DNA of 64,000 nt from Promicromonospora sukumoe (lineage in GTDB: Bacteria; Actinomycetota; Actinomycetes; Actinomycetales; Cellulomonadaceae): NCBI RefSeq assembly GCF_014137995.1, contig NZ_JACGWV010000002.1, positions 310,001-374,000 on the forward strand. The letters run 5' to 3'. Made by a program: the position numbers and the translations under genes. Positions 1 to 64,000 of this stretch are shown here, in pieces. Numbering within the stretch: position 1 is the stretch's first letter; each line of letters starts with the position of its first letter. The notes beneath the pieces are model-generated. The model was not told the origin of the DNA, did not search any database, and saw only the letters and a program-made list of their open reading frames with translations.

Positions 1-1912
1 CTCGGTGTTCTGCTCTCGTGCCCGCTGCCACGCCCCGGAGCCGTTCGACGGCCGCCGCGGCGTTCGCCCGACCCGTACCGCACGCCACCACGACCGCCGG
101 GCCACCACCGCTCAGCGTCCCGAACCAGTCCTCGACCGGTCCGGGCAGCCCCGTGTGCACCACCACCAGGTCCGGGCGCACCGCCCAGAGCTGCTCCAGC
201 CGGGCTCGTTCGGCCGAACCCGGGACGGGCTCACGGGTGATCACGACGAGCGGCTCGGCCTCGCGCGGAGCGTCGTCAGGAAATTCTGCGCCACGTTCGG
301 TACCGATTCTGTCGAGATCCGCCGATACACCGTACCGGGTGAATCGGGCAATAAGCACTGCAAGTCCATCATCGTCCAGTCCGAGCCCGCTCGACAGTGC
401 CTCGGGGAAGTCTCTCGATCCAGGCCAGTCCCTCGATCCAGGCCAAGCCTCGGCGATCGCGGTCTGGACGTGACGCGCCGTCCGGCCCGCGGCGTGGTCC
501 AGCCGGAGGCGCAGGTCGACGACGTCGGGCGCGGCATCCGGGGCGAGCGGCACCAGGTGCCCCCGCGCGTGCACGACGGCGTCCGCGATGGCCGCGCCCA
601 GGTCGGCCAGCTCCGCGAGCGCCTGCTGCGCGACGGCCGCGTCGGTCACCGCGCCCACGACCGACCGCCGGTCGCGGACGGCGGCCACGAGGGCCCGGGT
701 GCGTGCGCCGGACTCCTCCAGCCTCTCGACCCGGACTCGGCCCGATGCCACGGCCCGGCTCAGGGTGTCGTACGCCTCGGTGTAGAGGGCGGGGTCGAGG
801 CCGAGGCAGAGCAGGTCGGCGCCGGCCTCGACGGCGCGGACGGCGGCCTCGCCCACCGAGCCGGTGAGCTGCCGCAAGGCGCCCATGTCGAGGGCGTCGG
901 TGATGATCGGGCCGTCGTGGCCCAGCTCGCGCAGCAGTCGGGTCGCCGCGGGCTCGACGGACGCGGGCGCCGGCCCGACGGCGGGGAACAGCACGTGGGC
1001 GGTCATCACCGCGTCGAGCCGCGACTGATCCCGCACAGTTTGAGCCCGCACGACCTGGTTCGGCGTGGCCTGGGCACGCACAGCCTCAGCACGCACAGCC
1101 TGGGCACGCACGACCTGGTCAGGCGCCCCCTGGTCACGCACAGCCTGGCCCGGGTCGGGCACGCCCTCCGGGCACAGGGCCCGCGCGAACGGGACGAGGT
1201 CGCGCGCCCGGACGACGTCGAGCGGCTGGTCCACGACCGGGAGGCCCACGTGGGAGTCCACGGTGGTGGCGCCGTGCCCCGGGAAGTGCTTGCCGCACAC
1301 GCCGACGCCGGCGCTGCGCACCCCGCGGGCGAACGCGATGCCGTGGCGGGCGACGACGTCGGGCGTGGTGCCGAAGGCCCGTACCCCGATGACGGGGTTC
1401 TCGGGCTCGGAGACGACGTCGAGCACGGGCCCGAGGAGCAGGTCGATACCGGTGGCGGCGAGCACGCGGCCCAGCGCACGGCCCGCGTCCAGCGAGATGG
1501 CGCCGCCCGGCAGGACGCCGAGGGCCGCGGCCCCGGGCAGCGACGAACCGTCGGCCGCCTCCAGCCGGGACACGTCGCCGCCCTCCTCGTCGACGGCGAT
1601 CACCAGGTCGGGCGAGATCTCGTGCAGCGCCGCCGACAGCGCGGCGGTGGTGGCGACGTCGGGCGTGTTGCGCGCGAAGTAGACGACGCCGGCGAGGCCG
1701 GCCCGGGCGGCGTCGGCCAGCCAGTCCGGCACGCCGGCGCCGTCGGGCCCGACGCCGTCAGGCCGAACACCGTCAGGCCCGACGGCGTTCTCGAACCCCG
1801 GCAGGAGCACGCCGTTGACGGCGCGTTCCGTGCGACCGGGCCCGGCCTGCGGCCCTGCTTCCGGCCCCGCTTGCGGACCGGCGTCCGCCCCCGCCGTCGG
1901 CGCGTCGGTCAT
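1..1912 (-). CDS. Glycoside hydrolase family 3 beta-N-acetylhexosaminidase (NagZ-like), 3' end outside window
   Basis: It should release terminal N-acetylglucosamine from muropeptides or chito-oligosaccharides. The GH3 signature KHFPGHG is at residues 208-214 and the nucleophile motif ITDALDMG places the catalytic Asp at about residue 339. The ATG at 1912 overlaps the stop of the upstream permease (ATGA), so the gene is translationally coupled to the sugar importer. The reading frame is open to base 1, about 637 codons, so the C-terminus lies outside the window. The N-terminal 25 residues are low-complexity (Ala/Gly/Pro), and about 48 extra residues of short repeats (residues 247-294) interrupt the barrel between the KHFPGHG region and the next conserved DAVMTAH segment. 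The C-terminal part beyond about residue 420 resembles the non-catalytic second domain of larger GH3 enzymes. No signal peptide is evident, so a cytoplasmic role after import is likely. Confidence 0.88.
   Translation of the reverse strand, partial: MTDAPTAGADAGPQAGPEAGPQAGPGRTERAVNGVLLPGFENAVGPDGVRPDGVGPDGAGVPDWLADAARAGLAGVVYFARNTPDVATTAALSAALHEISPDLVIAVDEEGGDVSRLEAADGSSLPGAAALGVLPGGAISLDAGRALGRVLAATGIDLLLGPVLDVVSEPENPVIGVRAFGTTPDVVARHGIAFARGVRSAGVGVCGKHFPGHGATTVDSHVGLPVVDQPLDVVRARDLVPFARALCPEGVPDPGQAVRDQGAPDQVVRAQAVRAEAVRAQATPNQVVRAQTVRDQSRLDAVMTAHVLFPAVGPAPASVEPAATRLLRELGHDGPIITDALDMGALRQLTGSVGEAAVRAVEAGADLLCLGLDPALYTEAYDTLSRAVASGRVRVERLEESGARTRALVAAVRDRRSVVGAVTDAAVAQQALAELADLGAAIADAVVHARGHLVPLAPDAAPDVVDLRLRLDHAAGRTARHVQTAIAEAWPGSRDWPGSRDFPEALSSGLGLDDDGLAVLIARFTRYGVSADLDRIGTERGAEFPDDAPREAEPLVVITREPVPGSAERARLEQLWAVRPDLVVVHTGLPGPVEDWFGTLSGGGPAVVVACGTGRANAAAAVERLRGVAAGTRAEHR
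1030..1172 (-). repeat. In-frame 15-bp repeat expansion inside the GH3 gene
   Basis: The stretch encodes imperfect pentapeptide repeats of the type VRAQA/VRAEA/VRDQG, roughly eight units, with a 15-bp period in the DNA (recurring gcacgcacagcctg-like units on the plus strand). It lies where ordinary NagZ proteins have a short loop. The period is a multiple of three and no stop is created, so the enzyme stays in frame. This looks like recent slippage expansion rather than a domain. Confidence 0.7.
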
Positions 1913-2739
1913 TCCTTCACGGCCCCGGAGGTGAGGCCCGAGGCGAGGCGGCGCTGGACCAGGACGAAGAAGATCATCACGGGCACCGTGATGATGGTCG
2001 ACGCCGCCATGATCGCGCCCCAGTCGTTGGAGTGGACGCCGAAGAACGAGCGCAGGCCGATCGCCACGGTGTAGTTCTCGGATGCGCCGCCGAGCATCGT
2101 CATCGCGAAGATGAACTCGTTCCACGCGGTGATGAACCCGAAGATGCTGGTCGCGACCAGCCCGGGCGCCACGAGCGGCAGCAGCACCGACCAGAACATG
2201 CGGCCCCAGCTCGCGCCGTCGAGGTACGCGGCTTCCTCCAGCTCGACCGGGACCGCCGCGACGAACCCGCGCAGCATCCAGATGCCGAACGGCACGGCCA
2301 GGGCGACGTAGACGACGATCAGCCCGGTCAGCGTCTCCAGCAGCTGGAGGTCGCGGACCTGCACGAACAGCGGGATGACGAGCGCCTCGAGCGGCACCAT
2401 CTGCACGATGAGCACCATCATCAGGATCTGGGTGCGCATCCGGAACCGGAAGCGGGCCACCGCGACGGACGCGAGCAGCGCGAGCGCTGACGAGACGAGC
2501 ACCGTGCCGAGCGCCACGAGCAGGGAGTTGCGCAGGAAGGTGCCGAACCCGCCCTCGGTGAGCACGAACACGTAGTGCTCCAGCGTCGGCTCGGAGGGCC
2601 AGAAGCTGTTGGTGTGCCCGGCCTGCGCGTCGAGCGAGCTGTTCAGCATCCAGTAGACGGGGAACAGCGTGAAGATCAGCAGCAGGGCCACGAGCACGCC
2701 CTTGCCGAGCTGGCGCAGGGGCGACCGGCGCGCGCTCAT
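1909..2739 (-). CDS. Carbohydrate ABC transporter permease (MalG type)
   Basis: A 276-residue inner-membrane permease with six hydrophobic segments, the first at residues 13-32. The EAA loop (VELEEAAYLDGASWGRMFW) is the docking site for the ATPase. The product pairs with the permease encoded immediately upstream. The ATG at 2739 overlaps the upstream stop (ATGA), and its own stop overlaps the GH3 start in the same way. No ATPase is encoded here, as is common in actinobacterial CUT1 sugar importers that share one MsiK-type ATPase. The GH3 neighbour suggests an amino-sugar or short oligosaccharide substrate; that is inference. Confidence 0.93.
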   Translation of the reverse strand: MSARRSPLRQLGKGVLVALLLIFTLFPVYWMLNSSLDAQAGHTNSFWPSEPTLEHYVFVLTEGGFGTFLRNSLLVALGTVLVSSALALLASVAVARFRFRMRTQILMMVLIVQMVPLEALVIPLFVQVRDLQLLETLTGLIVVYVALAVPFGIWMLRGFVAAVPVELEEAAYLDGASWGRMFWSVLLPLVAPGLVATSIFGFITAWNEFIFAMTMLGGASENYTVAIGLRSFFGVHSNDWGAIMAASTIITVPVMIFFVLVQRRLASGLTSGAVKE

Positions 2740-3737
2740 CGTTCCTCCTCCGCCAGGACGGTACGGACGTAGACGGCGGTGACCACGAGCAGCAGCACCG
2801 TCAGCAGCACGGCGATCGCGGAGCCGAACCCGTACCTGTTCTGCCCGAACGACTCGACGTAGGACCACACGCCAAGGTTGAGCACGGACCGGTTGGACCC
2901 GGCGCCGCCGGGCATCAGGTACACCTGCGCGAACACCTTGAAGTCCCAGATGGTCGACAGGATGATCACGACGGCGAACACCTGGCGGAGCTGCGGCACG
3001 ATGATCGAGAAGAACCGGCGGAACGACCCGGCGCCGTCCATCTCGGCGGCCTCCAGCATCTCCTTCGGCACGCCGAGCAGCCCGGCGAGCACGGTGATCG
3101 CGACGAATGGGAAGCCGTGGTGGATCACGTTGAGCAGCACGATCGCGTAGAACGTCCAGCGGTTGGTGAACCAGTTGGTCGGGTCGTCCAGCAGGCCGAG
3201 GCTCATCAGGACGTCGTTGAAGACCCCGCGGTCGGCGTCGAAGATCCACACCCACACATACGTACCGGTGACGGCGGGCATGGCCCAGGCCGCCATGATC
3301 GCGCTGGAGGTGACGGTGCGCCAGAAGGGGCCGAGCGACGCGAGCAGCACCGCGACGGCCGTACCGAACGCGACGGTGCCCGCCACGGCCAGCACGGCGA
3401 ACCCGACCGTGTTGGGCAGCACCACCGTCCACAGCTCGGGCGTCGCCAGGATCTCGGCGTAGTTGCCCAGGCCGATCCAGTTGGGCTCGCCGGTGGTGAT
3501 CTCCCGCAGGCCGTAGTCCTGCAGGGAGAAGAGGAACACCCGCACGAGCGGCCACAGCAGCAGCACCGCCAGGACGAGCAGGGCGGGCGCGAGCAGCAGC
3601 CAGGGCCGCACGGCGGCGGCCCTGGCGCGGCCGGTCCACCCGCCGGCCACGGAGCGGGCGACCGGGCCTGCGCCCGAGCCGGCCCCCTCGGGGGCCGACC
3701 CGTGGGCCTGCGGGGTGGGCGGAGCCGGCGCCGTCAT
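2736..3737 (-). CDS. Carbohydrate ABC transporter permease (MalF type)
   Basis: A 333-residue permease. About 40 Pro/Ala/Gly-rich residues precede the first membrane span (AAAVRPWLLLAPALLVLAV), followed by six or so spans and an EAA loop (PKEMLEAAEMDGAGSFRRFF). It is the MalF-like partner of the next gene in the operon. The start is set by an ATGA overlap with the substrate-binding protein gene at 3734-3737, and its stop overlaps the next start in the same way. The long polar N-terminus is low-complexity and could be partly spurious, but the overlap supports the chosen start. Confidence 0.93.
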   Translation of the reverse strand: MTAPAPPTPQAHGSAPEGAGSGAGPVARSVAGGWTGRARAAAVRPWLLLAPALLVLAVLLLWPLVRVFLFSLQDYGLREITTGEPNWIGLGNYAEILATPELWTVVLPNTVGFAVLAVAGTVAFGTAVAVLLASLGPFWRTVTSSAIMAAWAMPAVTGTYVWVWIFDADRGVFNDVLMSLGLLDDPTNWFTNRWTFYAIVLLNVIHHGFPFVAITVLAGLLGVPKEMLEAAEMDGAGSFRRFFSIIVPQLRQVFAVVIILSTIWDFKVFAQVYLMPGGAGSNRSVLNLGVWSYVESFGQNRYGFGSAIAVLLTVLLLVVTAVYVRTVLAEEER

Positions 3738-5023
3738 CCAGCGCCGTTCAGGATGGTGGTCATCTCCTCGGCCGCGGCGGACGACGCCGTGGCGACGTCC
3801 GACTCCCCGGAGAGGATCGACTGCATCATCGTGCTGGTGGTGAGCTTGGCCTGGACCGCGCCGTAGGTGGGCGCGGCCGGCACGGACGCGCCGCCGTCCA
3901 CGAACTGCTGGGCGAACGGGGCCACCAGCGGGTCGGTGCTCGCCAGGGTCTCGTCCAGCAGCGACACCTGGCCGGGGAAGTACCCGGACTGCTCGGCCCA
4001 CTGCTGCGCGAACTCGCCGGTGGTCATCATCTCGACGAACGTCCAGGCGAGGTCCTTGTCGTTGGCCGTCTCGAACATGCTCAGGTGCGAGCCGCCCAGC
4101 ACCGACGGGGCGATGCCGCCGTCCTGGCCCGGGATCGGCACGGCGGCGAACTTGCCCTCCATGTCGGGGTTGGCCTCGACGATCGCACCCGGGGTCCACG
4201 ACCCCATGACGGCCATGCCGACGTCGCCCGCGGCGAACGAGTCGAGCACGTCGGTCTCGCGCCAGGTGGTGGCGCCGCTGGAGGAGTACCCGCCCTCGGT
4301 GGCCAGGCCGGTCCAGAACCCGATGCCCTCCTGCGCCTCGGGGCTGTCGAGGCCCGAGGTCCAGGTGTCGCCGTCCAGCGCGGCGACCTCGCCGCCAGCG
4401 GCCCAGACCCACGGGTAGACCGTGAACTCGGCGTCACCCGGCACGGCGACGGCGATCTTGTCGGGGTACTCCTCCTTGAGCGCCGCCGCGGCGTCCTCCA
4501 GCTCGGCCCACGTGGTGGGCGGCTCGACGCCGGCCTGCTCGAACATCTCCGTGTTGTAGACCAGCGAGCGCACGCCGGCGTACCAGGGCATGCCGTAGAG
4601 CTGCTCGTCGTACGTACCGGCGTCGACCAGGCCCTCGACCAGGTCGTCGGTCACGCCGGCGCCGTCCACGTACTCGTCGAGCGGGGCGAGCGCCCCGGCG
4701 TCGGCGAACTCGGGGGTCCAGGTGGTGCCGGTCTCGGCGACGTCCGGGGTGGTGCCGCCGGCGATGGAGGTGACGAACCGGTCGTGGGCGTCGGCCCACT
4801 CGACGAACTCGACGTCGAGCGTCGCGCCCGTCTCCTCCTCGAAGGCGGTCGAGACGTCGGCGAAGAAGTCCTCGGCGTCCGGGTTGGTGCCCTGCATGAT
4901 CCAGACGCTGAGGGTGCCGTCCCCCTCGCCCTCGCCGCCACCGCTGCCGCAGGCGGTCGTCGTGGCCGCGAGAAGCAGTGCTCCGGTGGCCGCCACCAGG
5001 GGCCGTCGCATCGCTCGAGTCAT
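3734..5023 (-). CDS. Extracellular sugar-binding lipoprotein of an ABC importer
   Basis: A 429-residue solute-binding protein of the family that serves CUT1 importers. The N-terminus carries Arg residues, a hydrophobic stretch and a lipobox ending TTAC with Cys25 as the predicted lipidated residue, followed by a Gly/Glu-rich linker. The mature part has the usual Trp-rich, two-lobed character. It is the first gene of the operon SBP-permease-permease-GH3. The 200-bp upstream region holds possible operators. The exact sugar cannot be read from the sequence; the GH3, kinase and RpiR neighbours favour N-acetylglucosamine-containing ligands. Confidence 0.92.
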   Translation of the reverse strand: MTRAMRRPLVAATGALLLAATTTACGSGGGEGEGDGTLSVWIMQGTNPDAEDFFADVSTAFEEETGATLDVEFVEWADAHDRFVTSIAGGTTPDVAETGTTWTPEFADAGALAPLDEYVDGAGVTDDLVEGLVDAGTYDEQLYGMPWYAGVRSLVYNTEMFEQAGVEPPTTWAELEDAAAALKEEYPDKIAVAVPGDAEFTVYPWVWAAGGEVAALDGDTWTSGLDSPEAQEGIGFWTGLATEGGYSSSGATTWRETDVLDSFAAGDVGMAVMGSWTPGAIVEANPDMEGKFAAVPIPGQDGGIAPSVLGGSHLSMFETANDKDLAWTFVEMMTTGEFAQQWAEQSGYFPGQVSLLDETLASTDPLVAPFAQQFVDGGASVPAAPTYGAVQAKLTTSTMMQSILSGESDVATASSAAAEEMTTILNGAG

Positions 5024-5224
5024 CGTTTCGGCTTCCTTCCGCTGGACTTGCTGAGGGCCGCGAGAGTAGCCAGATGTTATTTCTGAGAAATGAACTTCCC
5101 AATACGCGGCATTGCGTGGAGATTACTGACCGGGTGAAACATCTGCTAGGGGTGTTACCAAACCGTGATTGCCCATCATGGCACGCCCTCTTTCACCCGC
5201 TCCGCAAGGACACACTCAGCCCAC
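5024..5224 (-). promoter_or_regulatory. Upstream region of the sugar-import operon with inverted repeats
   Basis: The region between the binding-protein start and the end of the lipoate ligase gene is AT-richer than its surroundings. It holds a widely spaced 8-bp inverted repeat, CAGATGTT at 5071-5078 and AACATCTG at 5138-5145, and a small palindrome TTTCTGAGAAA at 5080-5090 (central mismatch). The TTTC-N3-GAAA pattern resembles half-sites reported for some RpiR-type regulators, and an RpiR gene lies 2.7 kb away. Operator function is inference. Confidence 0.35.
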
Positions 5225-6355
5225 TCAGGGAACGCGCGCGGTCCATTCCGGCGTGCCGAACTTGGTCTCCACCAGGGTCCGGGCCTGCGCCCACTCGTCG
5301 GCCGTGATCTCCCCCGGCACGGTGCGGTAGCGCTCGCGGAACGACGCCTCCAGCGCGTCGAGGACCTCGGCGCGGGTCAGCCCCGTCTGCGACCGCAGCG
5401 GGTCCACGCGCTTGTTGGCGGAGCGCGTGCCCTTGTCGCTGAGCTTCTCGCGCCCGATGCGCAGCACGTCGGTCATCTTGTCGGCGTCCATGTCGTAGGC
5501 CATGGTCGCGTGGTGCAGGACGGCGCCCCCGGCGAGCCGCTTCTGGGCGGCGCCGGCGATCTTGCCGGCGGGCGAGGCGATGTCGTTGAGGGGCACGTAC
5601 GAGGCGTCGATGCCGAGGCCGTGCAGGGCGCCGATCACCCAGTCGTCGAGGAACGCGTAGGAGCGCTCGAAGCTCAACCCGTCCACGAGCGAGCCGGGCA
5701 CGTAGAGCGAGTAGCAGATGGTGTTGCCGGGCTCCATGAACATGGCCCCACCCCCCGAGATCCGCCTGATCACGCGGGCCCCGTGCCGCGCGGCGCCCTC
5801 GGAGTCCACCTCGTTGCGCAGCGACTGGAACGACCCGATGATCACCGCGGACTCGTCCCACTCCCAGAACCGGAGGGTCGGCCCGCGCCGCCCGGCGCCG
5901 AGCTCCTCGGTGAGCACCTGGTCCAGCGCGACGTTGAGCAGCGGCGAGACCGCGGGGGTGCGGATCACCTGGAACTCGTGGTCCTCCCAGGCCGTCGCGT
6001 GGCCGAGCGCGCGCCGGGTGGCGACCGCCACGGCGTCGGCGTCGAAGCCCACGGCGGTGGCGCCGTCCAGCGCCGTCCGCACCGCCTCGGCGAGCTGCGC
6101 CTTGGAGGCGTCGGCGGGCATCCCGTCGAGGGCGGCGCCCATGGCCTCCAGCGCCTCGTCGGGCTCGAGGAAGAAGTCCCCGCTCACGCGGGTGCCCGTC
6201 AGGCGCCCCGGCGGGGCGGCCTGCCCGCCCGGCCCGGCAGCGGGTGTGGCAGTGGGTGCAGCACCGGGTGCAGCAGGCCCGGCGGACCCGTCCGCCACGA
6301 CCTCGGTCTCGACACGAACCAGCTTTCCGAGTGGAACCTTGAACTCTCCTCGCAC
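5225..6355 (-). CDS. lplA: Lipoate-protein ligase (LplA family)
   Basis: The enzyme ligates lipoate (via lipoyl-AMP) to lipoyl domains of 2-oxoacid dehydrogenases in the cytoplasm. The ligase core shows RRISGGG (around residue 195), then EPGNTICYSL, and the catalytic-lysine segment GKIAGAAQKR. A small N-terminal region ending VSGDFFLEPDEALEA, typical of actinobacterial homologues, precedes the core. The GTG at 6355 is chosen because the family usually begins near RGEFKVPLGKL; an in-frame GTG at 6439 would add 28 residues. No clear ribosome binding site is seen for either. Residues about 25-50 are an Ala/Gly/Pro insertion. The gene is in the same direction as the sugar importer but separated by 200 bp, so it is probably its own unit, divergent from the kinase. 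Confidence 0.85.
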   Translation of the reverse strand: MRGEFKVPLGKLVRVETEVVADGSAGPAAPGAAPTATPAAGPGGQAAPPGRLTGTRVSGDFFLEPDEALEAMGAALDGMPADASKAQLAEAVRTALDGATAVGFDADAVAVATRRALGHATAWEDHEFQVIRTPAVSPLLNVALDQVLTEELGAGRRGPTLRFWEWDESAVIIGSFQSLRNEVDSEGAARHGARVIRRISGGGAMFMEPGNTICYSLYVPGSLVDGLSFERSYAFLDDWVIGALHGLGIDASYVPLNDIASPAGKIAGAAQKRLAGGAVLHHATMAYDMDADKMTDVLRIGREKLSDKGTRSANKRVDPLRSQTGLTRAEVLDALEASFRERYRTVPGEITADEWAQARTLVETKFGTPEWTARVP

Positions 6356-6532
6356 GTGTTCACAGTAGGCGACGGTGCCTGTGGTGTCCGGCGTCGGAAC
6401 TCGCCTTGGGTACGGAAGGTGGGGTCCGACGTCGGGCACGTCCGATATTTGGGCAGAAGGGGCAGCAGAACAGACCAGAATTTCCTCTTCTCTTTAGACA
6501 ACCTTGCCCTGGTTTCATGTCAGAATGACCTG

Positions 6533-7675
6533 GTGTCGGAACACTCACAGGGAATTGATGGAGTGGCGGTCGAGGCCGTTGACGCCTGGGTCGTTGCTCT
6601 CGACGTAGGCGGCAGTGGCTCGCGCCTCGTCGCAGAGTTCGGCAACTCCGTGAACCCCGAGCGCATCAGCCTCAGCGGTCGCGCCGTCAAGGTGAACCAC
6701 CACGGCAGCGACGCCTCGGCCGTCGTCGCCTCCCTCTGCCAGTCGTTCAACGCGTGGGCCGCCCGCATGGGGCACCACGGCATGAGCGACGGCAGCACAG
6801 CGCCCGTCTCCTCCGCGGCAGTCGGTATCACCGGCCTGACCTCGCTGGTCGAGAAGCCGCTCGAGGTCCACGACATCCTGGCGCGCGAGCTGCGGACCAA
6901 CCGCACCGCCGTCGCGGGTGACGCGCTCACCGCCCACCTCGGCGCCCTGCGCGGGCGCGCCGGAGCCGTGCTGTCGGTCGGTACCGGCGCCGTGGCGTTC
7001 GGCTACGACGGCGTGAACCGCTGGCGCCGCGCGGACGGCTGGGGACACCTGCTCGGCGACCTGGGCGCGGGCGTCTGGGTCGGCGGCGAGGCTCTGCGCG
7101 CCGCCGGTCGCTACCACGACGGCGCGAGCCGGGGCGCCTCCAAGCGCCTGCTCGAGGCCGCGGTCGCCAAGTTCGGCCTGATCGAGAGCTGGCCCAACCA
7201 GTTCTACAAGAACGCCGAGCGCGCCAAGCAGCTCGCGTCGATGGCCCCCGAGGTGATGATCGCCGCGGGCGAGGGCGACGAGACGTCGATCCGCATCCTC
7301 GAGGAGGCTGGCCGGCACCTCGCCGACACGCTCGCGAGCGCGCTGGGCCGGGACATCCCGCCGCTGGCCTCAACGACCGGTCGCCTGGTGCAGGAGGAGT
7401 CGCCGCTCACGGTGTCCCTCACCAAGCACCTCTCGGAGGACCGCCCGGACGTCTCGCTGGTGCCCAGCGGCGGCTCGCCGCTCGACGGCGCGCTGCACCT
7501 TGCCCGACGGCTGCGCGAGTCCCCGCACTCCGTGACCGGGTTCCGGCCGTGGCTCACCATCCGCGTCGACGGCCACCACACCAGCCGGGACACCCCGGAG
7601 GACGTGGGCGGCAAGGACATCCTCACCGCCCAGCTCTCCGCGACCGACCTGCCGGGTGACGAGCTGCGTGATTGA
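6533..7675 (+). CDS. BadF/BadG/BcrA-type ATPase, N-acetylglucosamine kinase-like
   Basis: It probably phosphorylates N-acetylglucosamine or a related amino sugar in the cytoplasm. The phosphate loop ALDVGGSGSR is near residues 21-30, VGTGAVAF and GDLGAGVWVGGEAL mark the adenine-binding part, and VPSGGSPLDGAL is near the C-terminus. Length is 380 residues from GTG 6533; a GTG at 6563 would give 370 and still precede the first motif. The frame stays open far upstream, so the start rests on motif position only. The gene is followed 105 bp later by an RpiR regulator. Together with the GH3 hexosaminidase and importer across the lipoate ligase this reads as an amino-sugar salvage locus. Confidence 0.82.
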   Translation: MSEHSQGIDGVAVEAVDAWVVALDVGGSGSRLVAEFGNSVNPERISLSGRAVKVNHHGSDASAVVASLCQSFNAWAARMGHHGMSDGSTAPVSSAAVGITGLTSLVEKPLEVHDILARELRTNRTAVAGDALTAHLGALRGRAGAVLSVGTGAVAFGYDGVNRWRRADGWGHLLGDLGAGVWVGGEALRAAGRYHDGASRGASKRLLEAAVAKFGLIESWPNQFYKNAERAKQLASMAPEVMIAAGEGDETSIRILEEAGRHLADTLASALGRDIPPLASTTGRLVQEESPLTVSLTKHLSEDRPDVSLVPSGGSPLDGALHLARRLRESPHSVTGFRPWLTIRVDGHHTSRDTPEDVGGKDILTAQLSATDLPGDELRD

Positions 7676-7780
7676 CGGCAGTTCGCCCGCGCGGCCCTTC
7701 ACCGACGTGCTGTGCCCGGTGCCCCGGTACGGGTGTATGTTCTCGACCCAGCCTCACCACACCATCCCGGGAGATGCGAC

Positions 7781-8698
7781 ATGACAGGTGACGTCCTCGT
7801 CCGACTCAGGCGCGCACTGCCGACACTTCGACCGGCAGAGGCGAGAGTCGCGCAGACGGTCCTCGACGACCCGAACACCGTCGTCCAGTCGACCATCACC
7901 GAGCTCGCCGGGCACGCGGACACGTCACAGGCCACGGTCGTGCGGTTCTGTCGCGCCGTCGGCTACGCCGGCTACCCCGAGTTCAGGATCGACCTGGCGC
8001 AGGCGACGAGCCGCCGCGAGGTCGAGATGGAGCGGTCCGGCATCGCCGAGGGCGAGATCAACCAGACCGACGACATCGAGGCCGTCGTCTCCAAGATCGC
8101 GTTCCACGAGGCGCGCACCATCGAAGAGACCGCCCGGATGATCGACACGGACGCGATCGAGCGGGTCGCCACGGCGATCTCCGAGGCCAAGCGGGTCGAC
8201 GTCTACGGCGTCGGCTCGTCCAACCTCGCCGCGGCCGACCTCGCGATGAAGCTCCAGCGCATCGGCGTCTTCGTGTTCAGCTCCCCCGACCCGCACCAGC
8301 AGCTCGCGTCGTCGGCGCTGCTCGAGCCGGGCAACGTCGCCGTGGCGGTCTCGCACTCGGGTCAGACCCGCGAGACCAACCAGGCCCTGGAGATCGCGCG
8401 CAAGCGCGGCGCCCTGACGGCGGCGATCACGAACTTCCCCGACGCCCCGATCGGCCTGGTGTCCGACGTCGTCCTGGCGACGACCGCCCGCGAGACGCAG
8501 TTCCGCGTGGGCGCCATGTCGAGCCGCATCGCGCAGCTCACCGTCGTGGACTACCTGTTCGTCCGCGTCGCGCAGCGCACCTACGACCGCTCGTCGATCG
8601 CCATCAAGGCGACGTACGACGCGGTGCGCGACCAGCGCCTCGACTTCGGGAGCACCAAGGTGGAGCGGCCGGCGGCCCCCGCCGCCCCGGTCTCCTGA
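7781..8698 (+). CDS. MurR/RpiR family transcriptional regulator
   Basis: A 305-residue regulator with an N-terminal RpiR helix-turn-helix (about residues 1-77, recognition part TSQATVVRFCRAVGYAGY) and a C-terminal SIS sugar-phosphate-binding domain (about 120-255, containing VYGVGSSNLA and AVSHSGQTRET). Regulators of this family respond to phosphosugars such as MurNAc-6-P or GlcNAc-6-P. The ATG at 7781 has GGGAGA at 7768-7773 in good position. It probably controls the adjacent kinase and the sugar-import operon; the target is inferred from context. Confidence 0.92.
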   Translation: MTGDVLVRLRRALPTLRPAEARVAQTVLDDPNTVVQSTITELAGHADTSQATVVRFCRAVGYAGYPEFRIDLAQATSRREVEMERSGIAEGEINQTDDIEAVVSKIAFHEARTIEETARMIDTDAIERVATAISEAKRVDVYGVGSSNLAAADLAMKLQRIGVFVFSSPDPHQQLASSALLEPGNVAVAVSHSGQTRETNQALEIARKRGALTAAITNFPDAPIGLVSDVVLATTARETQFRVGAMSSRIAQLTVVDYLFVRVAQRTYDRSSIAIKATYDAVRDQRLDFGSTKVERPAAPAAPVS

Positions 8699-8716
8699 CC
8701 TCTCCCAGCATCCCGT

Positions 8717-8773
8717 TGAGTGCGGGGTTCTTGCGGGTCCAACAGCCTTGGACCCGCAAGAACCCCGCACTCA
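8717..8773. terminator. Long perfect hairpin, bidirectional terminator (family A)
   Basis: A perfect 26-bp stem (arms 8717-8742 and 8748-8773, 5-nt loop) lies between the convergent RpiR and cimA genes. The arm begins TGAGTGCGGGGTTC. The same outer arm sequence recurs in the hairpin at 19121-19187. No T-run follows on either side. Directly after it are two 15-bp units CAGCGTTTTCCGGCT and CAGCGTTTTCAGGCT (8772-8801) and a degenerate third. Confidence 0.75.
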
Positions 8774-8823
8774 GCGTTTTCCGGCTCAGCGTTTTCAGGC
8801 TGAGCGGTTCCGGCTGACCTCGC

Positions 8824-10455
8824 TCAGGGGCGCGGCTCCACGCCCGACTTGAGCAGCCCGTACACGTAGGCCTCCGTCACGGCCTCCCACGCGGCCTCGA
8901 CCACGTTGGGGCCGACGCCGACCGTCGACCACGACCGCTCGCCGTCGCTGGTCTCGGTGAGCACCCGCGTGATCGCGTCCGTACCGAGCTCGGTGTCGAG
9001 GATGCGTACCTTGAAGTCGATGAGCTCGAACCGGGCGAGCTCCGGGTAGACCCGGGACAGCGCGCTGCGCAGCGCCTGGTCCAGGGCGTTGACCGGGCCG
9101 TTGCCCTCCCCGGTCGTCACGTGCCGCTCGCCGCCCGCTCGGATCTTGACGGTCGCCTCCGCCACGGCCGCGGCGTCGGGCGCGTGGACCGACGGCGGCG
9201 CGGACCCCGCCGGGACGGTCTCCACGATGGCTCGCCACGACTCGACGGTGAAGAAGTCGGGCCGCTGGCCCAGCTCGGACCGCAGCAGCAGCTCGAAGGA
9301 CGCGTCGGCGGCCTCGAAGGTGTAGCCGGCGGCCTCGTCCTCCTTCACGCGGTTGGTGACCCGGGAGAGCAGCTCGCCCTGGCCCGCCAGGTCGAAGCCC
9401 AGCTCCCGGCCCTTGAGCTCGATCGAGGCGCGGCCCGCCATGTCGGACACGAGCATCCGCATGTCGTTGCCCACCAGCGTGGGGTCGGTGTGCTGGTACA
9501 TGTCCGGGTCCACGCGGATGGCGCTGGCGTGCAGGCCACCCTTGTGCGCGAAGGCGCTCGCCCCCACGTACGGCTGGCGCGCGAACGGCGAGATGTTGGT
9601 GAGCTCGCTGATGGCGTGCGAGATCCGGGCGGCCTCCCGCAGGCCGCCGTCGGCCAGGAGGGTCATGCCGGCCTTCAGCTCCAGGTTCGCCACGACCGTG
9701 ACCAGGTCGGCGTTGCCGGTGCGCTCGCCGTAGCCGTTGACCGTGCCCTGCACGTGCGTGGCGCCCGCCTCGACGGCGGCGAGCGAGTTCGCGACGGCGC
9801 AGCCGGTGTCGTTGTGCGCGTGCACGCCGAGGAGCTGCTCCGGCCCGACGTCGGTCCGGGCGCGCAGCTCGCCGACGATCTCGCCGACCCAGGTCGGCAG
9901 CATGCCGCCGTTGGTGTCGCAGAGCGTGACCACCTCGGCCCCGGCGTCGAACGCGGTGCGGACGGCGCTGGTCGCGTACTCGGCGTCGTAGCGGTAGCCG
10001 TCGAAGAAGTGCTCGGCGTCCAGCACCACGCGGCGCCCCTCGGCGACCAGGAACGAGACGGTGTCGGCGATCATCGCGAGGTTCTCGGTCCGGGTCGTCT
10101 TCAGCGCGCGCTCCACGTGCCGGACGTCGGACTTGGCCACGAGCGTCACCACGGGGGTCGCGGCGTCGAGCAGGGCCCGCACCTGCGGGTCGTCGCCCGC
10201 GCGGACGCCGGCCCGCCGGGTGGCGCCGAACGCCGCGAGCACCGCGTTCTTCAGCGTGAGCTCCGTGGCGGCGCGGGCGAAGAAGTCGGTGTCCTTGGGA
10301 ACGGCACCCGGCCAGCCGCCCTCGATGTACCCGACGCCGAGCTCGTCGAGCAGTGCTGCGATGGCGAGCTTGTCGGAGACGGAGAGGTTCATACCCTCCT
10401 GCTGCGCGCCGTCACGCAACGTCGTGTCGTACACCTGGAACGAGGCGGTGGTCAT
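8824..10455 (-). CDS. cimA: (R)-citramalate synthase
   Basis: It condenses pyruvate and acetyl-CoA to citramalate, the entry to isoleucine without threonine. The 543-residue protein has the HMGL/isopropylmalate-synthase barrel with DTTLRDGAQQEG near residue 9, the metal-binding VHAHNDTGCAVANS region, and a C-terminal LeuA-type regulatory domain (about 410-525). QQEG in the first motif, the overall length and the VNGYGERTGNADL segment fit the CimA branch rather than LeuA. The ATG at 10455 has GGGAG upstream. An Ile-containing leader peptide and an intrinsic terminator precede it, supporting a role in isoleucine supply. Confidence 0.92.
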   Translation of the reverse strand: MTTASFQVYDTTLRDGAQQEGMNLSVSDKLAIAALLDELGVGYIEGGWPGAVPKDTDFFARAATELTLKNAVLAAFGATRRAGVRAGDDPQVRALLDAATPVVTLVAKSDVRHVERALKTTRTENLAMIADTVSFLVAEGRRVVLDAEHFFDGYRYDAEYATSAVRTAFDAGAEVVTLCDTNGGMLPTWVGEIVGELRARTDVGPEQLLGVHAHNDTGCAVANSLAAVEAGATHVQGTVNGYGERTGNADLVTVVANLELKAGMTLLADGGLREAARISHAISELTNISPFARQPYVGASAFAHKGGLHASAIRVDPDMYQHTDPTLVGNDMRMLVSDMAGRASIELKGRELGFDLAGQGELLSRVTNRVKEDEAAGYTFEAADASFELLLRSELGQRPDFFTVESWRAIVETVPAGSAPPSVHAPDAAAVAEATVKIRAGGERHVTTGEGNGPVNALDQALRSALSRVYPELARFELIDFKVRILDTELGTDAITRVLTETSDGERSWSTVGVGPNVVEAAWEAVTEAYVYGLLKSGVEPRP

Positions 10456-10539
10456 CGATGCTCCCAACGATGTGTCTGGCGATGTGTCCGAGGGCCCGGC
10501 CCGGAGCCGGTCGATCGGGCCAACAAATCTCAGGCCAAC

Positions 10540-10598
10540 AAAAAAAGACCCTCCGGGTGTGGAAGGTCTGCGCGTCCGGTGGGGTGTCGCCGGACGCG
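10540..10598 (-). promoter_or_regulatory. Transcription attenuator of cimA
   Basis: On the minus strand a 9-bp pause-type hairpin (arms 10571-10579 and 10590-10598, CGCGTCCGG/CCGGACGCG) directly follows the leader peptide stop. It is followed by an intrinsic terminator: a 9-bp stem AGACCTTCC/GGAGGGTCT (10546-10569) and a run of seven T. The arrangement of leader ORF, hairpin and terminator is that of ribosome-mediated attenuation. An explicit antiterminator pairing was not resolved by eye. Confidence 0.8.
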
Positions 10599-10655
10599 CT
10601 ACGAAATGATGATCACCTGTCGCAGGGTGGAGCTCGGGGTGAGGCACTCAGTCAT
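10599..10655 (-). CDS. cimA leader peptide
   Basis: An 18-residue ORF, MTECLTPSSTLRQVIIIS, ends with Val and three consecutive Ile codons just before its stop, immediately upstream of a hairpin and terminator. Ile-tRNA shortage would stall the ribosome on the Ile codons. An in-frame ATG at 10664 would give 21 residues. The regulatory codons match the isoleucine end product of the citramalate route. Confidence 0.82.
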   Translation of the reverse strand: MTECLTPSSTLRQVIIIS

Positions 10656-10723
10656 GCGGGTCATAGTGCCACAGCATGATGGCCCGCGGTAGTGGCGTCC
10701 AGATCCCGTGCGCGGCCCGTCCG

Positions 10724-10766
10724 GCAGCCGGTCCGCAGCCGGTCCGCAACCGGTCCGCAACCGGTC
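10724..10766. repeat. 11-bp tandem repeats in the divergent cimA/ebo promoter region
   Basis: About three and a half copies of an 11-bp unit CCGGTCCGCAA/G lie between the cimA leader and the start of the ebo-type cluster. The 11-bp period is close to one helical turn. The region is non-coding on both sides. It could be a regulator binding array or simple slippage; no evidence distinguishes them. Confidence 0.6.
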
Positions 10767-10907
10767 GGGGTACCGTCTCCTGTCGGACGTTCCCTTGTCA
10801 GACCATGTCGGAAATCTCTCTTCAACCGACGATCTCAGAACTTTTGTTTGCCAATCGCCATAAGTGGGACTAGCGTGCTCGCGACGACGTCGTCGGACTG
10901 GGGAGCG

Positions 10908-12125
10908 ATGATGCACCACGCCTCTGCACGCCACCAACCCTCTGAACGGACCGGTATCTGGTTCGTCGGAGCTCGCGGCTCCGTGGCCAGCACGGCCACG
11001 CTGGGCCTCGCGGCCATCGCGGAGGGCCAGTCACCACCGACAGGCTGCGTGACCGCGCGTGAGCCGTTCGCCTCGGCGGGCCTCCCGGCGTTCGCCGACC
11101 TCGTCGTCGGCGGGCACGACATCTCCGCCGTCACCATGACCAAGCGCGCGGAGTGCCTGGTCGAGACCGGCATGATCGGGCCGCGCCTGCTCGCCGCCAC
11201 GCACGACGCCCTCGAACGGGCGGACGCCGAGGTGCGCCCCGGCTACGACCCGCGCACGGCTCACCTCCAGGACGGACAGGAGCCCGAGTCCCAGCAGGCG
11301 GTCGCCGAACGGCTCGCCGCCGACATCGCGTCGTTCCAGGAACGGCACGAGCTCGCGCGGGTCGTCGTCGTCGACCTGTCCTCGACCGAGCCGCCCGTCG
11401 ACCCGGTACCCGAGCACGACGACGTCGACGCGCTGCTCGGCGCGCTCGCCGACCCGGCGCGCGCGGTGCTGCCGGCGTCCTCGGTCTCGGCGTACGCGGC
11501 GATCCTTGCCGGAGCCGCGTACGCCGCGTTCACGCCGTCGGCGGGCATGAACCTGCCCGCGCTGACCCGGCTCGCCCGCGACCGCGGCATCCCGGTCGCG
11601 GGACAGGACGGCAAGACCGGGCAGACGTGGCTGCGCACCGTGCTCGCGCCCGCGTTCGCGGCACGCGGGCTGAAGGTGCTGTCGTGGGCCGGTACCAACC
11701 TGCTCGGCGGCGGCGACGGCGCCACCCTCGCCGACCCGGACGCCGTGCGCAGCAAGCTCGCCAGCAAGAACCGCGGGCTGACGGCGCTGACCGGCAGCGA
11801 CACCACTCCCCTGCACATCGACAACGTGCCCGACCTGGGCGACACGAAGGTGGCCTGGGACCACGTGCACGTCGAGGGCTTCCTCGGGTCGCGGCTGACG
11901 CTGCAGACCACGTGGAGCGCGCACGACTCGATGCTCGCCGCGCCGCTCGTGCTCGACCTGGCCCGGCTGCTCGCGCTGGCGCACGCCGCCGGGATCAGCG
12001 GGCCCGTGCCGGAGCTGGGCTTCTTCTTCAAGGACCCGTGGGGCTCGGACGTGCACGACGCCGCCGAGCAGGCCCGCGCGGTCGAGGAGTGGGTGCTCGG
12101 CGCCTCGGCGCAGGTCGGCCGATGA
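10908..12125 (+). CDS. Inositol-3-phosphate synthase-like protein, first gene of the ebo-type cluster
   Basis: A 405-residue NAD-dependent cyclase relative. The N-terminal dinucleotide motif is FVGARGSVAST (about residue 20). The MIPS-type catalytic region runs from PSAGMNLPAL through GQDGKTGQTWLRT and WAGTNLLGGGDG to VRSKLASKN and HVEGFLGSRLTLQTTW. It lies exactly where ebo clusters carry EboD, a dehydroquinate-synthase-like sugar-phosphate cyclase; both families form a ring from a phosphosugar using bound NAD. The ATG at 10908 or the adjacent ATG at 10911 follows GGGGAG at 10900-10905. Its stop overlaps the next start. The substrate is unknown; a housekeeping inositol role is possible but the operon argues for a pathway-specific one. 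Confidence 0.82.
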   Translation: MMHHASARHQPSERTGIWFVGARGSVASTATLGLAAIAEGQSPPTGCVTAREPFASAGLPAFADLVVGGHDISAVTMTKRAECLVETGMIGPRLLAATHDALERADAEVRPGYDPRTAHLQDGQEPESQQAVAERLAADIASFQERHELARVVVVDLSSTEPPVDPVPEHDDVDALLGALADPARAVLPASSVSAYAAILAGAAYAAFTPSAGMNLPALTRLARDRGIPVAGQDGKTGQTWLRTVLAPAFAARGLKVLSWAGTNLLGGGDGATLADPDAVRSKLASKNRGLTALTGSDTTPLHIDNVPDLGDTKVAWDHVHVEGFLGSRLTLQTTWSAHDSMLAAPLVLDLARLLALAHAAGISGPVPELGFFFKDPWGSDVHDAAEQARAVEEWVLGASAQVGR

Positions 12126-13135
12126 CGCCCCGGCCGGCGAACGTCCGGCAGCGGGCACAGCCGCCCGGCCTCGCGGACCTCGCCGAGCTCATCCGGGCCC
12201 CCGCCGCGCTCAGCGTCGTGGGCGACACCCTGGCCGGGCTGGCCGCCGCGCGCGCGGGCACGGCGGTCCCGTTCCGGGCCCGCCACCTGCTGCTGCCCGT
12301 CGCGTCCGCGTGCCTCTACCTGGGCGGCATGGCGCTGAACGACTACGGGGACCGGCACGTCGACGCCGTCGAGCGGCCCGAGCGCCCCATCCCCTCCGGT
12401 CGGGTGACGCCGCGGACGGCTCTCGCCGTCGGCGCGACGCTCACCGCGGGCGGTGTGGCCGCCGCGGGCCTCGCGGGCGGTCGCCGCGCGGTCGCCGTCG
12501 CGCTGCCGCTCGCCGCCTGCGTCTGGACCTACGACCTGGTCGCCAAGGACCGTGCCTCCGGGCCGTTCGTCATGGCGGCGTGCCGCGGGCTGGACGTGCT
12601 GCTCGGCGCCACGCCCGGGCGGATGCGGTCGGCGCTGCCGGCCGCCGCGGGCCTGACCGCGCACACGCTGGGCGTCACCGTGCTCTCGCGCGGCGAGGTG
12701 CACGGCACGACGCCGGAGGTCGCGGGGGTCGTCGCCGCCGGGACGGTCGCGGGCGCCGTCGCGGTGGCCGCCACGGTCCCGACCGCCACTCGGGTCGCTG
12801 CTCTCGCCGGCGCTCCCGCCAGCACTCCCGCCAGCACTCTCAGCGTCGCCCGGACCGTCTCCGTTGCCGCTCGCTGGACCACGGTCGCCGCCGCGGCCGC
12901 CTACGCGGCGGCCGTGCTCCCGGGCCAGGTCCGCGCGGCGGCCCGGCCCACGGCCGCCAACGCCCGGACCGCCACCCGGTCCGGCATCCAGGCGATGGTC
13001 CCGCTGCAGGCCGCGTGGGCGGCCCGTTCCGGGAGCCTGGGCACGGTGGTGGTCCTGGCGGGCGTCGCCGCCGTCGGCCAGGGCCTGCGCCTGCTGGGCC
13101 GCGCACGCGGCCGGGCCGGGGTGAGCATCACGTGA
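12122..13135 (+). CDS. eboC: EboC-like UbiA-superfamily prenyltransferase
   Basis: A 337-residue integral membrane protein with about eight hydrophobic segments. The first UbiA Asp-rich motif is present (NDYGDRHVDAVERPERPIPSGR region, about residues 74-95). The second is the EboC-like form YDLVAKDRASGP followed by CRGLDVLLG, rather than a classic DxxxD. It starts by ATGA overlap with the cyclase gene and its stop overlaps the next GTG. It would transfer an isoprenoid, probably to the cyclised product. The segment near residue 235 carries Pro-Ala-Ser-Thr repeats, and the C-terminal third is unusually Ala/Thr/Arg-rich. Confidence 0.85.
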   Translation: MTPRPANVRQRAQPPGLADLAELIRAPAALSVVGDTLAGLAAARAGTAVPFRARHLLLPVASACLYLGGMALNDYGDRHVDAVERPERPIPSGRVTPRTALAVGATLTAGGVAAAGLAGGRRAVAVALPLAACVWTYDLVAKDRASGPFVMAACRGLDVLLGATPGRMRSALPAAAGLTAHTLGVTVLSRGEVHGTTPEVAGVVAAGTVAGAVAVAATVPTATRVAALAGAPASTPASTLSVARTVSVAARWTTVAAAAAYAAAVLPGQVRAAARPTAANARTATRSGIQAMVPLQAAWAARSGSLGTVVVLAGVAAVGQGLRLLGRARGRAGVSIT

Positions 13136-14040
13136 GACCCCCCTTCCTGCTCGGCTACGGCACCAACGGCTTCGGGGACCATCCCCTGCACGCGGCCCTC
13201 GACGTGCTCGACGACGTCGGGTACGACGCCGTCGCGTTCACGCTCGGCTTCCCGCACCTGGACCCGTTCGCGCCGCTGGCCGGCGACGACGTCACGGCCC
13301 TGCGCGCCCACCTCGGGCGGATGCGCGGGGGCAGGGGCGGCGCCGCCGTCGTCGAGACCGGCACGCGGTACCTGCTCGACCCGCTGCACAAGCACCGGCC
13401 CACGCTCGTGGACCGGGACGCGACGCTGCGCATGCGGTACCTGGAGCGCGCCGTCGAGATCGCGGCCGACCTCGACGCGCGGTGCGTCTCGTTCTTCTCC
13501 GGCATCCTGCCCGACGACGCGAGCGCCGCCGACGGCTGGGCCCGCCTGCGCGGCCGCGTCGGCGCCCTGGTCGAGTTCGCCGGCGAGCGCGGGGTGCGGC
13601 TGGCGCTGGAACCCGAGCCGGGCATGCACGTCGAGACGGTCGACGACGCGCTGCGGCTCCTGGGCGACCTGGGCACGCCGCCGGAGCTGGGGATCACCGT
13701 CGACGTCGGGCACTGCCTCGTGGTGGAGCCCGGCGGCGTCGAGGGGGCGCTGCGTGCCGCGGCGCCCCACCTGAGCAACGTGCAGCTCGACGACATGCCG
13801 AGCACCCACCACGAGCACCGCCCGTTCGGCGAGGGGGACCTCGACCTGCCGCTCGTGCTGGCGACGCTCGCCGACATCGGCTACTCGGGGGTCGCCGCCG
13901 TCGAGCTGCCCCGCCACTCCCACGACGCGCCCCGGCTCGCCCGCGACAGCCGGGCGGCCCTGCTGCGTGCGTGGGCGGACGTCACCGGCACCGACTTGAC
14001 CCACACCGGCTCGACCAGCAGCGAAGGGGTTCTGTCATGA
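13132..14040 (+). CDS. Sugar phosphate isomerase/epimerase (xylose isomerase-like TIM barrel)
   Basis: A 302-residue TIM-barrel enzyme. Likely metal ligands are the Glu in VVETGTR, the Glu residues in ALEPEPG, the Asp and His in VDVGHC, and the Glu in VELPRHSHD. The GTG start at 13132 overlaps the upstream stop and its own stop overlaps the eboA start, so it belongs to the same translational chain. A second TIM barrel (EboE) is encoded downstream, so the cluster has two. Substrate unknown. Confidence 0.83.
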   Translation: MRPPFLLGYGTNGFGDHPLHAALDVLDDVGYDAVAFTLGFPHLDPFAPLAGDDVTALRAHLGRMRGGRGGAAVVETGTRYLLDPLHKHRPTLVDRDATLRMRYLERAVEIAADLDARCVSFFSGILPDDASAADGWARLRGRVGALVEFAGERGVRLALEPEPGMHVETVDDALRLLGDLGTPPELGITVDVGHCLVVEPGGVEGALRAAAPHLSNVQLDDMPSTHHEHRPFGEGDLDLPLVLATLADIGYSGVAAVELPRHSHDAPRLARDSRAALLRAWADVTGTDLTHTGSTSSEGVLS

Positions 14041-14732
14041 CCGTCACCACATGCATACCCGCGGGCACGCCCGGCGCCACCTGGCTCAACGAGGCGCTCG
14101 CCGGGGTCGCGCGCGATCCCGACAGCGTGACCCGCGCGTTCGCGTTCGCGGCCCGGAAGGTGGGGCGCGCGCCGCTGCGCCCGGACAGCGACCCGGGCGG
14201 CGTCGTGCACGGGACGGTGGACGACGCCGCCCGGGCCGCGCTCGTCGTCGGGCTGGCGGACGCCGTGGGCGTGGGCATGGGCGGGGCCACCGCCGTCGGC
14301 GTCGACACGGACCGCGACTACGCGGACCGCCTGGTGCTCCTGTACCGGCAGGGCGACGGCGCCGAGCGGCGCGGCGTGCTGCGCGGGCTCGACGCGCTGA
14401 CGGAACGGGGCGACCTCGGCCCGGCCAGCGACCCCGCCGTCCCCGTGACCGCGGGCCTCGACCTGGCCGCCGACGCGCTACGAGCCAACGACCCCAGCCT
14501 GGTCGCGGCCGCCGTCGGCCCGTTCGGGGCGCGGTACCTCGACCAGCACACCTGGCGGCACGCGATCCTGAAGCTCGTCTTCCAGGGCGTGAGCCTGGAG
14601 GCGGCGAGCGGCCTGGACCGGCGGGCCGACGACGAGCTGTCGCGCATGGCCCGCGACTTCGCGGCGGAGCGCCGGGCGGCCGGCCGGTCCGTGCCCGACG
14701 ACCTCGACCGGCTCACGCACCCGCGCCCCTGA
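14037..14732 (+). CDS. eboA: EboA family protein
   Basis: A 231-residue protein with the hallmarks of EboA: AFAFAARKVGR near residue 36, LVLLYRQG near 105, LRANDPSLVAAAVGPFGARYLDQHTWRHAIL around 150-180 (quoted here only as landmarks), then KLVFQGVSLE, LDRRADDELSRMARDFAAER and AGRSVPDDL. No catalytic function is established for the family, which is predicted helical. The ATG overlaps the upstream stop. It is the marker gene that identifies this cluster as ebo-like. Confidence 0.87.
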   Translation: MTVTTCIPAGTPGATWLNEALAGVARDPDSVTRAFAFAARKVGRAPLRPDSDPGGVVHGTVDDAARAALVVGLADAVGVGMGGATAVGVDTDRDYADRLVLLYRQGDGAERRGVLRGLDALTERGDLGPASDPAVPVTAGLDLAADALRANDPSLVAAAVGPFGARYLDQHTWRHAILKLVFQGVSLEAASGLDRRADDELSRMARDFAAERRAAGRSVPDDLDRLTHPRP

Positions 14733-14797
14733 AACCGCGCTAACGAACCCGCGCCGATGAACACCGGCACCAGCACCAACAGCACGAAGGAGTGACG

Positions 14798-15676
14798 TTG
14801 CGCATCCTCGACCCGCACATCCACATGACGAGCCGCACCACCGACGACTACGAGGCGCTCTACGCCGCGGGCGTGCGCGTCGTCGTCGAGCCGGCGTTCT
14901 GGCTGGGGCAGCCGCGCACCAGCGTGGGCTCGTTCACCGACTACTTCGACTCCCTGGTGGGCTGGGAGCGGTTCCGGGCGGCCCAGTTCGGCGTCCGGCA
15001 CCACGCGACGATCGCCCTGAACCCCAAGGAGGCGAACGACCCGCGCTGCCGCGAGGTGCTCGCCGAGGTGCCGCGCTACCTGCTCAAGGACGGCGTCGTG
15101 GCCGTGGGCGAGGTGGGGTACGACTCGATGACGCCCGAGGAGGACGAGGTGTTCGCCGCCCAGCTCCAGATGGCCGACGAGGCGGAGCTGCCCGTCCTGG
15201 TGCACACCCCGCACCGCGACAAGCTCGCGGGCACGCACCGCACGCTCGACGTCGTCCGCGAGTCCGGGCTGGCGCCGGAGCGGGTGCTCGTGGACCACCT
15301 CAACGAGACCAACGTGGCCCTGGTGCGCGACGCCGGCGCCTGGGCCGGGTTCTCGATCTACCCCGACACCAAGATGGACGAGCACCGCATGGTCGCGCTG
15401 CTGCAGGAGTACGGGACCGAACGGATGATCGTGAACTCCGCCGCGGACTGGGGCCGCTCCGACCCGCTCAAGACAGTACGGACCGCCGAGGCGATGCTGG
15501 CCGCCGGCTTCACGGACGACGACGTCGACCAGGTGCTGTGGCGCAACCCCGTCGCGTTCTACGGGCAGTCCGGCAACCTCGTGCTCGACCCGGTCCCCGG
15601 GTTCAGCGCGGACGAGCCGCCGGCGCCGGGCGTGGAGTTCGAGGGTTCGTCCGTGCTGCGCGGCGCGCGGGCCTGA
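14798..15676 (+). CDS. eboB: EboB-like TatD-family metal-dependent hydrolase
   Basis: A 292-residue TIM-barrel hydrolase. The N-terminal metal motif DPHIHM is at residues 5-10, followed by the EboB-typical SRTTDDYEAL and VVEPAFWLGQPRTS. GEVGYDSM supplies the central Glu, VHTPHRDK and VDHLNE the middle His ligands, and NSAADWG the late Asp. TTG at 14798 is preferred because GAAGGAG ends at 14792 and homologues begin at RI(L/F)DPHIHM; GTG 14792 overlaps that site. There is a 65-bp gap after eboA. Confidence 0.87.
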   Translation: MRILDPHIHMTSRTTDDYEALYAAGVRVVVEPAFWLGQPRTSVGSFTDYFDSLVGWERFRAAQFGVRHHATIALNPKEANDPRCREVLAEVPRYLLKDGVVAVGEVGYDSMTPEEDEVFAAQLQMADEAELPVLVHTPHRDKLAGTHRTLDVVRESGLAPERVLVDHLNETNVALVRDAGAWAGFSIYPDTKMDEHRMVALLQEYGTERMIVNSAADWGRSDPLKTVRTAEAMLAAGFTDDDVDQVLWRNPVAFYGQSGNLVLDPVPGFSADEPPAPGVEFEGSSVLRGARA

Positions 15677-15704
15677 TGGGACCTGGGACGGGACCGGACA
15701 AGGG

Positions 15705-16970
15705 ATGACTCAGATGCTGCTCTCCTACTGCACCAACGTGCACCCCGCCGAGGACCTCGACGGCGTGATCGACCAGCTCGCCCGGTACGCCGGGCCGGTG
15801 CGCGAGGCGGCCGGCCTCGACACCCTCGGCGTCGGGCTGTGGCTGCCCGCCGAGCTGGCGCACCGCCTGGACGCGTCCGCGGCGGACCGCGAGCGCCTGC
15901 GCGCGGCGCTCGCCGAGCACCGGCTCCAGGTGCACACGCTGAACGCCTTCCCGTACGGCGGCTTCCACCGCGAGGTCGTCAAGCTGGCGGTCTACTCCCC
16001 CACGTGGGCGGAGCGGGCCCGGCTGGAGTACGTGCTCGCGTGCGCGCGGGTGCTGGCCGACCTGCTGCCCGAGGGCACCGACGGGTCGATCTCCACCCTG
16101 CCGCTGGCGTGGCGCGCGCCCTGGACCCGCGCCGACGACGACGAGGCCACGCGGGCCTTCGCCACGCTGTCCGCCGAGCTGCGCGAGCTGCGGCGGCGCA
16201 CCGGCCGGACCGTGCGGGTCGCCGTCGAGCCGGAGCCCGGCTGCGTGCTCGACACGGTCGAGGACGTCGTCGCGTGGCTCGCCCCCCGGACCGGCCCCGA
16301 GTACCCCGAGGACCGGCGGATCGACCCGGAGCACGTGGGCGTCTGCCTGGACACCTGCCACCTCGCAGTCTCGTTCGCAGACCCCGCGGGCGCCGTCCGC
16401 AGGATCACGGACGCGGGCCTGCGGGTGGTCAAGGTGCAGGCGTCCGCGGCGCTGGAGGTCGCGGACCCGTCCGCGCCGGGTGCGCGGGACGCCGTCGGGC
16501 GGTTCGTGGAGCAGCGGTACCTGCACCAGGTGCGCGAGCTCACGGCGTCGGGCGACGTGCTGGCCTCCGACGACCTGCCCGTGGCGCTCGGGGACGAGGC
16601 CCGGCGGCCCGGCCTGCCGGGCGAGGGCCCCTGGCGCGTGCACTTCCACGTGCCGCTGCACCATGAGCCCGCGGCCCCGCTGGCCGCGACCACCGACGTG
16701 CTGCGCGACGCCGTCGCGGCGGTGCGCGCGGCGCCGCACGGCACCGACGCGCACCTCGACGTCGAGACGTACACGTGGTCGGTGCTGCCGCCCGGCGCGC
16801 TGCCCAACGGAACTGGCGAGCTCGTCGCGGGGATCGCCGCCGAGCTGCGCTGGGCCTCCGAGCACCTGCTGAGCGCTGCGCCTGCCGCCGCTACCGCCGC
16901 CGCCGATGCTGCCACCGCCACAAGCGCTGCCACAACCGCTGCAACCGCTGCCGAGGGAGTCACCGCATGA
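15705..16970 (+). CDS. eboE: EboE-like metabolite-traffic protein
   Basis: A 421-residue xylose-isomerase-like TIM barrel. Landmarks are LLSYCTNVHPAEDL at the N-terminus, NAFPYGGFHREVVK (around residue 78), VEPEPGC, VCLDTCHLAVSFADP and VETYTWSVLP. These match the EboE family. The last 35 residues are a tandem Ala/Thr-rich tail with no homologue-like features. The start at 15705 follows eboB by 28 bp; an ATG at 15714 is an alternative. The stop overlaps the next ATG. Confidence 0.87.
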   Translation: MTQMLLSYCTNVHPAEDLDGVIDQLARYAGPVREAAGLDTLGVGLWLPAELAHRLDASAADRERLRAALAEHRLQVHTLNAFPYGGFHREVVKLAVYSPTWAERARLEYVLACARVLADLLPEGTDGSISTLPLAWRAPWTRADDDEATRAFATLSAELRELRRRTGRTVRVAVEPEPGCVLDTVEDVVAWLAPRTGPEYPEDRRIDPEHVGVCLDTCHLAVSFADPAGAVRRITDAGLRVVKVQASAALEVADPSAPGARDAVGRFVEQRYLHQVRELTASGDVLASDDLPVALGDEARRPGLPGEGPWRVHFHVPLHHEPAAPLAATTDVLRDAVAAVRAAPHGTDAHLDVETYTWSVLPPGALPNGTGELVAGIAAELRWASEHLLSAAPAAATAAADAATATSAATTAATAAEGVTA

Positions 16971-18367
16971 AGCCCGTCCTGCTGCTCGACGTCGTCGGGC
17001 TGACCGCCCGCGCCCTGGCGCACATGCCGCGGCTGCGCCGGCTCGCGGACTCCGGCTGGCACTCCGAGCTGGCGACCGTGCTGCCCGCGGTGACGTGCAG
17101 CGTGCAGTCGACGATGCTCACGGGGCTGACGCCGGCGGAGCACGGGATCGTGGGCAACGGCTGGTACTTCCGCGAGCTGGGCGACGTGTACCTGTGGCGG
17201 CAGCACAACAAGCTGGTCAGCGGCGAGAACGTGTGGGAGGCCGCCCGCCGGCACGACCCGGGATACCAGGCCGACAACGTGTGCTGGTGGTACGCGATGG
17301 GCATGTCCACCGACGTCACCATCACGCCGCGCCCGATCTATCACGCGGACGGCCGCAAGTCGCCCGACGGGTACGTGCGGCCCGCGGCGCTGCACGACGA
17401 CCTGGTGGGCCGGTTCGGCGACTTCCCCCTCTTCCAGTACTGGGGTCCGACGGCCTCGATCGCGTCGACGAGGTGGATCGTCGACGTGACCCGTCACCTG
17501 CTGCGGACCAGGACGTCGAACCTGACGACGGCGTACCTGCCGCACCTCGACTACGACCTGCAGCGGTTCGGGCCGCAGTCGCCCCAGGCGGACCGCGCGG
17601 CGGCCGAGCTCGACGTCGCGCTCGCGCCCCTGCTGGACGACGCCGAGGCGGCGGGGATCACCGTCGTCGCCGTCTCGGAGTACGGCATCGGGCCGGCCAA
17701 CCGGCCGGTGGACCTCAACCGGGTCCTGCGCCGCGAGGGCCTCCTGGAGGTCTACGTGCAGGACGGGCGCGAGCAGCTCGACCCGTGGACGTCGCGTGCC
17801 TTCGCCGTCGCCGACCACCAGGTGGCGCACGTCTACGTGGACGACCCCGCGGACCTGGCCCGGGTGACGAGCCTGCTGCGCGAGGTGCCCGGCGTCGACG
17901 AGGTGCTGGACCGCGAGGCGCAGGCCAAGTACGGCCTGGACCACGAGCGCGCGGGCGAGCTGGTGGTCGTGGCCGAGCCGGGAGCGTGGTTCACGTACTA
18001 CTTCTGGCTCGACGACGACAAGGCGCCCGAGTACGCGCGCGGCGTCGACATCCACCGCAAGCCGGGCTACGACCCCGCCGAGCTGTTCTTCAACCCGGCC
18101 GACCCGCTCGCCAAGGCCAAGGCCGGCCTGAACCTCGTGCGCAAGAAGCTGGGCCTGCGGTACGCCATGGGCACCACGCCGCTCGACGCCTCGTACGTGC
18201 GGGGCACCCACGGCCGCCTGCCGGACTCATCCGAGGACACGCCGCTCGTGCTGTGCTCGGCCGCGGAGATCCCCGCCGGGGTGGCGCACTGGGTGGACGA
18301 CGACTCCGGCCAGGTGCCGGCGTCGGCCGTGAAGAACCTGGTGCTGGACCTCCAGGACGCCCGCTGA
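16967..18367 (+). CDS. eboF: EboF-like alkaline phosphatase superfamily protein
   Basis: A 466-residue phosphodiesterase/nucleotide pyrophosphatase. The nucleophile region is LPAVTCSVQSTMLTGL (about residues 40-55), with the Thr in VTCSVQS, and metal ligands include LDVVG at the start, HLDYDLQRFG, VSEYGI, the ADHQVAHV segment and GTHGRLPDSSEDTP near the C-terminus. It starts by ATGA overlap with eboE and ends the cluster; a long hairpin follows 33 bp downstream. In cyanobacterial ebo clusters this member is linked to precursor handling across the inner membrane. No signal peptide is obvious here. Confidence 0.86.
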   Translation: MKPVLLLDVVGLTARALAHMPRLRRLADSGWHSELATVLPAVTCSVQSTMLTGLTPAEHGIVGNGWYFRELGDVYLWRQHNKLVSGENVWEAARRHDPGYQADNVCWWYAMGMSTDVTITPRPIYHADGRKSPDGYVRPAALHDDLVGRFGDFPLFQYWGPTASIASTRWIVDVTRHLLRTRTSNLTTAYLPHLDYDLQRFGPQSPQADRAAAELDVALAPLLDDAEAAGITVVAVSEYGIGPANRPVDLNRVLRREGLLEVYVQDGREQLDPWTSRAFAVADHQVAHVYVDDPADLARVTSLLREVPGVDEVLDREAQAKYGLDHERAGELVVVAEPGAWFTYYFWLDDDKAPEYARGVDIHRKPGYDPAELFFNPADPLAKAKAGLNLVRKKLGLRYAMGTTPLDASYVRGTHGRLPDSSEDTPLVLCSAAEIPAGVAHWVDDDSGQVPASAVKNLVLDLQDAR

Positions 18368-18400
18368 CCCCAGCGCCCTGTGCGCCCCCCGCACGCTTCC

Positions 18401-18452
18401 GCACGTGTCAGACCCTCAGGTCCCTCGGGGGACCTGAGGGTCTGACATGTGC
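18401..18452. terminator. Long palindrome after the ebo cluster (family B)
   Basis: Arms 18401-18424 and 18429-18452 form a 24-bp stem with one mismatch and a TCGG-type loop. The arm contains GTGTCAGAC then CAGGTC. The same two blocks recur in the hairpins at 25971-26020 and 37623-37704, with a variable middle that stays largely paired. A terminator role fits the position between two co-directional units. Confidence 0.7.
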
Positions 18453-18516
18453 CGTGCGACGCGGGCGAATTCGTGGTCTAGTGGACCTAGGGCTACACAA
18501 AACGGGAGGTAACGCG

Positions 18517-19101
18517 ATGAGCGACCCGAACCGCCCCTACGACGGCGACTACGGTGAGCAGCCGCCACCTGCCTATCCGCCGCCGGGCCAGACCCCCGGT
18601 GTGCCGAACCAGCCCGTGGGCCAGCCGCCCGCCGACGCGCGGGCACAGCCCGTCACCACCGGCACCGAGAACCCGCGTCTCGCGCTGGAGGTCGGCCGCT
18701 ACTGGGCCGGCGCGCTGGCGACGACGCTCGTGGCCGCACTGATCGGGCTCACCGCGAGCGTCATTCTCGAGCAGGTCCTGGGTCTCGACATCCAGCCGCA
18801 GGCGGACCTGCTCGGAACCGGCTCCGACACCATGGCGTGGGTCGTCGCGGGCGCCCTGTTCGCGCTCCTGGCCGCGGTGGTGCTCTACCTGCTGGTGCTG
18901 AGCACGCCGCGCCCCCGGTCGTTCTTCGGCTGGGTGGTCACTCTCGCCACCGTGATCCTGGCCGCCGTGCCCTTCGCGGGGCAGGCCGACCTGGTTCCGG
19001 CGATCCTTGCCGCCGTGGTCTGGATCATCATCGGCTCGGCCGTGTTCTCCCTGCTCACCGGCACCCTGAGCCGCACGGTGGTCCAGCGCACGACAGTCTG
19101 A
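18517..19101 (+). CDS. Small membrane protein with Pro-rich N-terminus, function unknown (DUF6069-like)
   Basis: A 194-residue protein. Residues 1-45 are polar and Pro/Gly/Gln-rich, followed by four hydrophobic segments starting about residues 65, 105, 135 and 165. The architecture and the PRPRSFFGW loop resemble small actinobacterial membrane proteins of the DUF6069 type; that assignment is tentative. GGGAGGT at 18504-18510 supports ATG 18517. It stands alone between two long palindromes. Confidence 0.75.
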   Translation: MSDPNRPYDGDYGEQPPPAYPPPGQTPGVPNQPVGQPPADARAQPVTTGTENPRLALEVGRYWAGALATTLVAALIGLTASVILEQVLGLDIQPQADLLGTGSDTMAWVVAGALFALLAAVVLYLLVLSTPRPRSFFGWVVTLATVILAAVPFAGQADLVPAILAAVVWIIIGSAVFSLLTGTLSRTVVQRTTV

Positions 19102-19120
19102 CCCCTTCCCTCCCGCCCGA

Positions 19121-19187
19121 CTCGTTGAGTGCTGGATATTTGTCCTTCTGAGCAGCTCGAAAGGGCGAATATCCAGCACTCAACGAG
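19121..19187. terminator. Long hairpin between convergent genes (family A)
   Basis: Arms 19121-19147 and 19161-19187 give a 27-bp stem. The two non-Watson-Crick positions are G-U in the plus-strand RNA but A-C in the minus-strand RNA, so it folds best downstream of the membrane-protein gene. The outer arm CGTTGAGTGCTGGAT shares CGTTGAGTGC with the hairpin at 8717-8773. Confidence 0.72.
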
Positions 19188-19246
19188 GCGGGATCGGGTG
19201 GGGTGGGTGGGGCGAGCGTGGCGGGGTTCGGTCAGGCCAGGTCTGG

Positions 19247-19912
19247 TCAGGCCAGGCCCGCGTCGCGGGCCGCGATGGCGGCCTGGACCCGGGACGACAC
19301 GCCGAGCTTGGCGAGCACGCGCGACACGTGGGTCTTGGCCGTGGCCTCGCTGATGGTCAGCGCGGCGGCGAGATCCGAGTTCGACAGACCCGAGCCCAGG
19401 CCCGCGAGCACGTCGCGCTCGCGGGGCGTCAGGTCGGCGGGGAGCGGCACCGCCCCGTTCCCGTTCCGGCGGCCGACGCCGTTGCCACCCGGCCGGGGCG
19501 CGGACAGCTCCGCGATGAGCCGCCGGGTCACCTCGGGCGCCACCACTCCGTCGCCTGCCGCGACATGCCGGACGGCGTCCACCAGCGCGGACGCCTCCGC
19601 GGTCTTCAGCAGGAAACCCGCCGCCCCCGCGCGCAGCGCGCCGAACACGTACTCGTCGAGGTCGAAGGTCGTGAGCACCAGGACCTCCGACAGCCCCTCG
19701 TCGACGATCTGCCGCGTCGCGGTCACACCGTCGGTGCCGGGCATCCGCACGTCCATCAGCACGACGTCGGGGCGCAGCGCCCGCGCGTTGGTGACGGCGA
19801 CCGCACCGTCGCCCGCCTCGCCGACCACCTCGATGTCGCCGGCCGTCGCGAGCAGCATGCGCAGGCCGGCGCGGATCGCCGCGTGGTCGTCGGCGAGCAG
19901 GACGCGGATCAC
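19247..19912 (-). CDS. NarL/FixJ family response regulator
   Basis: A 221-residue regulator. The receiver domain has the acidic pair in LLADDH, phospho-acceptor Asp54 in VVLMDVRMPG, the switch Thr in VLVLTTFD and Lys in GFLLKTAEA. The C-terminal LuxR helix-turn-helix spans about 161-215 (LTPRERDVLAGLGSGLSN then ATAKTHVSRVLAKL). Its ATG overlaps the kinase stop, giving a canonical coupled pair. Target genes unknown. Confidence 0.95.
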   Translation of the reverse strand: MIRVLLADDHAAIRAGLRMLLATAGDIEVVGEAGDGAVAVTNARALRPDVVLMDVRMPGTDGVTATRQIVDEGLSEVLVLTTFDLDEYVFGALRAGAAGFLLKTAEASALVDAVRHVAAGDGVVAPEVTRRLIAELSAPRPGGNGVGRRNGNGAVPLPADLTPRERDVLAGLGSGLSNSDLAAALTISEATAKTHVSRVLAKLGVSSRVQAAIAARDAGLA

Positions 19913-21462
19913 GCGCGGACCTCCGGGGCCGGCTGGTCAGCCGCAACCCCGGCGGCTTGCCCGACGTCGGGCTGTCTCCCGGCTGCTTGCCCGACGTCGG
20001 GCTGTCGCGCGTCGGACTGTCGCGCGTCGCCTCGTTCCACGGCGGACTGTTGCGTGGCGGTCCGCACCCAGCCCTGGAGCGGCAGCACGGCACGGACCCG
20101 CCAGCCGCCCCGCTCCGGCCCGGCGGTGAGGGAGCCGCCGAGCGCCTCGACACGCTCCCGCATCGAGACGAGGCCCAGCCCGGTGCCCGCGGCGTCGGCG
20201 CCGCGGCGGACCTCGCCGCCCTGGTGGGTCCCGTGGTCGTGGACCTCGATCGCGAGGTCCTGTCCTCCGGCGAAGCTCAGGTCGACGCTGCCGCCGCCGT
20301 GCCGGTGCACGTTGGTCAGCGCTTCCCGGACCACCCGGTACACGGCCTGGTCCACCGACACCGGCAGGTCGGCGGACCCGGTCAGCACGCCCACGGGATC
20401 GGTGATGCTCAGGTCCAGCCCGGCGATCCGGGCCTGCTCGATCACGGGCCCGAGCTGCGCGCCGCGGGGTGCGGCGACCGCGCCCAGCCCGGAGAGGTCC
20501 GGCCCGGCATCTTCCGCTCCAGCGGCGTCCGCTCTGGCGACGCCCGGCCCGACGGCGTCCGACCCCACGGCGTCCGACCCAGCGAAACCCGGCCCAGCAC
20601 CCGCCCCAGCGCCATCCCGCCCAGGTCTCCCCTGCCCGTCCGACGGCGCGTCCGCGCGCAGCACCCGGATCATCGACTGCATGTCCTGCAGCGAGGCCAG
20701 GCTCTCCGCGCGGATGCTGCGCAGCGCGGCGCGGTCCCGCTCGGGGTCGTCGTCACCCGCGAGCGCCGCGCCGGAAGTGATGGCGATGGCGGAGAGGTGC
20801 GAGGCGACGACGTCGTGCAGGTCGCGGGCCACGGTGGTGCGCTCGGCACGGACGGCGTCGTGCCGAGCGGACTCGGCGAGCCGGAGCAGTGCGTTGCCGC
20901 GCTCGCGCTCGAGCCGTTCGCGTTCGTGGGCAGCAGCCGTGAGCTCACGGCCTTGCCGCACGTTCGTGCCCCACCACATCGGCATGACCAGGAGGGTGAC
21001 CGCCTGCAGCCCGATGAGGACCGTCGGCCGGAGTCCCCCGATGAGGATCGCGATGGCGGTCATGAGGCCGACGACGGCGATCGTGACGCCGACGATGGCG
21101 ACCCGGCGGGCCGTGCGGGTGCCGTGCAGGTGGACGGCGTACAGCGCCTCCCACACGATGACGACGAGGCCGACGCTGCCGCCGAGCACGATGTCGACGA
21201 CGAAGGCGACGGTGGCGACCCCGAGGGCGCCGAGCGGGTGGACCCGGCGCCAGACCAGCGCCGTGCAGCCGACGACGGCCGGGATGACGAACCACCAGGA
21301 CGGCGCGTCGGGCAGGCCGCTCCACGAGGTGCGGATCAGGCCGAGCGCGTCGAGGGCGAGGGCGAGGACGAAGAGGCTCGCCGCCGTGATGACGTCACCG
21401 CGCCGGTCCTCGGCCATGACGACCTTGGCGACGGGTGCGATGACGTCGAGCAGGCGGGGCAT
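19909..21462 (-). CDS. Two-component sensor histidine kinase (HisKA_3 type)
   Basis: A 517-residue kinase. Five to six membrane spans occupy about 25-165, the dimerisation/phosphoacceptor helix holds His216 in TTVARDLHDVVASHLS, and the ATPase domain lies about 360-460 (AVYRVVREALTNVHRHG, then GTGLGLVSMRERVEALGG). Two low-complexity inserts are unusual: an Ala/Gly/Asp-rich linker (about 277-340) before the ATPase domain and a tail (about 470-517) of DARQSDARQPDVGQAAG-type repeats. The first gene of the pair; the response regulator follows with ATGA overlap. Confidence 0.94.
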   Translation of the reverse strand: MPRLLDVIAPVAKVVMAEDRRGDVITAASLFVLALALDALGLIRTSWSGLPDAPSWWFVIPAVVGCTALVWRRVHPLGALGVATVAFVVDIVLGGSVGLVVIVWEALYAVHLHGTRTARRVAIVGVTIAVVGLMTAIAILIGGLRPTVLIGLQAVTLLVMPMWWGTNVRQGRELTAAAHERERLERERGNALLRLAESARHDAVRAERTTVARDLHDVVASHLSAIAITSGAALAGDDDPERDRAALRSIRAESLASLQDMQSMIRVLRADAPSDGQGRPGRDGAGAGAGPGFAGSDAVGSDAVGPGVARADAAGAEDAGPDLSGLGAVAAPRGAQLGPVIEQARIAGLDLSITDPVGVLTGSADLPVSVDQAVYRVVREALTNVHRHGGGSVDLSFAGGQDLAIEVHDHGTHQGGEVRRGADAAGTGLGLVSMRERVEALGGSLTAGPERGGWRVRAVLPLQGWVRTATQQSAVERGDARQSDARQPDVGQAAGRQPDVGQAAGVAADQPAPEVRA

Positions 21463-21571
21463 GGCTCCATCTCAGCACGGGCCGGCGCCGCGCGGGTCAT
21501 CCGAAGGATGTATCGGCATCTCGGCGGTTCGGCCGATGTGCCCCGGCGGAACCCGCCCCATGCTGGGCGGC

Positions 21572-22414
21572 ATGGACCTCATCTCCGGGGAGCTCACGGG
21601 TGCCGCGCTGGTCGGCGCGCTGGCCGTGCTCGCCCTCATCGACTCGACGAGCTTCGGCACCCTGCTCATCCCCGTGTGGCTGCTCATGTCGCCCGGACGA
21701 GTGCGCGTGGCCCGGATGGTCGTCTACCTCGGGTCGATCGCCGGCTTCTACGCCCTGGTCGGGCTGGCGATCCTCCTCGGGGCGGGAGCGCTGAGCGACA
21801 CGCTCTCCTCCCTCTCCTCCGCACGCCCGTTCCTGATCGCGCAGCTCCTGGTGGGTATCGGGCTGTTCGCGTGGAGTTTCAAGCTGGAACCGTCCAAGGA
21901 ACGCAAGGCGGCCGACGCGGCGGCGGCCCGGGCAGTAGCGAACGCGGCGGGAGCGGGCGGCGCGGTAGCGAGCGGAACGGCAACAGGTACAGCGACCGGC
22001 GCGGACAGCCCTGCGGCCGAGCCGATGGCGCGTCCGGGCAGGCTGAGCCGCTGGCGCGAGCGGGTGCTCGGGAGCGAGTCCGGGAGCCGGACGGCGCTCG
22101 CCGGGCTGGCGGTCGGGGCCGGGCTGGTCGAGGTCGCGACGATGCTGCCGTACCTCGCGGCGCTCGGCCTGATCGGGACGCAGGGTCCGGCGTGGCCGAC
22201 GTCGGGGCTGTGGATCCTCGGGTACTGCCTGGTCATGATCGCGCCGGCCCTCGTGCTCACGGCCGCGCGCGTGTTCGCGTCGCGGCTCGTGGAGCGCCCC
22301 CTCGGCCGGCTGGACGGCTGGCTGACTCGCAACGCGGCGACCACCACGTCGTGGGTCGTCGGGATCGTGGGCTTCCTCGTGGCCCGCGACGCGGTCGGTC
22401 GCCTCTGGGGCTGA
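21572..22414 (+). CDS. GAP family (Sap-like) membrane protein
   Basis: A 280-residue protein with six hydrophobic segments. The N-terminal half (LALIDSTSFGTLLIPVWLL) is typical of GAP/Sap, sulfolipid-1-addressing-protein-like transport proteins. A poorly conserved Ala/Gly/Thr loop (about 105-160) splits the two halves. The C-terminal half has LVEVATMLPYLAALGLIG. ATG 21572 is chosen; an in-frame ATG at 21560 adds four residues. It is divergent from the histidine kinase, about 110 bp apart, and may be under its control (inference). Confidence 0.82.
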   Translation: MDLISGELTGAALVGALAVLALIDSTSFGTLLIPVWLLMSPGRVRVARMVVYLGSIAGFYALVGLAILLGAGALSDTLSSLSSARPFLIAQLLVGIGLFAWSFKLEPSKERKAADAAAARAVANAAGAGGAVASGTATGTATGADSPAAEPMARPGRLSRWRERVLGSESGSRTALAGLAVGAGLVEVATMLPYLAALGLIGTQGPAWPTSGLWILGYCLVMIAPALVLTAARVFASRLVERPLGRLDGWLTRNAATTTSWVVGIVGFLVARDAVGRLWG

Positions 22415-22466
22415 CCGACCGCGTCCGCGGTGCACCGGCTATGGTGCGGCAGTGCTCCGGCCGGGC

Positions 22467-23597
22467 TCAGGCCAGACGGCGCATCCAGCCGTGCCGGTCC
22501 TCGGCGCGGCCGTACTGGATGTCGGTGAGCTCCTGGCGGATCGCCATGGTCAGCTCGCCCGGCTCGCCGCCGTTGACCTCGTGGTCGAACGTCGAGCCCG
22601 CGAGGCGCCCCACCGGGGTCACGACGGCGGCGGTGCCGCAGGCGAAGAACTCCTTGACGGCGCCCGACTCGAGCCCGGCCACGACCTCGGCGAGCGGGAT
22701 GCGCCGCTCCACGACGTCGTACCCGCGGTCGGCCGCGAGCTGGAGCACCGAGCTGCGCGTGATGCCCTCCAGGATGGAGCCGAGCTCGGGGGTGTGCAGC
22801 GTGCCGTCGTCCATCACGAGGAAGACGTTCATGCCGCCGAGCTCTTCGAGGTAGGTGTTGGTGGCGGCGTCCAGGAAGCAGACCTGGTCGAAGCCCTCCT
22901 TCTGCGCCTCGAGCTGCGGCAGCAGGCTCGCGGCGTAGTTGCCGCCGAACTTCGCGTCGCCGGTGCCTCCGGGCGGCCCGGCGCGGTGGTACTCCTGCGA
23001 CACGTAGATCGACACGGGGCGCACGCCGCCCGCGAAGTACGGGCCCACCGGCGAGGCGATGACCAGGTACTCGACCTCGAGCGACGGGCGCACGCCGAGG
23101 AACGCCTCGGACGCGTACATGAAGGGCCGCAGGTAGAGGGACGAGTCGTCGCCGTCGGGCACCCAGTCGATGTCCGTGCGGACCAGGGCGGCGAGCGACC
23201 CGATGAAGTCGTCGACGCTCAGGGCGGGCAGGGCGAGGCGGTGCGCGGACCGGGCGAAGCGCGCGGCGTTCTGGTCGGGGCGGAACGTCCAGACCGAGCC
23301 GTCGGCGTGCTTGTAGGCCTTGAGCCCCTCGAAGATCTCCTGCGCGTAGTGCAGCACGGCCGTGGCCGGGTCCAGCAGCAGCGGACCGTACTTCTCGATC
23401 CGCCGGTCCTTCCACCCGTCGGCGCTGGTCCAGGAGATCCGCGCCATGTGGTCGGAGAACTTGGTCCCGAACTTGGGGGCACGGAGCGCCTCGACGCGCT
23501 CGTCGTCCGGCGTGGGCGCGTCCGTGGGCCGCACGTCGAAGAGGGCCACCAGGTCTTCGAGCCTGGTCGGGAGGATGGGGTCCGTCGTGGTTGTCAT
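22467..23597 (-). CDS. ilvE: Branched-chain amino acid aminotransferase
   Basis: The PLP enzyme performs the last step of Leu, Ile and Val synthesis. The 376-residue protein has the catalytic Lys216 in GTGDAKFGGNYAAS, YLRPFMYASE near 155, and ATNTYLEELGGMNVF with the phosphate-binding C-terminal TPVGRLAGSTFDHEV. The ATG at 23597 has GAAAGG upstream. It lies 158 bp downstream of leuB with a terminator between, so the two are probably separate units. Confidence 0.96.
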   Translation of the reverse strand: MTTTTDPILPTRLEDLVALFDVRPTDAPTPDDERVEALRAPKFGTKFSDHMARISWTSADGWKDRRIEKYGPLLLDPATAVLHYAQEIFEGLKAYKHADGSVWTFRPDQNAARFARSAHRLALPALSVDDFIGSLAALVRTDIDWVPDGDDSSLYLRPFMYASEAFLGVRPSLEVEYLVIASPVGPYFAGGVRPVSIYVSQEYHRAGPPGGTGDAKFGGNYAASLLPQLEAQKEGFDQVCFLDAATNTYLEELGGMNVFLVMDDGTLHTPELGSILEGITRSSVLQLAADRGYDVVERRIPLAEVVAGLESGAVKEFFACGTAAVVTPVGRLAGSTFDHEVNGGEPGELTMAIRQELTDIQYGRAEDRHGWMRRLA

Positions 23598-23701
23598 GTC
23601 GATGCCTTTCACCGGAATGCTGTGGTCAGTCTTCCACGCCCGGCAAGGCGGCGGAGCGTTCCGAGCCGGGCACTTGCCCGGACGGCCCCCGACATACGAG
23701 A

Positions 23702-23739
23702 GCGGCGCCCGGGATCGGTCTGCGAGACCCGGGCGCCGC
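23702..23739 (-). terminator. Hairpin after leuB
   Basis: A perfect 12-bp GC-rich stem (23702-23713 with 23728-23739, GCGGCGCCCGGG/CCCGGGCGCCGC) with an inner GGTC/GACC pair. It lies 16 bp past the leuB stop. No T-run is present. Confidence 0.65.
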
Positions 23740-23755
23740 CGTCGTGCAGCGTGCT

Positions 23756-24835
23756 CTACCCGGTCACGCGGGCCGCGATGTCGCGGCCTACCTGGTCGGT
23801 CTCGCGGCCTACCTGGTCGGTCGTACGTACGACGTCACCGCGCGACGCGAGGTCGGCGGCTACGGCGTCCTGGACGCGCGCGGACTCGGCCGTGAAGCCC
23901 AGGTGGTCCAGCAGCAGCGCGACGGAGAGGATCGTCGCGGTGGGGTCGGCCTTGCCCTGGCCCGCGATGTCGGGGGCCGAGCCGTGCACCGGCTCGAACA
24001 TCGACGGCGCGGTGCGGTCCGGGTTGATGTTGGCCGACGCCGCCAGCCCGATGCCGCCCGAGATCGCGGCGGCCTGGTCGGTGAGGATGTCGCCGAAGAG
24101 GTTGTCGGTGACGATCACGTCGAACCGGCTCGGGTTGGTCGTCAGGTAGATGGTCGCGGCGTCGACGTGCGCGTAGTCGGTCGTGACGTCGGGGAACTCG
24201 GCGTTCACCGCCTCGACCGTGCGGCGCCACAGGTGGCCGGCGTGCACCAGCACGTTGTGCTTGTGCACGAGCGTGAGGTGCTTGCGCGGGCGGGCCGCGG
24301 CACGCGCGAACGCGTCCCGGACCACGCGCTCGACGCCGAACGCGGTGTTCACGCTGACCTCGGTGGCGATCTCGGCGGGCGTGCCGACGCGCAGCGCGCC
24401 GCCGTTGCCGACGTACGGGCCCTCGGTGCCCTCGCGGACCACGACGAAGTCGATCTCGCCCGGGTTCGCGAGCGGGCTGGAGACGCCCTCGTAGAGCTTG
24501 GTCGGGCGCAGGTTCACGTAGTGGTCCAGCGCGAAGCGGAGCTTGAGCAGCAACCCGCGCTCCAGGACGCCGCTCGGGACCGAGGGGTCGCCGATCGCGC
24601 CGAGCAGGATCGCGTCCTGGCTCTTGATCCGTCCGAGGTCCTCGTCGGTGAGGGTCTCGCCCGTCGCGTGCCAGCGCCGCGCACCGAGGTCGAACTCGGT
24701 GGTGGAGAGCTTGGTACCCGACGGCGCCAGTGCCGCCTCGAGGACGGAGAGACCCTGCTCCACGACCTCGGTACCGATGCCGTCACCTGCGACCACCGCG
24801 AGGTTGATGCCGTCTGTCGTACCCACCTGTGCCAT
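23756..24835 (-). CDS. leuB: 3-isopropylmalate dehydrogenase
   Basis: A 359-residue NAD-dependent beta-decarboxylating dehydrogenase of leucine synthesis. Landmarks are [12 protein letters not shown] at the N-terminus, [16 protein letters not shown], the catalytic-Lys region LVHKHNVL, and metal-binding [19 protein letters not shown]. The last 25 residues contain a direct duplication [14 protein letters not shown] not expected in the family, a small in-frame repeat at 23785-23827. No leuA or leuCD are in the window. Confidence 0.95.
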
Positions 24836-24909
24836 GTCCGGAGCCTACGCGCGCGGCCGTCGTGCTGAGACGCGGGTCTCACCCAATGGACGACTTGTTG
24901 CAGCGTCGT

Positions 24910-25455
24910 TCAGTCGAACGTCCAGGACGTCGCCCCGCCCTCCTCCCGCACGTACAGGGCGGTCGCCCGGGTGGGCGTCATCCGGTAGACGTGCCAGGGT
25001 GCGGGTCCCGCCGACGGCGCGCTGTAGGGAGCGGTCAGCGCCGTGCCGGACTCGTCCGGCGCGCACGGCCAGCCGCCCTCGTTGAGCCGCCGCGAGACCG
25101 TCGCGACGGCCTCGGGGTCGGTGACCAGCTCCGCCGTGCCGTCCACCACGGTGTCGTAGTTGCTGGTCGCGACCGCGATGGTGCACCGCGGCTCGCGCTC
25201 GAGGTTGCGGGCCTTGAGCGCGGAGCGGCCGGACACCACCCAGAACGCGTCGTCGAACCAGATGGCGCCGATGCCGGTGACGTGGGGGCTGCCGTCCGCG
25301 TTGACCGTGGTGAGCCAGTGCGAGTGCCGGTCCGGCCCGCCGGTGCCCGGCGCCTGGGTGAGCCCGACCAGGTCGGCGGCGACCGGCGCCCAGTCCAGCG
25401 TCGGGAGGTCGTACAGACCCGCGAGATTCTTGGCCTTCACACCTTGAGTGTCCAT
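24910..25455 (-). CDS. Pyridoxamine 5'-phosphate oxidase family protein
   Basis: A 181-residue split-beta-barrel flavin- or F420-binding protein. The core runs from HWLTTVNADGSPHVTGIGAI through DDAFWVVSGRSALKARNL to REPRCTIAVA, and PAPWHVYRMTPTRATAL is near the C-terminus. Proteins of this type reduce or bind small heteroaromatic molecules; the sequence does not show which cofactor. It stands 74 bp upstream of the leuB start with its own ATG at 25455. Confidence 0.83.
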   Translation of the reverse strand: MDTQGVKAKNLAGLYDLPTLDWAPVAADLVGLTQAPGTGGPDRHSHWLTTVNADGSPHVTGIGAIWFDDAFWVVSGRSALKARNLEREPRCTIAVATSNYDTVVDGTAELVTDPEAVATVSRRLNEGGWPCAPDESGTALTAPYSAPSAGPAPWHVYRMTPTRATALYVREEGGATSWTFD

Positions 25456-25513
25456 ACCTCGGTGGACGACCCCGCGGACCCGAACTCATCGGCCGCCCCC
25501 GGCACGTCCCCCG

Positions 25514-25912
25514 CTACTGGTCCCGGGCCGACAGCACGCAGAACTCGTTGCCGTCCGGGTCGGCCAGCACGGTCCAGGTCGCGTCGGCGGGCTGCCCGAC
25601 GTCGATCACCGTCGCCCCGAGCTCGACCAGCCGCGCGATCTCGGCGTCCCGGTCGTCGCTCGTGTGCGGGGCGAAGTCCCAGTGCAGGCGGTTCTTGCCC
25701 GTCTTGGGGTGCTCGACCGGGACGAACACCATGCCCGGCGGGACCTGGTGGAAGTCGAGCTTGTCCGAGAGCTCCAGCGCCCATGGCGGCACCACGACCG
25801 ACTCCGAGTCGAGCTCGAAGATGACCGCCCAGCCCAGGGCCTCCGCCCACCAGCGGGCCAGCGTCTTGTGGTCCGTGGACTCCACCACGGTCGAGTACCA
25901 GCGCAGCGCCAT
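25514..25912 (-). CDS. VOC (glyoxalase-like) family protein
   Basis: A 132-residue vicinal-oxygen-chelate protein: ARWWAEALGW near the start, NRLHWDFAP in the middle and WTVLADPDGNEFCVL at the end, the usual metal-ligand neighbourhoods. ATG 25912 is preferred because AGAGG precedes it by eight bases; GTG 25921 would add three residues. Function cannot be assigned beyond the fold. Confidence 0.85.
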   Translation of the reverse strand: MALRWYSTVVESTDHKTLARWWAEALGWAVIFELDSESVVVPPWALELSDKLDFHQVPPGMVFVPVEHPKTGKNRLHWDFAPHTSDDRDAEIARLVELGATVIDVGQPADATWTVLADPDGNEFCVLSARDQ

Positions 25913-25970
25913 CGCCTTCACCTCTCGTCAGGACCAGTGCCCACACCGTAGGACGAGCCACTGACACTCT

Positions 25971-26020
25971 CCCGTGTCAGACGTACAGGTCCCTCGGGTG
26001 ACCTGTACGTCTGACACGGG
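25971..26020. terminator. Perfect 21-bp palindrome (family B)
   Basis: Arms 25971-25991 and 26000-26020 are perfectly complementary around an 8-nt loop. The arm reads CCCGTGTCAGACGTACAGGT. It shares GTGTCAGAC-N3-CAGGTC with the other two family-B palindromes while the three middle bases differ and are compensated in the other arm. It lies between two minus-strand genes. Confidence 0.72.
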
Positions 26021-26070
26021 GAGCAACATCGCGCCGCGCAAGACCCAGCCAGGTCAGAACCCCAGGTAGG

Positions 26071-26697
26071 TCAGCGCTTCGGGTACAGCAGCTCGAACCG
26101 CTCGCACACGATCGGCATGTCCTCCGAGAACTCGCGGCCCTCGCCCAGGGTGCGGCGGAAGTACGCCTCGTGCCCGGCACGCCACGACTCGAGCGTGCGG
26201 TCGTCCTCGCCCTCCGCGGCCGCGAAGTCGTCGTCGACCTCGTCGAACGTGGTGGTCACGACGCTCGTGGTGCGGATCAGCGCGCGCGGGTGGCGGTCGC
26301 CGTCCAGCAGGATCGACAGCTCGCCGACCAGCGGGAGCGGCACGCCCTCGTCGTCGTAGTCCCACAGCGCGGACGACGTCGCCGTCTTGTCCCCCGCGAG
26401 GACCGCCGCCAGGAGCGTCTCCGCGAGCTCGGGCTCGTCGCCGAACGACCAGGCCTGCGGCGGCACCGTCTCGCTCACGGTGTGCCCGACGACGACGCTC
26501 GCCTTCGCCATGCCGGCGTACTGGCGGGTCGCGGCCCAGAAGTCAAGGACCTCGGCGGCGAGCTCCGCGTCCTCCACCGGCACCGACTCGGGGTCGAACG
26601 TCGAGGGTTCGAACGCCGGCTCGGACCCGTGCTCGGACCCGTGCTCGGACTCGGGCTCGCTGTCGTCCGCGGCCTGCGGATTCACGTCGTTGGTCAC
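26071..26697 (-). CDS. ASCH domain-containing protein
   Basis: A 208-residue protein. Residues about 10-45 are a Glu/Ser/His-rich segment with SEHGSEHGSEP repeats. The ASCH core follows: AWSFGDEPELAETLL, GDKTATSSALWDY (conserved GxKTaT motif), PLVGELSILLDGD, and EFSEDMPIVCERFELLYPKR. ASCH proteins are RNA-binding or ribonuclease-like; no activity can be asserted. GTG 26697 is chosen with AGGA upstream. It is divergent from the betaine importer. Confidence 0.82.
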   Translation of the reverse strand: MTNDVNPQAADDSEPESEHGSEHGSEPAFEPSTFDPESVPVEDAELAAEVLDFWAATRQYAGMAKASVVVGHTVSETVPPQAWSFGDEPELAETLLAAVLAGDKTATSSALWDYDDEGVPLPLVGELSILLDGDRHPRALIRTTSVVTTTFDEVDDDFAAAEGEDDRTLESWRAGHEAYFRRTLGEGREFSEDMPIVCERFELLYPKR

Positions 26698-26827
26698 GGG
26701 GACATCCTGCCCTAACGACGCCGTCGGGCGGCGCTCGGGGGCCAGTGACGAAAACTGAACGATCCGATAACGAACGCTTACGCAGTTTGCATGTGTGTGA
26801 CCAGTCATGGTCGGGTGAAGGACGGTT

Positions 26828-26850
26828 CACGCCGTAGAGGCGTGTTTTTT
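26828..26850 (+). terminator. Intrinsic terminator in the proV leader (possible attenuator)
   Basis: A 6-bp stem CACGCC/GGCGTG with a 5-nt loop followed directly by six T. It points towards proV and lies 51 bp before its GTG. The only upstream gene is divergent, so no upstream coding transcript needs terminating here. An attenuator, riboswitch expression platform or the end of a short RNA are the options. A small inverted repeat GACCA/TGGTC (26799-26812) lies just upstream. Confidence 0.6.
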
Positions 26851-26854
26851 CGAG

Positions 26855-26889
26855 AATTTTCCTGCCGAGACCAATTTTCCTGCCAAGAC
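26855..26889 (+). repeat. Tandem 18-bp repeat before proV
   Basis: Two copies, AATTTTCCTGCCGAGAC (26855-26871) and AATTTTCCTGCCAAGAC (26873-26889), differ at one base and sit between the leader terminator and the proV ribosome binding site (GAGGGGG). The AT-rich half is unusual in this GC-rich genome. Function unknown. Confidence 0.75.
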
Positions 26890-26900
26890 GAGGGGGCTCT

Positions 26901-28181
26901 GTGCCAGCTATCGAGGCACACCACCTGTACAAGGTGTTCGGACGAAAGGGCCGCGAGGGCGTCAAGCGCCTCGAGGCCGGCGCCGGCACCGACGAGCTGA
27001 AGGATGCCGGTCTCACACCCGCGGTCATCGACGCGTCGTTCACCGTGGAAGAAGGCGAGATCTTCGTCGTCATGGGCCTGTCCGGGTCCGGCAAGTCGAC
27101 GCTGATCCGCATGATCAACGGGCTCCACCCACCGACCTCCGGGCACGTGGAGCTCTACGGCGAGAACATCACCGCCGCGACGGGCAAGGACCTGCGGCGG
27201 CTGCGCCGCCAGCGGATCAGCATGGTGTTCCAGCACTTCGCGCTGTTCCCGCACCGCTCGGTCATCGACAACGCCGCCTACGGCCTGGAGACCCAGGGCG
27301 TCGGCAAGGAGGAGCGTCGCGCGCGTGCACACGAAGCCCTGGAGCTGTGCGGCCTGACCGGCTGGGACGAGCACCTGCCGAGCGAGCTGTCCGGCGGCAT
27401 GCAGCAGCGCGTGGGCCTGGCCCGCGCGCTGGCGGCCGACACGGACATCCTGCTGATGGACGAGGCGTTCAGCGCCCTCGACCCGCTGATCCGGCGGGAC
27501 ATGCAGGACCAGCTCATCGAGCTGCAGCAGAAGCTCGGCAAGACGATCCTGTTCATCACCCACGACCTCAACGAGGCCATGCGCATCGGCGACAGGATCG
27601 CGATGATGCGCAACGGGCGGATCGTCCAGGTCGGCACCGCCGAGGAGATCCTCACCGACCCGGCCAACTACTACGTGGCGCAGTTTGTCGCCGACGTGGA
27701 CCGTACCCGCGTGCTGACGGCGGCGTCCGTCATGGAACCGCCGGCCGCCGTCCTCGGGGCCGAGCAGGGACCGCGCGCCGCGCACAAGCTGATGCGCGAG
27801 CACCAGATCCCCGCCATGTTCGTCACCGGACGTGACCGCACCCTGAAGGGGTACGTCTCCGAGGACGAGGTGGGCCGGCACCTGGACCAGAAGGACCTCA
27901 CCGGCCTGCTGCGCCCCGTGCCCGACGTCGCCCGCGTGTCCGCGGAGACCTCGCTCGCCGACCTGTTCGGCCCGGCGGCCGAGACCCCGGCCATCGCCGT
28001 GGTCGACGACGCCGGACGGCTCGTCGGCGTCGTCCCGCGCATCACGCTGCTCTCGGCGCTCGCCGCGCACGCGGAGCCGGACGTCGCGGACGCTCCCGTG
28101 CCGACCGACGACGAGCCCACGGACGTCACGGACGACCGGACCGACAAGGACGACCAGACCAAGGAGGCCGCCCGTGCCTGA
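26901..28181 (+). CDS. proV: Glycine betaine/proline ABC transporter ATP-binding protein
   Basis: A 426-residue OpuAA/ProV-type ATPase. Walker A GLSGSGKST, signature LSGGMQQRVGLARAL and Walker B ILLMDEAFSALD are intact. The C-terminal region from about 285 forms two CBS-like units (HKLMREHQIPAMFV and TPAIAVVDDAGRLVGV), which gate osmotic activation in relatives. The last 35 residues are an acidic low-complexity tail (DEPTDVTDDRTDKDD). GTG 26901 follows GAGGGGG. Its end overlaps proW by 8 bp. Confidence 0.93.
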   Translation: MPAIEAHHLYKVFGRKGREGVKRLEAGAGTDELKDAGLTPAVIDASFTVEEGEIFVVMGLSGSGKSTLIRMINGLHPPTSGHVELYGENITAATGKDLRRLRRQRISMVFQHFALFPHRSVIDNAAYGLETQGVGKEERRARAHEALELCGLTGWDEHLPSELSGGMQQRVGLARALAADTDILLMDEAFSALDPLIRRDMQDQLIELQQKLGKTILFITHDLNEAMRIGDRIAMMRNGRIVQVGTAEEILTDPANYYVAQFVADVDRTRVLTAASVMEPPAAVLGAEQGPRAAHKLMREHQIPAMFVTGRDRTLKGYVSEDEVGRHLDQKDLTGLLRPVPDVARVSAETSLADLFGPAAETPAIAVVDDAGRLVGVVPRITLLSALAAHAEPDVADAPVPTDDEPTDVTDDRTDKDDQTKEAARA

Positions 28182-29094
28182 GAGCGCCGCCCCCCTGTCG
28201 ATCGTGCCGTCCATCCCGATCGGCACCTGGCTCGAGACCGGGTTCACCTGGTTCAAGCAGACCTTCGACGCCCTCTTCGACGTGATCGGTGACCTGATCA
28301 CCGGCGCGATCAACGGGATCGCCGACCCCCTCTTGGCCGTGGACCCGCTGGTCCTCGCGGTCATCCTGGCGCTGCTCGGCTGGCTGCTGCGCAACTGGAA
28401 GCTCGGGGTCGGGACCCTGGTGGGCCTGGTCCTGATCATCGGGATGGACATGTGGGAGCCCGCCGTCGAGACCCTCGCCCTCGTGGTGGTGGCGACAGTC
28501 GTCGCGCTCGTCGTCGGCATCCCGCTGGGCATCCTCGCGGCCCGCTCGCCCGTGGTCAGCCGCATCATCAAGCCCGTCATGGACTTCATGCAGACCATGC
28601 CCGGCATGGTCTGGCTGCTGCCGGTGCTCAAGCTGTTCAGCATCGGCGTGGCCGGCGCCCTGGTCGCCACGGTGATCTTCGCCCTGCCCCCCGCCGTCCG
28701 GCTCACCGAGCTCGGCATCCGCCAGGTCGACGGCGAGGTCGTCGAGGCCGGGCAGGCCTTCGGCGCGGGCCCGCGGCAGATCCTCAAGGACATCCAGCTG
28801 CCCCTGGCCCTGCCGACCGTGATGGCCGGCGTCAACCAGGTGATCATGCTGGCCCTGTCGATGGCCGTGATCGCCGGCCTCGTCGGCGGCGGCGGCCTGG
28901 GCAACGAGGTGGTCGGCGCCATCTCGACCCTCAACCTCGCCCGCGGTTTCGACGCCGGCATCTCCGTGGTGATCCTGGCGATCTTCCTGGACCGTCTGAC
29001 GGCGTCGATCGGCTCGCGCCGTCCGGGTCACGGCCGCCTGCGCGAGCTGCGCGAGCGGTTCACGCGGACCCCGGCGACCAGCACCGCGGCCTGA
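28174..29094 (+). CDS. proW: Glycine betaine/proline ABC transporter permease
   Basis: A 306-residue permease with N-terminal amphipathic segment, then about six to seven spans. The inner binding-protein-dependent transport region covers about 100-285, including the EAA-type loop VVEAGQAFGAGPRQILKDI. The segment FMQTMPGMVWLLP is characteristic of ProW/OpuAB. GTG start overlapping the end of proV, so the genes are translationally coupled. Confidence 0.93.
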   Translation: MPESAAPLSIVPSIPIGTWLETGFTWFKQTFDALFDVIGDLITGAINGIADPLLAVDPLVLAVILALLGWLLRNWKLGVGTLVGLVLIIGMDMWEPAVETLALVVVATVVALVVGIPLGILAARSPVVSRIIKPVMDFMQTMPGMVWLLPVLKLFSIGVAGALVATVIFALPPAVRLTELGIRQVDGEVVEAGQAFGAGPRQILKDIQLPLALPTVMAGVNQVIMLALSMAVIAGLVGGGGLGNEVVGAISTLNLARGFDAGISVVILAIFLDRLTASIGSRRPGHGRLRELRERFTRTPATSTAA

Positions 29095-29218
29095 CCTCCC
29101 CCCAGCGAAGTACCCAGCGGTAACTCCAGCGGTAACCCAGCTGTATCCCCAAGAAGTACCCCTAGACGTACCCACACATACACAACGAACCCCAGTGATA
29201 CGAAACGGAAGGACACCG

Positions 29219-30112
29219 ATGATCGGCACGACCGGCAAGCGGATCGGAGCGGCCGCAGTGGCCCTCGGCCTGGGCCTCAGCCTCACGGCATGCGCCTCGG
29301 GCGAGGACGGCGGCAGCAGCGACCAGACCATCACCCTCGGCATCATCCCGTCGTGGACGGACGGTCTGAGCACCGCATACCTGTGGAAGAACGTCCTCGA
29401 GGAGGACGGGTACACGGTCGAGATCACGGAGATCAACGACGCAGCACCGCTGTACACCGGACTGGCCGAAGGCGACATCGACGTCTTCCCGTCCGCGTGG
29501 CCCGAGGTCACGCACGCCGCCTACATGGACGAGTACGGCGACGACCTGGAGGACCTCGGCACCTACTACGACGGCGCCAAGCTGACCATCGCCGTCCCCG
29601 AGTACTCCGAGCTCCAGTCGATCGAGGACCTCGTGGGCAAGAGCGCCGACTACGACGGCAAGATCGTCGGCATCGAGGCGGGCGCGGGCCTGACGAAGGC
29701 CACGCAGGAGCAGGTCATCCCGCAGTACGGCCTGGACGAGGACGGCTGGGAGCTGCAGACGTCGTCGACGCCGGCCATGCTGAACGCCCTCGACGAGGCC
29801 GTCCAGGCGCAGGAGGACATCGTCGTCACGCTGTGGCGCCCCTTCTGGGCCAACAACACCTTCCCGGTGCGCGACCTCGAGGACCCCGAGGGCGCGCTCG
29901 GCGAAGCGGAGGGCCTGCACGAGATCGCGACGCTCGGCTTCTCGGAGGAGTTCCCCGAGGTCGCCGAGATGATGGGCAAGGCCAAGCTGGACGACGAGCA
30001 GTACGGCAGCCTGGAGGACCTCGTCGTCAACGAGCACGAGGGCGACCCGGCCGCCGGCGTCGAGGCCTGGCTCGCGGACAACCAGGACTGGGTCGAGACC
30101 CTCAAGGGCTGA
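29219..30112 (+). CDS. proX: Glycine betaine-binding lipoprotein
   Basis: A 297-residue OpuAC-type binding protein with a lipobox LTAC (Cys about residue 24) after a hydrophobic signal. Trp-rich ligand-binding features include IIPSWTDGLSTAYLW, FPSAWPEVTH and VVTLWRPFWANN. GGAAGGA at 29207-29213 supports ATG 29219. The 124-bp gap after proW holds three 11-12-bp units CCAGCGGTAAC, CCAGCGGTAAC and CCAGCTGTATC (29114-29147). Confidence 0.93.
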   Translation: MIGTTGKRIGAAAVALGLGLSLTACASGEDGGSSDQTITLGIIPSWTDGLSTAYLWKNVLEEDGYTVEITEINDAAPLYTGLAEGDIDVFPSAWPEVTHAAYMDEYGDDLEDLGTYYDGAKLTIAVPEYSELQSIEDLVGKSADYDGKIVGIEAGAGLTKATQEQVIPQYGLDEDGWELQTSSTPAMLNALDEAVQAQEDIVVTLWRPFWANNTFPVRDLEDPEGALGEAEGLHEIATLGFSEEFPEVAEMMGKAKLDDEQYGSLEDLVVNEHEGDPAAGVEAWLADNQDWVETLKG

Positions 30113-30142
30113 CCCGGACCGCCGTCGGGCAACCGGACAAGA

Positions 30143-30186
30143 AGAGCGGCGCCCCACCCTCCGTGCGGAGGGTGGGGCGCCGCTCT
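30143..30186. terminator. Perfect 21-bp hairpin between proX and ilvC
   Basis: Arms 30143-30163 and 30166-30186 are perfectly complementary (AGAGCGGCGCCCCACCCTCC outward). It lies between convergent operons and can act on both transcripts. It does not belong to either palindrome family seen elsewhere. Confidence 0.78.
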
Positions 30187-30232
30187 GTCTCGCGCTACGC
30201 GCTCAGCGCGCCGACGGCCCGTGGGCCACGGC

Positions 30233-31273
<1,041 letters not shown>

Positions 31274-31318
31274 TCAGTTGATTACTCGGGTGGAAAGACG
31301 TATCGGTGGGTCGCGCGC

Positions 31319-31843
31319 TCAAGCGGACCTGACCGCGCGCTCGAACGCGCGGTCGGTGATGGACCGGGCGCCCCGGCCGATGGCCAGGGTGCCGGACTTG
31401 ACGATCTCACGGACGCCGTACGGTTCCAGCGCCGCGAGGAGCGAGTCGAGCTTCGCCGCCGGTCCCGTGGCCTCGATGACCACGGAGTCCGGCACGACGT
31501 CGACCACGCGCGCCCGGAACATCTCGACGACTTCCAGCACCCCGGTTCGGGTGGCGGCGTCGGCCCGCACCTTGACGAGCAGCAGCTCGCGGTGCACCGA
31601 CGACTCGGGTTCGAGCTCGACGATCTTGATCACGTGGATGAGCTTGTTGAGCTGCTTCGTGACCTGTTCCAGGGGGTGTTCCTCGACGTCGACGACCACG
31701 GTGATGCGCGAGATCTCCTCGTGCTCAGTGGGGCCGACGGCCAGGGAGTGGATGTTGAACGCGCGACGGGCGAACAGGCCGGCGACGCGCGTGAGCACGC
31801 CGGGCTTGTTCTCCACGAGCACGGACAGGGTGTGCCTCGACAT
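31319..31843 (-). CDS. ilvN: Acetolactate synthase small subunit
   Basis: A 174-residue regulatory subunit. The N-terminal ACT domain (SVLVENKPGVLTRVAGLFAR, then RRAFNIHSLAVGPTE) binds valine for feedback control, and the C-terminal domain (about 85-160) is complete. The ATG at 31843 lies five bp after the ilvB stop. Confidence 0.96.
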   Translation of the reverse strand: MSRHTLSVLVENKPGVLTRVAGLFARRAFNIHSLAVGPTEHEEISRITVVVDVEEHPLEQVTKQLNKLIHVIKIVELEPESSVHRELLLVKVRADAATRTGVLEVVEMFRARVVDVVPDSVVIEATGPAAKLDSLLAALEPYGVREIVKSGTLAIGRGARSITDRAFERAVRSA

Positions 31844-31848
31844 GGGGG

Positions 31849-33726
31849 TCAGTCCTCTCGCTCCCACGCCGGCGAGATGCCGCGTGCGTACTGGATGTCG
31901 TCGTTGCTGACGCCGGCGGCGACCATGGGCCACACCATCGCGTCGCGCGAGACGGTGAAGTCCACGACGACCGGCCGGTCGTCGATCTCGTTGGCCCGCT
32001 TGATCGCGGCGTCGACGTCGGAGGCGTGCTCCACGCGGATGCCCTCGCAGCCGTAGGCGTCGGCGAGCTTCACGAAGTCGGGCACGCGCATGGTGCCGTG
32101 ACCGGTGTGCAGGTCGGTGTTGGAGTAGCGCGACTCGTAGAAGAGCGTCTGCCACTGCCGCACCATGCCCAGCGAGCTGTTGTTGATCAGCGCCACCTTG
32201 ATGGGGATGTCGTTGATCGTGCAGGTGGCGAGCTCCTGGTTGGTCATCTGGAAGCAGCCGTCGCCGTCCACGGCCCAGACCGTGCGGTCCGGCTGGCCGA
32301 CCTTGGCGCCCATCGCGGCGGGGATGGAGTAGCCCATCGTGCCGAGGCCGCCGGAGTTGATCCAGGTGTTGGGGTGCTCGTAGCTGATGAACTGCGCGGC
32401 CCACATCTGGTGCTGGCCCACGCCCGCGACGTAGATCGCGTCCGGCCCGGTCATCTCGCCCAGGCGCTGGATCACGTGCTGCGGCGAGAGGTGACCGTCC
32501 TCGGGCTGGTTGTAGCCGCGGGGGTAGGTGCGGCGCCACTCGTCGAGCTGGCGCCACCAGCCCTCGACGTCGGGCCTGCCGTGCGCCTCGTGCTCCTTGG
32601 CCAGCTCGGGCAGCAGGTCGCCGATGACCTCGCGGAGGTCGCCCACGATCGGCACGTCGGCCTCGCGGTTCTTGCCGATCTCGGCGGGGTCGATGTCCGC
32701 GTGGATGATCGCGGCCAGCGGCGCGAAGCTCGACAGCTTGCCGGTCACGCGGTCGTCGAACCGGGCGCCGAGCGCGAACACGAGGTCCGCCTTCTGCAGC
32801 GCGGCGACGGCGGGCACCGTGCCGTGCATGCCGGGCATGCCCAGGTGCTGCGGGTGGCTGTCGGGCACGGCGCCGCGCGCCATCAGCGTGGTGACGACGG
32901 GCGCCCCGGACAGGTCGACGAGCTGGCGCAGCAGGTCCGCCGCGCCGGCGCGGATCACGCCACCACCCACGTACAGGACCGGGCGCCGGGCCGTGGCCAG
33001 CAGCTTCGCGGCCTCGCGGATCTGCTTGGAGTGCGGCTTGGTCACGGGGTGGTAGCCCGGCAGGTTCAGCTCCTGCGGCCACGAGAACGAGGTGCGCGAC
33101 TGCATCGCCGACTTCGCGATGTCCACGAGCACCGGCCCCGGCCGCCCGGTCGAGGCGATGTGGAACGCCTCGGCGATGGTGCGCGGGATCTCGGCCGGGT
33201 CGGTGACCAGGTAGGAGTGCTTGGTGATCGGCATCGTGATGCCGACGATGTCCGCCTCCTGGAACGCGTCGGTCCCGATCGCGGAGGCGCCGACCTGGCC
33301 GGTGATCGCCACCATCGGGATCGAGTCCATGTTCGCGTCGGCGATGGGCGTCACCAGGTTCGTGGCACCGGGGCCCGACGTCGCCATGGTGACGCCGACC
33401 CGGCCCGTCGCGTGGGCGTAGCCCGACGCCGCGTGACCGCCGCCCTGCTCGTGCCGCACGAGGATGTGCCGGAGCTTCGCGGAGTCCATCAGCGGGTCGT
33501 AGGTGGGCAGGATCGCGCCGCCGGGGATGCCGAAGACGACCTCCGCCCCAACCTCCTCGAGCGAGCGGACGATCGACTGCGCGCCCGTCACCTCCTCCGG
33601 CCCGACGCGCGGTGCCGCGTGGTCGAGCTCGGCCTTGCCGCCTACGCGGGACCGAAGCTCGGTGCGCACCTGGTCACGCGCCTCGGCGCGCGCGGCGATC
33701 TGTGCGGGTGTCGGTGTGCCGGTCAT
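31849..33726 (-). CDS. ilvB: Acetolactate synthase large subunit
   Basis: A 625-residue thiamine-diphosphate enzyme joining two pyruvates, or pyruvate and 2-oxobutyrate. The catalytic Glu is in [18 protein letters not shown] (about residue 92), FAD-domain residues lie about 200-350, and the TPP motif is [14 protein letters not shown]...NNSSLG. About 40 extra polar residues precede the first domain. First gene of the operon, 126 bp after a leader peptide and terminator. Confidence 0.97.
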
Positions 33727-33782
33727 GCGGTTCTCCTGCCGTCGCGCCCCGTCCTGGGGCGAAAGCGAGCGTTCGTGACAAC

Positions 33783-33821
33783 AAAAAAACCCCGGGTCCT
33801 TTGGTGAAAGGACTGCCAGGG
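33783..33821 (-). terminator. Attenuator terminator of ilvB
   Basis: On the minus strand, CCCTGG-CA-GTCCTTT pairs with AAAGGAC-CCGGGG across a CACC loop, with a bulged CA, and is followed by seven T. It lies between the leader peptide and ilvB, the expected place for ribosome-mediated attenuation. Confidence 0.88.
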
Positions 33822-33851
33822 TGAGCGCGCGGACGATGCCTGTGCTGGGGC

Positions 33852-33896
33852 CTAGGCCGCGCGCTCAGGAAGTACTACAAGAATGATCGTCTGCAC
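33852..33896 (-). CDS. ilvB leader peptide
   Basis: A 14-residue [17 protein letters not shown] with GTG start. The run Ile-Ile-Leu-Val-Val-Leu senses all three branched-chain amino acids at once. It lies about 30 bp before the terminator hairpin. With the promoter below, transcription would start almost at the GTG, so the leader may be translated leaderless. Confidence 0.88.
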
Positions 33897-33903
33897 GTCA
33901 CGC

Positions 33904-33932
33904 ACGTTACGCCGAAAAGTCGCCGGTGTCAC
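33904..33932 (-). promoter_or_regulatory. Promoter of the ilvBNC operon
   Basis: On the minus strand, -35 GTGACA (33932-33927), a 17-bp spacer and -10 TAACGT (33909-33904). The predicted start is about 33897, right at the leader peptide GTG. Confidence 0.6.
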
Positions 33933-33984
33933 TCAGCGGGCCAAAGGTCCCACGATCCGAGACACAGCCCTGTCCTTCTCCCCC

Positions 33985-34749
33985 TCAGCGTACGTCCCGA
34001 CGCTCGAACACGACCCGGCCGAGCAGCGCCAGCACCACGGTGATGCCGAGCAGCAGGAGCCCGCTGTGCAGGTACGCGTCCGCCAGGAAACCGTGGTCGG
34101 GCAGGACGGCCTGGGTGCCCCGCACCCAGGTGTCCGCGTTCGTGAACGGCAGCCAGCCGCGGACGCCGGACGATGCGCTCGGCGCCACCTGCTCCTCGGC
34201 CAGGAACCAGACCGTCGCCAGGCCGACCGCGATCCACCAGCGCCCCACCAGCAGCCCGACGGCCGCGCCGCCCACCGCCGCGGACACCGCGAGCGCCACC
34301 ACCCGGACGCCGCACCAGGTCAGCGCCTCCACGAGGTCCGACGGCGGGCCGCCCAGCACCCCGGCGCGCGCGTGCGCCCCGTACATGCCGAACCCCAGCA
34401 GGGCGCAGGCCGCCGCGATGCCGGGCACCACGGCGAGGCCGGCCGCCGCGAGCTTGCTCCAGTAGACGCGGCCCCGTCGGGGCTCGACGGTCAGCAGCGT
34501 GCGCGTCCCGCCCTGCGCCGCGGTCCCCGTCACGAGCAGCACGCCCGCCACGTAGGCGAGGAACACCGACGTCATCGCGTAGAACGAGATCTGCCCCTGT
34601 TCGAGCATCGCCGCCAGCGTGAACGCCTCGGGCTCGAACGCCGTCACCGCGACCGCCAGCGCCACGTGCGCGAGCATCCCCACGGCGATCCACCGGATCG
34701 CCGGCCGCACGGCGAACCGACGCAGCTCCGCCCACAACAGCCCCATCAT
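33985..34749 (-). CDS. ABC-2 type permease partnered with the repeat-tailed ATPase
   Basis: A 254-residue membrane protein with six hydrophobic segments. It has ABC-2 features such as the cytoplasmic stretch GTRTLLTVEPRRGRVYWSKL between spans two and three. It overlaps the ATPase gene by ATGA. Homologues in this arrangement are BcrB-like exporters; the substrate is unknown. Confidence 0.75.
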   Translation of the reverse strand: MMGLLWAELRRFAVRPAIRWIAVGMLAHVALAVAVTAFEPEAFTLAAMLEQGQISFYAMTSVFLAYVAGVLLVTGTAAQGGTRTLLTVEPRRGRVYWSKLAAAGLAVVPGIAAACALLGFGMYGAHARAGVLGGPPSDLVEALTWCGVRVVALAVSAAVGGAAVGLLVGRWWIAVGLATVWFLAEEQVAPSASSGVRGWLPFTNADTWVRGTQAVLPDHGFLADAYLHSGLLLLGITVVLALLGRVVFERRDVR

Positions 34750-37607
34750 CGCCTCCCCTTCGAACGCTTCTTGCCCCGGCTCTGTCCGTGCGGGCCCTGC
34801 CCGTGCTGGCCTGATCGCTGCTGGCCCGACTGCTGCCGGCCTGAACCTTGCCGGCCCGATCCCTGCTGGCCTGAACTCTGCTGGCCCGGGCGCGGTCGTC
34901 CCTGGTCGTCTCGCGGACCGGACCTCGGCGCTTCGCTGTCGTCCGACCCGGCGGCGTCCGCGTCCGTGTCGTCGGACCCGGTGTCGTCGGACCCGGGGTC
35001 GCCGTACTCGTCGTCCGCGTCGCGGTCGTCCGGGTCGAAGTCGTCCAGCCCACGGTCCTCCAACCCGGGGTCGTCCCGTCCCGCGGTGTCCGGGTCGAGG
35101 TCGTCGAGGTCGGTGTCGTCGAGGTCGAGGTCGTCGAGCTCGATCGCCTCGGCCTCGAGCCGGTCCAGCTCGAGGTCGTCCGGTTCCCGATCCTCCGCCT
35201 CCCGGTCGTCCGGCTCAAGCCCCTCCGGCCCAGCTCCCTCCGACCCGGTCCCCTTCGATCCGGTCCCCTCCGAATCCAATCGTTCCGGACGCGGCCGGTC
35301 CTGACCGCCGGACGTCTCCGCCGCGCGCCGCCCCAGCAGCGCCTTGGCGCCCTCCGTCCGGCTCGCGACACGGGCCGACCTGGCGTCGGCGGCCTCCTGC
35401 TTCCGGGCGGCCTTGTCGTCGACGGCGGCCTGCTTGGCGTCGGCGCGCGCCTGCTCCGCCGCGGCCTTGTCGGCCGCCTTCTGCGCCGCTGCCGACTCCT
35501 TGGCGTCGATCTCCGCCTGCTTCTGCGCCGCCCGGTCGTCGATCCTGGCCTGTCGCTCGTCCGCCTTGCTCTGCCTGGCGTCGGCCTTCTCCTGCTTCGC
35601 GGCCGCCCTGGCGTCGGCGGCCGCCTGCTTCTCGGCCGCCTTCGCGTCAGCCGCGGCCTGCCGCTCGGCGATCCGTGCCTCGGCCTCGGCCTGCTTCTCC
35701 GCGACCTTGGCGTCGAACTCTGCGCGCCGCTGGGCGAGCTTCGACAGCCTCGGCTGCGTGTCGGCGTCCGCGAGGGCCACGGCGGCCGTCTGGGCAGAAC
35801 CCGCCGCGGCGGACACCGCGGCCGACTCCGTGCCGGTCGACCCAGTGGCGGCCGTTCCCGTGCCGGCCTTCGACGAGCCCGCGCCGCCGACGCTCTTCCG
35901 CGCCGACGCCGACGCACCGGGCGTAGGCGCACCAGGCTTCGCTGCACCGGGCTCGGGTACACCGGCCTTGGGTACACCAGGCTTGCGCGCGCCGGACTTC
36001 CCCGCACCGGGCTTAGGACCCCCGGACTGAGAACTACCGGACGGAGAGCCGGCCGACGAAGAGCCGGCCGATACGGACGCCGACGGCTTCGGTCCGGCGG
36101 GCTTCGGCGCGGCGGACCGGGGCTTCTCCGCGGGCTTCGGCCCAGCCGCCGTCGTACCGGAGGCGCCGGCACCCTTCGGACCAGCGCCCTTGGAGCCGGC
36201 CGGCTTCGCCCCGTCCGGCTTCGAGTCGACAGCCTTCGAGCCCTTCCCCGATGCGTCACCGTCCCCCGTCTCGCCGCCCCGCTCCCCCGCCCGCGCCGCA
36301 CCGAGCCCGGCGATCAGACCCAGCGGCCCGCGATTCTCCTTCGCGGCGGCCCGCTCCGCGCGGGACGCCTCCTTGGCCGCGGCCTTCGCATCCGCCGCAG
36401 CCTGCTTCTCCGCCACCCGAGCGTCCGCCGCAGCCTGCTTTTCGGCCGCCCGCGCGTCGAGCGCCGCCTGCTTCTCCGCCGTCCGCGCGTCGGCCGCCGC
36501 CTGCTTCGCCGCGGCGTCCTCGGCAGCCTTCGCCTCGTCGGCGGCCTGCCGGGCGGCCGCCTCCTTGTCGGCCTTGCGCTGGTCGGCGGCCTTCTTCCGC
36601 TCCGCGGCCTTGAGTTCAACGGCCTTGCGCGCGGCACGCTCCTCGGCACGGCTGGGCGCGACGACCGCGGGCGGTTCCACCGGGCGCAGCCGCCCGACGA
36701 CGGCGGCCAGGTCCTCGCGCTGCGGCACCAGCTCGCCCGCGAAGAGCTTCTGCTTGGCGAGCGCGCGGGAGATCTCGGCGGGTTCGGCGACGTCGTCCAC
36801 GTGCAGGGTGTCGCCGTCGGCCCGGACCTTGAAGCCGGCGGCGCGCAGGGCCGTCGCCGCGCGGCCCGGCTCGTCGACGCCCACGCGGACGCTGACGCGG
36901 GCGTCGCCCAGGAGCTCGACGGTGCGCCCCTGCGCGAGGATGTGTCCGCCGTCGAGCACGGTGACCGTGTCGGCGATCTGCTGCGCCTCGGTGAGCACGC
37001 TCGTCGCGACGAGGACGGTCTTGCCCTGGTCCGCGAGGCGGCGCAGGGCCTGCCGGATCTCGCGGGTGCCCACGGCATCGAGTCCCGCGCTCGGGTCGTC
37101 GACGACGAGCAGGTCGGGGTCGCGCAGGAGTGCCGCCGCGAGCGCCAGGCGGCGGGCCTCGTCCGGCGAGTAGGTGTCGTAGGCGGCCCGGGCGCGGTCG
37201 GCGAGGACGACGCGGGTGAGCACCTCGTCCACGCGGGCGCGCGGCACGCCGGCGGCACCCGCGAGGAGGGCGAGGTTGCGGCGTCCGCTGAGGCCGCCGT
37301 GGAACCCGGGTTCGCCGACGACGGCGCCGATGCGGCCGGCGAGGTCGGGCAGGCCGTCCGGGACGTGGGTACCGAAGATCTTGATGGCGCCGCCGTCGGC
37401 GTGGGCGAGGCCGGTGAGCAGGCGGAGCGTTGTCGTCTTGCCCGAGCCCGCGAGCCCGAGCAGGGCATGCACGCCCCCGGCGGGCACGCGCAGGTCGAGC
37501 CCGTCCACGCCTACGGCACGCCCGCGCACCGAGCGGTAGGCCTTGCGCAGCCCGAGCGTCTCGATCGCGACCTCGCTCCCTGGAATCACCCGCACAGGGT
37601 AGGGCAT
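34746..37607 (-). CDS. ABC ATPase with degenerate catalytic motifs and a ~630-residue repetitive tail
   Basis: A 953-residue protein. Residues 1-310 are a BcrA-type ATPase: Walker A GLAGSGKT (51-58) is normal, but the signature reads YSPDEARRL (SPDEA at 147-151 instead of SGGMR or SLGMR), Walker B is LLVVDD (Asp170-Asp171, the catalytic Glu replaced by Asp), and the switch His is replaced by Ser203 (ATSVLTE). Residues about 321-425 and 645-790 are 11-residue repeats such as AEKQAAADARA, predicted long helices. Between them is a Lys/Pro/Gly/Ser linker, and after them come an Asp/Glu-rich block (about 810-900) and a Gln/Gly/Ser tail ending in basic residues. ATG 37607 is chosen; ATG 37619 and GTG 37589 are alternatives. 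The permease gene follows with ATGA overlap. Confidence 0.83.
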   Translation of the reverse strand: MPYPVRVIPGSEVAIETLGLRKAYRSVRGRAVGVDGLDLRVPAGGVHALLGLAGSGKTTTLRLLTGLAHADGGAIKIFGTHVPDGLPDLAGRIGAVVGEPGFHGGLSGRRNLALLAGAAGVPRARVDEVLTRVVLADRARAAYDTYSPDEARRLALAAALLRDPDLLVVDDPSAGLDAVGTREIRQALRRLADQGKTVLVATSVLTEAQQIADTVTVLDGGHILAQGRTVELLGDARVSVRVGVDEPGRAATALRAAGFKVRADGDTLHVDDVAEPAEISRALAKQKLFAGELVPQREDLAAVVGRLRPVEPPAVVAPSRAEERAARKAVELKAAERKKAADQRKADKEAAARQAADEAKAAEDAAAKQAAADARTAEKQAALDARAAEKQAAADARVAEKQAAADAKAAAKEASRAERAAAKENRGPLGLIAGLGAARAGERGGETGDGDASGKGSKAVDSKPDGAKPAGSKGAGPKGAGASGTTAAGPKPAEKPRSAAPKPAGPKPSASVSAGSSSAGSPSGSSQSGGPKPGAGKSGARKPGVPKAGVPEPGAAKPGAPTPGASASARKSVGGAGSSKAGTGTAATGSTGTESAAVSAAAGSAQTAAVALADADTQPRLSKLAQRRAEFDAKVAEKQAEAEARIAERQAAADAKAAEKQAAADARAAAKQEKADARQSKADERQARIDDRAAQKQAEIDAKESAAAQKAADKAAAEQARADAKQAAVDDKAARKQEAADARSARVASRTEGAKALLGRRAAETSGGQDRPRPERLDSEGTGSKGTGSEGAGPEGLEPDDREAEDREPDDLELDRLEAEAIELDDLDLDDTDLDDLDPDTAGRDDPGLEDRGLDDFDPDDRDADDEYGDPGSDDTGSDDTDADAAGSDDSEAPRSGPRDDQGRPRPGQQSSGQQGSGRQGSGRQQSGQQRSGQHGQGPHGQSRGKKRSKGRR

Positions 37608-37622
37608 TCCGGACAGCACCCT

Positions 37623-37704
37623 GTGTCAGACCCCGAGAGACGTGTCAGACCCACAGGTCACCCGGGGGACCTGTAGGTCTGACACGTCTCTCGGGGGCTG
37701 ACAC
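37623..37704. terminator. 37-bp near-perfect palindrome (family B, longest)
   Basis: Arms 37623-37659 and 37668-37704 pair with two mismatches around an 8-nt loop. GTGTCAGAC occurs twice in the left arm, so a family-B hairpin is nested in a second copy of its own outer block. It lies between the end of the ole-like operon and the ABC ATPase start, all on the minus strand. Confidence 0.75.
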
Positions 37705-37712
37705 GTGGGGGA

Positions 37713-38687
37713 TTACCAGGTCATCGCGCCGTGCAGCGACGTCGGCGCCGGGTCCACGCCGAGGCGTTCGCGCAGCACCGTGAGGTCGTAGGTGCGCTCC
37801 ATCGCGAGGTGGCTGATGGCGTACCGCGACAGGCGCGGCTCGCGGCGGGTCCACCGGGCCAGCCGTTCGGCCGCCCAGGCCAGGGCGTTCGCGAGCCGGA
37901 TCGGGACGTCCACCACCTGCACGGGGTGGAACCGCGCGAACATCAGCAGCTCCAGCGTCTCGTGGAGGTCGACGGGGCTGGCGTCGGCGACGTTCGCCAC
38001 GAGCGGCCGCCCGGCGGCGACCTCGGGCTCGACGTCCACGTCGAGGGCGGCGCGCACCGCGCGGGCCAGGGTGTCGACGTGCGTGAGGTGCTGCCGCACC
38101 CTGCCGCCGCCCGGCAGGGGCAGCCAGGCGCCGATCGCCGCGGACTCCAGGCGCGGCAGCAGCGTCGTGTCCCCCGGCCCGTAGACCGCGTGCGGGCGCA
38201 GCACGACGACGGGACCGCGGTCGTCGCGCGCGGCGTCGGCCGTGAGGTACCGCTCGGCGGCGGCCTTCGTGGAGCCGTAGGGGTTCATGTACCCGCGTGC
38301 GGGCGCCTCGGCCTCGGTCGCGACGACGCTCGGCGTCCGCGGGTCGTACACGCTGCCCGAGGACAGGTGGACGAACCGCGCGCCCGGGAACGTCTCCCGC
38401 ACCGCGCGGGTGCCCTCGACGTTGACCACCCAGGCGCGCGCGTGGCTGCCGCCGTCCCCGACGGCCGCCCCGCAGTGCACCACGACGTCGACGTCCTCGG
38501 GCCGGTCCTCCTTGGGCAGCGGGCCGTCGCGCAGGTCCCAGAACTGGTGGGCGACGCGGTCCAGCAGCTCCGCCGGTACGCGCGGAACCCGGCGCGAGAA
38601 CGCGATCACCTCGTGCCCGTGCGCCGCGAGGTCCCGCACCACGGCCCCACCCACGAAACCAGACGAACCGGTCACAGCCACCCTCAT
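37713..38687 (-). CDS. Extended SDR family reductase, OleD-like
   Basis: A 324-residue NAD(P)-dependent reductase. The dinucleotide motif VTGSSGFVGGAV is at the N-terminus, and the catalytic YGSTKAAAE (Tyr, Lys) lies near residue 140 after LSSGSVYD. In olefin or beta-lactone pathways OleD/NltD reduces the 2-alkyl-3-keto acid made by OleA to the beta-hydroxy acid. The ATG overlaps the stop of the AMP ligase, and a long palindrome follows. The role is assigned by context. Confidence 0.8.
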   Translation of the reverse strand: MRVAVTGSSGFVGGAVVRDLAAHGHEVIAFSRRVPRVPAELLDRVAHQFWDLRDGPLPKEDRPEDVDVVVHCGAAVGDGGSHARAWVVNVEGTRAVRETFPGARFVHLSSGSVYDPRTPSVVATEAEAPARGYMNPYGSTKAAAERYLTADAARDDRGPVVVLRPHAVYGPGDTTLLPRLESAAIGAWLPLPGGGRVRQHLTHVDTLARAVRAALDVDVEPEVAAGRPLVANVADASPVDLHETLELLMFARFHPVQVVDVPIRLANALAWAAERLARWTRREPRLSRYAISHLAMERTYDLTVLRERLGVDPAPTSLHGAMTW

Positions 38688-40546
38688 GCGCGCACTGTAC
38701 CCGCGAGAGGTGAAACCAGGCCGACCAGGGCATGGCGGTCCGGTTTCCGGGACCGGCCCGCGAGCGGGACGTGCGACGCCTCGACCACCAGGTCGGGCAG
38801 CGCGCCGTGGTCCAGGACCCGCGCGACCTGGTCCGCGACGGACCGGGCGAGGTCGGTCCCGGCCCGCACCCACGGGACGCCCTTGCCCCGCGGTTCAGCA
38901 GAGTCCCGAGGCGCGCCCTCCCCCGCCGCATGCTCCGCGGTCACCACGAGGACCACCCGCTCGTCGCCGTCGGGCATCGGGACGCCCACCATGACGGCGT
39001 CGCCCACCCCGGGCAGGTCCCGCAGCCGGGGCTCGAACAGCCCGGGGTAGATGTTCACGGTGCCGCGGATGATCATGTCCCGGTTGCGTCCGACCAGCAC
39101 GATCCGGCCGTCCTCGTCCTGGTAGGCGAGGTCGCCCGTGCGGTGCTCGGTCACCCGGGGCTTGCCGGCGTCGAGGTCGGCCAGGTACCCCGCCATCAGG
39201 GACGGCCCGGTGAGCACCAGCTCACCCACAGCGGGGCCGTCGCCGGGCGCCCCGGCGTCCGTGTCGGTTCCGGCGGCCGCGTCGCCCTCAGCACCGGCTT
39301 CGGGTAGGTCCTCGTCCAGCCCGACGACGGCGGTGTCGATCCGCACGCCGATGCCGCCCAGCGGACGACCCACGAGGTCGCCCGGGGCCCCGCCGTCGGA
39401 CCCGCCGTCGGACCCGGCGCTCGCGGCCGTCCCGGAACCCGCGGCGGCCGCGATCTTCTCGTCGGCGTCGGTCATCGCGGCGGGGAGGATCTCGGTGGCG
39501 CCGTAGACGGCGATCCAGCGGGTGCCCGGCAGGACGCGCCGGCCGCGTTCGAGCAGCGCCACGGTCACCGGCGCGGCCCCGACGGCCAGCACGGCCGGGC
39601 CGACGGCGGGACCGGCGGCAGGGCTGCCGACTGGACTGCCGTCCGCACCGCGCGCCTCCAGGACGTCGAGCAGCGCGGTCACGTCGGCGGGCACCAGGAA
39701 CGACGAGTCGGCACCCGCGACCCCGCGCGCGAACGCCTCCGGGGCGTCCTTGGGCGCGCGCGCCGGGATCTCCCAGGTGCCGCCAGACAGGACCGCCGGG
39801 AGCCCGAGGAACATCTGGTCGGTGTGCGCTCGCTGCCCGGCCCGCAGTCCGCCGACCTGCGCGAACAGGCCCAGCATGCCGCCGAGCGTGTCAGCCGTGT
39901 GCACCACGGCCTTCGGCTCGGCCGTGGTCCCGGAGGTGAAGACGATCAGGGCGGGGTCGCCGCCGTCGGGAGAGCCGCCGTCCGCACCGCCGTCCGCCCC
40001 GGAGGGCGCGGCCGGGAGAGCGACCGCCGGAAGAACGTCGTCCGCGAGCACCCGTGCAGCGCGCCGGGCACCCCGCGGCACCCCGGGGAGCCACCGGCCG
40101 GAGTACAGGTGCCGCACGGGCAGTCGGCCGTAGTCGGGCAGCAGCAGCCCGCGCGACCGGGCGACACCGCGCAGCGGCCCCGACGACGCCGCGTACAGCA
40201 GCGCCTCGGTCGCCGCCCAGCGGGGCCGCGCCGCCGCGATGCGGGCGGCGAACAGCTCCGGCGTCGACCCGGGGTCCACGAAGACGACGGCGCCGCACGC
40301 GCGCAGGATCGCGAGGCACAGGACCACGCCCTCGGGCCGGGGCCGGATGCTGAACAGCACCCGGTCGCCGGGCTCCATCCCCTGCGCCCGCAGGCCCGAC
40401 GCCGTCCGCTCGACGCGCTCCGCGAGCCCGGCGAACGTGACCTCCTCGCGCACGCGAGCGCCGTCGCGACCGCCGAACCAGCGCAGCGCGACGGCGTCGG
40501 GCGTGTCCCGGGCGAGGGTCGCGAGGTCGTCCAGGAAGTGGGTCAT
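38684..40546 (-). CDS. AMP-dependent ligase, OleC/NltC-like beta-lactone synthetase
   Basis: A 620-residue ANL-superfamily enzyme. The phosphate loop IVFTSGTTAEPKAVVHT is near 201-217, YGATE near 350, and the late motifs are EHRTGDLAYQDEDGRIVLVGR and DMIIRGTVNIYPGLFE. OleC-type enzymes close a beta-hydroxy acid to a beta-lactone via the acyl-AMP. Gly/Ala/Asp-rich inserts (about 180-197, 300-325, 370-395 and 420-450) make it longer than usual. The neighbouring ketosynthase and SDR favour this over a plain acyl-CoA or fatty-acyl-AMP ligase. ATGA overlaps on both sides. Confidence 0.8.
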   Translation of the reverse strand: MTHFLDDLATLARDTPDAVALRWFGGRDGARVREEVTFAGLAERVERTASGLRAQGMEPGDRVLFSIRPRPEGVVLCLAILRACGAVVFVDPGSTPELFAARIAAARPRWAATEALLYAASSGPLRGVARSRGLLLPDYGRLPVRHLYSGRWLPGVPRGARRAARVLADDVLPAVALPAAPSGADGGADGGSPDGGDPALIVFTSGTTAEPKAVVHTADTLGGMLGLFAQVGGLRAGQRAHTDQMFLGLPAVLSGGTWEIPARAPKDAPEAFARGVAGADSSFLVPADVTALLDVLEARGADGSPVGSPAAGPAVGPAVLAVGAAPVTVALLERGRRVLPGTRWIAVYGATEILPAAMTDADEKIAAAAGSGTAASAGSDGGSDGGAPGDLVGRPLGGIGVRIDTAVVGLDEDLPEAGAEGDAAAGTDTDAGAPGDGPAVGELVLTGPSLMAGYLADLDAGKPRVTEHRTGDLAYQDEDGRIVLVGRNRDMIIRGTVNIYPGLFEPRLRDLPGVGDAVMVGVPMPDGDERVVLVVTAEHAAGEGAPRDSAEPRGKGVPWVRAGTDLARSVADQVARVLDHGALPDLVVEASHVPLAGRSRKPDRHALVGLVSPLAGTVRA

Positions 40547-41901
40547 GAGATCTCCTCCACGCGCGTCTCCACACCGGTCTCCGCACCAGTCTCCACGGCC
40601 GTCCCCAGGCTCAGCTCCAGCGACCGGTACGCCGGGACCAGCACGCCGCGCGCGGCCTGGCGCCGTCCGACGACGGGGACGCGGCCGTCGGTCGCCGCGG
40701 CCGCGAGCGCGTCCAGGACGACGTCCACCTGGGCCATCGCCAGCGGCATGCCGAGGCAGAAGTGCGGGCCGGCGCCGAACCACAGGTGCCGCACGGCGGG
40801 ATCGACGGGCCGGTCGGGGTCGAAGCCGCCGGACGCCCGGCAGCAGTTGACGGTGGCGATCACCACGCGCTCCCCCGCGGCGACGGGCAGCCCGCCCACC
40901 GACGCGTCGGCCCGCACGGAGCGCAGCATCGCGGGCGTCGGCACGGTGACGCGCAGCCCTTCCTCGACGGCACGACGGCGCAGCGCCGCGTCCGGGGCCA
41001 GCAGCCGCGCGGTCCACCCGGTGTCGTGCGCGATCGCGACGAGCCGGGGCACGAACGACTGGATGGTCTCGGTCCCGGTGAGTACGAACGCTCCGACGGC
41101 GCCCATCGCCTCCCGCTCGGACAGCCCGAGGTCGCGCATGCGACCCGGGACCGTCGCCGGATCCCCGGCGCGGTAGGCGGCCCGGGCGGGCGCGGTCAGG
41201 CGCTCCAGCACCTCGCGCGCCCGCACCACCTGGGACCTCGTGAGCCCATGGCGGTGCAGCCGCACCATCCCGGTGATCGTCTGGGCGGCGGACATCGCGG
41301 AGCGCACGGCGTCGTCCGTCGGCGGCAGGCCGACCATCCCGCAGATCACCGCGCCGGCCTGCGCCGTCACGGCGGCCGCCAGATCGACTCGCTCGCCCGC
41401 GGCGAGCCGCCGCGTCAGGTCCGGCAGCACGCCGCCGCCGTCCGCTCCTTCGTTCCTCGGCGGCCCGACGACGTTCGCGACGTCGGCCCCGCCGGCGCCG
41501 GACACCAGCTCCCGCACCGCCCGGGGCGAGAACAGCGGCCCGAGCGCGCGCCGCAGCGCGGCGTGCTCCGCGCCCTCCATGTTGAGCAGCACGGACGGCC
41601 CGAGCACGGGCGTCCACAGGTCCGACGGCGCTCCCGGGCCCACCTTGGAGAAATGGTCCAGGTCGAGCAGCACCTCGCGCGCGATCGCGGCGTCGTTCAC
41701 GATCACGCCGATGCGCGGGACCCGCACCACGGGCCGGCCGCGCGCGGACCGCAGCGCCGGGTACGCGAGCGGGTGCGCGGCGCGCAGCACGCGCTCCTCC
41801 CAGCGCGCCTCGGGCCCGACGGCGCCTGACACACTTTTTCGGTCGGGGGCCGGATCCGGGGCCGCGGCAGGGCCGGGCCGGGCCCGCAGGCCCGTCCTCA
41901 T
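40543..41901 (-). CDS. Cytochrome P450 in the ole-like operon
   Basis: A 452-residue soluble monooxygenase. The I-helix oxygen-binding motif is FVLTGTETIQS, the ExxR motif is VEEGLRV, and the heme-Cys motif is WFGAGPHFCLGMPLA. The N-terminal 25 and C-terminal 15 residues (VETGAETGVETRVEE) are repetitive and unlike the rest. It is co-translated with the GT2 gene upstream and the AMP ligase downstream, so it probably oxidises the pathway product. Redox partners are not encoded nearby. Confidence 0.92.
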   Translation of the reverse strand: MRTGLRARPGPAAAPDPAPDRKSVSGAVGPEARWEERVLRAAHPLAYPALRSARGRPVVRVPRIGVIVNDAAIAREVLLDLDHFSKVGPGAPSDLWTPVLGPSVLLNMEGAEHAALRRALGPLFSPRAVRELVSGAGGADVANVVGPPRNEGADGGGVLPDLTRRLAAGERVDLAAAVTAQAGAVICGMVGLPPTDDAVRSAMSAAQTITGMVRLHRHGLTRSQVVRAREVLERLTAPARAAYRAGDPATVPGRMRDLGLSEREAMGAVGAFVLTGTETIQSFVPRLVAIAHDTGWTARLLAPDAALRRRAVEEGLRVTVPTPAMLRSVRADASVGGLPVAAGERVVIATVNCCRASGGFDPDRPVDPAVRHLWFGAGPHFCLGMPLAMAQVDVVLDALAAAATDGRVPVVGRRQAARGVLVPAYRSLELSLGTAVETGAETGVETRVEEIS

Positions 41902-42683
41902 CGGATGTCCACGACGTCGGGCCGGTAGCGGTGGTCGGCGTACCAGCCGAGCGTCCGCACCAGACCCCACGCGTGCACCCGCCGCGTCGACGCGCGCACC
42001 CAGACCTCGCGGTGCTCCCCGTACCGCGTCGTCAGCCGGCGGACGGCGTTCACCAGGGCACGGTCCTCGTGCAGGTCCTCGATCCGGGTGCGCGGGAACC
42101 CGCCCGCCCGCTCGTACAGGGACGCCGTGATCGCCATGTTGCAGCCCGGCGCCATCACGTACGGCCCCAGGTACCCCTCGTCCTGGTTCCCGGGCCGCAC
42201 CTTGCCGAACGTGCTGGAGACCCACAGCGCGAACGACAGCACACCCTGCTGGAACCGCGAGACCGGCAGGTCGTCCCTGCGCGGCACGAGCCGCCCGGCG
42301 ACCAGCTCGTCGCCCGACGCGAACGCCGCCCGCACCGCCCGGGTCCAGCCCGGCGGCGGCAGACAGTCGGCGTCCGTCCGGGCCAGCAGCTCGGCGCCCA
42401 GCGCGATGGCGGTCCGCATCCCCGTGTCCGCGGCGGCGCCCGTCCCCTTCTCGGGCTCGGTCACCACCTGCCAGCGCAGCCGCCCCCACTCCGCGATCGC
42501 CTTGCGCGCCACGTCGGGCGTGCCGTCCGTGGAGCCGTTGTCGACCACGACCAGGTCGAAGTCGTCGTCCTCCTGCGCGTGCAGCGCGGCCAGGGTGCGC
42601 GCGATCCCGTGCTCGTGCGCCTCGTTCAGCGCGGGCACGACGACGGCGAGGCGGGGTCTGTGCCCATGAGGCTGGTCGTTCAC
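41898..42683 (-). CDS. GT-A fold glycosyltransferase family 2
   Basis: A 261-residue glycosyltransferase: VVVPALNEA and VVDNGSTDGTPD for nucleotide-sugar binding, RTDADCLPPPGW with the metal-binding DxD-like motif, and RIEDLHEDRAL for the base region. No membrane span is obvious except a short hydrophobic stretch near 148-156. GTG 42683 overlaps the ketosynthase stop (GTGA); an adjacent GTG at 42686 is possible. It suggests a glycosylated product, which is unusual in ole/nlt-type clusters. Confidence 0.88.
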   Translation of the reverse strand: MNDQPHGHRPRLAVVVPALNEAHEHGIARTLAALHAQEDDDFDLVVVDNGSTDGTPDVARKAIAEWGRLRWQVVTEPEKGTGAAADTGMRTAIALGAELLARTDADCLPPPGWTRAVRAAFASGDELVAGRLVPRRDDLPVSRFQQGVLSFALWVSSTFGKVRPGNQDEGYLGPYVMAPGCNMAITASLYERAGGFPRTRIEDLHEDRALVNAVRRLTTRYGEHREVWVRASTRRVHAWGLVRTLGWYADHRYRPDVVDIR

Positions 42684-43873
42684 CACCGGACCACCATCGC
42701 GCCCATGCTGATCCCGCCCGCGAGACCGAGGAGCAGCACGACGTCGCCGCGGCGCAGCCGCCCCGACTCCAGTGCCGTGACGAGCTGCAGCGGCAGCGTC
42801 GCCGAGGCCAGGTTGCCGTGGTCCCCCACGGTGACGATCGTCCGGTCGGCCGGCACGCCGAGCGCCGCGTGCACGTCGGCGAGGTAACCCACCGCGACCT
42901 GGTGCACCGCGACGAGCGCGACGTCGTCCATGGTCACGCCCGCCCGCTCCAGCGCCTCGTCGACCGGGCCGGGCCCGAGCGCGAGGAACGCCTCGCGCAG
43001 CCGCGAGCCGTCGATCTCGAAGTAGCTGCGCTCGGGGTCGCGCGGGTTGACGGTGCCGCCGCCCGGCAGCATGCCGACGTCCCAGTGCCGCGACTCGGCC
43101 GTGAACGCCGAGCCGAGGATGCCGGAGGGCCGGGCGGCGGGCGCGACCAGGCCGGCGAGCTCAGCGGACAGGGCGTCCTCGAAGCCCGACGGCGGGTCGA
43201 CCGCCTCGACGAGCACCGCGGCCCCGCCGTCGGACATCGTGTAGCCGGCCGCGGACATCGCGTACGTCGCCCGGTCGGGCACGTCCCACCGGACGCCGCG
43301 CGTCGGCATCTCGCCGGACGCCACCAGTACGCGGCGGTACCGGCCGGTGCCGATGAGGGCCTCGGCCACCTCGATGCCGTTGAGCACGGAGTTGCAGGCG
43401 TTCTTGACGTCCATCACGGGTGCCCGGACGCCGAGCTTTGCCGCGGTGATGTGGCTGGTCGCGGGCTCGATCATGTCCTGGGTGGCGGACGCGAAGATCA
43501 GCAGGTCGATGTCCTGCGGCCCCAGGCCCGCGCGCTCCAGCAGGGTGCGGGAGGCGGCGACGGCGAGGTCGGAGGCCTGCTGGTCGTCGTCGGCCACGTG
43601 GACCGTACGCACGCCGGTCAGGCGCGAGATCATGGGCAGGCGCGGCGCGACCTTCGGGTTCCTGCGGTGCAGGTCGCGCTCGGCCTCGGCCACGTCGCGG
43701 ACGCGCTCGGGCAGGTGGACGGCCACCTCGGCGATGCGGGCGACGGGACGCGGCGCCTGGCTCGACGGCAGGGCCGACGGCGAGATCGAGGCCTGCGTGG
43801 AGACGACAGGCTCGGGAGAACGGGCGGGAACCGGGCTCAGCACGGCGGCTGGTTCGGGAAGCACCCGGGACAC
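42680..43873 (-). CDS. Thiolase-fold ketosynthase (OleA/FabH-like)
   Basis: A 397-residue KAS III-type enzyme. The catalytic triad is visible: Cys160 in DVKNACNSVLNG, His324 in VAVHQVAVG and Asn354 in DHGNLASATLP. OleA relatives join two acyl-CoA chains head to head to a 2-alkyl-3-keto acid. The first 45 residues are Pro/Ala/Ser-rich. GTG 43873 has AGGGCGG upstream; GTG 43864 and 43843 are alternatives. First gene of a five-gene overlapping operon down to the SDR. Which family member it is (OleA, FabH or a 3-oxoacyl synthase for another product) rests on the context. Confidence 0.82.
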   Translation of the reverse strand: MSRVLPEPAAVLSPVPARSPEPVVSTQASISPSALPSSQAPRPVARIAEVAVHLPERVRDVAEAERDLHRRNPKVAPRLPMISRLTGVRTVHVADDDQQASDLAVAASRTLLERAGLGPQDIDLLIFASATQDMIEPATSHITAAKLGVRAPVMDVKNACNSVLNGIEVAEALIGTGRYRRVLVASGEMPTRGVRWDVPDRATYAMSAAGYTMSDGGAAVLVEAVDPPSGFEDALSAELAGLVAPAARPSGILGSAFTAESRHWDVGMLPGGGTVNPRDPERSYFEIDGSRLREAFLALGPGPVDEALERAGVTMDDVALVAVHQVAVGYLADVHAALGVPADRTIVTVGDHGNLASATLPLQLVTALESGRLRRGDVVLLLGLAGGISMGAMVVRW

Positions 43874-43970
43874 GTTAGCCGCCCTACCGACGCTTCCACC
43901 CGGAATGTCCGCCTGGGCCCCCGCCGGACCGCACCGCTGCCGCGGGCCCGGCGGACATAGGGTGACGGCC

Positions 43971-45242
43971 GTGATCAAGACCTTCGCGACAACCCGCCAC
44001 GAGCTGGGCCTGCTGTACCGCGCTCGGCCGGCGATGGCCGGGTTGCTCCTGCTGGGCACCGCGGCCCAGAGCTGGTCCGCCAAGGGCTCACCGGTACGGA
44101 AGGTGCCAGGAATCGGATGGGTCACGTCCGACCCGGTCGTCGCCCGCACCGTCCTACGGGACCATCGTTCGTTCACGATCCTCGGCGAGGGCGGCGTGGG
44201 TGACCTCTGGACCCAGATCCTGGGCGACTGGGTGCCCGGCGTCTTCGACGGCCCGGGCCACCACGCACTGCGGTCCCGCTCGCGCGAGCTGTTCACGGAA
44301 GCCGGCTCGGCCGCGCTCGTCGCGGACACCTGGGACCCTGTTCTCGCCGGAGCCGGCGACACCCTTCGTGCCGGCGGGCGGGTGGACGTCGCGCGGCTCG
44401 CCCGCGTGCTCGTCGGCCGCATGATGGTCTCCCTGCTCGGGCTGCCGGCCCCGGTCGGCGCAGGCGACGCCTGGCCGAGCGACGAGGACGCCCTTGACGC
44501 CTTCGCCACCGGCGAGCGCCTCGCCACCGTCGCGCTCGGCACCGCGGGCTCCACCAGGCTCTCCCCCGGGCAGATCGCCACCGCGCGGACGATCGTCGAG
44601 GAGCTCACCGCGGGTGTCCCGGAAGGCTGGCGCACCGCGCCGCCCGACCGGCTGCTCGGCCGGTGCCGTGAGCTGGGTCTGGGTCTCCAGGAGACGACGG
44701 GCCTTGCGAGCCTCCTCATGGTGGCGGGTACCGAGACGTCGGCGAGCGCCATGATGCGGACCACTGCACTGCTCGTGGACACCGGCGAGCAGCACAAGCT
44801 CCTCGCACGCCTCTCCCGGGCCGACGACGACGCCGCACCGGGCAGCCTCCTGCCCGGCGAGGGCGACCCGGTCGAGAACGCGGTCCGCGAGGGCCTGCGG
44901 GTGACGAGCCCCGCGTCGGTGATCGGGCGCGGCGTCGCGCAGGACGTCGAGGTGGGCGGGGCGAGGCTGCGGGCGGGCGAGCGGATCATGCTCCTCGTGT
45001 GGTCGGCGAACGCCGCGGCGGGACCGTTCCAGGCTGATCGGCCCTACGTGCGGGAGACCCGGCAGCTCTGGTTCGGGGCGGGCCGGCACCTGTGTCTGGG
45101 CGCGGCGCTCGCCAGGGCTGAGATCGCCGCTCTGCTCCGCACTCTCTGGGGTGACGGCGAGCCTCTGCGCGTGGTGCGCCGCCGCGCGCAGCGCCAGGTG
45201 CTCATCCCCGCCTACTCGGAGCTGGTGGTCACGCGCGCCTGA
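43971..45242 (+). CDS. Cytochrome P450, divergent from the ole-like operon
   Basis: A 423-residue P450. The I-helix motif is LMVAGTETSAS, the ExxR motif VREGLRV and the heme motif WFGAGRHLCLGAAL. The start GTG 43971 is preferred because AGGGTG lies at 43959-43964; GTG 43962 is the alternative. It is divergent from the ketosynthase with a 97-bp spacer, so shared control is likely. Sequence differs clearly from the other P450, so it is not a tandem duplicate. Confidence 0.92.
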   Translation: MIKTFATTRHELGLLYRARPAMAGLLLLGTAAQSWSAKGSPVRKVPGIGWVTSDPVVARTVLRDHRSFTILGEGGVGDLWTQILGDWVPGVFDGPGHHALRSRSRELFTEAGSAALVADTWDPVLAGAGDTLRAGGRVDVARLARVLVGRMMVSLLGLPAPVGAGDAWPSDEDALDAFATGERLATVALGTAGSTRLSPGQIATARTIVEELTAGVPEGWRTAPPDRLLGRCRELGLGLQETTGLASLLMVAGTETSASAMMRTTALLVDTGEQHKLLARLSRADDDAAPGSLLPGEGDPVENAVREGLRVTSPASVIGRGVAQDVEVGGARLRAGERIMLLVWSANAAAGPFQADRPYVRETRQLWFGAGRHLCLGAALARAEIAALLRTLWGDGEPLRVVRRRAQRQVLIPAYSELVVTRA

Positions 45243-45269
45243 CGGCCGCAGCCCTCGGGCACCGCCGGC

Positions 45270-46232
45270 TCATCGGGTGGCCCGGTAGATCTCGCGCACC
45301 ACGTCCTCGATGTCGGGCTCGGCGATCGACAGGTCGAGCACCTCGGCCCGCTCGGAGATAGCGGCGAGCACGCGTGCCGCCGTCGTGCGCTGGGGGTCGA
45401 AGGCGAGGCGCTGACGGAGGCCGCCCGAGTCGCTGCGCACGTGCTCCGCGCCCGGCACGTCGGTCAGGTCGGGGCGGGACTCGGCGAGGTCGACGACGAG
45501 CTCCCGCCGCGCGCCCACCGTGCGCGCCAGCCCGTCGAGCGTGCCGTCGAACGCGAGCCGCCCGTGGTCGACGACCAGGATGCGGTCGCAGAGCCGCTCG
45601 ACGTCGCCCATGTCGTGCGTGGTGAGCAGCAGCGTGGTGCCGTGCTCGCGCCGCTGCGCCACGAGGAACTCGCGCAGCCGCTGCTTGGACAGCACGTCGA
45701 GGCCGATCGTCGGCTCGTCGAGGATCACCAGGTCGGGGCGGTGCAGCAGCGCGGCCGCGACCTCGGCGCGCATGCGCTGGCCGAGGGAGAGCTGTCGGAC
45801 GGGCGTGTCCAGGAACTCGCCCATCTCCAGCATGTCGACGAGCTCGGTGGTCCGGACCCGCTCGTCCGCGGCGGTCAGGGAGTGGATCGCGGACAGGATC
45901 GAGAACGACTCCCGCACCGGCAGGTCCCACCAGAGCTGCGACCGCTGCCCGAACACCACGCCGATCCGCCGGGCGAGCGCGCGCCGCTGCTTCAGGGGAT
46001 GCAGCCCCATGGTCGTCACCGCCCCGCTCGTGGGCACCAGGATGCCGACCAGCATCTTGATGGTGGTCGACTTCCCGGCCCCGTTCGCGCCGATGTAGCC
46101 CACGGACTCGCCCGCCTGGACAGTCAGGTCCAGGGCGTCGACGGCGACGTGCCGCGAGCGCCGCAGCCGGTTCTTCCGGTCCGGCCGCCCGGTGAACACC
46201 CGGGTCAGGCCCTCGGCCTCGATGACGTTCAT
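45270..46232 (-). CDS. ABC transporter ATP-binding protein (DUF990-type exporter)
   Basis: A 320-residue ATPase with all motifs intact: Walker A GANGAGKST, Q-loop GVVFGQRSQLWWDLPV, signature LSLGQRMRAEVA, Walker B LVILDEPTIGLD and switch TTHD. The YIGANGAGKSTTIK and SQLWWDLP combination is typical of the ATPases paired with ABC-2 permeases of the DUF990/daunorubicin-resistance type. Third gene of a permease-permease-ATPase operon, ATGA overlap with the second permease. It ends tail to tail with the P450 at 45242. Confidence 0.92.
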   Translation of the reverse strand: MNVIEAEGLTRVFTGRPDRKNRLRRSRHVAVDALDLTVQAGESVGYIGANGAGKSTTIKMLVGILVPTSGAVTTMGLHPLKQRRALARRIGVVFGQRSQLWWDLPVRESFSILSAIHSLTAADERVRTTELVDMLEMGEFLDTPVRQLSLGQRMRAEVAAALLHRPDLVILDEPTIGLDVLSKQRLREFLVAQRREHGTTLLLTTHDMGDVERLCDRILVVDHGRLAFDGTLDGLARTVGARRELVVDLAESRPDLTDVPGAEHVRSDSGGLRQRLAFDPQRTTAARVLAAISERAEVLDLSIAEPDIEDVVREIYRATR

Positions 46233-47143
46233 CCGCCCGCTCCTCGGTAGTGACGAAGTCCCCAGCGCCAGCACAGCGCCGCGACGCCGACCGCCCACAG
46301 CGCGGCGAGCGGCGCGCACCAGCCCAGCCAGTCCGGCAGGCCGGCGACGCCGGGCACGCCCAGCAGCGTGGAGACCGGCAGGAAGGCCGCGAACGCCACG
46401 GGGAAGACGGCGCCGAAGACCACCAGCAGGCTCCGCGGCCACACGCTGGTGGGCTGCGTGGCCGCGTATCGCCCGCCGTACACGAACGCGTTGGTCATCT
46501 CGGCGCCGTTGACCAGGAAGAACTGCAGGCCGGCCGCGGTGACGAACTGCGCCGTGAAGATGACGAAGCCGCTGACCAGCGCGAGCGCGAGCAGCCCCAC
46601 GGTGCCCGCGGTCCAGTCGATGTCGTTGAGCACCAGGCCGACCGTGAGCGACGTCGCGCCCACCAGGCAGCGCCCGATCCGGCGCAGGCTGAGATCGCTC
46701 GTGACGAGCTGCGCCAGCACCGGCTGCGGGCGCAGGAAGAACACGTCGAGCGTGCCCGCGCGCACGTACACCGGGAGGTTGTCGCAGTGCCCGGCGACCA
46801 GGTCGGCCAGGGAGAAGGCGAGGTCGGACAGCCCGAACACGAGCATGATCTGCGCGAGCGTGAACCCGCCGATCTGGTCCGTCGCCGAGTAGAGCACCCA
46901 GATCTCGGCGAACTCGATGGCGCCCACGAGCAGCGCGCCCACCAGGTCCATGCGGAAGCTGGCACGGTGGCTCGCCTGCGAGCGCGCGCGGCTCGCGATC
47001 ACGGCCCGATAGGCGCGCAGGGTCTCGCGCCCGCGGGTTCTCAGCTCAGCCAGCGCCTTTTCGTGGCTGAGCCTGCGGCTCCGCTCCGGGCGAGTGCCTC
47101 GTTCCTCGGCCCTCACCCTGCGCTGCTCCTCCGGCTCAGCCAC
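46229..47143 (-). CDS. ABC-2 family permease (DUF990 type)
   Basis: A 304-residue permease with a charged cytoplasmic N-terminus of about 60 residues and six spans. The segment YVRAGTLDVFFLRPQPVLAQL is typical of this family. GTG 47143 overlaps the end of the preceding permease gene by 8 bp. Substrate unknown. Confidence 0.87.
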   Translation of the reverse strand: MAEPEEQRRVRAEERGTRPERSRRLSHEKALAELRTRGRETLRAYRAVIASRARSQASHRASFRMDLVGALLVGAIEFAEIWVLYSATDQIGGFTLAQIMLVFGLSDLAFSLADLVAGHCDNLPVYVRAGTLDVFFLRPQPVLAQLVTSDLSLRRIGRCLVGATSLTVGLVLNDIDWTAGTVGLLALALVSGFVIFTAQFVTAAGLQFFLVNGAEMTNAFVYGGRYAATQPTSVWPRSLLVVFGAVFPVAFAAFLPVSTLLGVPGVAGLPDWLGWCAPLAALWAVGVAALCWRWGLRHYRGAGG

Positions 47144-47954
47144 CCTGCACCTCCAGCCTGCGGCGTCCCGCCCGCGTGGTCAGGTGCCCGACGACGAGGA
47201 CGATCGTCAGCCACAGCGCCTGCACGCCGAGGTGCTGCCAGGCGGCCGCCCCGGTGACCTGCCCGGAGAGCACGTCGATCGGGAGCTGCATCATCGACGG
47301 GAACGGCGTGAGCAGCGCGAGCGTCAGCAGCCAGTCCGGGAACAGGTAGATGGGCGTGAACAAGCCGGCGAACAGCCCCGAGAACGCCATGTAGAACACG
47401 CTGATGCCGCGGGTCTCCACGAGCCAGAACCCCGACGTCGCCACGGCGTACATGGCGGCGTGCGAGACGGCGATCCCCAGCAGCAGGCTGATCAGGCCGA
47501 GGGCGTAGGCGCTCGGCTCGGAAGGCAGCACCATGCCGCCGACGGCCACCCCGATGAGCACGCTCGGCAGCCCGCGCGGCAGCAGGCCGAACAGCCCCTT
47601 GCCGACGTCGGTCAGCACGTGGGAGGCCTGGACGCTCACGGGCCGCAGGAAGTCGACGGCGACGTCGCCGTCCTTGATGCGGGCCTGGAGGTCGCTGCCG
47701 CCCCACAGGTTCACCGACCCGAGCATCCCCTGCCCGAGCCACACGAAGGCGGCCATGCTGCCCGCCGTGTACCCGGCCAGCTCGCCGCCGGAGCTCTCGA
47801 CGGCGGCCCCCATGATCGCGCCCTTGAGCACGCCGAACGTCGCGTTCGCGACCAGGCCGGCGAGCGTCGCGAGCGGGTAGGCGGACTGCCCGCGGAAGCC
47901 CGCCACGAGGAACCGCCAGTACGGGTTCCGGGCGGGTGAAGGGAGCGGGCGCAC
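47136..47954 (-). CDS. ABC-2 family permease (DUF990 type)
   Basis: A 272-residue permease with six spans; the family segment ARIKDGDVAVDFLRPVSVQAS parallels the one in its partner, so the two form a heterodimer. GTG start at 47954. First gene of the exporter operon. Confidence 0.87.
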   Translation of the reverse strand: MRPLPSPARNPYWRFLVAGFRGQSAYPLATLAGLVANATFGVLKGAIMGAAVESSGGELAGYTAGSMAAFVWLGQGMLGSVNLWGGSDLQARIKDGDVAVDFLRPVSVQASHVLTDVGKGLFGLLPRGLPSVLIGVAVGGMVLPSEPSAYALGLISLLLGIAVSHAAMYAVATSGFWLVETRGISVFYMAFSGLFAGLFTPIYLFPDWLLTLALLTPFPSMMQLPIDVLSGQVTGAAAWQHLGVQALWLTIVLVVGHLTTRAGRRRLEVQGG

Positions 47955-48017
47955 AAGCGCGAGAGATTACCGCGCCGGTGCCCGCTCGGCATCCTGTTTT
48001 TTCAGAGGTCCGGTTGT

Positions 48018-48599
48018 TCAGAGGTCCGGGCGCAGGCGCTTGCACAGCACCCGCGTGACGACGTCGGCGGCCTGCTGCGCCGTGATCTCCACGTGCTCGG
48101 TGGTCTCCATGCCGAGCGCGGACCGGCGCAGGAACTCGGTGGGCTCCCAGTGCAGGTTCCGGGTGAAGGCCTGGTCGACGGCGTCCGGCCCGGTACCGCG
48201 GCGCCGCACGACCCCCGACGCCCGGTCGGGCGGGAGCCCGGGCGGCAGCAGCGCGTGGTACGTCGCCGGCGGGACGGTCCGGCCGGCGAGGTAGGTCTCG
48301 AACGTGATCAGGAGGAGGTCGGGCGGCGCGAGGTCGGCGTCGGTCTGGGACTCGGTCTCCGGGTCGATCTCGGTCCAGGTCTCCACCACGTCGTCGTACA
48401 CGTCGTCGGTGTCCAGGAGCAGCTCCAGGTCCGCTCCCGCGCAGTCGTCGAGCATGGTGAACAGCGCGTCGGGCAGCAGGTCGGGCGGGTGCGCCCAGCC
48501 CAGCCCGGTGACGGCGCCGTCCGCGCCCCGGAGCGGCTTCCCCAGACCGAGGAACAGCCGGCGGGCGGGGCAGGTCAGGTAGGCGTAGGCGGAGGCCAT
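48018..48599 (-). CDS. Hypothetical protein
   Basis: A 193-residue protein not recognised. It is acidic in the middle (LLDTDDVYDDVVETWTEIDPE) with an N-terminal YLTCPARRLFLGLGKPL stretch and a C-terminal segment ending CKRLRPDL. No membrane segment or signal is seen. It follows the VOC/pterin gene by four bp and precedes the exporter operon by 63 bp, so the four-gene run may be one transcript. Confidence 0.7.
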   Translation of the reverse strand: MASAYAYLTCPARRLFLGLGKPLRGADGAVTGLGWAHPPDLLPDALFTMLDDCAGADLELLLDTDDVYDDVVETWTEIDPETESQTDADLAPPDLLLITFETYLAGRTVPPATYHALLPPGLPPDRASGVVRRRGTGPDAVDQAFTRNLHWEPTEFLRRSALGMETTEHVEITAQQAADVVTRVLCKRLRPDL

Positions 48600-48603
48600 C
48601 GGC

Positions 48604-49275
48604 TCAGTTGTCGCCCTGCCAGGTGCAGACGCAGGCCTCGTTGCCCTCGGCGTCGGCCAGCACCCACCACGACGGGGCGTACTTGTCGGTGACGAGCCGC
48701 CCGCCGGCGGCGACCGCTGCGGCGACCCGCGCCTCGGCGAGGTCGTGCGGCACCCAGACATCCACGTGGATACGGTTGCGCTGCTCGCGGCGCTCGTCGG
48801 TCTGCTGGAACCAGAACATGGGCTGGCGGCCGTCGGCGTCGAGCAGGCGCCCGGCGGCCGTGTTGCCGCCCCGGTACGGCTGCGCGTCGTGGCCCAGGAC
48901 CGCCTGCCAGAACGCCTGGACCGCCGGCCCGACCACCGCGTCGATCGCGATGGCGACCTCCCGCAGCCCGGTGACGTCGGCCGCGACGCCCACGTTGCGG
49001 GCCGCGGCCGAGATGGCGCGGGCGAGCCCGAGGTCCCGCTCGGACAGCCCGCCGATGTCGTGCGACCAAGTCCGGACCGTCACGCTGCCGTAGCGCAGGT
49101 CGACGTCCGGGTGGTGGTTCGCGGACTCGGCGAGCTCGCCGATCCGGGCGACCAGCACCAGGCCCGTGGCGAACGAGCCGGTGGTGAACCGCGCGAGGGC
49201 GGCGTCGTGCAGCACCCGCCAGTCGTCCGTGCCCTCTGCGTCGGTGAACTCGGCAGCGGTGATCGCGTCACTCAT
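48604..49275 (-). CDS. Pterin-4a-carbinolamine dehydratase-like domain fused to a VOC domain
   Basis: A 223-residue two-domain protein. Residues about 15-100 show the dehydratase motif ESANHHPDVDLRY with TWSHDIGGLSERDLGLA; residues about 110-220 are VOC-like (VQAFWQAVLGH, PMFWFQQTDE, NRIHVDVWVPHD, WWVLADAEGNEACV). Pterin dehydratases recycle oxidised cofactor of aromatic amino acid hydroxylases; the fused VOC domain has no clear role. The fusion is known as a recurring arrangement in actinobacteria, but its function is not established. Confidence 0.82.
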   Translation of the reverse strand: MSDAITAAEFTDAEGTDDWRVLHDAALARFTTGSFATGLVLVARIGELAESANHHPDVDLRYGSVTVRTWSHDIGGLSERDLGLARAISAAARNVGVAADVTGLREVAIAIDAVVGPAVQAFWQAVLGHDAQPYRGGNTAAGRLLDADGRQPMFWFQQTDERREQRNRIHVDVWVPHDLAEARVAAAVAAGGRLVTDKYAPSWWVLADAEGNEACVCTWQGDN

Positions 49276-49421
49276 GGCTCGGGCCTTCTCTCGTGCAGCA
49301 TCTCGTCCGGGTACCCCCACCATGGCACGAGACGCTGACAGCCGACAGGGCCCGGCGCACCACCCGTCCGGCGCACCCGAGGGCGCGCCGGACGGGCCGG
49401 CAGGTCAGCCCCGACGCAGGG

Positions 49422-51284
49422 TCAGCCCCGGCGCAGCCGGGCGACGTCGCGCACGGCGCCGCGGTCGGCCGACGTGGCCAGGGCCGCGTAGGCCTGGAGC
49501 GCGGGCGACACGTAGCGGTCGCGGGCGACGGGCTGCCACGGCCGCTCGGAGGACTCCATCTTGGCGCGCCGCTCGGCGAGCACCTCGTCGGGCACGTTGA
49601 TCTTGATCGCGCGGGTGTCCACGTCGATCTCGATCTCGTCGCCGTCCTCGACCAGGCCGATGGTGCCGCCCGCCGCCGCCTCCGGGGAGACGTGCCCCAC
49701 GGAGATGCCGCTGGACCCGCCGGAGAACCGGCCGTCGGTGATCAGCGCGACGACCTTCCCCAGGCCGCGGCCCTTGATGTACGACGTCGGGTAGAGCATC
49801 TCCTGCATGCCCGGCCCGCCGGCGGGACCCTCGTAGCGCACGACGACGACGTGGCCCGGCTCGACCTGCTTGGTCAGGATCTTCTCGACGGCCTCGTCCT
49901 GCGACTCGCAGACGAGCGCCTTGCCCACGAAGTGGAAGACGTCGGGGTCGACGCCCGCCGTCTTGAACACGGCGCCGTCCTCGGCGAGGTTGCCGCGCAG
50001 CACGGCCAGGCCGCCCTCGACGGTGTACGCGTGCTCGACGTCGCGGATGCAGCCGCCCGCGCCGTCGGTGTCCAGCGTCTCCCACTGGTTGTTCGTGGAG
50101 AACGCCTTGGTGGTGCGCACGCCGCCCGGCGCGGCGTGGAACAGGCCGAGCGCCCGGTCGGTGGCCTTGCCGCCGCGGACGTCCCAGTCGTCGAGCCACG
50201 CGCGCAGCGTGGGCGTGTGCACCGAGGTGACGTCGTGGTCCAGCAGCCCGCCGCGGTCGAGCTCGCCGAGCAGCGCGGGGATGCCGCCCGCCCGGTGCAC
50301 GTCCTCCATGTGGTAGTCCGGGTGGTTGGGCGCCACCTTGGACAGGCACGGCACCCGGCGGCTGATGTCCTCGATGTCGGCCAGCGTGAAGTCGACCTCC
50401 CCCTCCTGGGCGGCGGCCAGGACGTGCAGCACGGTGTTCGTCGAGCCGCCCATGGCGACGTCGAGCGCCATCGCGTTCGCGAACGCCGCCTTGGTGGCGA
50501 TCCCGCGGGGCGCGGCCGTGTCGTCCTCGTCCTCGTAGTACCGGCGGGCCAGGTCCACGATGGTGCGGCCGGCCTCCAGGAACAGCTCCTTGCGGGCGGC
50601 GTGCGTCGCCAGCGTCGAGCCGTTGCCGGGCAGCGACAGGCCCAGGGCCTCGGTGAGGCAGTTCATCGAGTTCGCGGTGAACATGCCGGAGCACGAGCCG
50701 CAGGTGGGGCACGCGTTCTCCTCGACCAGGCCGAGCGCGGCGTCGTCCACGTTCTCGTCCGCCGAGTAGTTGATCGCGTTGATCAGGTTCAGCGGCGTCT
50801 TCGCGACGCCGTTCGCCACGACCGCCTTGCCGGCCTCCATGGGGCCGCCCGACACGAAGATCACCGGGATGTTCAGCCGCAGGGCGGCATTGAGCATGCC
50901 GGGCGTGATCTTGTCGCAGTTCGAGATGCAGACCAGCGCGTCCGCGGTGTGCGCCTGCACCATGTACTCCACGGAGTCCGCGATCAGGTCGCGGCTCGGC
51001 AGGGAGTAGAGCATGCCGGCGTGGCCCATCGCGATGCCGTCGTCGACCGCGATGGTGTTGAACTCCTTGGCGACGCCGCCGGCCTCCTTGATGGCGGACG
51101 CCACGAGGTCGCCCATGTCCTTGAGGTGTACGTGCCCCGGTACGAACTGCGTGTACGAGTTCGCGATCGCGATGATCGGCTTCCCGAAGTCCTCGGAACC
51201 CATGCCGGTGGCGCGCCAGAGCGCGCGGGCTCCGGCCATGTTGCGGCCGTGGGTGGACGTCCGGGAGCGCAGGGGACGACTCAT
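49422..51284 (-). CDS. ilvD: Dihydroxy-acid dehydratase
   Basis: A 620-residue Fe-S enzyme, third step of Val/Ile synthesis. Cluster-related Cys residues are in [12 protein letters not shown] and [41 protein letters not shown] is the conserved C-terminal segment with the catalytic Ser region. It stands alone, divergent from a CBS-domain gene. Confidence 0.97.
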
Positions 51285-51488
51285 GACAGTTCAGCTCCTT
51301 CGATGCTGGGTGGCCGTGCGCGATGCGGGCGAACGGCCTCGTCACGCTACCTCCGGTCCGCCGGGACCGACACACGGCGTCCACAGGGTGACCCCCAGCC
51401 CTGGGGAAATTTCGCCCGGTGCCGTACTGTCGTTGTCAGGAGGCCGCAACGACGCGGTCTCCGCCGTGCACTCGACGGAGGTCTCCCG

Positions 51489-51923
51489 ATGCGCGTGACC
51501 GAGGCCCTGCGCCGCAAGGGCGGCTCCGTGGTGACCATCTCCCAGGACCGCAGCGTGCGCGAGCTGCTCGCCGTCCTCGCCGAGCACCGTATCGGCGCGG
51601 TCGTGGTGTCCGACGACGGCGTCACCGTCGACGGCATCGTCAGCGAGCGCGACGTCGTGCGTCGGCTCCACTCGGACGGCGACGGCGTGCTCGACGGCCC
51701 GGTCGGGGCGATCATGACCGCCGCGGTGCACACCTGCGGCCCCGACGCCACGCTCGACGAGCTCATGCCCGTGATGACGGAGCACCGGGTGCGGCACGTG
51801 CCCGTGCTCGTGGACGCCCGGCTGACGGGGATCGTGAGCATCGGCGACGTGGTCAAGCACCGCATCGCCGAGGTGCAGGCCGAGCGCGACCAGCTCACCG
51901 CCTACATCACGGGCGGCCCCTGA
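51489..51923 (+). CDS. CBS domain-pair protein
   Basis: A 144-residue protein consisting of two CBS domains (about 8-62 and 74-128: RIGAVVVSDDGVTVDGIVSERDVVR and HRVRHVPVLVDARLTGIVSIGDVVK, quoted as landmarks in part). Such stand-alone pairs bind adenosyl nucleotides. GGAGGT at about 51475 supports ATG 51489. Divergent from ilvD. Confidence 0.88.
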   Translation: MRVTEALRRKGGSVVTISQDRSVRELLAVLAEHRIGAVVVSDDGVTVDGIVSERDVVRRLHSDGDGVLDGPVGAIMTAAVHTCGPDATLDELMPVMTEHRVRHVPVLVDARLTGIVSIGDVVKHRIAEVQAERDQLTAYITGGP

Positions 51924-51988
51924 CCCGGGACGGGGCAGGGGCCGGGGCACGGGCCGAGGCAACTGGCAGGGCACCGGGCCCCGCGGGA

Positions 51989-52573
51989 TCAGTCCCGCAG
52001 CGCCCGGTACTCGTCCTCGAGGATGCTCATGACGACGGCGTCCGCCCACGTGTCGCCGTCGCGGTAGACGTCCCGTAGCCGGCCCTCCTCGCGGAAGCCG
52101 AGCGACTCGTAGAGCGCCTGGGCGCGCGGGTTGATGCTGAGCACGTCCAGGCTCACCCGGTGCAGGCCCGGTCCGGGCTCGCCCTCGGCGCCGTCGAACG
52201 CGAACTGCAGCACCTCGGCGATGGCCTCCCGGCCGTACCCGCGGCCCCGGTAGTTCGGCAGGAGCTGGAGCCGCAGGTTCGCCGAGCGGACGGCCTCGTC
52301 GAGGTCGTTCAGCACGATCTCGCCGATCATCTCGTCGCTGACCGGCTTGCCGTCCCGCATAGCGCCCGGGCAGATCGCCCAGTCGTACCGGCCCGGCCGG
52401 TCGCTGACGGTGGCCGCCCACTCGTCGATCTGGTCGCGCGTGAAGACGGCGGTGGTACCCGTCAGGCGGGTGCCCTCCGGGTCCTGCACCGCCTCCCAGA
52501 GACGCTCCCCGTCGCGGGCCTCGATGGGCCGCAGCCGGGTCATGTCGCCGTGCAGCAGGGGGCCGCGGGTCAC
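51989..52573 (-). CDS. GNAT family N-acetyltransferase (RimJ/RimL-like)
   Basis: A 194-residue acetyltransferase with TRLRPIEARDGERLW at the start, GEIVLNDLDE in the middle, and the acetyl-CoA loop NYRGRGYGREAIAEVL. The C-terminal LSINPRAQALYESLGFREEG is typical of RimJ-like enzymes that acetylate N-termini or small amines. GTG 52573. It ends convergent to the CBS gene and lies 26 bp downstream of gatB. Confidence 0.9.
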   Translation of the reverse strand: MTRGPLLHGDMTRLRPIEARDGERLWEAVQDPEGTRLTGTTAVFTRDQIDEWAATVSDRPGRYDWAICPGAMRDGKPVSDEMIGEIVLNDLDEAVRSANLRLQLLPNYRGRGYGREAIAEVLQFAFDGAEGEPGPGLHRVSLDVLSINPRAQALYESLGFREEGRLRDVYRDGDTWADAVVMSILEDEYRALRD

Positions 52574-52598
52574 CGGCCGGCCCTCGCAGCCGGAGCCG

Positions 52599-54119
52599 TC
52601 ACTGCGCGATCCGATCCAGCACGAGCTCGCGGACCCGCTTGGCGTCGGCCTGGCCCTTGGTCGCCTTCATGACGGCGCCGATGATCGCGCCGACCGGACC
52701 CTGGTTGCCGCCGCGGACCTTCTCGACGATGTCGGGCTGAGCCGCCAGCGCCTCGTCGATCGCGGTGAGCAGGGCGCCGTCGTCGGACACGACCTCGAGG
52801 CCGCGGGCCGCGACGACCGCCTCCGGGTCGCCCTCGCCGGCGAGCACGCCGTCGAGCACCTGGCGGGCGATCTTGTCGTTGATCCGGCCGGACTCCACGA
52901 GCTGCTGGAGCTGGGCGATCTGCGCCGGAGCGACCGAGAGCTCCTCGAGCGAGACCTCGTCCTGCTTGGCACGACGGGCGAGCTCGCCCATCCACCACTT
53001 GCGGGCGCCCGCGGCGCTCGTGCCGGCCGCGACGGTCGCCTCGATGAGGTCGATCGCGCCGGCGTTGACGACGTCGCGCATCTCGGCGTCGGCGTAGCCC
53101 CACTCCCCCTGGAGCCGACGACGGCGCGCGACGGGGAGCTCCGGCAGGGTCGCCCGGATCTCCTCAACCCACTCGCGGCTCGGGGCCACGGGCACCAGGT
53201 CGGGCTCGGGGAAGTAGCGGTAGTCCTCGGCGTCCGACTTCACGCGGCCCGACGACGTGGTGCCGTCCTCCTCGTGGAAGTGGCGCGTCTCCTGGATGAC
53301 CGGGAGGCCGGCGTCGAGCACGCCCGCCTGACGGGACACCTCGTAGCGGACGGCGCGCTCGACCGAGCGGAACGAGTTCACGTTCTTGGTCTCGGTGCGC
53401 GTGCCCAGGGGCGACTCGGGCGTGGGCCGCAGCGACAGGTTCACGTCGGCGCGGACGTTGCCGCGCTCCATGCGGGCCTCGGAGACCCCCAGCGAGCGGA
53501 AGATGTCGCGCAGCGTCTGCACGTAGGCCCGCGCCACCTCGGGGGCACGGTCGCCGACGCCCTCGATGGGCCGCGTGACGATCTCCACCAGCGGGATGCC
53601 GGCGCGGTTGTAGTCGACGAGCGAGTACTCGGCGCCCTGGATGCGGCCGGTCGCGCCACCCACGTGGGTGTTCTTGCCGGCGTCCTCCTCCATGTGCGCG
53701 CGCTCGATCTCGACGCGGAACACCGCGCCGTCCTCCAGCTCGACGTCGATCCAGCCGTCGTAGGCGATCGGCTCGTCGTACTGCGACGTCTGGAAGTTCT
53801 TCGGGACGTCCGGGTAGAAGTAGTTCTTCCGGGCGAACCGGCAGCTCTCGGCGATGCTGCAGTTCAGCGCGAGGCCGATGCGGATCGCGTACTCGACGGC
53901 CTTGCCGTTCACGACCGGCAGCGCGCCCGGCAGCCCGAGGCTCACCGGGGTCACCTGCGTGTTGGGCTCGCCGCCGTACTCGACCTCGGCCGCGCAGAAC
54001 ATCTTGGTCAGCGTGCCGAGCTCCACGTGCACCTCGATGCCCAGCACCGGGTCGTAGCGGCGGACGGCGTCCTCGTAGGCGACCAGGCTCGTGGCCGTGG
54101 CGGTCGACGGTGCGGTCAT
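52599..54119 (-). CDS. gatB: Asp-tRNA(Asn)/Glu-tRNA(Gln) amidotransferase subunit B
   Basis: A 506-residue subunit that activates misacylated tRNA. Conserved parts: [52 protein letters not shown], and the C-terminal YqeY-like domain beginning about 360. ATG 54119 overlaps the gatA stop. Confidence 0.97.
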
Positions 54120-55657
54120 CGGGCGAGCTCCGTGGTCTTGAGTTCGGGTGCCTGGTTCAGGAGGGGGCCGCCCCAGCCGCTCTCGAGGGCCGCCTCGAGG
54201 GCGGCGCCGACGCGGTACAGGCGGTCGTCGGCCTTGGCGGGGGCGAGGATCTGGAAGCCGACCGGGAGGCCGTCGTCGGACAGGCCGTTGGGCAGCGACA
54301 TGCCGGGCACGCCCGCGAGGTTGGCCGGGATCGTGGCGACGTCGTTGAGGTACATCGCCAGCGGGTCGTCGAGCTTCTCGCCGAACTTGAACGCCGTGGT
54401 CGGCGCCGTGGGCGAGACCAGCACGTCGGCCTGCTCGAACGCGGCGGCGAAGTCGCGCTGGATCAGCGTGCGGACCTTCTGCGCGCTGCCGTAGTAGGCG
54501 TCGTAGTACCCGGCGGACAGGGCGTACGTGCCGAGGATGACGCGGCGCTTGACCTCGTCGCCGAAGCCCGCGCCACGGGTGGCGCCCATGACGCGCTCCG
54601 CGGTGACGGGGCCCTCGGCCGGCTCGACGCGCAGGCCGAAGCGCATGCCGTCGAACTTGGCCAGGTTGCTGGACGCCTCGGCGGGCATGATCAGGTAGTA
54701 CGCGTCGAGCGCGTGCGTGAAGCTGGGGCACGAGACCTCGACGATCTCGGCACCGAGCGCGCGGAGCTGGTCGAGCGACTCCTCGAAGCGGGCGGACACG
54801 CCGGCCTGGTAGCCCTCGCCCGAGAGCTCCTTGACGACGCCGACGCGCAGGCCCTTGAGGTCGCCCTTCGCGCCCAGCTCCGCGGCGGCGACGACGCCGG
54901 GGACCGGCTCGTTGATCGACGTCGAGTCGTGGTGGTCGTACCCGCCGATGAGCTCGTGCAGCAGCGCGGCGTCGAGCACGGTGCGCGTCACGGGGCCGGC
55001 CTGGTCGAGCGACGACGCCATGGCGATCAGGCCGTAGCGGGAGACGCCACCGTAGGTGGGCTTGACGCCGACGGTGCCGGTGACGGCGCCGGGCTGGCGG
55101 ATCGAGCCGCCGGTGTCGGTGCCGATCGCCAGGGGGGCCTCGAAGCCGGCCACCGCGGCGGCGGAGCCACCGCCGGACCCGCCGGGGATGCGGTCGAGGT
55201 CCCACGGGTTCTTGGTGTTGCCGAACGCCGAGTGCTCCGTCGAGGAGCCCATGGCGAACTCGTCCATGTTGGTCTTGCCGAGGATCGGCAGGCCCGCGGC
55301 CTTGATGCGCTCCACGAGGGTCGCGTCGTACGGCGGGACCCAGTTCTCGAGGATCTTCGACCCCGCGGTGGTGGGCAGGCCCTTGGTCACCACGACGTCC
55401 TTGACCGCGATGGGCACGCCCGCGAGCGGGTGCAGCTCCTCGCCGGCGGCGCGCTTCGCGTCGACCTCGGCGGCCGTCGCCAGCGCCTCGGCGGAGGAGA
55501 CGTGCAGGAACGCGTGCAGGTCGCCGTCGACGGCGGCGATCCGGTCCAGGTGGGCCTGCGTGGCCTCGACGCTGGTGATGGTCTTGTCGCGCAGCGCGGA
55601 CGCGAGGTCGGACGCGCTGAGCCGGGTGATGTCGTTCGTCATGTCGCTGGTACCCAT
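54116..55657 (-). CDS. gatA: Glutamyl/aspartyl-tRNA amidotransferase subunit A
   Basis: An amidase-signature subunit of about 513 residues releasing ammonia from glutamine. The catalytic set is Lys in [12 protein letters not shown], Ser-Ser in [15 protein letters not shown] and Ser in [14 protein letters not shown] 55657 starts one base after gatC; ATG 55642 (508 residues) and TTG 55672 are alternatives. Confidence 0.96.
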
Positions 55658-55658
55658 C

Positions 55659-55955
55659 TCACTCTTCGCCAAGGATCTGCGGGACCGCGAACCGGCCGTT
55701 CTCCTGCTGCGGGGCTCCGGCCAGGACGTCCTCGACCGGCAGCGGGGCCTCGGGCACGTCGTCTCGGAACACGTTCGTCAGCGGGAGGGGGTGGCTCGTG
55801 GCGGGCACGTCTGCGGTGGCGACCTCGCTGATGCGAGCGACGGACTCGACGATCACGTCGAGCTCGCCGGCGAGGCGGTCGACCTCGTCCGTTCGCAGAT
55901 CGATCCGTGCCAGCGCAGCCACGCGCGCGACCTCGTCACGGGAGATGGTGGACAT
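55659..55955 (-). CDS. gatC: Glutamyl/aspartyl-tRNA amidotransferase subunit C
   Basis: A 98-residue subunit that stabilises GatA-GatB. The N-terminal [22 protein letters not shown] and C-terminal [20 protein letters not shown] are standard. First gene of gatCAB. Confidence 0.95.
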
Positions 55956-56040
55956 GGCCGCCAGTCTAGTCGCCGGACGCCGATTCGATCGCCCGGATCT
56001 CTGGCCGCCAGGTGTGAAATCTTCCCCGGGAAATGCAGAA

Positions 56041-56083
56041 GGGGGTGGGAGCGTGGTCGCTGTTGCGACCTGCTCCCACCCCC
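56041..56083 (-). terminator. rRNA operon terminator
   Basis: Perfect 12-bp outer stem GGGGGTGGGAGC/GCTCCCACCCCC with an inner 6-bp GGTCGC/GCGACC stem around TGTT. It lies just downstream of 5S. Confidence 0.85.
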
Positions 56084-56098
56084 TGCTGGGAATGGTTG

Positions 56099-56216
56099 TC
56101 CGGCGGCGTCCTACTCTCCCACCCCGTCACCAGGGCAGTACCATCGGCGCTGTAGGGCTAAGCTTCCGGGTTCGGAATGGGACCGGGCGTTTCCCCCACG
56201 CTATGACCACCGTAAC
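56099..56216 (-). rRNA. 5S ribosomal RNA
   Basis: The minus strand begins GTTACGGTGGTCATAGCG and ends GAGAGTAGGACGCCGCCGG; complementary ends, about 118 nt, last gene of the rRNA operon. Confidence 0.95.
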
Positions 56217-56369
56217 CCTATCGAGAACCAGGCAACCCCTGCCTCAAGCCACCCGCCGGCGATGAAGCCAGTAGTGGTTGAGGGGGTTGGTGCCCGTGAC
56301 TCGGGAACCGCATAGTGGACGCGACACGCAATGAACTTAATTTTTAGCTCGTGTGAGTGTGGTGATGAA

Positions 56370-61562
<5,193 letters not shown>

Positions 61563-62291
61563 AAGAGAAACATCCACACCCACCAGGTGGGTGCGAACAA
61601 TGATACTGGCCAGACCAAAACCAAACTGGTTTCAATCCGATCCAAAAAACGACCCCCACCATCCCCGCCCATCACCGAATGGTGATGCGACCTGAAACGC
61701 TGAGAGTCAAATGATTGGCATTGACTATCAAGCACACTGTTGAGTTCTCAAACAACCGACGCACACCGTCAGAGTCACGATTCCTACTGTTTCGCTTCCC
61801 TGTCCGGGGCAGTTCCTCTAGCTTACCAGATTCTTTCGGCCGATCAAATTCGCTTCCGCTTCTCAGAACCAGAAGGAATTGCAACCTGCCTGCCGAAAAT
61901 GGCGACCCACCCGATAACGGGGAACACAAAGTTCCTCGATCCTGCGATGTGGGTTTCAGCCCCGGCGCGGCCACTCGGTTCGTTTCCTACCCGGTGTCCG
62001 TCTGCCCGTCGGGCTGACCTGGAGAACATTACACACGATCCCGCGTACGCGCCAACTCGGCCGAGGTGGCCTGGAGCACATTGCATTTCCGCAGGTCAGA
62101 GGTCGTTTTAACCAGCCGTGAACGAATGCGGAACGGCTCTTGTGACCGGGGCCACGCCACTTGGCGCACAGGTTCCCGTCGTGCGCACGTCGACGGCCGT
62201 TCGTTGCCCGGTCACACACCGGCCTTTTCGTCGACCGCACCTCGGGCAGGCCTCCAGGCCGCGCGCCAGGCCCGCGTACTACGTTCGTGCC
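61563..62291 (-). promoter_or_regulatory. rRNA operon promoter and leader region
   Basis: This 730-bp stretch holds no supported gene. On the minus strand a promoter is visible: -35 TTGATC (61847-61842), 16-bp spacer, -10 TAAGCT (61825-61820). The leader GAGAACTCAACAGTGTGC just downstream of the promoter is typical of actinobacterial pre-16S transcripts. The segment 61563-61960 is markedly AT-richer than the rest of the window. Additional rrn promoters further upstream are possible but not resolved. Confidence 0.65.
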
Positions 62292-62906
62292 GTGACACCT
62301 GAGCACGAGACAGCGCCGCGCACCACAGCCACAGCCGCAGCCGGCCGCCCGGCGCCACCCGGCCTCGTCCGCAGGGCGACCGCGGACGACGCGGCCGAGG
62401 TCGCGTGGCTCGCCGCCCTGACCTTTCCCCTGGCGTGCCCGCCGGGCACGCTGCCCGCCGACATGGCCGCGCACATCGCGCACAAGCTGACGCCGGCCCA
62501 CTTCCGCACATGGGTCACCAGCCCCGAGCACGCGCTGATCGTGCACGACGACGGCGACCGGCTGCTCGGCTACGCGCTCCTGGTCCGCGGCGCGCCCGGC
62601 AGCGCGGCGGAGATCGAGGCCATCCATGCGGCGACCGGGTGCGAGGCCCCGTACGTGGAGCTGTCCAAGATCTACGTGCACCCGGACGTCCTGGGCGGCG
62701 GGGTCGCCGCAGCCCTCATGCGGGGCGCGGTCGACGCCGCCGCCGAGCTCGGCGCCGGTCTCCCGTTCTGGCTCGCCACGAACAAGGCCAACGCGCGCGC
62801 CCAGGCCTTCTACCGCAAGAGCGGTTTCGAGGCGGTCGGCGAGCGCACCAACCGGGTGGGCGACCAGGACCACCACGACCTCGTGCTGCTCCGCACCCGC
62901 CCCTAG
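62292..62906 (+). CDS. GNAT family N-acetyltransferase
   Basis: A 204-residue acetyltransferase: LVRRATADDAAEVAWLAAL near the start, LSKIYVHPDVLGGGVAAAL as the acetyl-CoA loop region, and NARAQAFYRKSGFEAVGER near the end. GTG 62292 is chosen because the upstream part of the open frame is unlike GNAT sequence. No clear ribosome binding site, so it may be leaderless. Substrate unknown. Confidence 0.87.
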   Translation: MTPEHETAPRTTATAAAGRPAPPGLVRRATADDAAEVAWLAALTFPLACPPGTLPADMAAHIAHKLTPAHFRTWVTSPEHALIVHDDGDRLLGYALLVRGAPGSAAEIEAIHAATGCEAPYVELSKIYVHPDVLGGGVAAALMRGAVDAAAELGAGLPFWLATNKANARAQAFYRKSGFEAVGERTNRVGDQDHHDLVLLRTRP

Positions 62907-62943
62907 CCGGCCCGAGCCGAGCCGCCGGGGTGCAACAACAGAA

Positions 62944-62979
62944 AGGTGTGGCCGACGCCCTCCGGCGTCGGCCACACCT
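62944..62979. terminator. Perfect 16-bp hairpin between convergent genes
   Basis: Arms 62944-62959 and 62964-62979 (AGGTGTGGCCGACGCC) with a CTCC loop. On the minus strand it lies 26 bp past the TIM-barrel gene stop. Confidence 0.78.
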
Positions 62980-63004
62980 CACTCACCCTGCTGCAAGCGC
63001 CGGA

Positions 63005-64000
63005 TCAGCAGCGCTTGGCGCGCAGCGACCGGATCTCGACGTAGGAACGCTCGGCGTTGCCGAACGAGTCGACCGGGAAGCCCGGCGCGGCCACCGTGCC
63101 GGCGTTGTCCTGCTCCCAGATGCCGTGCCGCCGTCCGGAGCCCTGGAGCGCGGACAGGAACTCGGTGTACGGCAGGTCGCCGGCGCCGAACTCCACGATG
63201 TCGTAGCCCCCGGTGTTGGCGGGGTTCGCGTCGCCGTCCTTGAGGTGCAGGAGCGGGTAGCGGTGCGGGTTGCGCTTGACGTAGTCCACCGGCTCGAAGC
63301 CCGGGTAGCGGTGCTTGCCCACGAACGCCCAGTAGACGTCCATCTCGAGGAAGACCTTGCGCGGGTCGGTGTTGTCGTAGAAGACGTCGTAGAGCCGGAC
63401 GTCCGGGTTGTCGGTGGCGAAGCTGAACTCGCCGTCGTGGTTGTGCTGGTAGAACTTCAGGCCGCGGGCGCGCGCCGCCGCCCCGAAGCCGTTGAACTGC
63501 TCGGCGGCGGCGAGGTAGCCGGCGACCGTGCGGTTGTTCGTCGGAGCCTGCGCGGTGCCGACGTGCTCCATGCCCAGGGTCTCGGCGATGTCGAGCTCCT
63601 GCTCCATGTTGTTGGCGAAGTCCGAGATGCCACGGTGGGAGCCCACGGCCTTCAGGCCGTTGTCGTCGAGGAGCTGCCGGATCTGCTCCGGCGTGATCGC
63701 CCCGACCTGGCCCTGCGTGTAGCCGGCGAACTCGACCTCGGCGTAGCCCATGTCGGCCAGCCGCTCGAACACGGTGCGGAAGCCGAGCGACGAGACCTTG
63801 TCCCTGATCGAGTACAGCTGGATGCCGATGTGACCCGCGGGCACGAGCACACGGCCCCCGCCCTTGCCCGCGGCGGCCGCCGCGGGGGCGGCCGGGGCGA
63901 ACGTCGCCGCGGCAGCGCTGCCCGCGAGACCGGCACCGGCCAGCGTTGCCGCACCCACGGCCACGGTGCCGCCGGCAAGCCTCAGAAAGTTCCTGCGGTT
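63005..64000 (-). CDS. Tat-exported sugar phosphate isomerase/epimerase-like protein, 5' end outside window
   Basis: At least 332 residues, running off the window end. The visible N-terminus has a twin-arginine motif RRNFLRL followed by a hydrophobic Ala/Gly stretch, so export by the Tat system is predicted. The mature part is a xylose-isomerase-like TIM barrel: IGIQLYSIRDKVSSLGF, VEFAGYTQGQVG, YQHNHDGEF, FLEMDVYWAF, LLHLKDGDAN and IWEQDN. Secreted proteins of this kind often occur near carbohydrate degradation genes; no such context is visible here. Confidence 0.88.
   Translation of the reverse strand, partial: NRRNFLRLAGGTVAVGAATLAGAGLAGSAAAATFAPAAPAAAAAGKGGGRVLVPAGHIGIQLYSIRDKVSSLGFRTVFERLADMGYAEVEFAGYTQGQVGAITPEQIRQLLDDNGLKAVGSHRGISDFANNMEQELDIAETLGMEHVGTAQAPTNNRTVAGYLAAAEQFNGFGAAARARGLKFYQHNHDGEFSFATDNPDVRLYDVFYDNTDPRKVFLEMDVYWAFVGKHRYPGFEPVDYVKRNPHRYPLLHLKDGDANPANTGGYDIVEFGAGDLPYTEFLSALQGSGRRHGIWEQDNAGTVAAPGFPVDSFGNAERSYVEIRSLRAKRC

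Follow-up and report, generated by a model that had tools for sequence, protein, structure and literature searches.

Five overlapping minus-strand genes in Promicromonospora sukumoe form, with a divergent sixth gene, a cluster for the probable head-to-head joining of two fatty acids, followed by their oxidation and sugar-tagging and perhaps by closure of the product into a reactive ring. The five genes encode a ketosynthase (KS), a family 2 glycosyltransferase (GT2), a cytochrome P450 (P450a), an AMP-forming ligase and an SDR reductase, and the divergent gene encodes a second P450 (P450b). We put the chance at roughly one in two that head-to-head acyl condensation leads here to a hydroxylated, glycosylated beta-lactone that persists in the absence of OleB, and a beta-lactone is the likeliest product. 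We infer each reaction, the order of the steps, the sugar and the lactone from the genes, the conserved residues, the family placements and the conservation of the cluster. New here are the recurrence of the five genes, their site among ilv genes, and the presence of OleB at another place in some carriers.

Gene layout and junctions

The cluster spans positions 37713-45242 of the window, which is the whole stretch of 64,000 nucleotides analyzed. The features are as follows.

37713-38687, minus strand: OleD-like SDR reductase, 324 aa
38684-40546, minus strand: OleC-like AMP-forming ligase, candidate beta-lactone synthetase, 620 aa; Pfam AMP-binding
40543-41901, minus strand: cytochrome P450 (P450a), 452 aa; heme Cys382; Pfam p450
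41898-42686, minus strand: family 2 glycosyltransferase (GT2), 262 aa; Pfam Glycos_transf_2
42680-43873, minus strand: putative OleA-type ketosynthase (KS), 397 aa read from GTG; Pfam ACP_syn_III/ACP_syn_III_C
43971-45242, plus strand: cytochrome P450 (P450b), paralogue of P450a, 423 aa; heme Cys375; Pfam p450
37619-37709, strand not assigned: long inverted repeat directly past the SDR stop codon
30233-31261 (ilvC), about 31319-31840 (ilvN) and 31849-33726 (ilvB), minus strand: bordering the site on one side; Pfam KARI, ALS_ss/ACT and TPP_enzyme domains
49422-51284, minus strand: ilvD (dihydroxy-acid dehydratase); Pfam ILVD_EDD; the other border

The genes, strands and overlaps described earlier from the DNA letters (the sequence-only reading) were borne out, and by Pfam all six proteins belong to the families given there. 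The SDR/ligase and ligase/P450a junctions are ATGA and the P450a/GT2 junction is GTGA, as is GT2/KS if GT2 starts at its second GTG (the start is 42686 or 42683). The start of the KS is uncertain, and its first ~40 residues were modeled poorly.

The inverted repeat may mark the end of the transcript. The region 37605-37715 folds with -82.3 kcal/mol (z -10.8), and the exact 16-base core of the repeat occurs twice in the genome, both times within 37619-37709. A scan that requires a T run found no terminator at this repeat, and a promoter scan found no promoter. Plus-strand open reading frames at 30221, 32026 and 33883 were considered as flank markers and rejected: they have no Pfam match, and those at 30221 and 32026 overlap opposite-strand ilvC/ilvN and ilvB, respectively.

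Family placement of the encoded enzymes

The available evidence supports assigning the KS as OleA-like. Its triad, Cys160/His324/Asn354, already named in the sequence-only reading, is invariant across 20 KS homologues and present in 31/31 cluster KS sequences aligned to Xanthomonas OleA; it also occurs in 9/9 other KS III and is therefore not diagnostic of the OleA type. In the alignment, E136 is the counterpart of Glu117 in Xanthomonas OleA, the base that reaches into the partner subunit there, and this glutamate is found in 31/31 cluster KS and 15/15 KS of OleD-type loci, but in 0/9 other KS III. By pattern search it is present in 116/120 and 119/120 of the homologues listed and in 78/80 loci. 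In a tree of the window KS, KS from 30 of the 80 cluster loci and from the 15 OleD-type loci (13 of these carry an OleBC fusion; L170 and L177 gave no OleC match), and nine other KS III, the latter, two of them from the P. sukumoe genome, are separated by a 99/97 branch. Checked against these nine, the KS does not group with FabH-like enzymes; the tree was built without L004 and without PpyS, nlt and lst sequences. The KS was detected in at least 3 of 396 genomes of a phylum sample at E <= 1e-40, P. sukumoe included; the count is a minimum, since only a few candidates from each genome were scored (four in the listed rows).

By raw score and by fold, FabH comes first. The KS scores nearer to FabH (166.6 bits) than to the PRK09258 model (136.8), and a Foldseek search with its AF2 model (mean pLDDT 78, KS III fold) placed FabH structures at the top, with OleA appearing from rank 17 on. 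This would suit a role in primary metabolism, in which a FabH-like starter KS and a fatty acyl-CoA ligase are tied to the supply of branched-chain amino acids. We consider such a role quite improbable: the OleA glutamate is conserved, the P. sukumoe genome holds three further KS III matches besides the cluster KS, and the ligase stands apart from 12 of the organism's own AMP ligases. A published pattern for OleA, EPxx[AS]x(14,18)DxxNACL (accessible text of PMC7158056), fits the KS at all but its final position: the KS reads EPATS, 14 residues, DVKNACN, ending in NACN and not NACL. This pattern is one study's search pattern and not a mechanistic feature.

OleA and PpyS use this glutamate as their base and MxnB/CorB lack it, according to the accessible part of PMC4578411. 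PpyS-type pyrone synthases have in common with our KS the head-to-head chemistry and the Glu base; homologues of PpyS are known from Streptomyces and Nocardia (same excerpt). A KS of this kind would condense an acyl unit with a 3-ketoacyl unit, after which the ring closes spontaneously. Pyrone formation needs neither ligase nor SDR, and the conserved presence of an OleC-like ligase and an OleD-like SDR beside the KS makes this reading improbable.

The sequence of the ligase supports an OleC-like enzyme and candidate beta-lactone synthetase. In a tree with ligases from 27 cluster loci, canonical OleC from all but one of 13 loci, and 12 of the genome's 17 AMP-binding matches, the window ligase falls on the side of canonical OleC and not with the 12 own AMP ligases (98/95, with a long-branch warning); NltC, LstC and canonical L174, which gave no BLAST match, are not in this tree. 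The sequence-only reading had named a grouping with long-chain acyl-CoA synthetases as evidence against its proposal; the ligase does not group with these 12. Its two other grounds for doubt, a ketosynthase grouping with FabH and a co-regulated oleB elsewhere, likewise did not turn up among the nine other KS III and in the OleB search of the genome. The ligase has 26-30% identity to 12 of the 13 canonical OleC and no match to the 13th, lacks the canonical RHNSKIDR end, and carries Arg, not Gly, before the catalytic Lys; most cluster ligases have a residue other than Gly there, as does OleC. PRK09274 is the best NCBIfam model for both the window ligase and canonical OleC, and no chain named OleC was among the 60 PDB matches listed.

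An OleD-like reductase is the assignment supported for the SDR. Its best NCBIfam match is oxyalk_red_OleD (120 bits, under the model cut-off of 580), and its homologues keep GxxGxxG (69/69) and the Ser, Tyr and Lys residues (68/69 each). The GT2 retains the DxD and E-D motif residues in 80/80 loci; its AF2 model (mean pLDDT 84) matched many GT2 enzymes in Foldseek, at 12-25% identity in the rows listed.

The sequence-only reading called the second P450 dissimilar to the first, and this has to be corrected: the two are paralogues, by 35% identity over 362 residues, by P450b being the best match of P450a in its own genome (4.6e-41; next 5.1e-12), and by a 100/100 branch that parts them from three other P. 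sukumoe P450s in a tree calculated without the own P450 L213. P450b lies within the flanks of 39/80 loci and keeps the heme Cys in 38/39. Among P450a homologues, the heme Cys is kept in 77/78, the I-helix Glu in 78/78 and the I-helix Thr in 77/78. Both proteins match NCBIfam TIGR04515, the P450-derived glycosyltransferase activators (P450b 47 bits, P450a 31, cut-off 343). A function as inactive helper proteins was rejected, because both the heme Cys and ExxR are conserved, and so is the I-helix Thr. PDB sequence matches of the P450s were spread over many families, none of them close.

OleB and the genomic site of the cluster

The sequence-only reading found no OleB in the window, and we extended this to the whole genome: a profile built from three OleB domains gave no match at E <= 1e-10 in P. 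sukumoe (74/80 candidates scored). The profile works, because OleB was recovered (4e-161 to 6e-130) from five genomes whose sequences had no part in building it (G007, G020, G021, G050 and G103). Among 28 cluster carriers, OleB was found at E < 1e-100 in five (G007, G008, G021, G050 and G103), three had weak matches (8e-16 to 3e-12) and 20, P. sukumoe included, had no match at E <= 1e-10; 22 of the other 27 carriers thus lack a strong OleB, the three with weak matches among them. In G008 and G021 the gene sits in a separate oleA-oleBC-oleD locus, and in G007, G050 and G103 OleB and the KS are on different contigs.

Because five of the 28 carriers have OleB elsewhere, the cluster is best seen as a parallel pathway, distinct from the olefin pathway, whose OleB occurs elsewhere in some carrier genomes. 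Olefin synthesis with OleB supplied from another place in the genome could draw on those five strong matches; the 20 carriers without a match, the three with weak ones only, and the position of OleB in separate loci or off the KS contig make it highly improbable. A decayed olefin cluster was also considered and rejected, as the KS and ligase clades lie apart from the canonical ones and OleB coexists elsewhere in five carriers.

All five genes occur together in 68/80 named loci from many actinobacterial genera. This togetherness exceeds chance, and we take the five genes to work as one unit because of it. Proteins common to at least 4 of 30 chosen loci were searched for as recurrent neighbors. 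The five that were annotated are three ABC transporter ATPases and two LytR-CpsA-Psr proteins (Streptosporangiaceae), so conserved extra tailoring genes were discarded as a candidate.

The site of the cluster between ilv genes had no place in the sequence-only reading. A KS match was found in 49 genomes of the Promicromonospora family, from which G046 and G119 were removed because their matches, at 35% and 31% identity and with different neighbors, are other KS genes, leaving 47. Six of these (G008, G026, G050, G128, G137 and G138) are outside the ilv count, as KS, ilvC and ilvD (E <= 1e-180) were not all found on one contig. In 41/41 countable genomes ilvD lies on one side of the KS and ilvC on the other, and tblastn placed ilvD and ilvB near most family loci. 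The cluster is about 4 kb from ilvC in G008; in G050 it is about 25 kb from ilvC, without ilvD at E <= 1e-180, which speaks against a fixed site there. The comparison included 43 cluster-less genomes, a hand-chosen subset. Within the family, the flanking ilv genes would also suit the primary-metabolism role considered above, against which stand the loci outside the family, 0/45 of which had ilv genes in the fetched stretches.

The conservation of the gene unit and its single ilv-locus site in most family carriers argue for a lasting lipid function, and the site bears on another reading of the cluster. In a mycolate-like pathway, the KS and SDR would make 2-alkyl-3-hydroxy acids in the corynomycolate pattern, the ligase would go no further than turning the carboxyl into an acyl-AMP, from which an ester or thioester would form, and GT2 and the P450s would build a glycosylated, hydroxylated envelope lipid, so that the end product is not a lactone. 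The corynomycolate skeleton follows from OleA plus OleD chemistry, the GT2 is universal in the loci, the constant ilv site is more in keeping with a vertically inherited lipid than with a mobile antibiotic, and the catalytic-Lys motif of the ligase is unlike that of canonical OleC. Against it, the ligase groups with OleC and not with the 12 own AMP ligases, and a limited search recognized no acyltransferase among the annotated recurrent neighbors. We regard this pathway as possible, if doubtful. It is rather unlikely, in our estimate, that such a glycosylated, hydroxylated 2-alkyl-3-hydroxy lipid represents an independent, thiolase-based mycolate-like route in actinobacteria without mycolic acids, long kept in an ilv locus that supplies iso/anteiso chains.

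Proposed pathway and known systems

For the glycosylated beta-lactone, we propose that the KS condenses two fatty acyl-CoAs to a 2-alkyl-3-keto acid in a non-decarboxylative Claisen reaction, with E136 as the base and C160 as the acyl carrier, and that the SDR would reduce this to a 2-alkyl-3-hydroxy acid. P450a, plus its paralogue P450b where present, may hydroxylate the acyl chain, and GT2 may transfer a sugar to the hydroxyl. The OleC-like ligase would adenylate the carboxyl and close the beta-lactone, which would persist because the P. sukumoe genome lacks OleB. The P450- and sugar-tailored beta-lactone of the sequence-only reading thus keeps its basis, an OleA/OleC/OleD-like gene set with no OleB found, while glycosylation and lactone closure stay at the level of prediction. 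To our knowledge, no product or activity is known for this clade of clusters. Beta-lactones are covalent enzyme inhibitors, and an anti-obesity drug derives from one of them, lipstatin. A glycosylated beta-lactone, if made, would be of interest, and the wide distribution of the cluster names tractable hosts.

The Micrococcus-type oleA-oleBC-oleD locus has in common with the P. sukumoe cluster the functions of OleA with its Glu base, OleC and OleD; however, the 13 canonical loci that were fetched have an OleB-OleC fusion, whereas our cluster is without OleB and has a GT2 and P450s. The lst and nlt clusters share the KS, ligase and reductase, and the beta-lactone product is theirs. The nlt cluster has two KS genes, so the likeness to nlt drawn in the sequence-only reading is a loose one: the gene functions minus OleB agree, but the P. 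sukumoe cluster has one KS, which carries the Cys as well as the Glu (in the loci of relatives, the search could have missed a second KS if it was very divergent). The lst cluster differs from ours in the same way, its KS being a heterodimer of LstA and LstB, each of them catalytic (accessible part of PMC12141560). Producers of lipstatin and nocardiolactone carry oleACD clusters without oleB, as the available text of PMC7064751 states.

The closest precedent is the OleA-GT-OleC-P450-OleD cluster of Actinoplanes atraurantiacus, published in 2020 by Smith et al. (PMC7064751), so the view that this combination had not been described cannot be kept. In the part of that paper available, the cluster shows the same five functions in a genome without oleB, and the same predicted product class, a hydroxylated, glycosylated beta-lactone; the likeness is one of gene functions as published. 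Its OleA was active on a p-nitrophenyl ester, and the scant protein recovered reacted with no acyl-CoA tested (same text). No later report of the glycosylated beta-lactone was found in the open-licence literature searched. Smith et al. list OleC before the P450, an order also seen in L209 and L210, whereas in P. sukumoe P450a comes ahead of the ligase and its paralogue P450b is an addition. Hamadaea (L144), a member of the Micromonosporaceae like Actinoplanes, carries the cluster, and the gene set is not peculiar to one Actinoplanes: as a unit of five or six genes it is conserved in many genera of actinobacteria.

Gene layout, conservation and genomic site

The genome carrying the window comprises 6.51 Mb, and the window belongs to its contig 2. 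Its nearest named protein relatives are from Promicromonospora, and the AMP ligase is 84 to 88% identical to P. sukumoe proteins. Pfam and NCBIfam bore out the protein families that the sequence-only reading had given to the six cluster genes.

Cluster genes and flanking ilv genes
30233-33726, ilvC, ilvN and ilvB, on one flank of the cluster
37713-38687, minus strand, SDR (reductase)
38684-40546, minus strand, AMP ligase
40543-41901, minus strand, cytochrome P450a
41898-42686, minus strand, GT2 glycosyltransferase
42680-43873, minus strand, ketosynthase (KS)
43971-45242, divergent from the other five, cytochrome P450b
49422-51284, ilvD, on the opposite flank

The genes for KS, GT2, P450a, ligase and SDR overlap end to end along the minus strand, and the starts of P450b and KS, as read, lie 97 bases apart. 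Directly 3' of the SDR stop is a long, near-perfect hairpin (37619-37709; -82 kcal/mol, z -10.8) whose exact core occurs at no other site in the genome. Close relatives (loci L035/L086 and L036/L087) have shorter hairpins at the same place, with a CAGGTC/GACCTG core.

The cluster represents a real, widely conserved pathway. A scan of GTDB genomes with 20 KS queries yielded 148 relatives, and the analysis went on with the 80 best loci. Within these best 80, the five-gene set was complete in 68 and accompanied by P450b in 31, several of the missing genes being due to contig ends or the flank limit. The genera among them are Promicromonospora, Antribacter, Myceligenerans, Cellulosimicrobium, Oerskovia, Isoptericola, Actinotalea, Flavimobilis, Salinibacterium, Leifsonia, Arthrobacter, Pseudonocardia, Lentzea, Saccharothrix, Saccharopolyspora, Streptosporangium, Nonomuraea, Hamadaea and others. 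Judged by eye, the usual order is KS-GT2-P450-ligase-SDR; the exceptions are an inverted ligase (L124), a few inserts and, in L087, a scrambled contig. Inserts of 2 to 3 kb separate P450a from the ligase, or KS from GT2, in Myceligenerans-type loci (L042, L043, L098, L099, L119) and in Antribacter gilvus (L096), where one frame resembles an ABC permease by eye. The order is KS-GT2-ligase-P450-SDR in another two genomes of the class (L209, L210), and the KS of L209 is closest to Streptomyces proteins.

A KS match was present in 49 of 150 family genomes, two of the 49 being other KS genes. KS lay between ilvC and ilvD in all 41 family genomes with the three genes on one contig, a count that leaves aside six cluster carriers; in one of the latter (G050) about 25 kb separate the cluster from ilvC. 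The median ilvC-ilvD gap was 16.7 kb in the 41 cluster-bearing genomes vs 8.8 kb (minimum 4.6 kb) in a subset of 43 cluster-less genomes. This placement and these gaps suggest one ancestral site with losses within the family. None of the 45 loci outside the family had ilv genes in the sequence fetched around them, which was short for some. As a guess, the ilv locus could possibly supply branched-chain acyl starters.

The ilv locus encloses both the cluster and ABC transporter genes. Beside P450b are ABC-2 type export genes (45270-48045, minus strand; an ATPase and two PF06182 permeases), with relatives in Promicromonospora, Antribacter and Myceligenerans loci, though not in every cluster locus; a further ABC ATPase (34746-37619, minus strand) lies beyond the SDR. 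Between the ABC genes and ilvD, 48604-49323 (minus strand) encodes a fusion of pterin-4a-carbinolamine dehydratase-like and glyoxalase-like domains. A second dehydratase-like gene, about 38 to 39% identical to ilvD, lies between P450b and ilvD or nearby in several genera other than Promicromonospora (L041, L044-L052).

Ketosynthase and ligase assignments

The KS residues Cys160, His324 and Asn354 did not vary across 20 homologues. Glutamate is described as the base in OleA (Glu117) and PpyS (Glu105) in passages of PMC4578411, and we consider it the best discriminator between FabH and head-to-head enzymes. Its position was fixed by a PDB search with canonical OleA, which placed the wild type beside the E117Q mutant. 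In a 56-row alignment, this residue was present in 31/31 cluster KS and in 15/15 KS of OleD-type loci (13 adjoin an OleBC fusion; the other two gave no OleC match) and in none of the nine other KS III rows. A 99/97 branch of the KS tree sets these nine apart, and the window KS does not group with them. FabH models nevertheless outscored PRK09258 (166.6 vs 136.8 bits, all below cut-off), Foldseek placed FabH at the top and OleA from rank 17 on, and the KS mismatches a published OleA pattern at its last position. Because the glutamate bears on mechanism, we give it, with the tree, more weight than these scores, and the KS is probably of the head-to-head (OleA) type. The EPATS and NACNS of the window KS recur in the OleA that adjoins an OleBC fusion at two loci of family f15 (L171, L172); the other canonical OleAs compared, those of L166 and Xanthomonas, have NACL. 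The f15 proteins may possibly link the window-type and canonical clades.

For the ligase, kinship with OleC is supported. The 28 window-type rows and 12 canonical OleC rows, the latter cut from OleBC fusions, fell on one side of a 98/95 branch, away from 12 AMP ligases of the window's genome, in a tree that drew a long-branch warning. The residue before the catalytic lysine is Arg in 56/76 and Gly in 2/76 cluster ligases, Ser in 11/12 and Ala in 1/12 canonical OleC, and Gly in 10/12 of the genome's own ligases, the ten that matched a pattern admitting GK, SK or AK only. PRK09274 was the best NCBIfam model for both the window ligase (128.5 bits) and canonical OleC (371.7; cut-off, 478). Beta-lactone closure is a candidate function of the ligase. 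The best NCBIfam model for the SDR was OleD, at a score far below cut-off.

An OleB profile from three domains (G008, G057 and G340, which match by construction) was run on 31 genomes, and it works, since five non-source genomes (G007, G020, G021, G050, G103) matched at 6e-130 or better. The absence of OleB noted for the window extended to its genome, one of 20/28 cluster genomes without a profile match at 1e-10; three had weak matches (8e-16 to 3e-12) and five had matches of 6e-130 or better. Of these five, G008 and G021 carry OleB in a separate oleA-oleBC-oleD locus, and G007, G050 and G103 have it on a different contig from KS.

Tailoring enzymes, product and precedent

For both P450s, the heme Cys, ExxR and I-helix residues are conserved in almost every homologue. 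P450b, initially taken for a second, dissimilar enzyme, is not unrelated to P450a but its best match within the genome. The tree supports both an A and a B clade, and two further loci with one P450 only have it in the A clade (95/86). Given the best match, the 35% identity between P450a and P450b and this clade pattern, P450b looks like an old duplicate. The DxD and E-D residues of GT2 were present in all of the best 80 of 148 loci. Its structural model resembles many GT2 enzymes, and therefore we assign no sugar or acceptor.

The open-licence literature searched held no report identifying a product for such a cluster. A tailored beta-lactone is the best reading, at a probability of roughly one-half; its chief rival, a mycolate-like glycolipid, seems unlikely to us.

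This kind of pathway has already been predicted in print. The combination had been thought undescribed, a claim that falls because PMC7064751 describes the same functions (OleA, glycosyltransferase, OleC, P450 and OleD) in Actinoplanes atraurantiacus, whose genome has no oleB. The OleA, recovered in limited amount, was active on a p-nitrophenyl ester but, as reported there, did not react with any acyl-CoA tested. The predicted product there is a hydroxylated, glycosylated beta-lactone, so that the chemistry proposed for the window is a guess already published for A. atraurantiacus.
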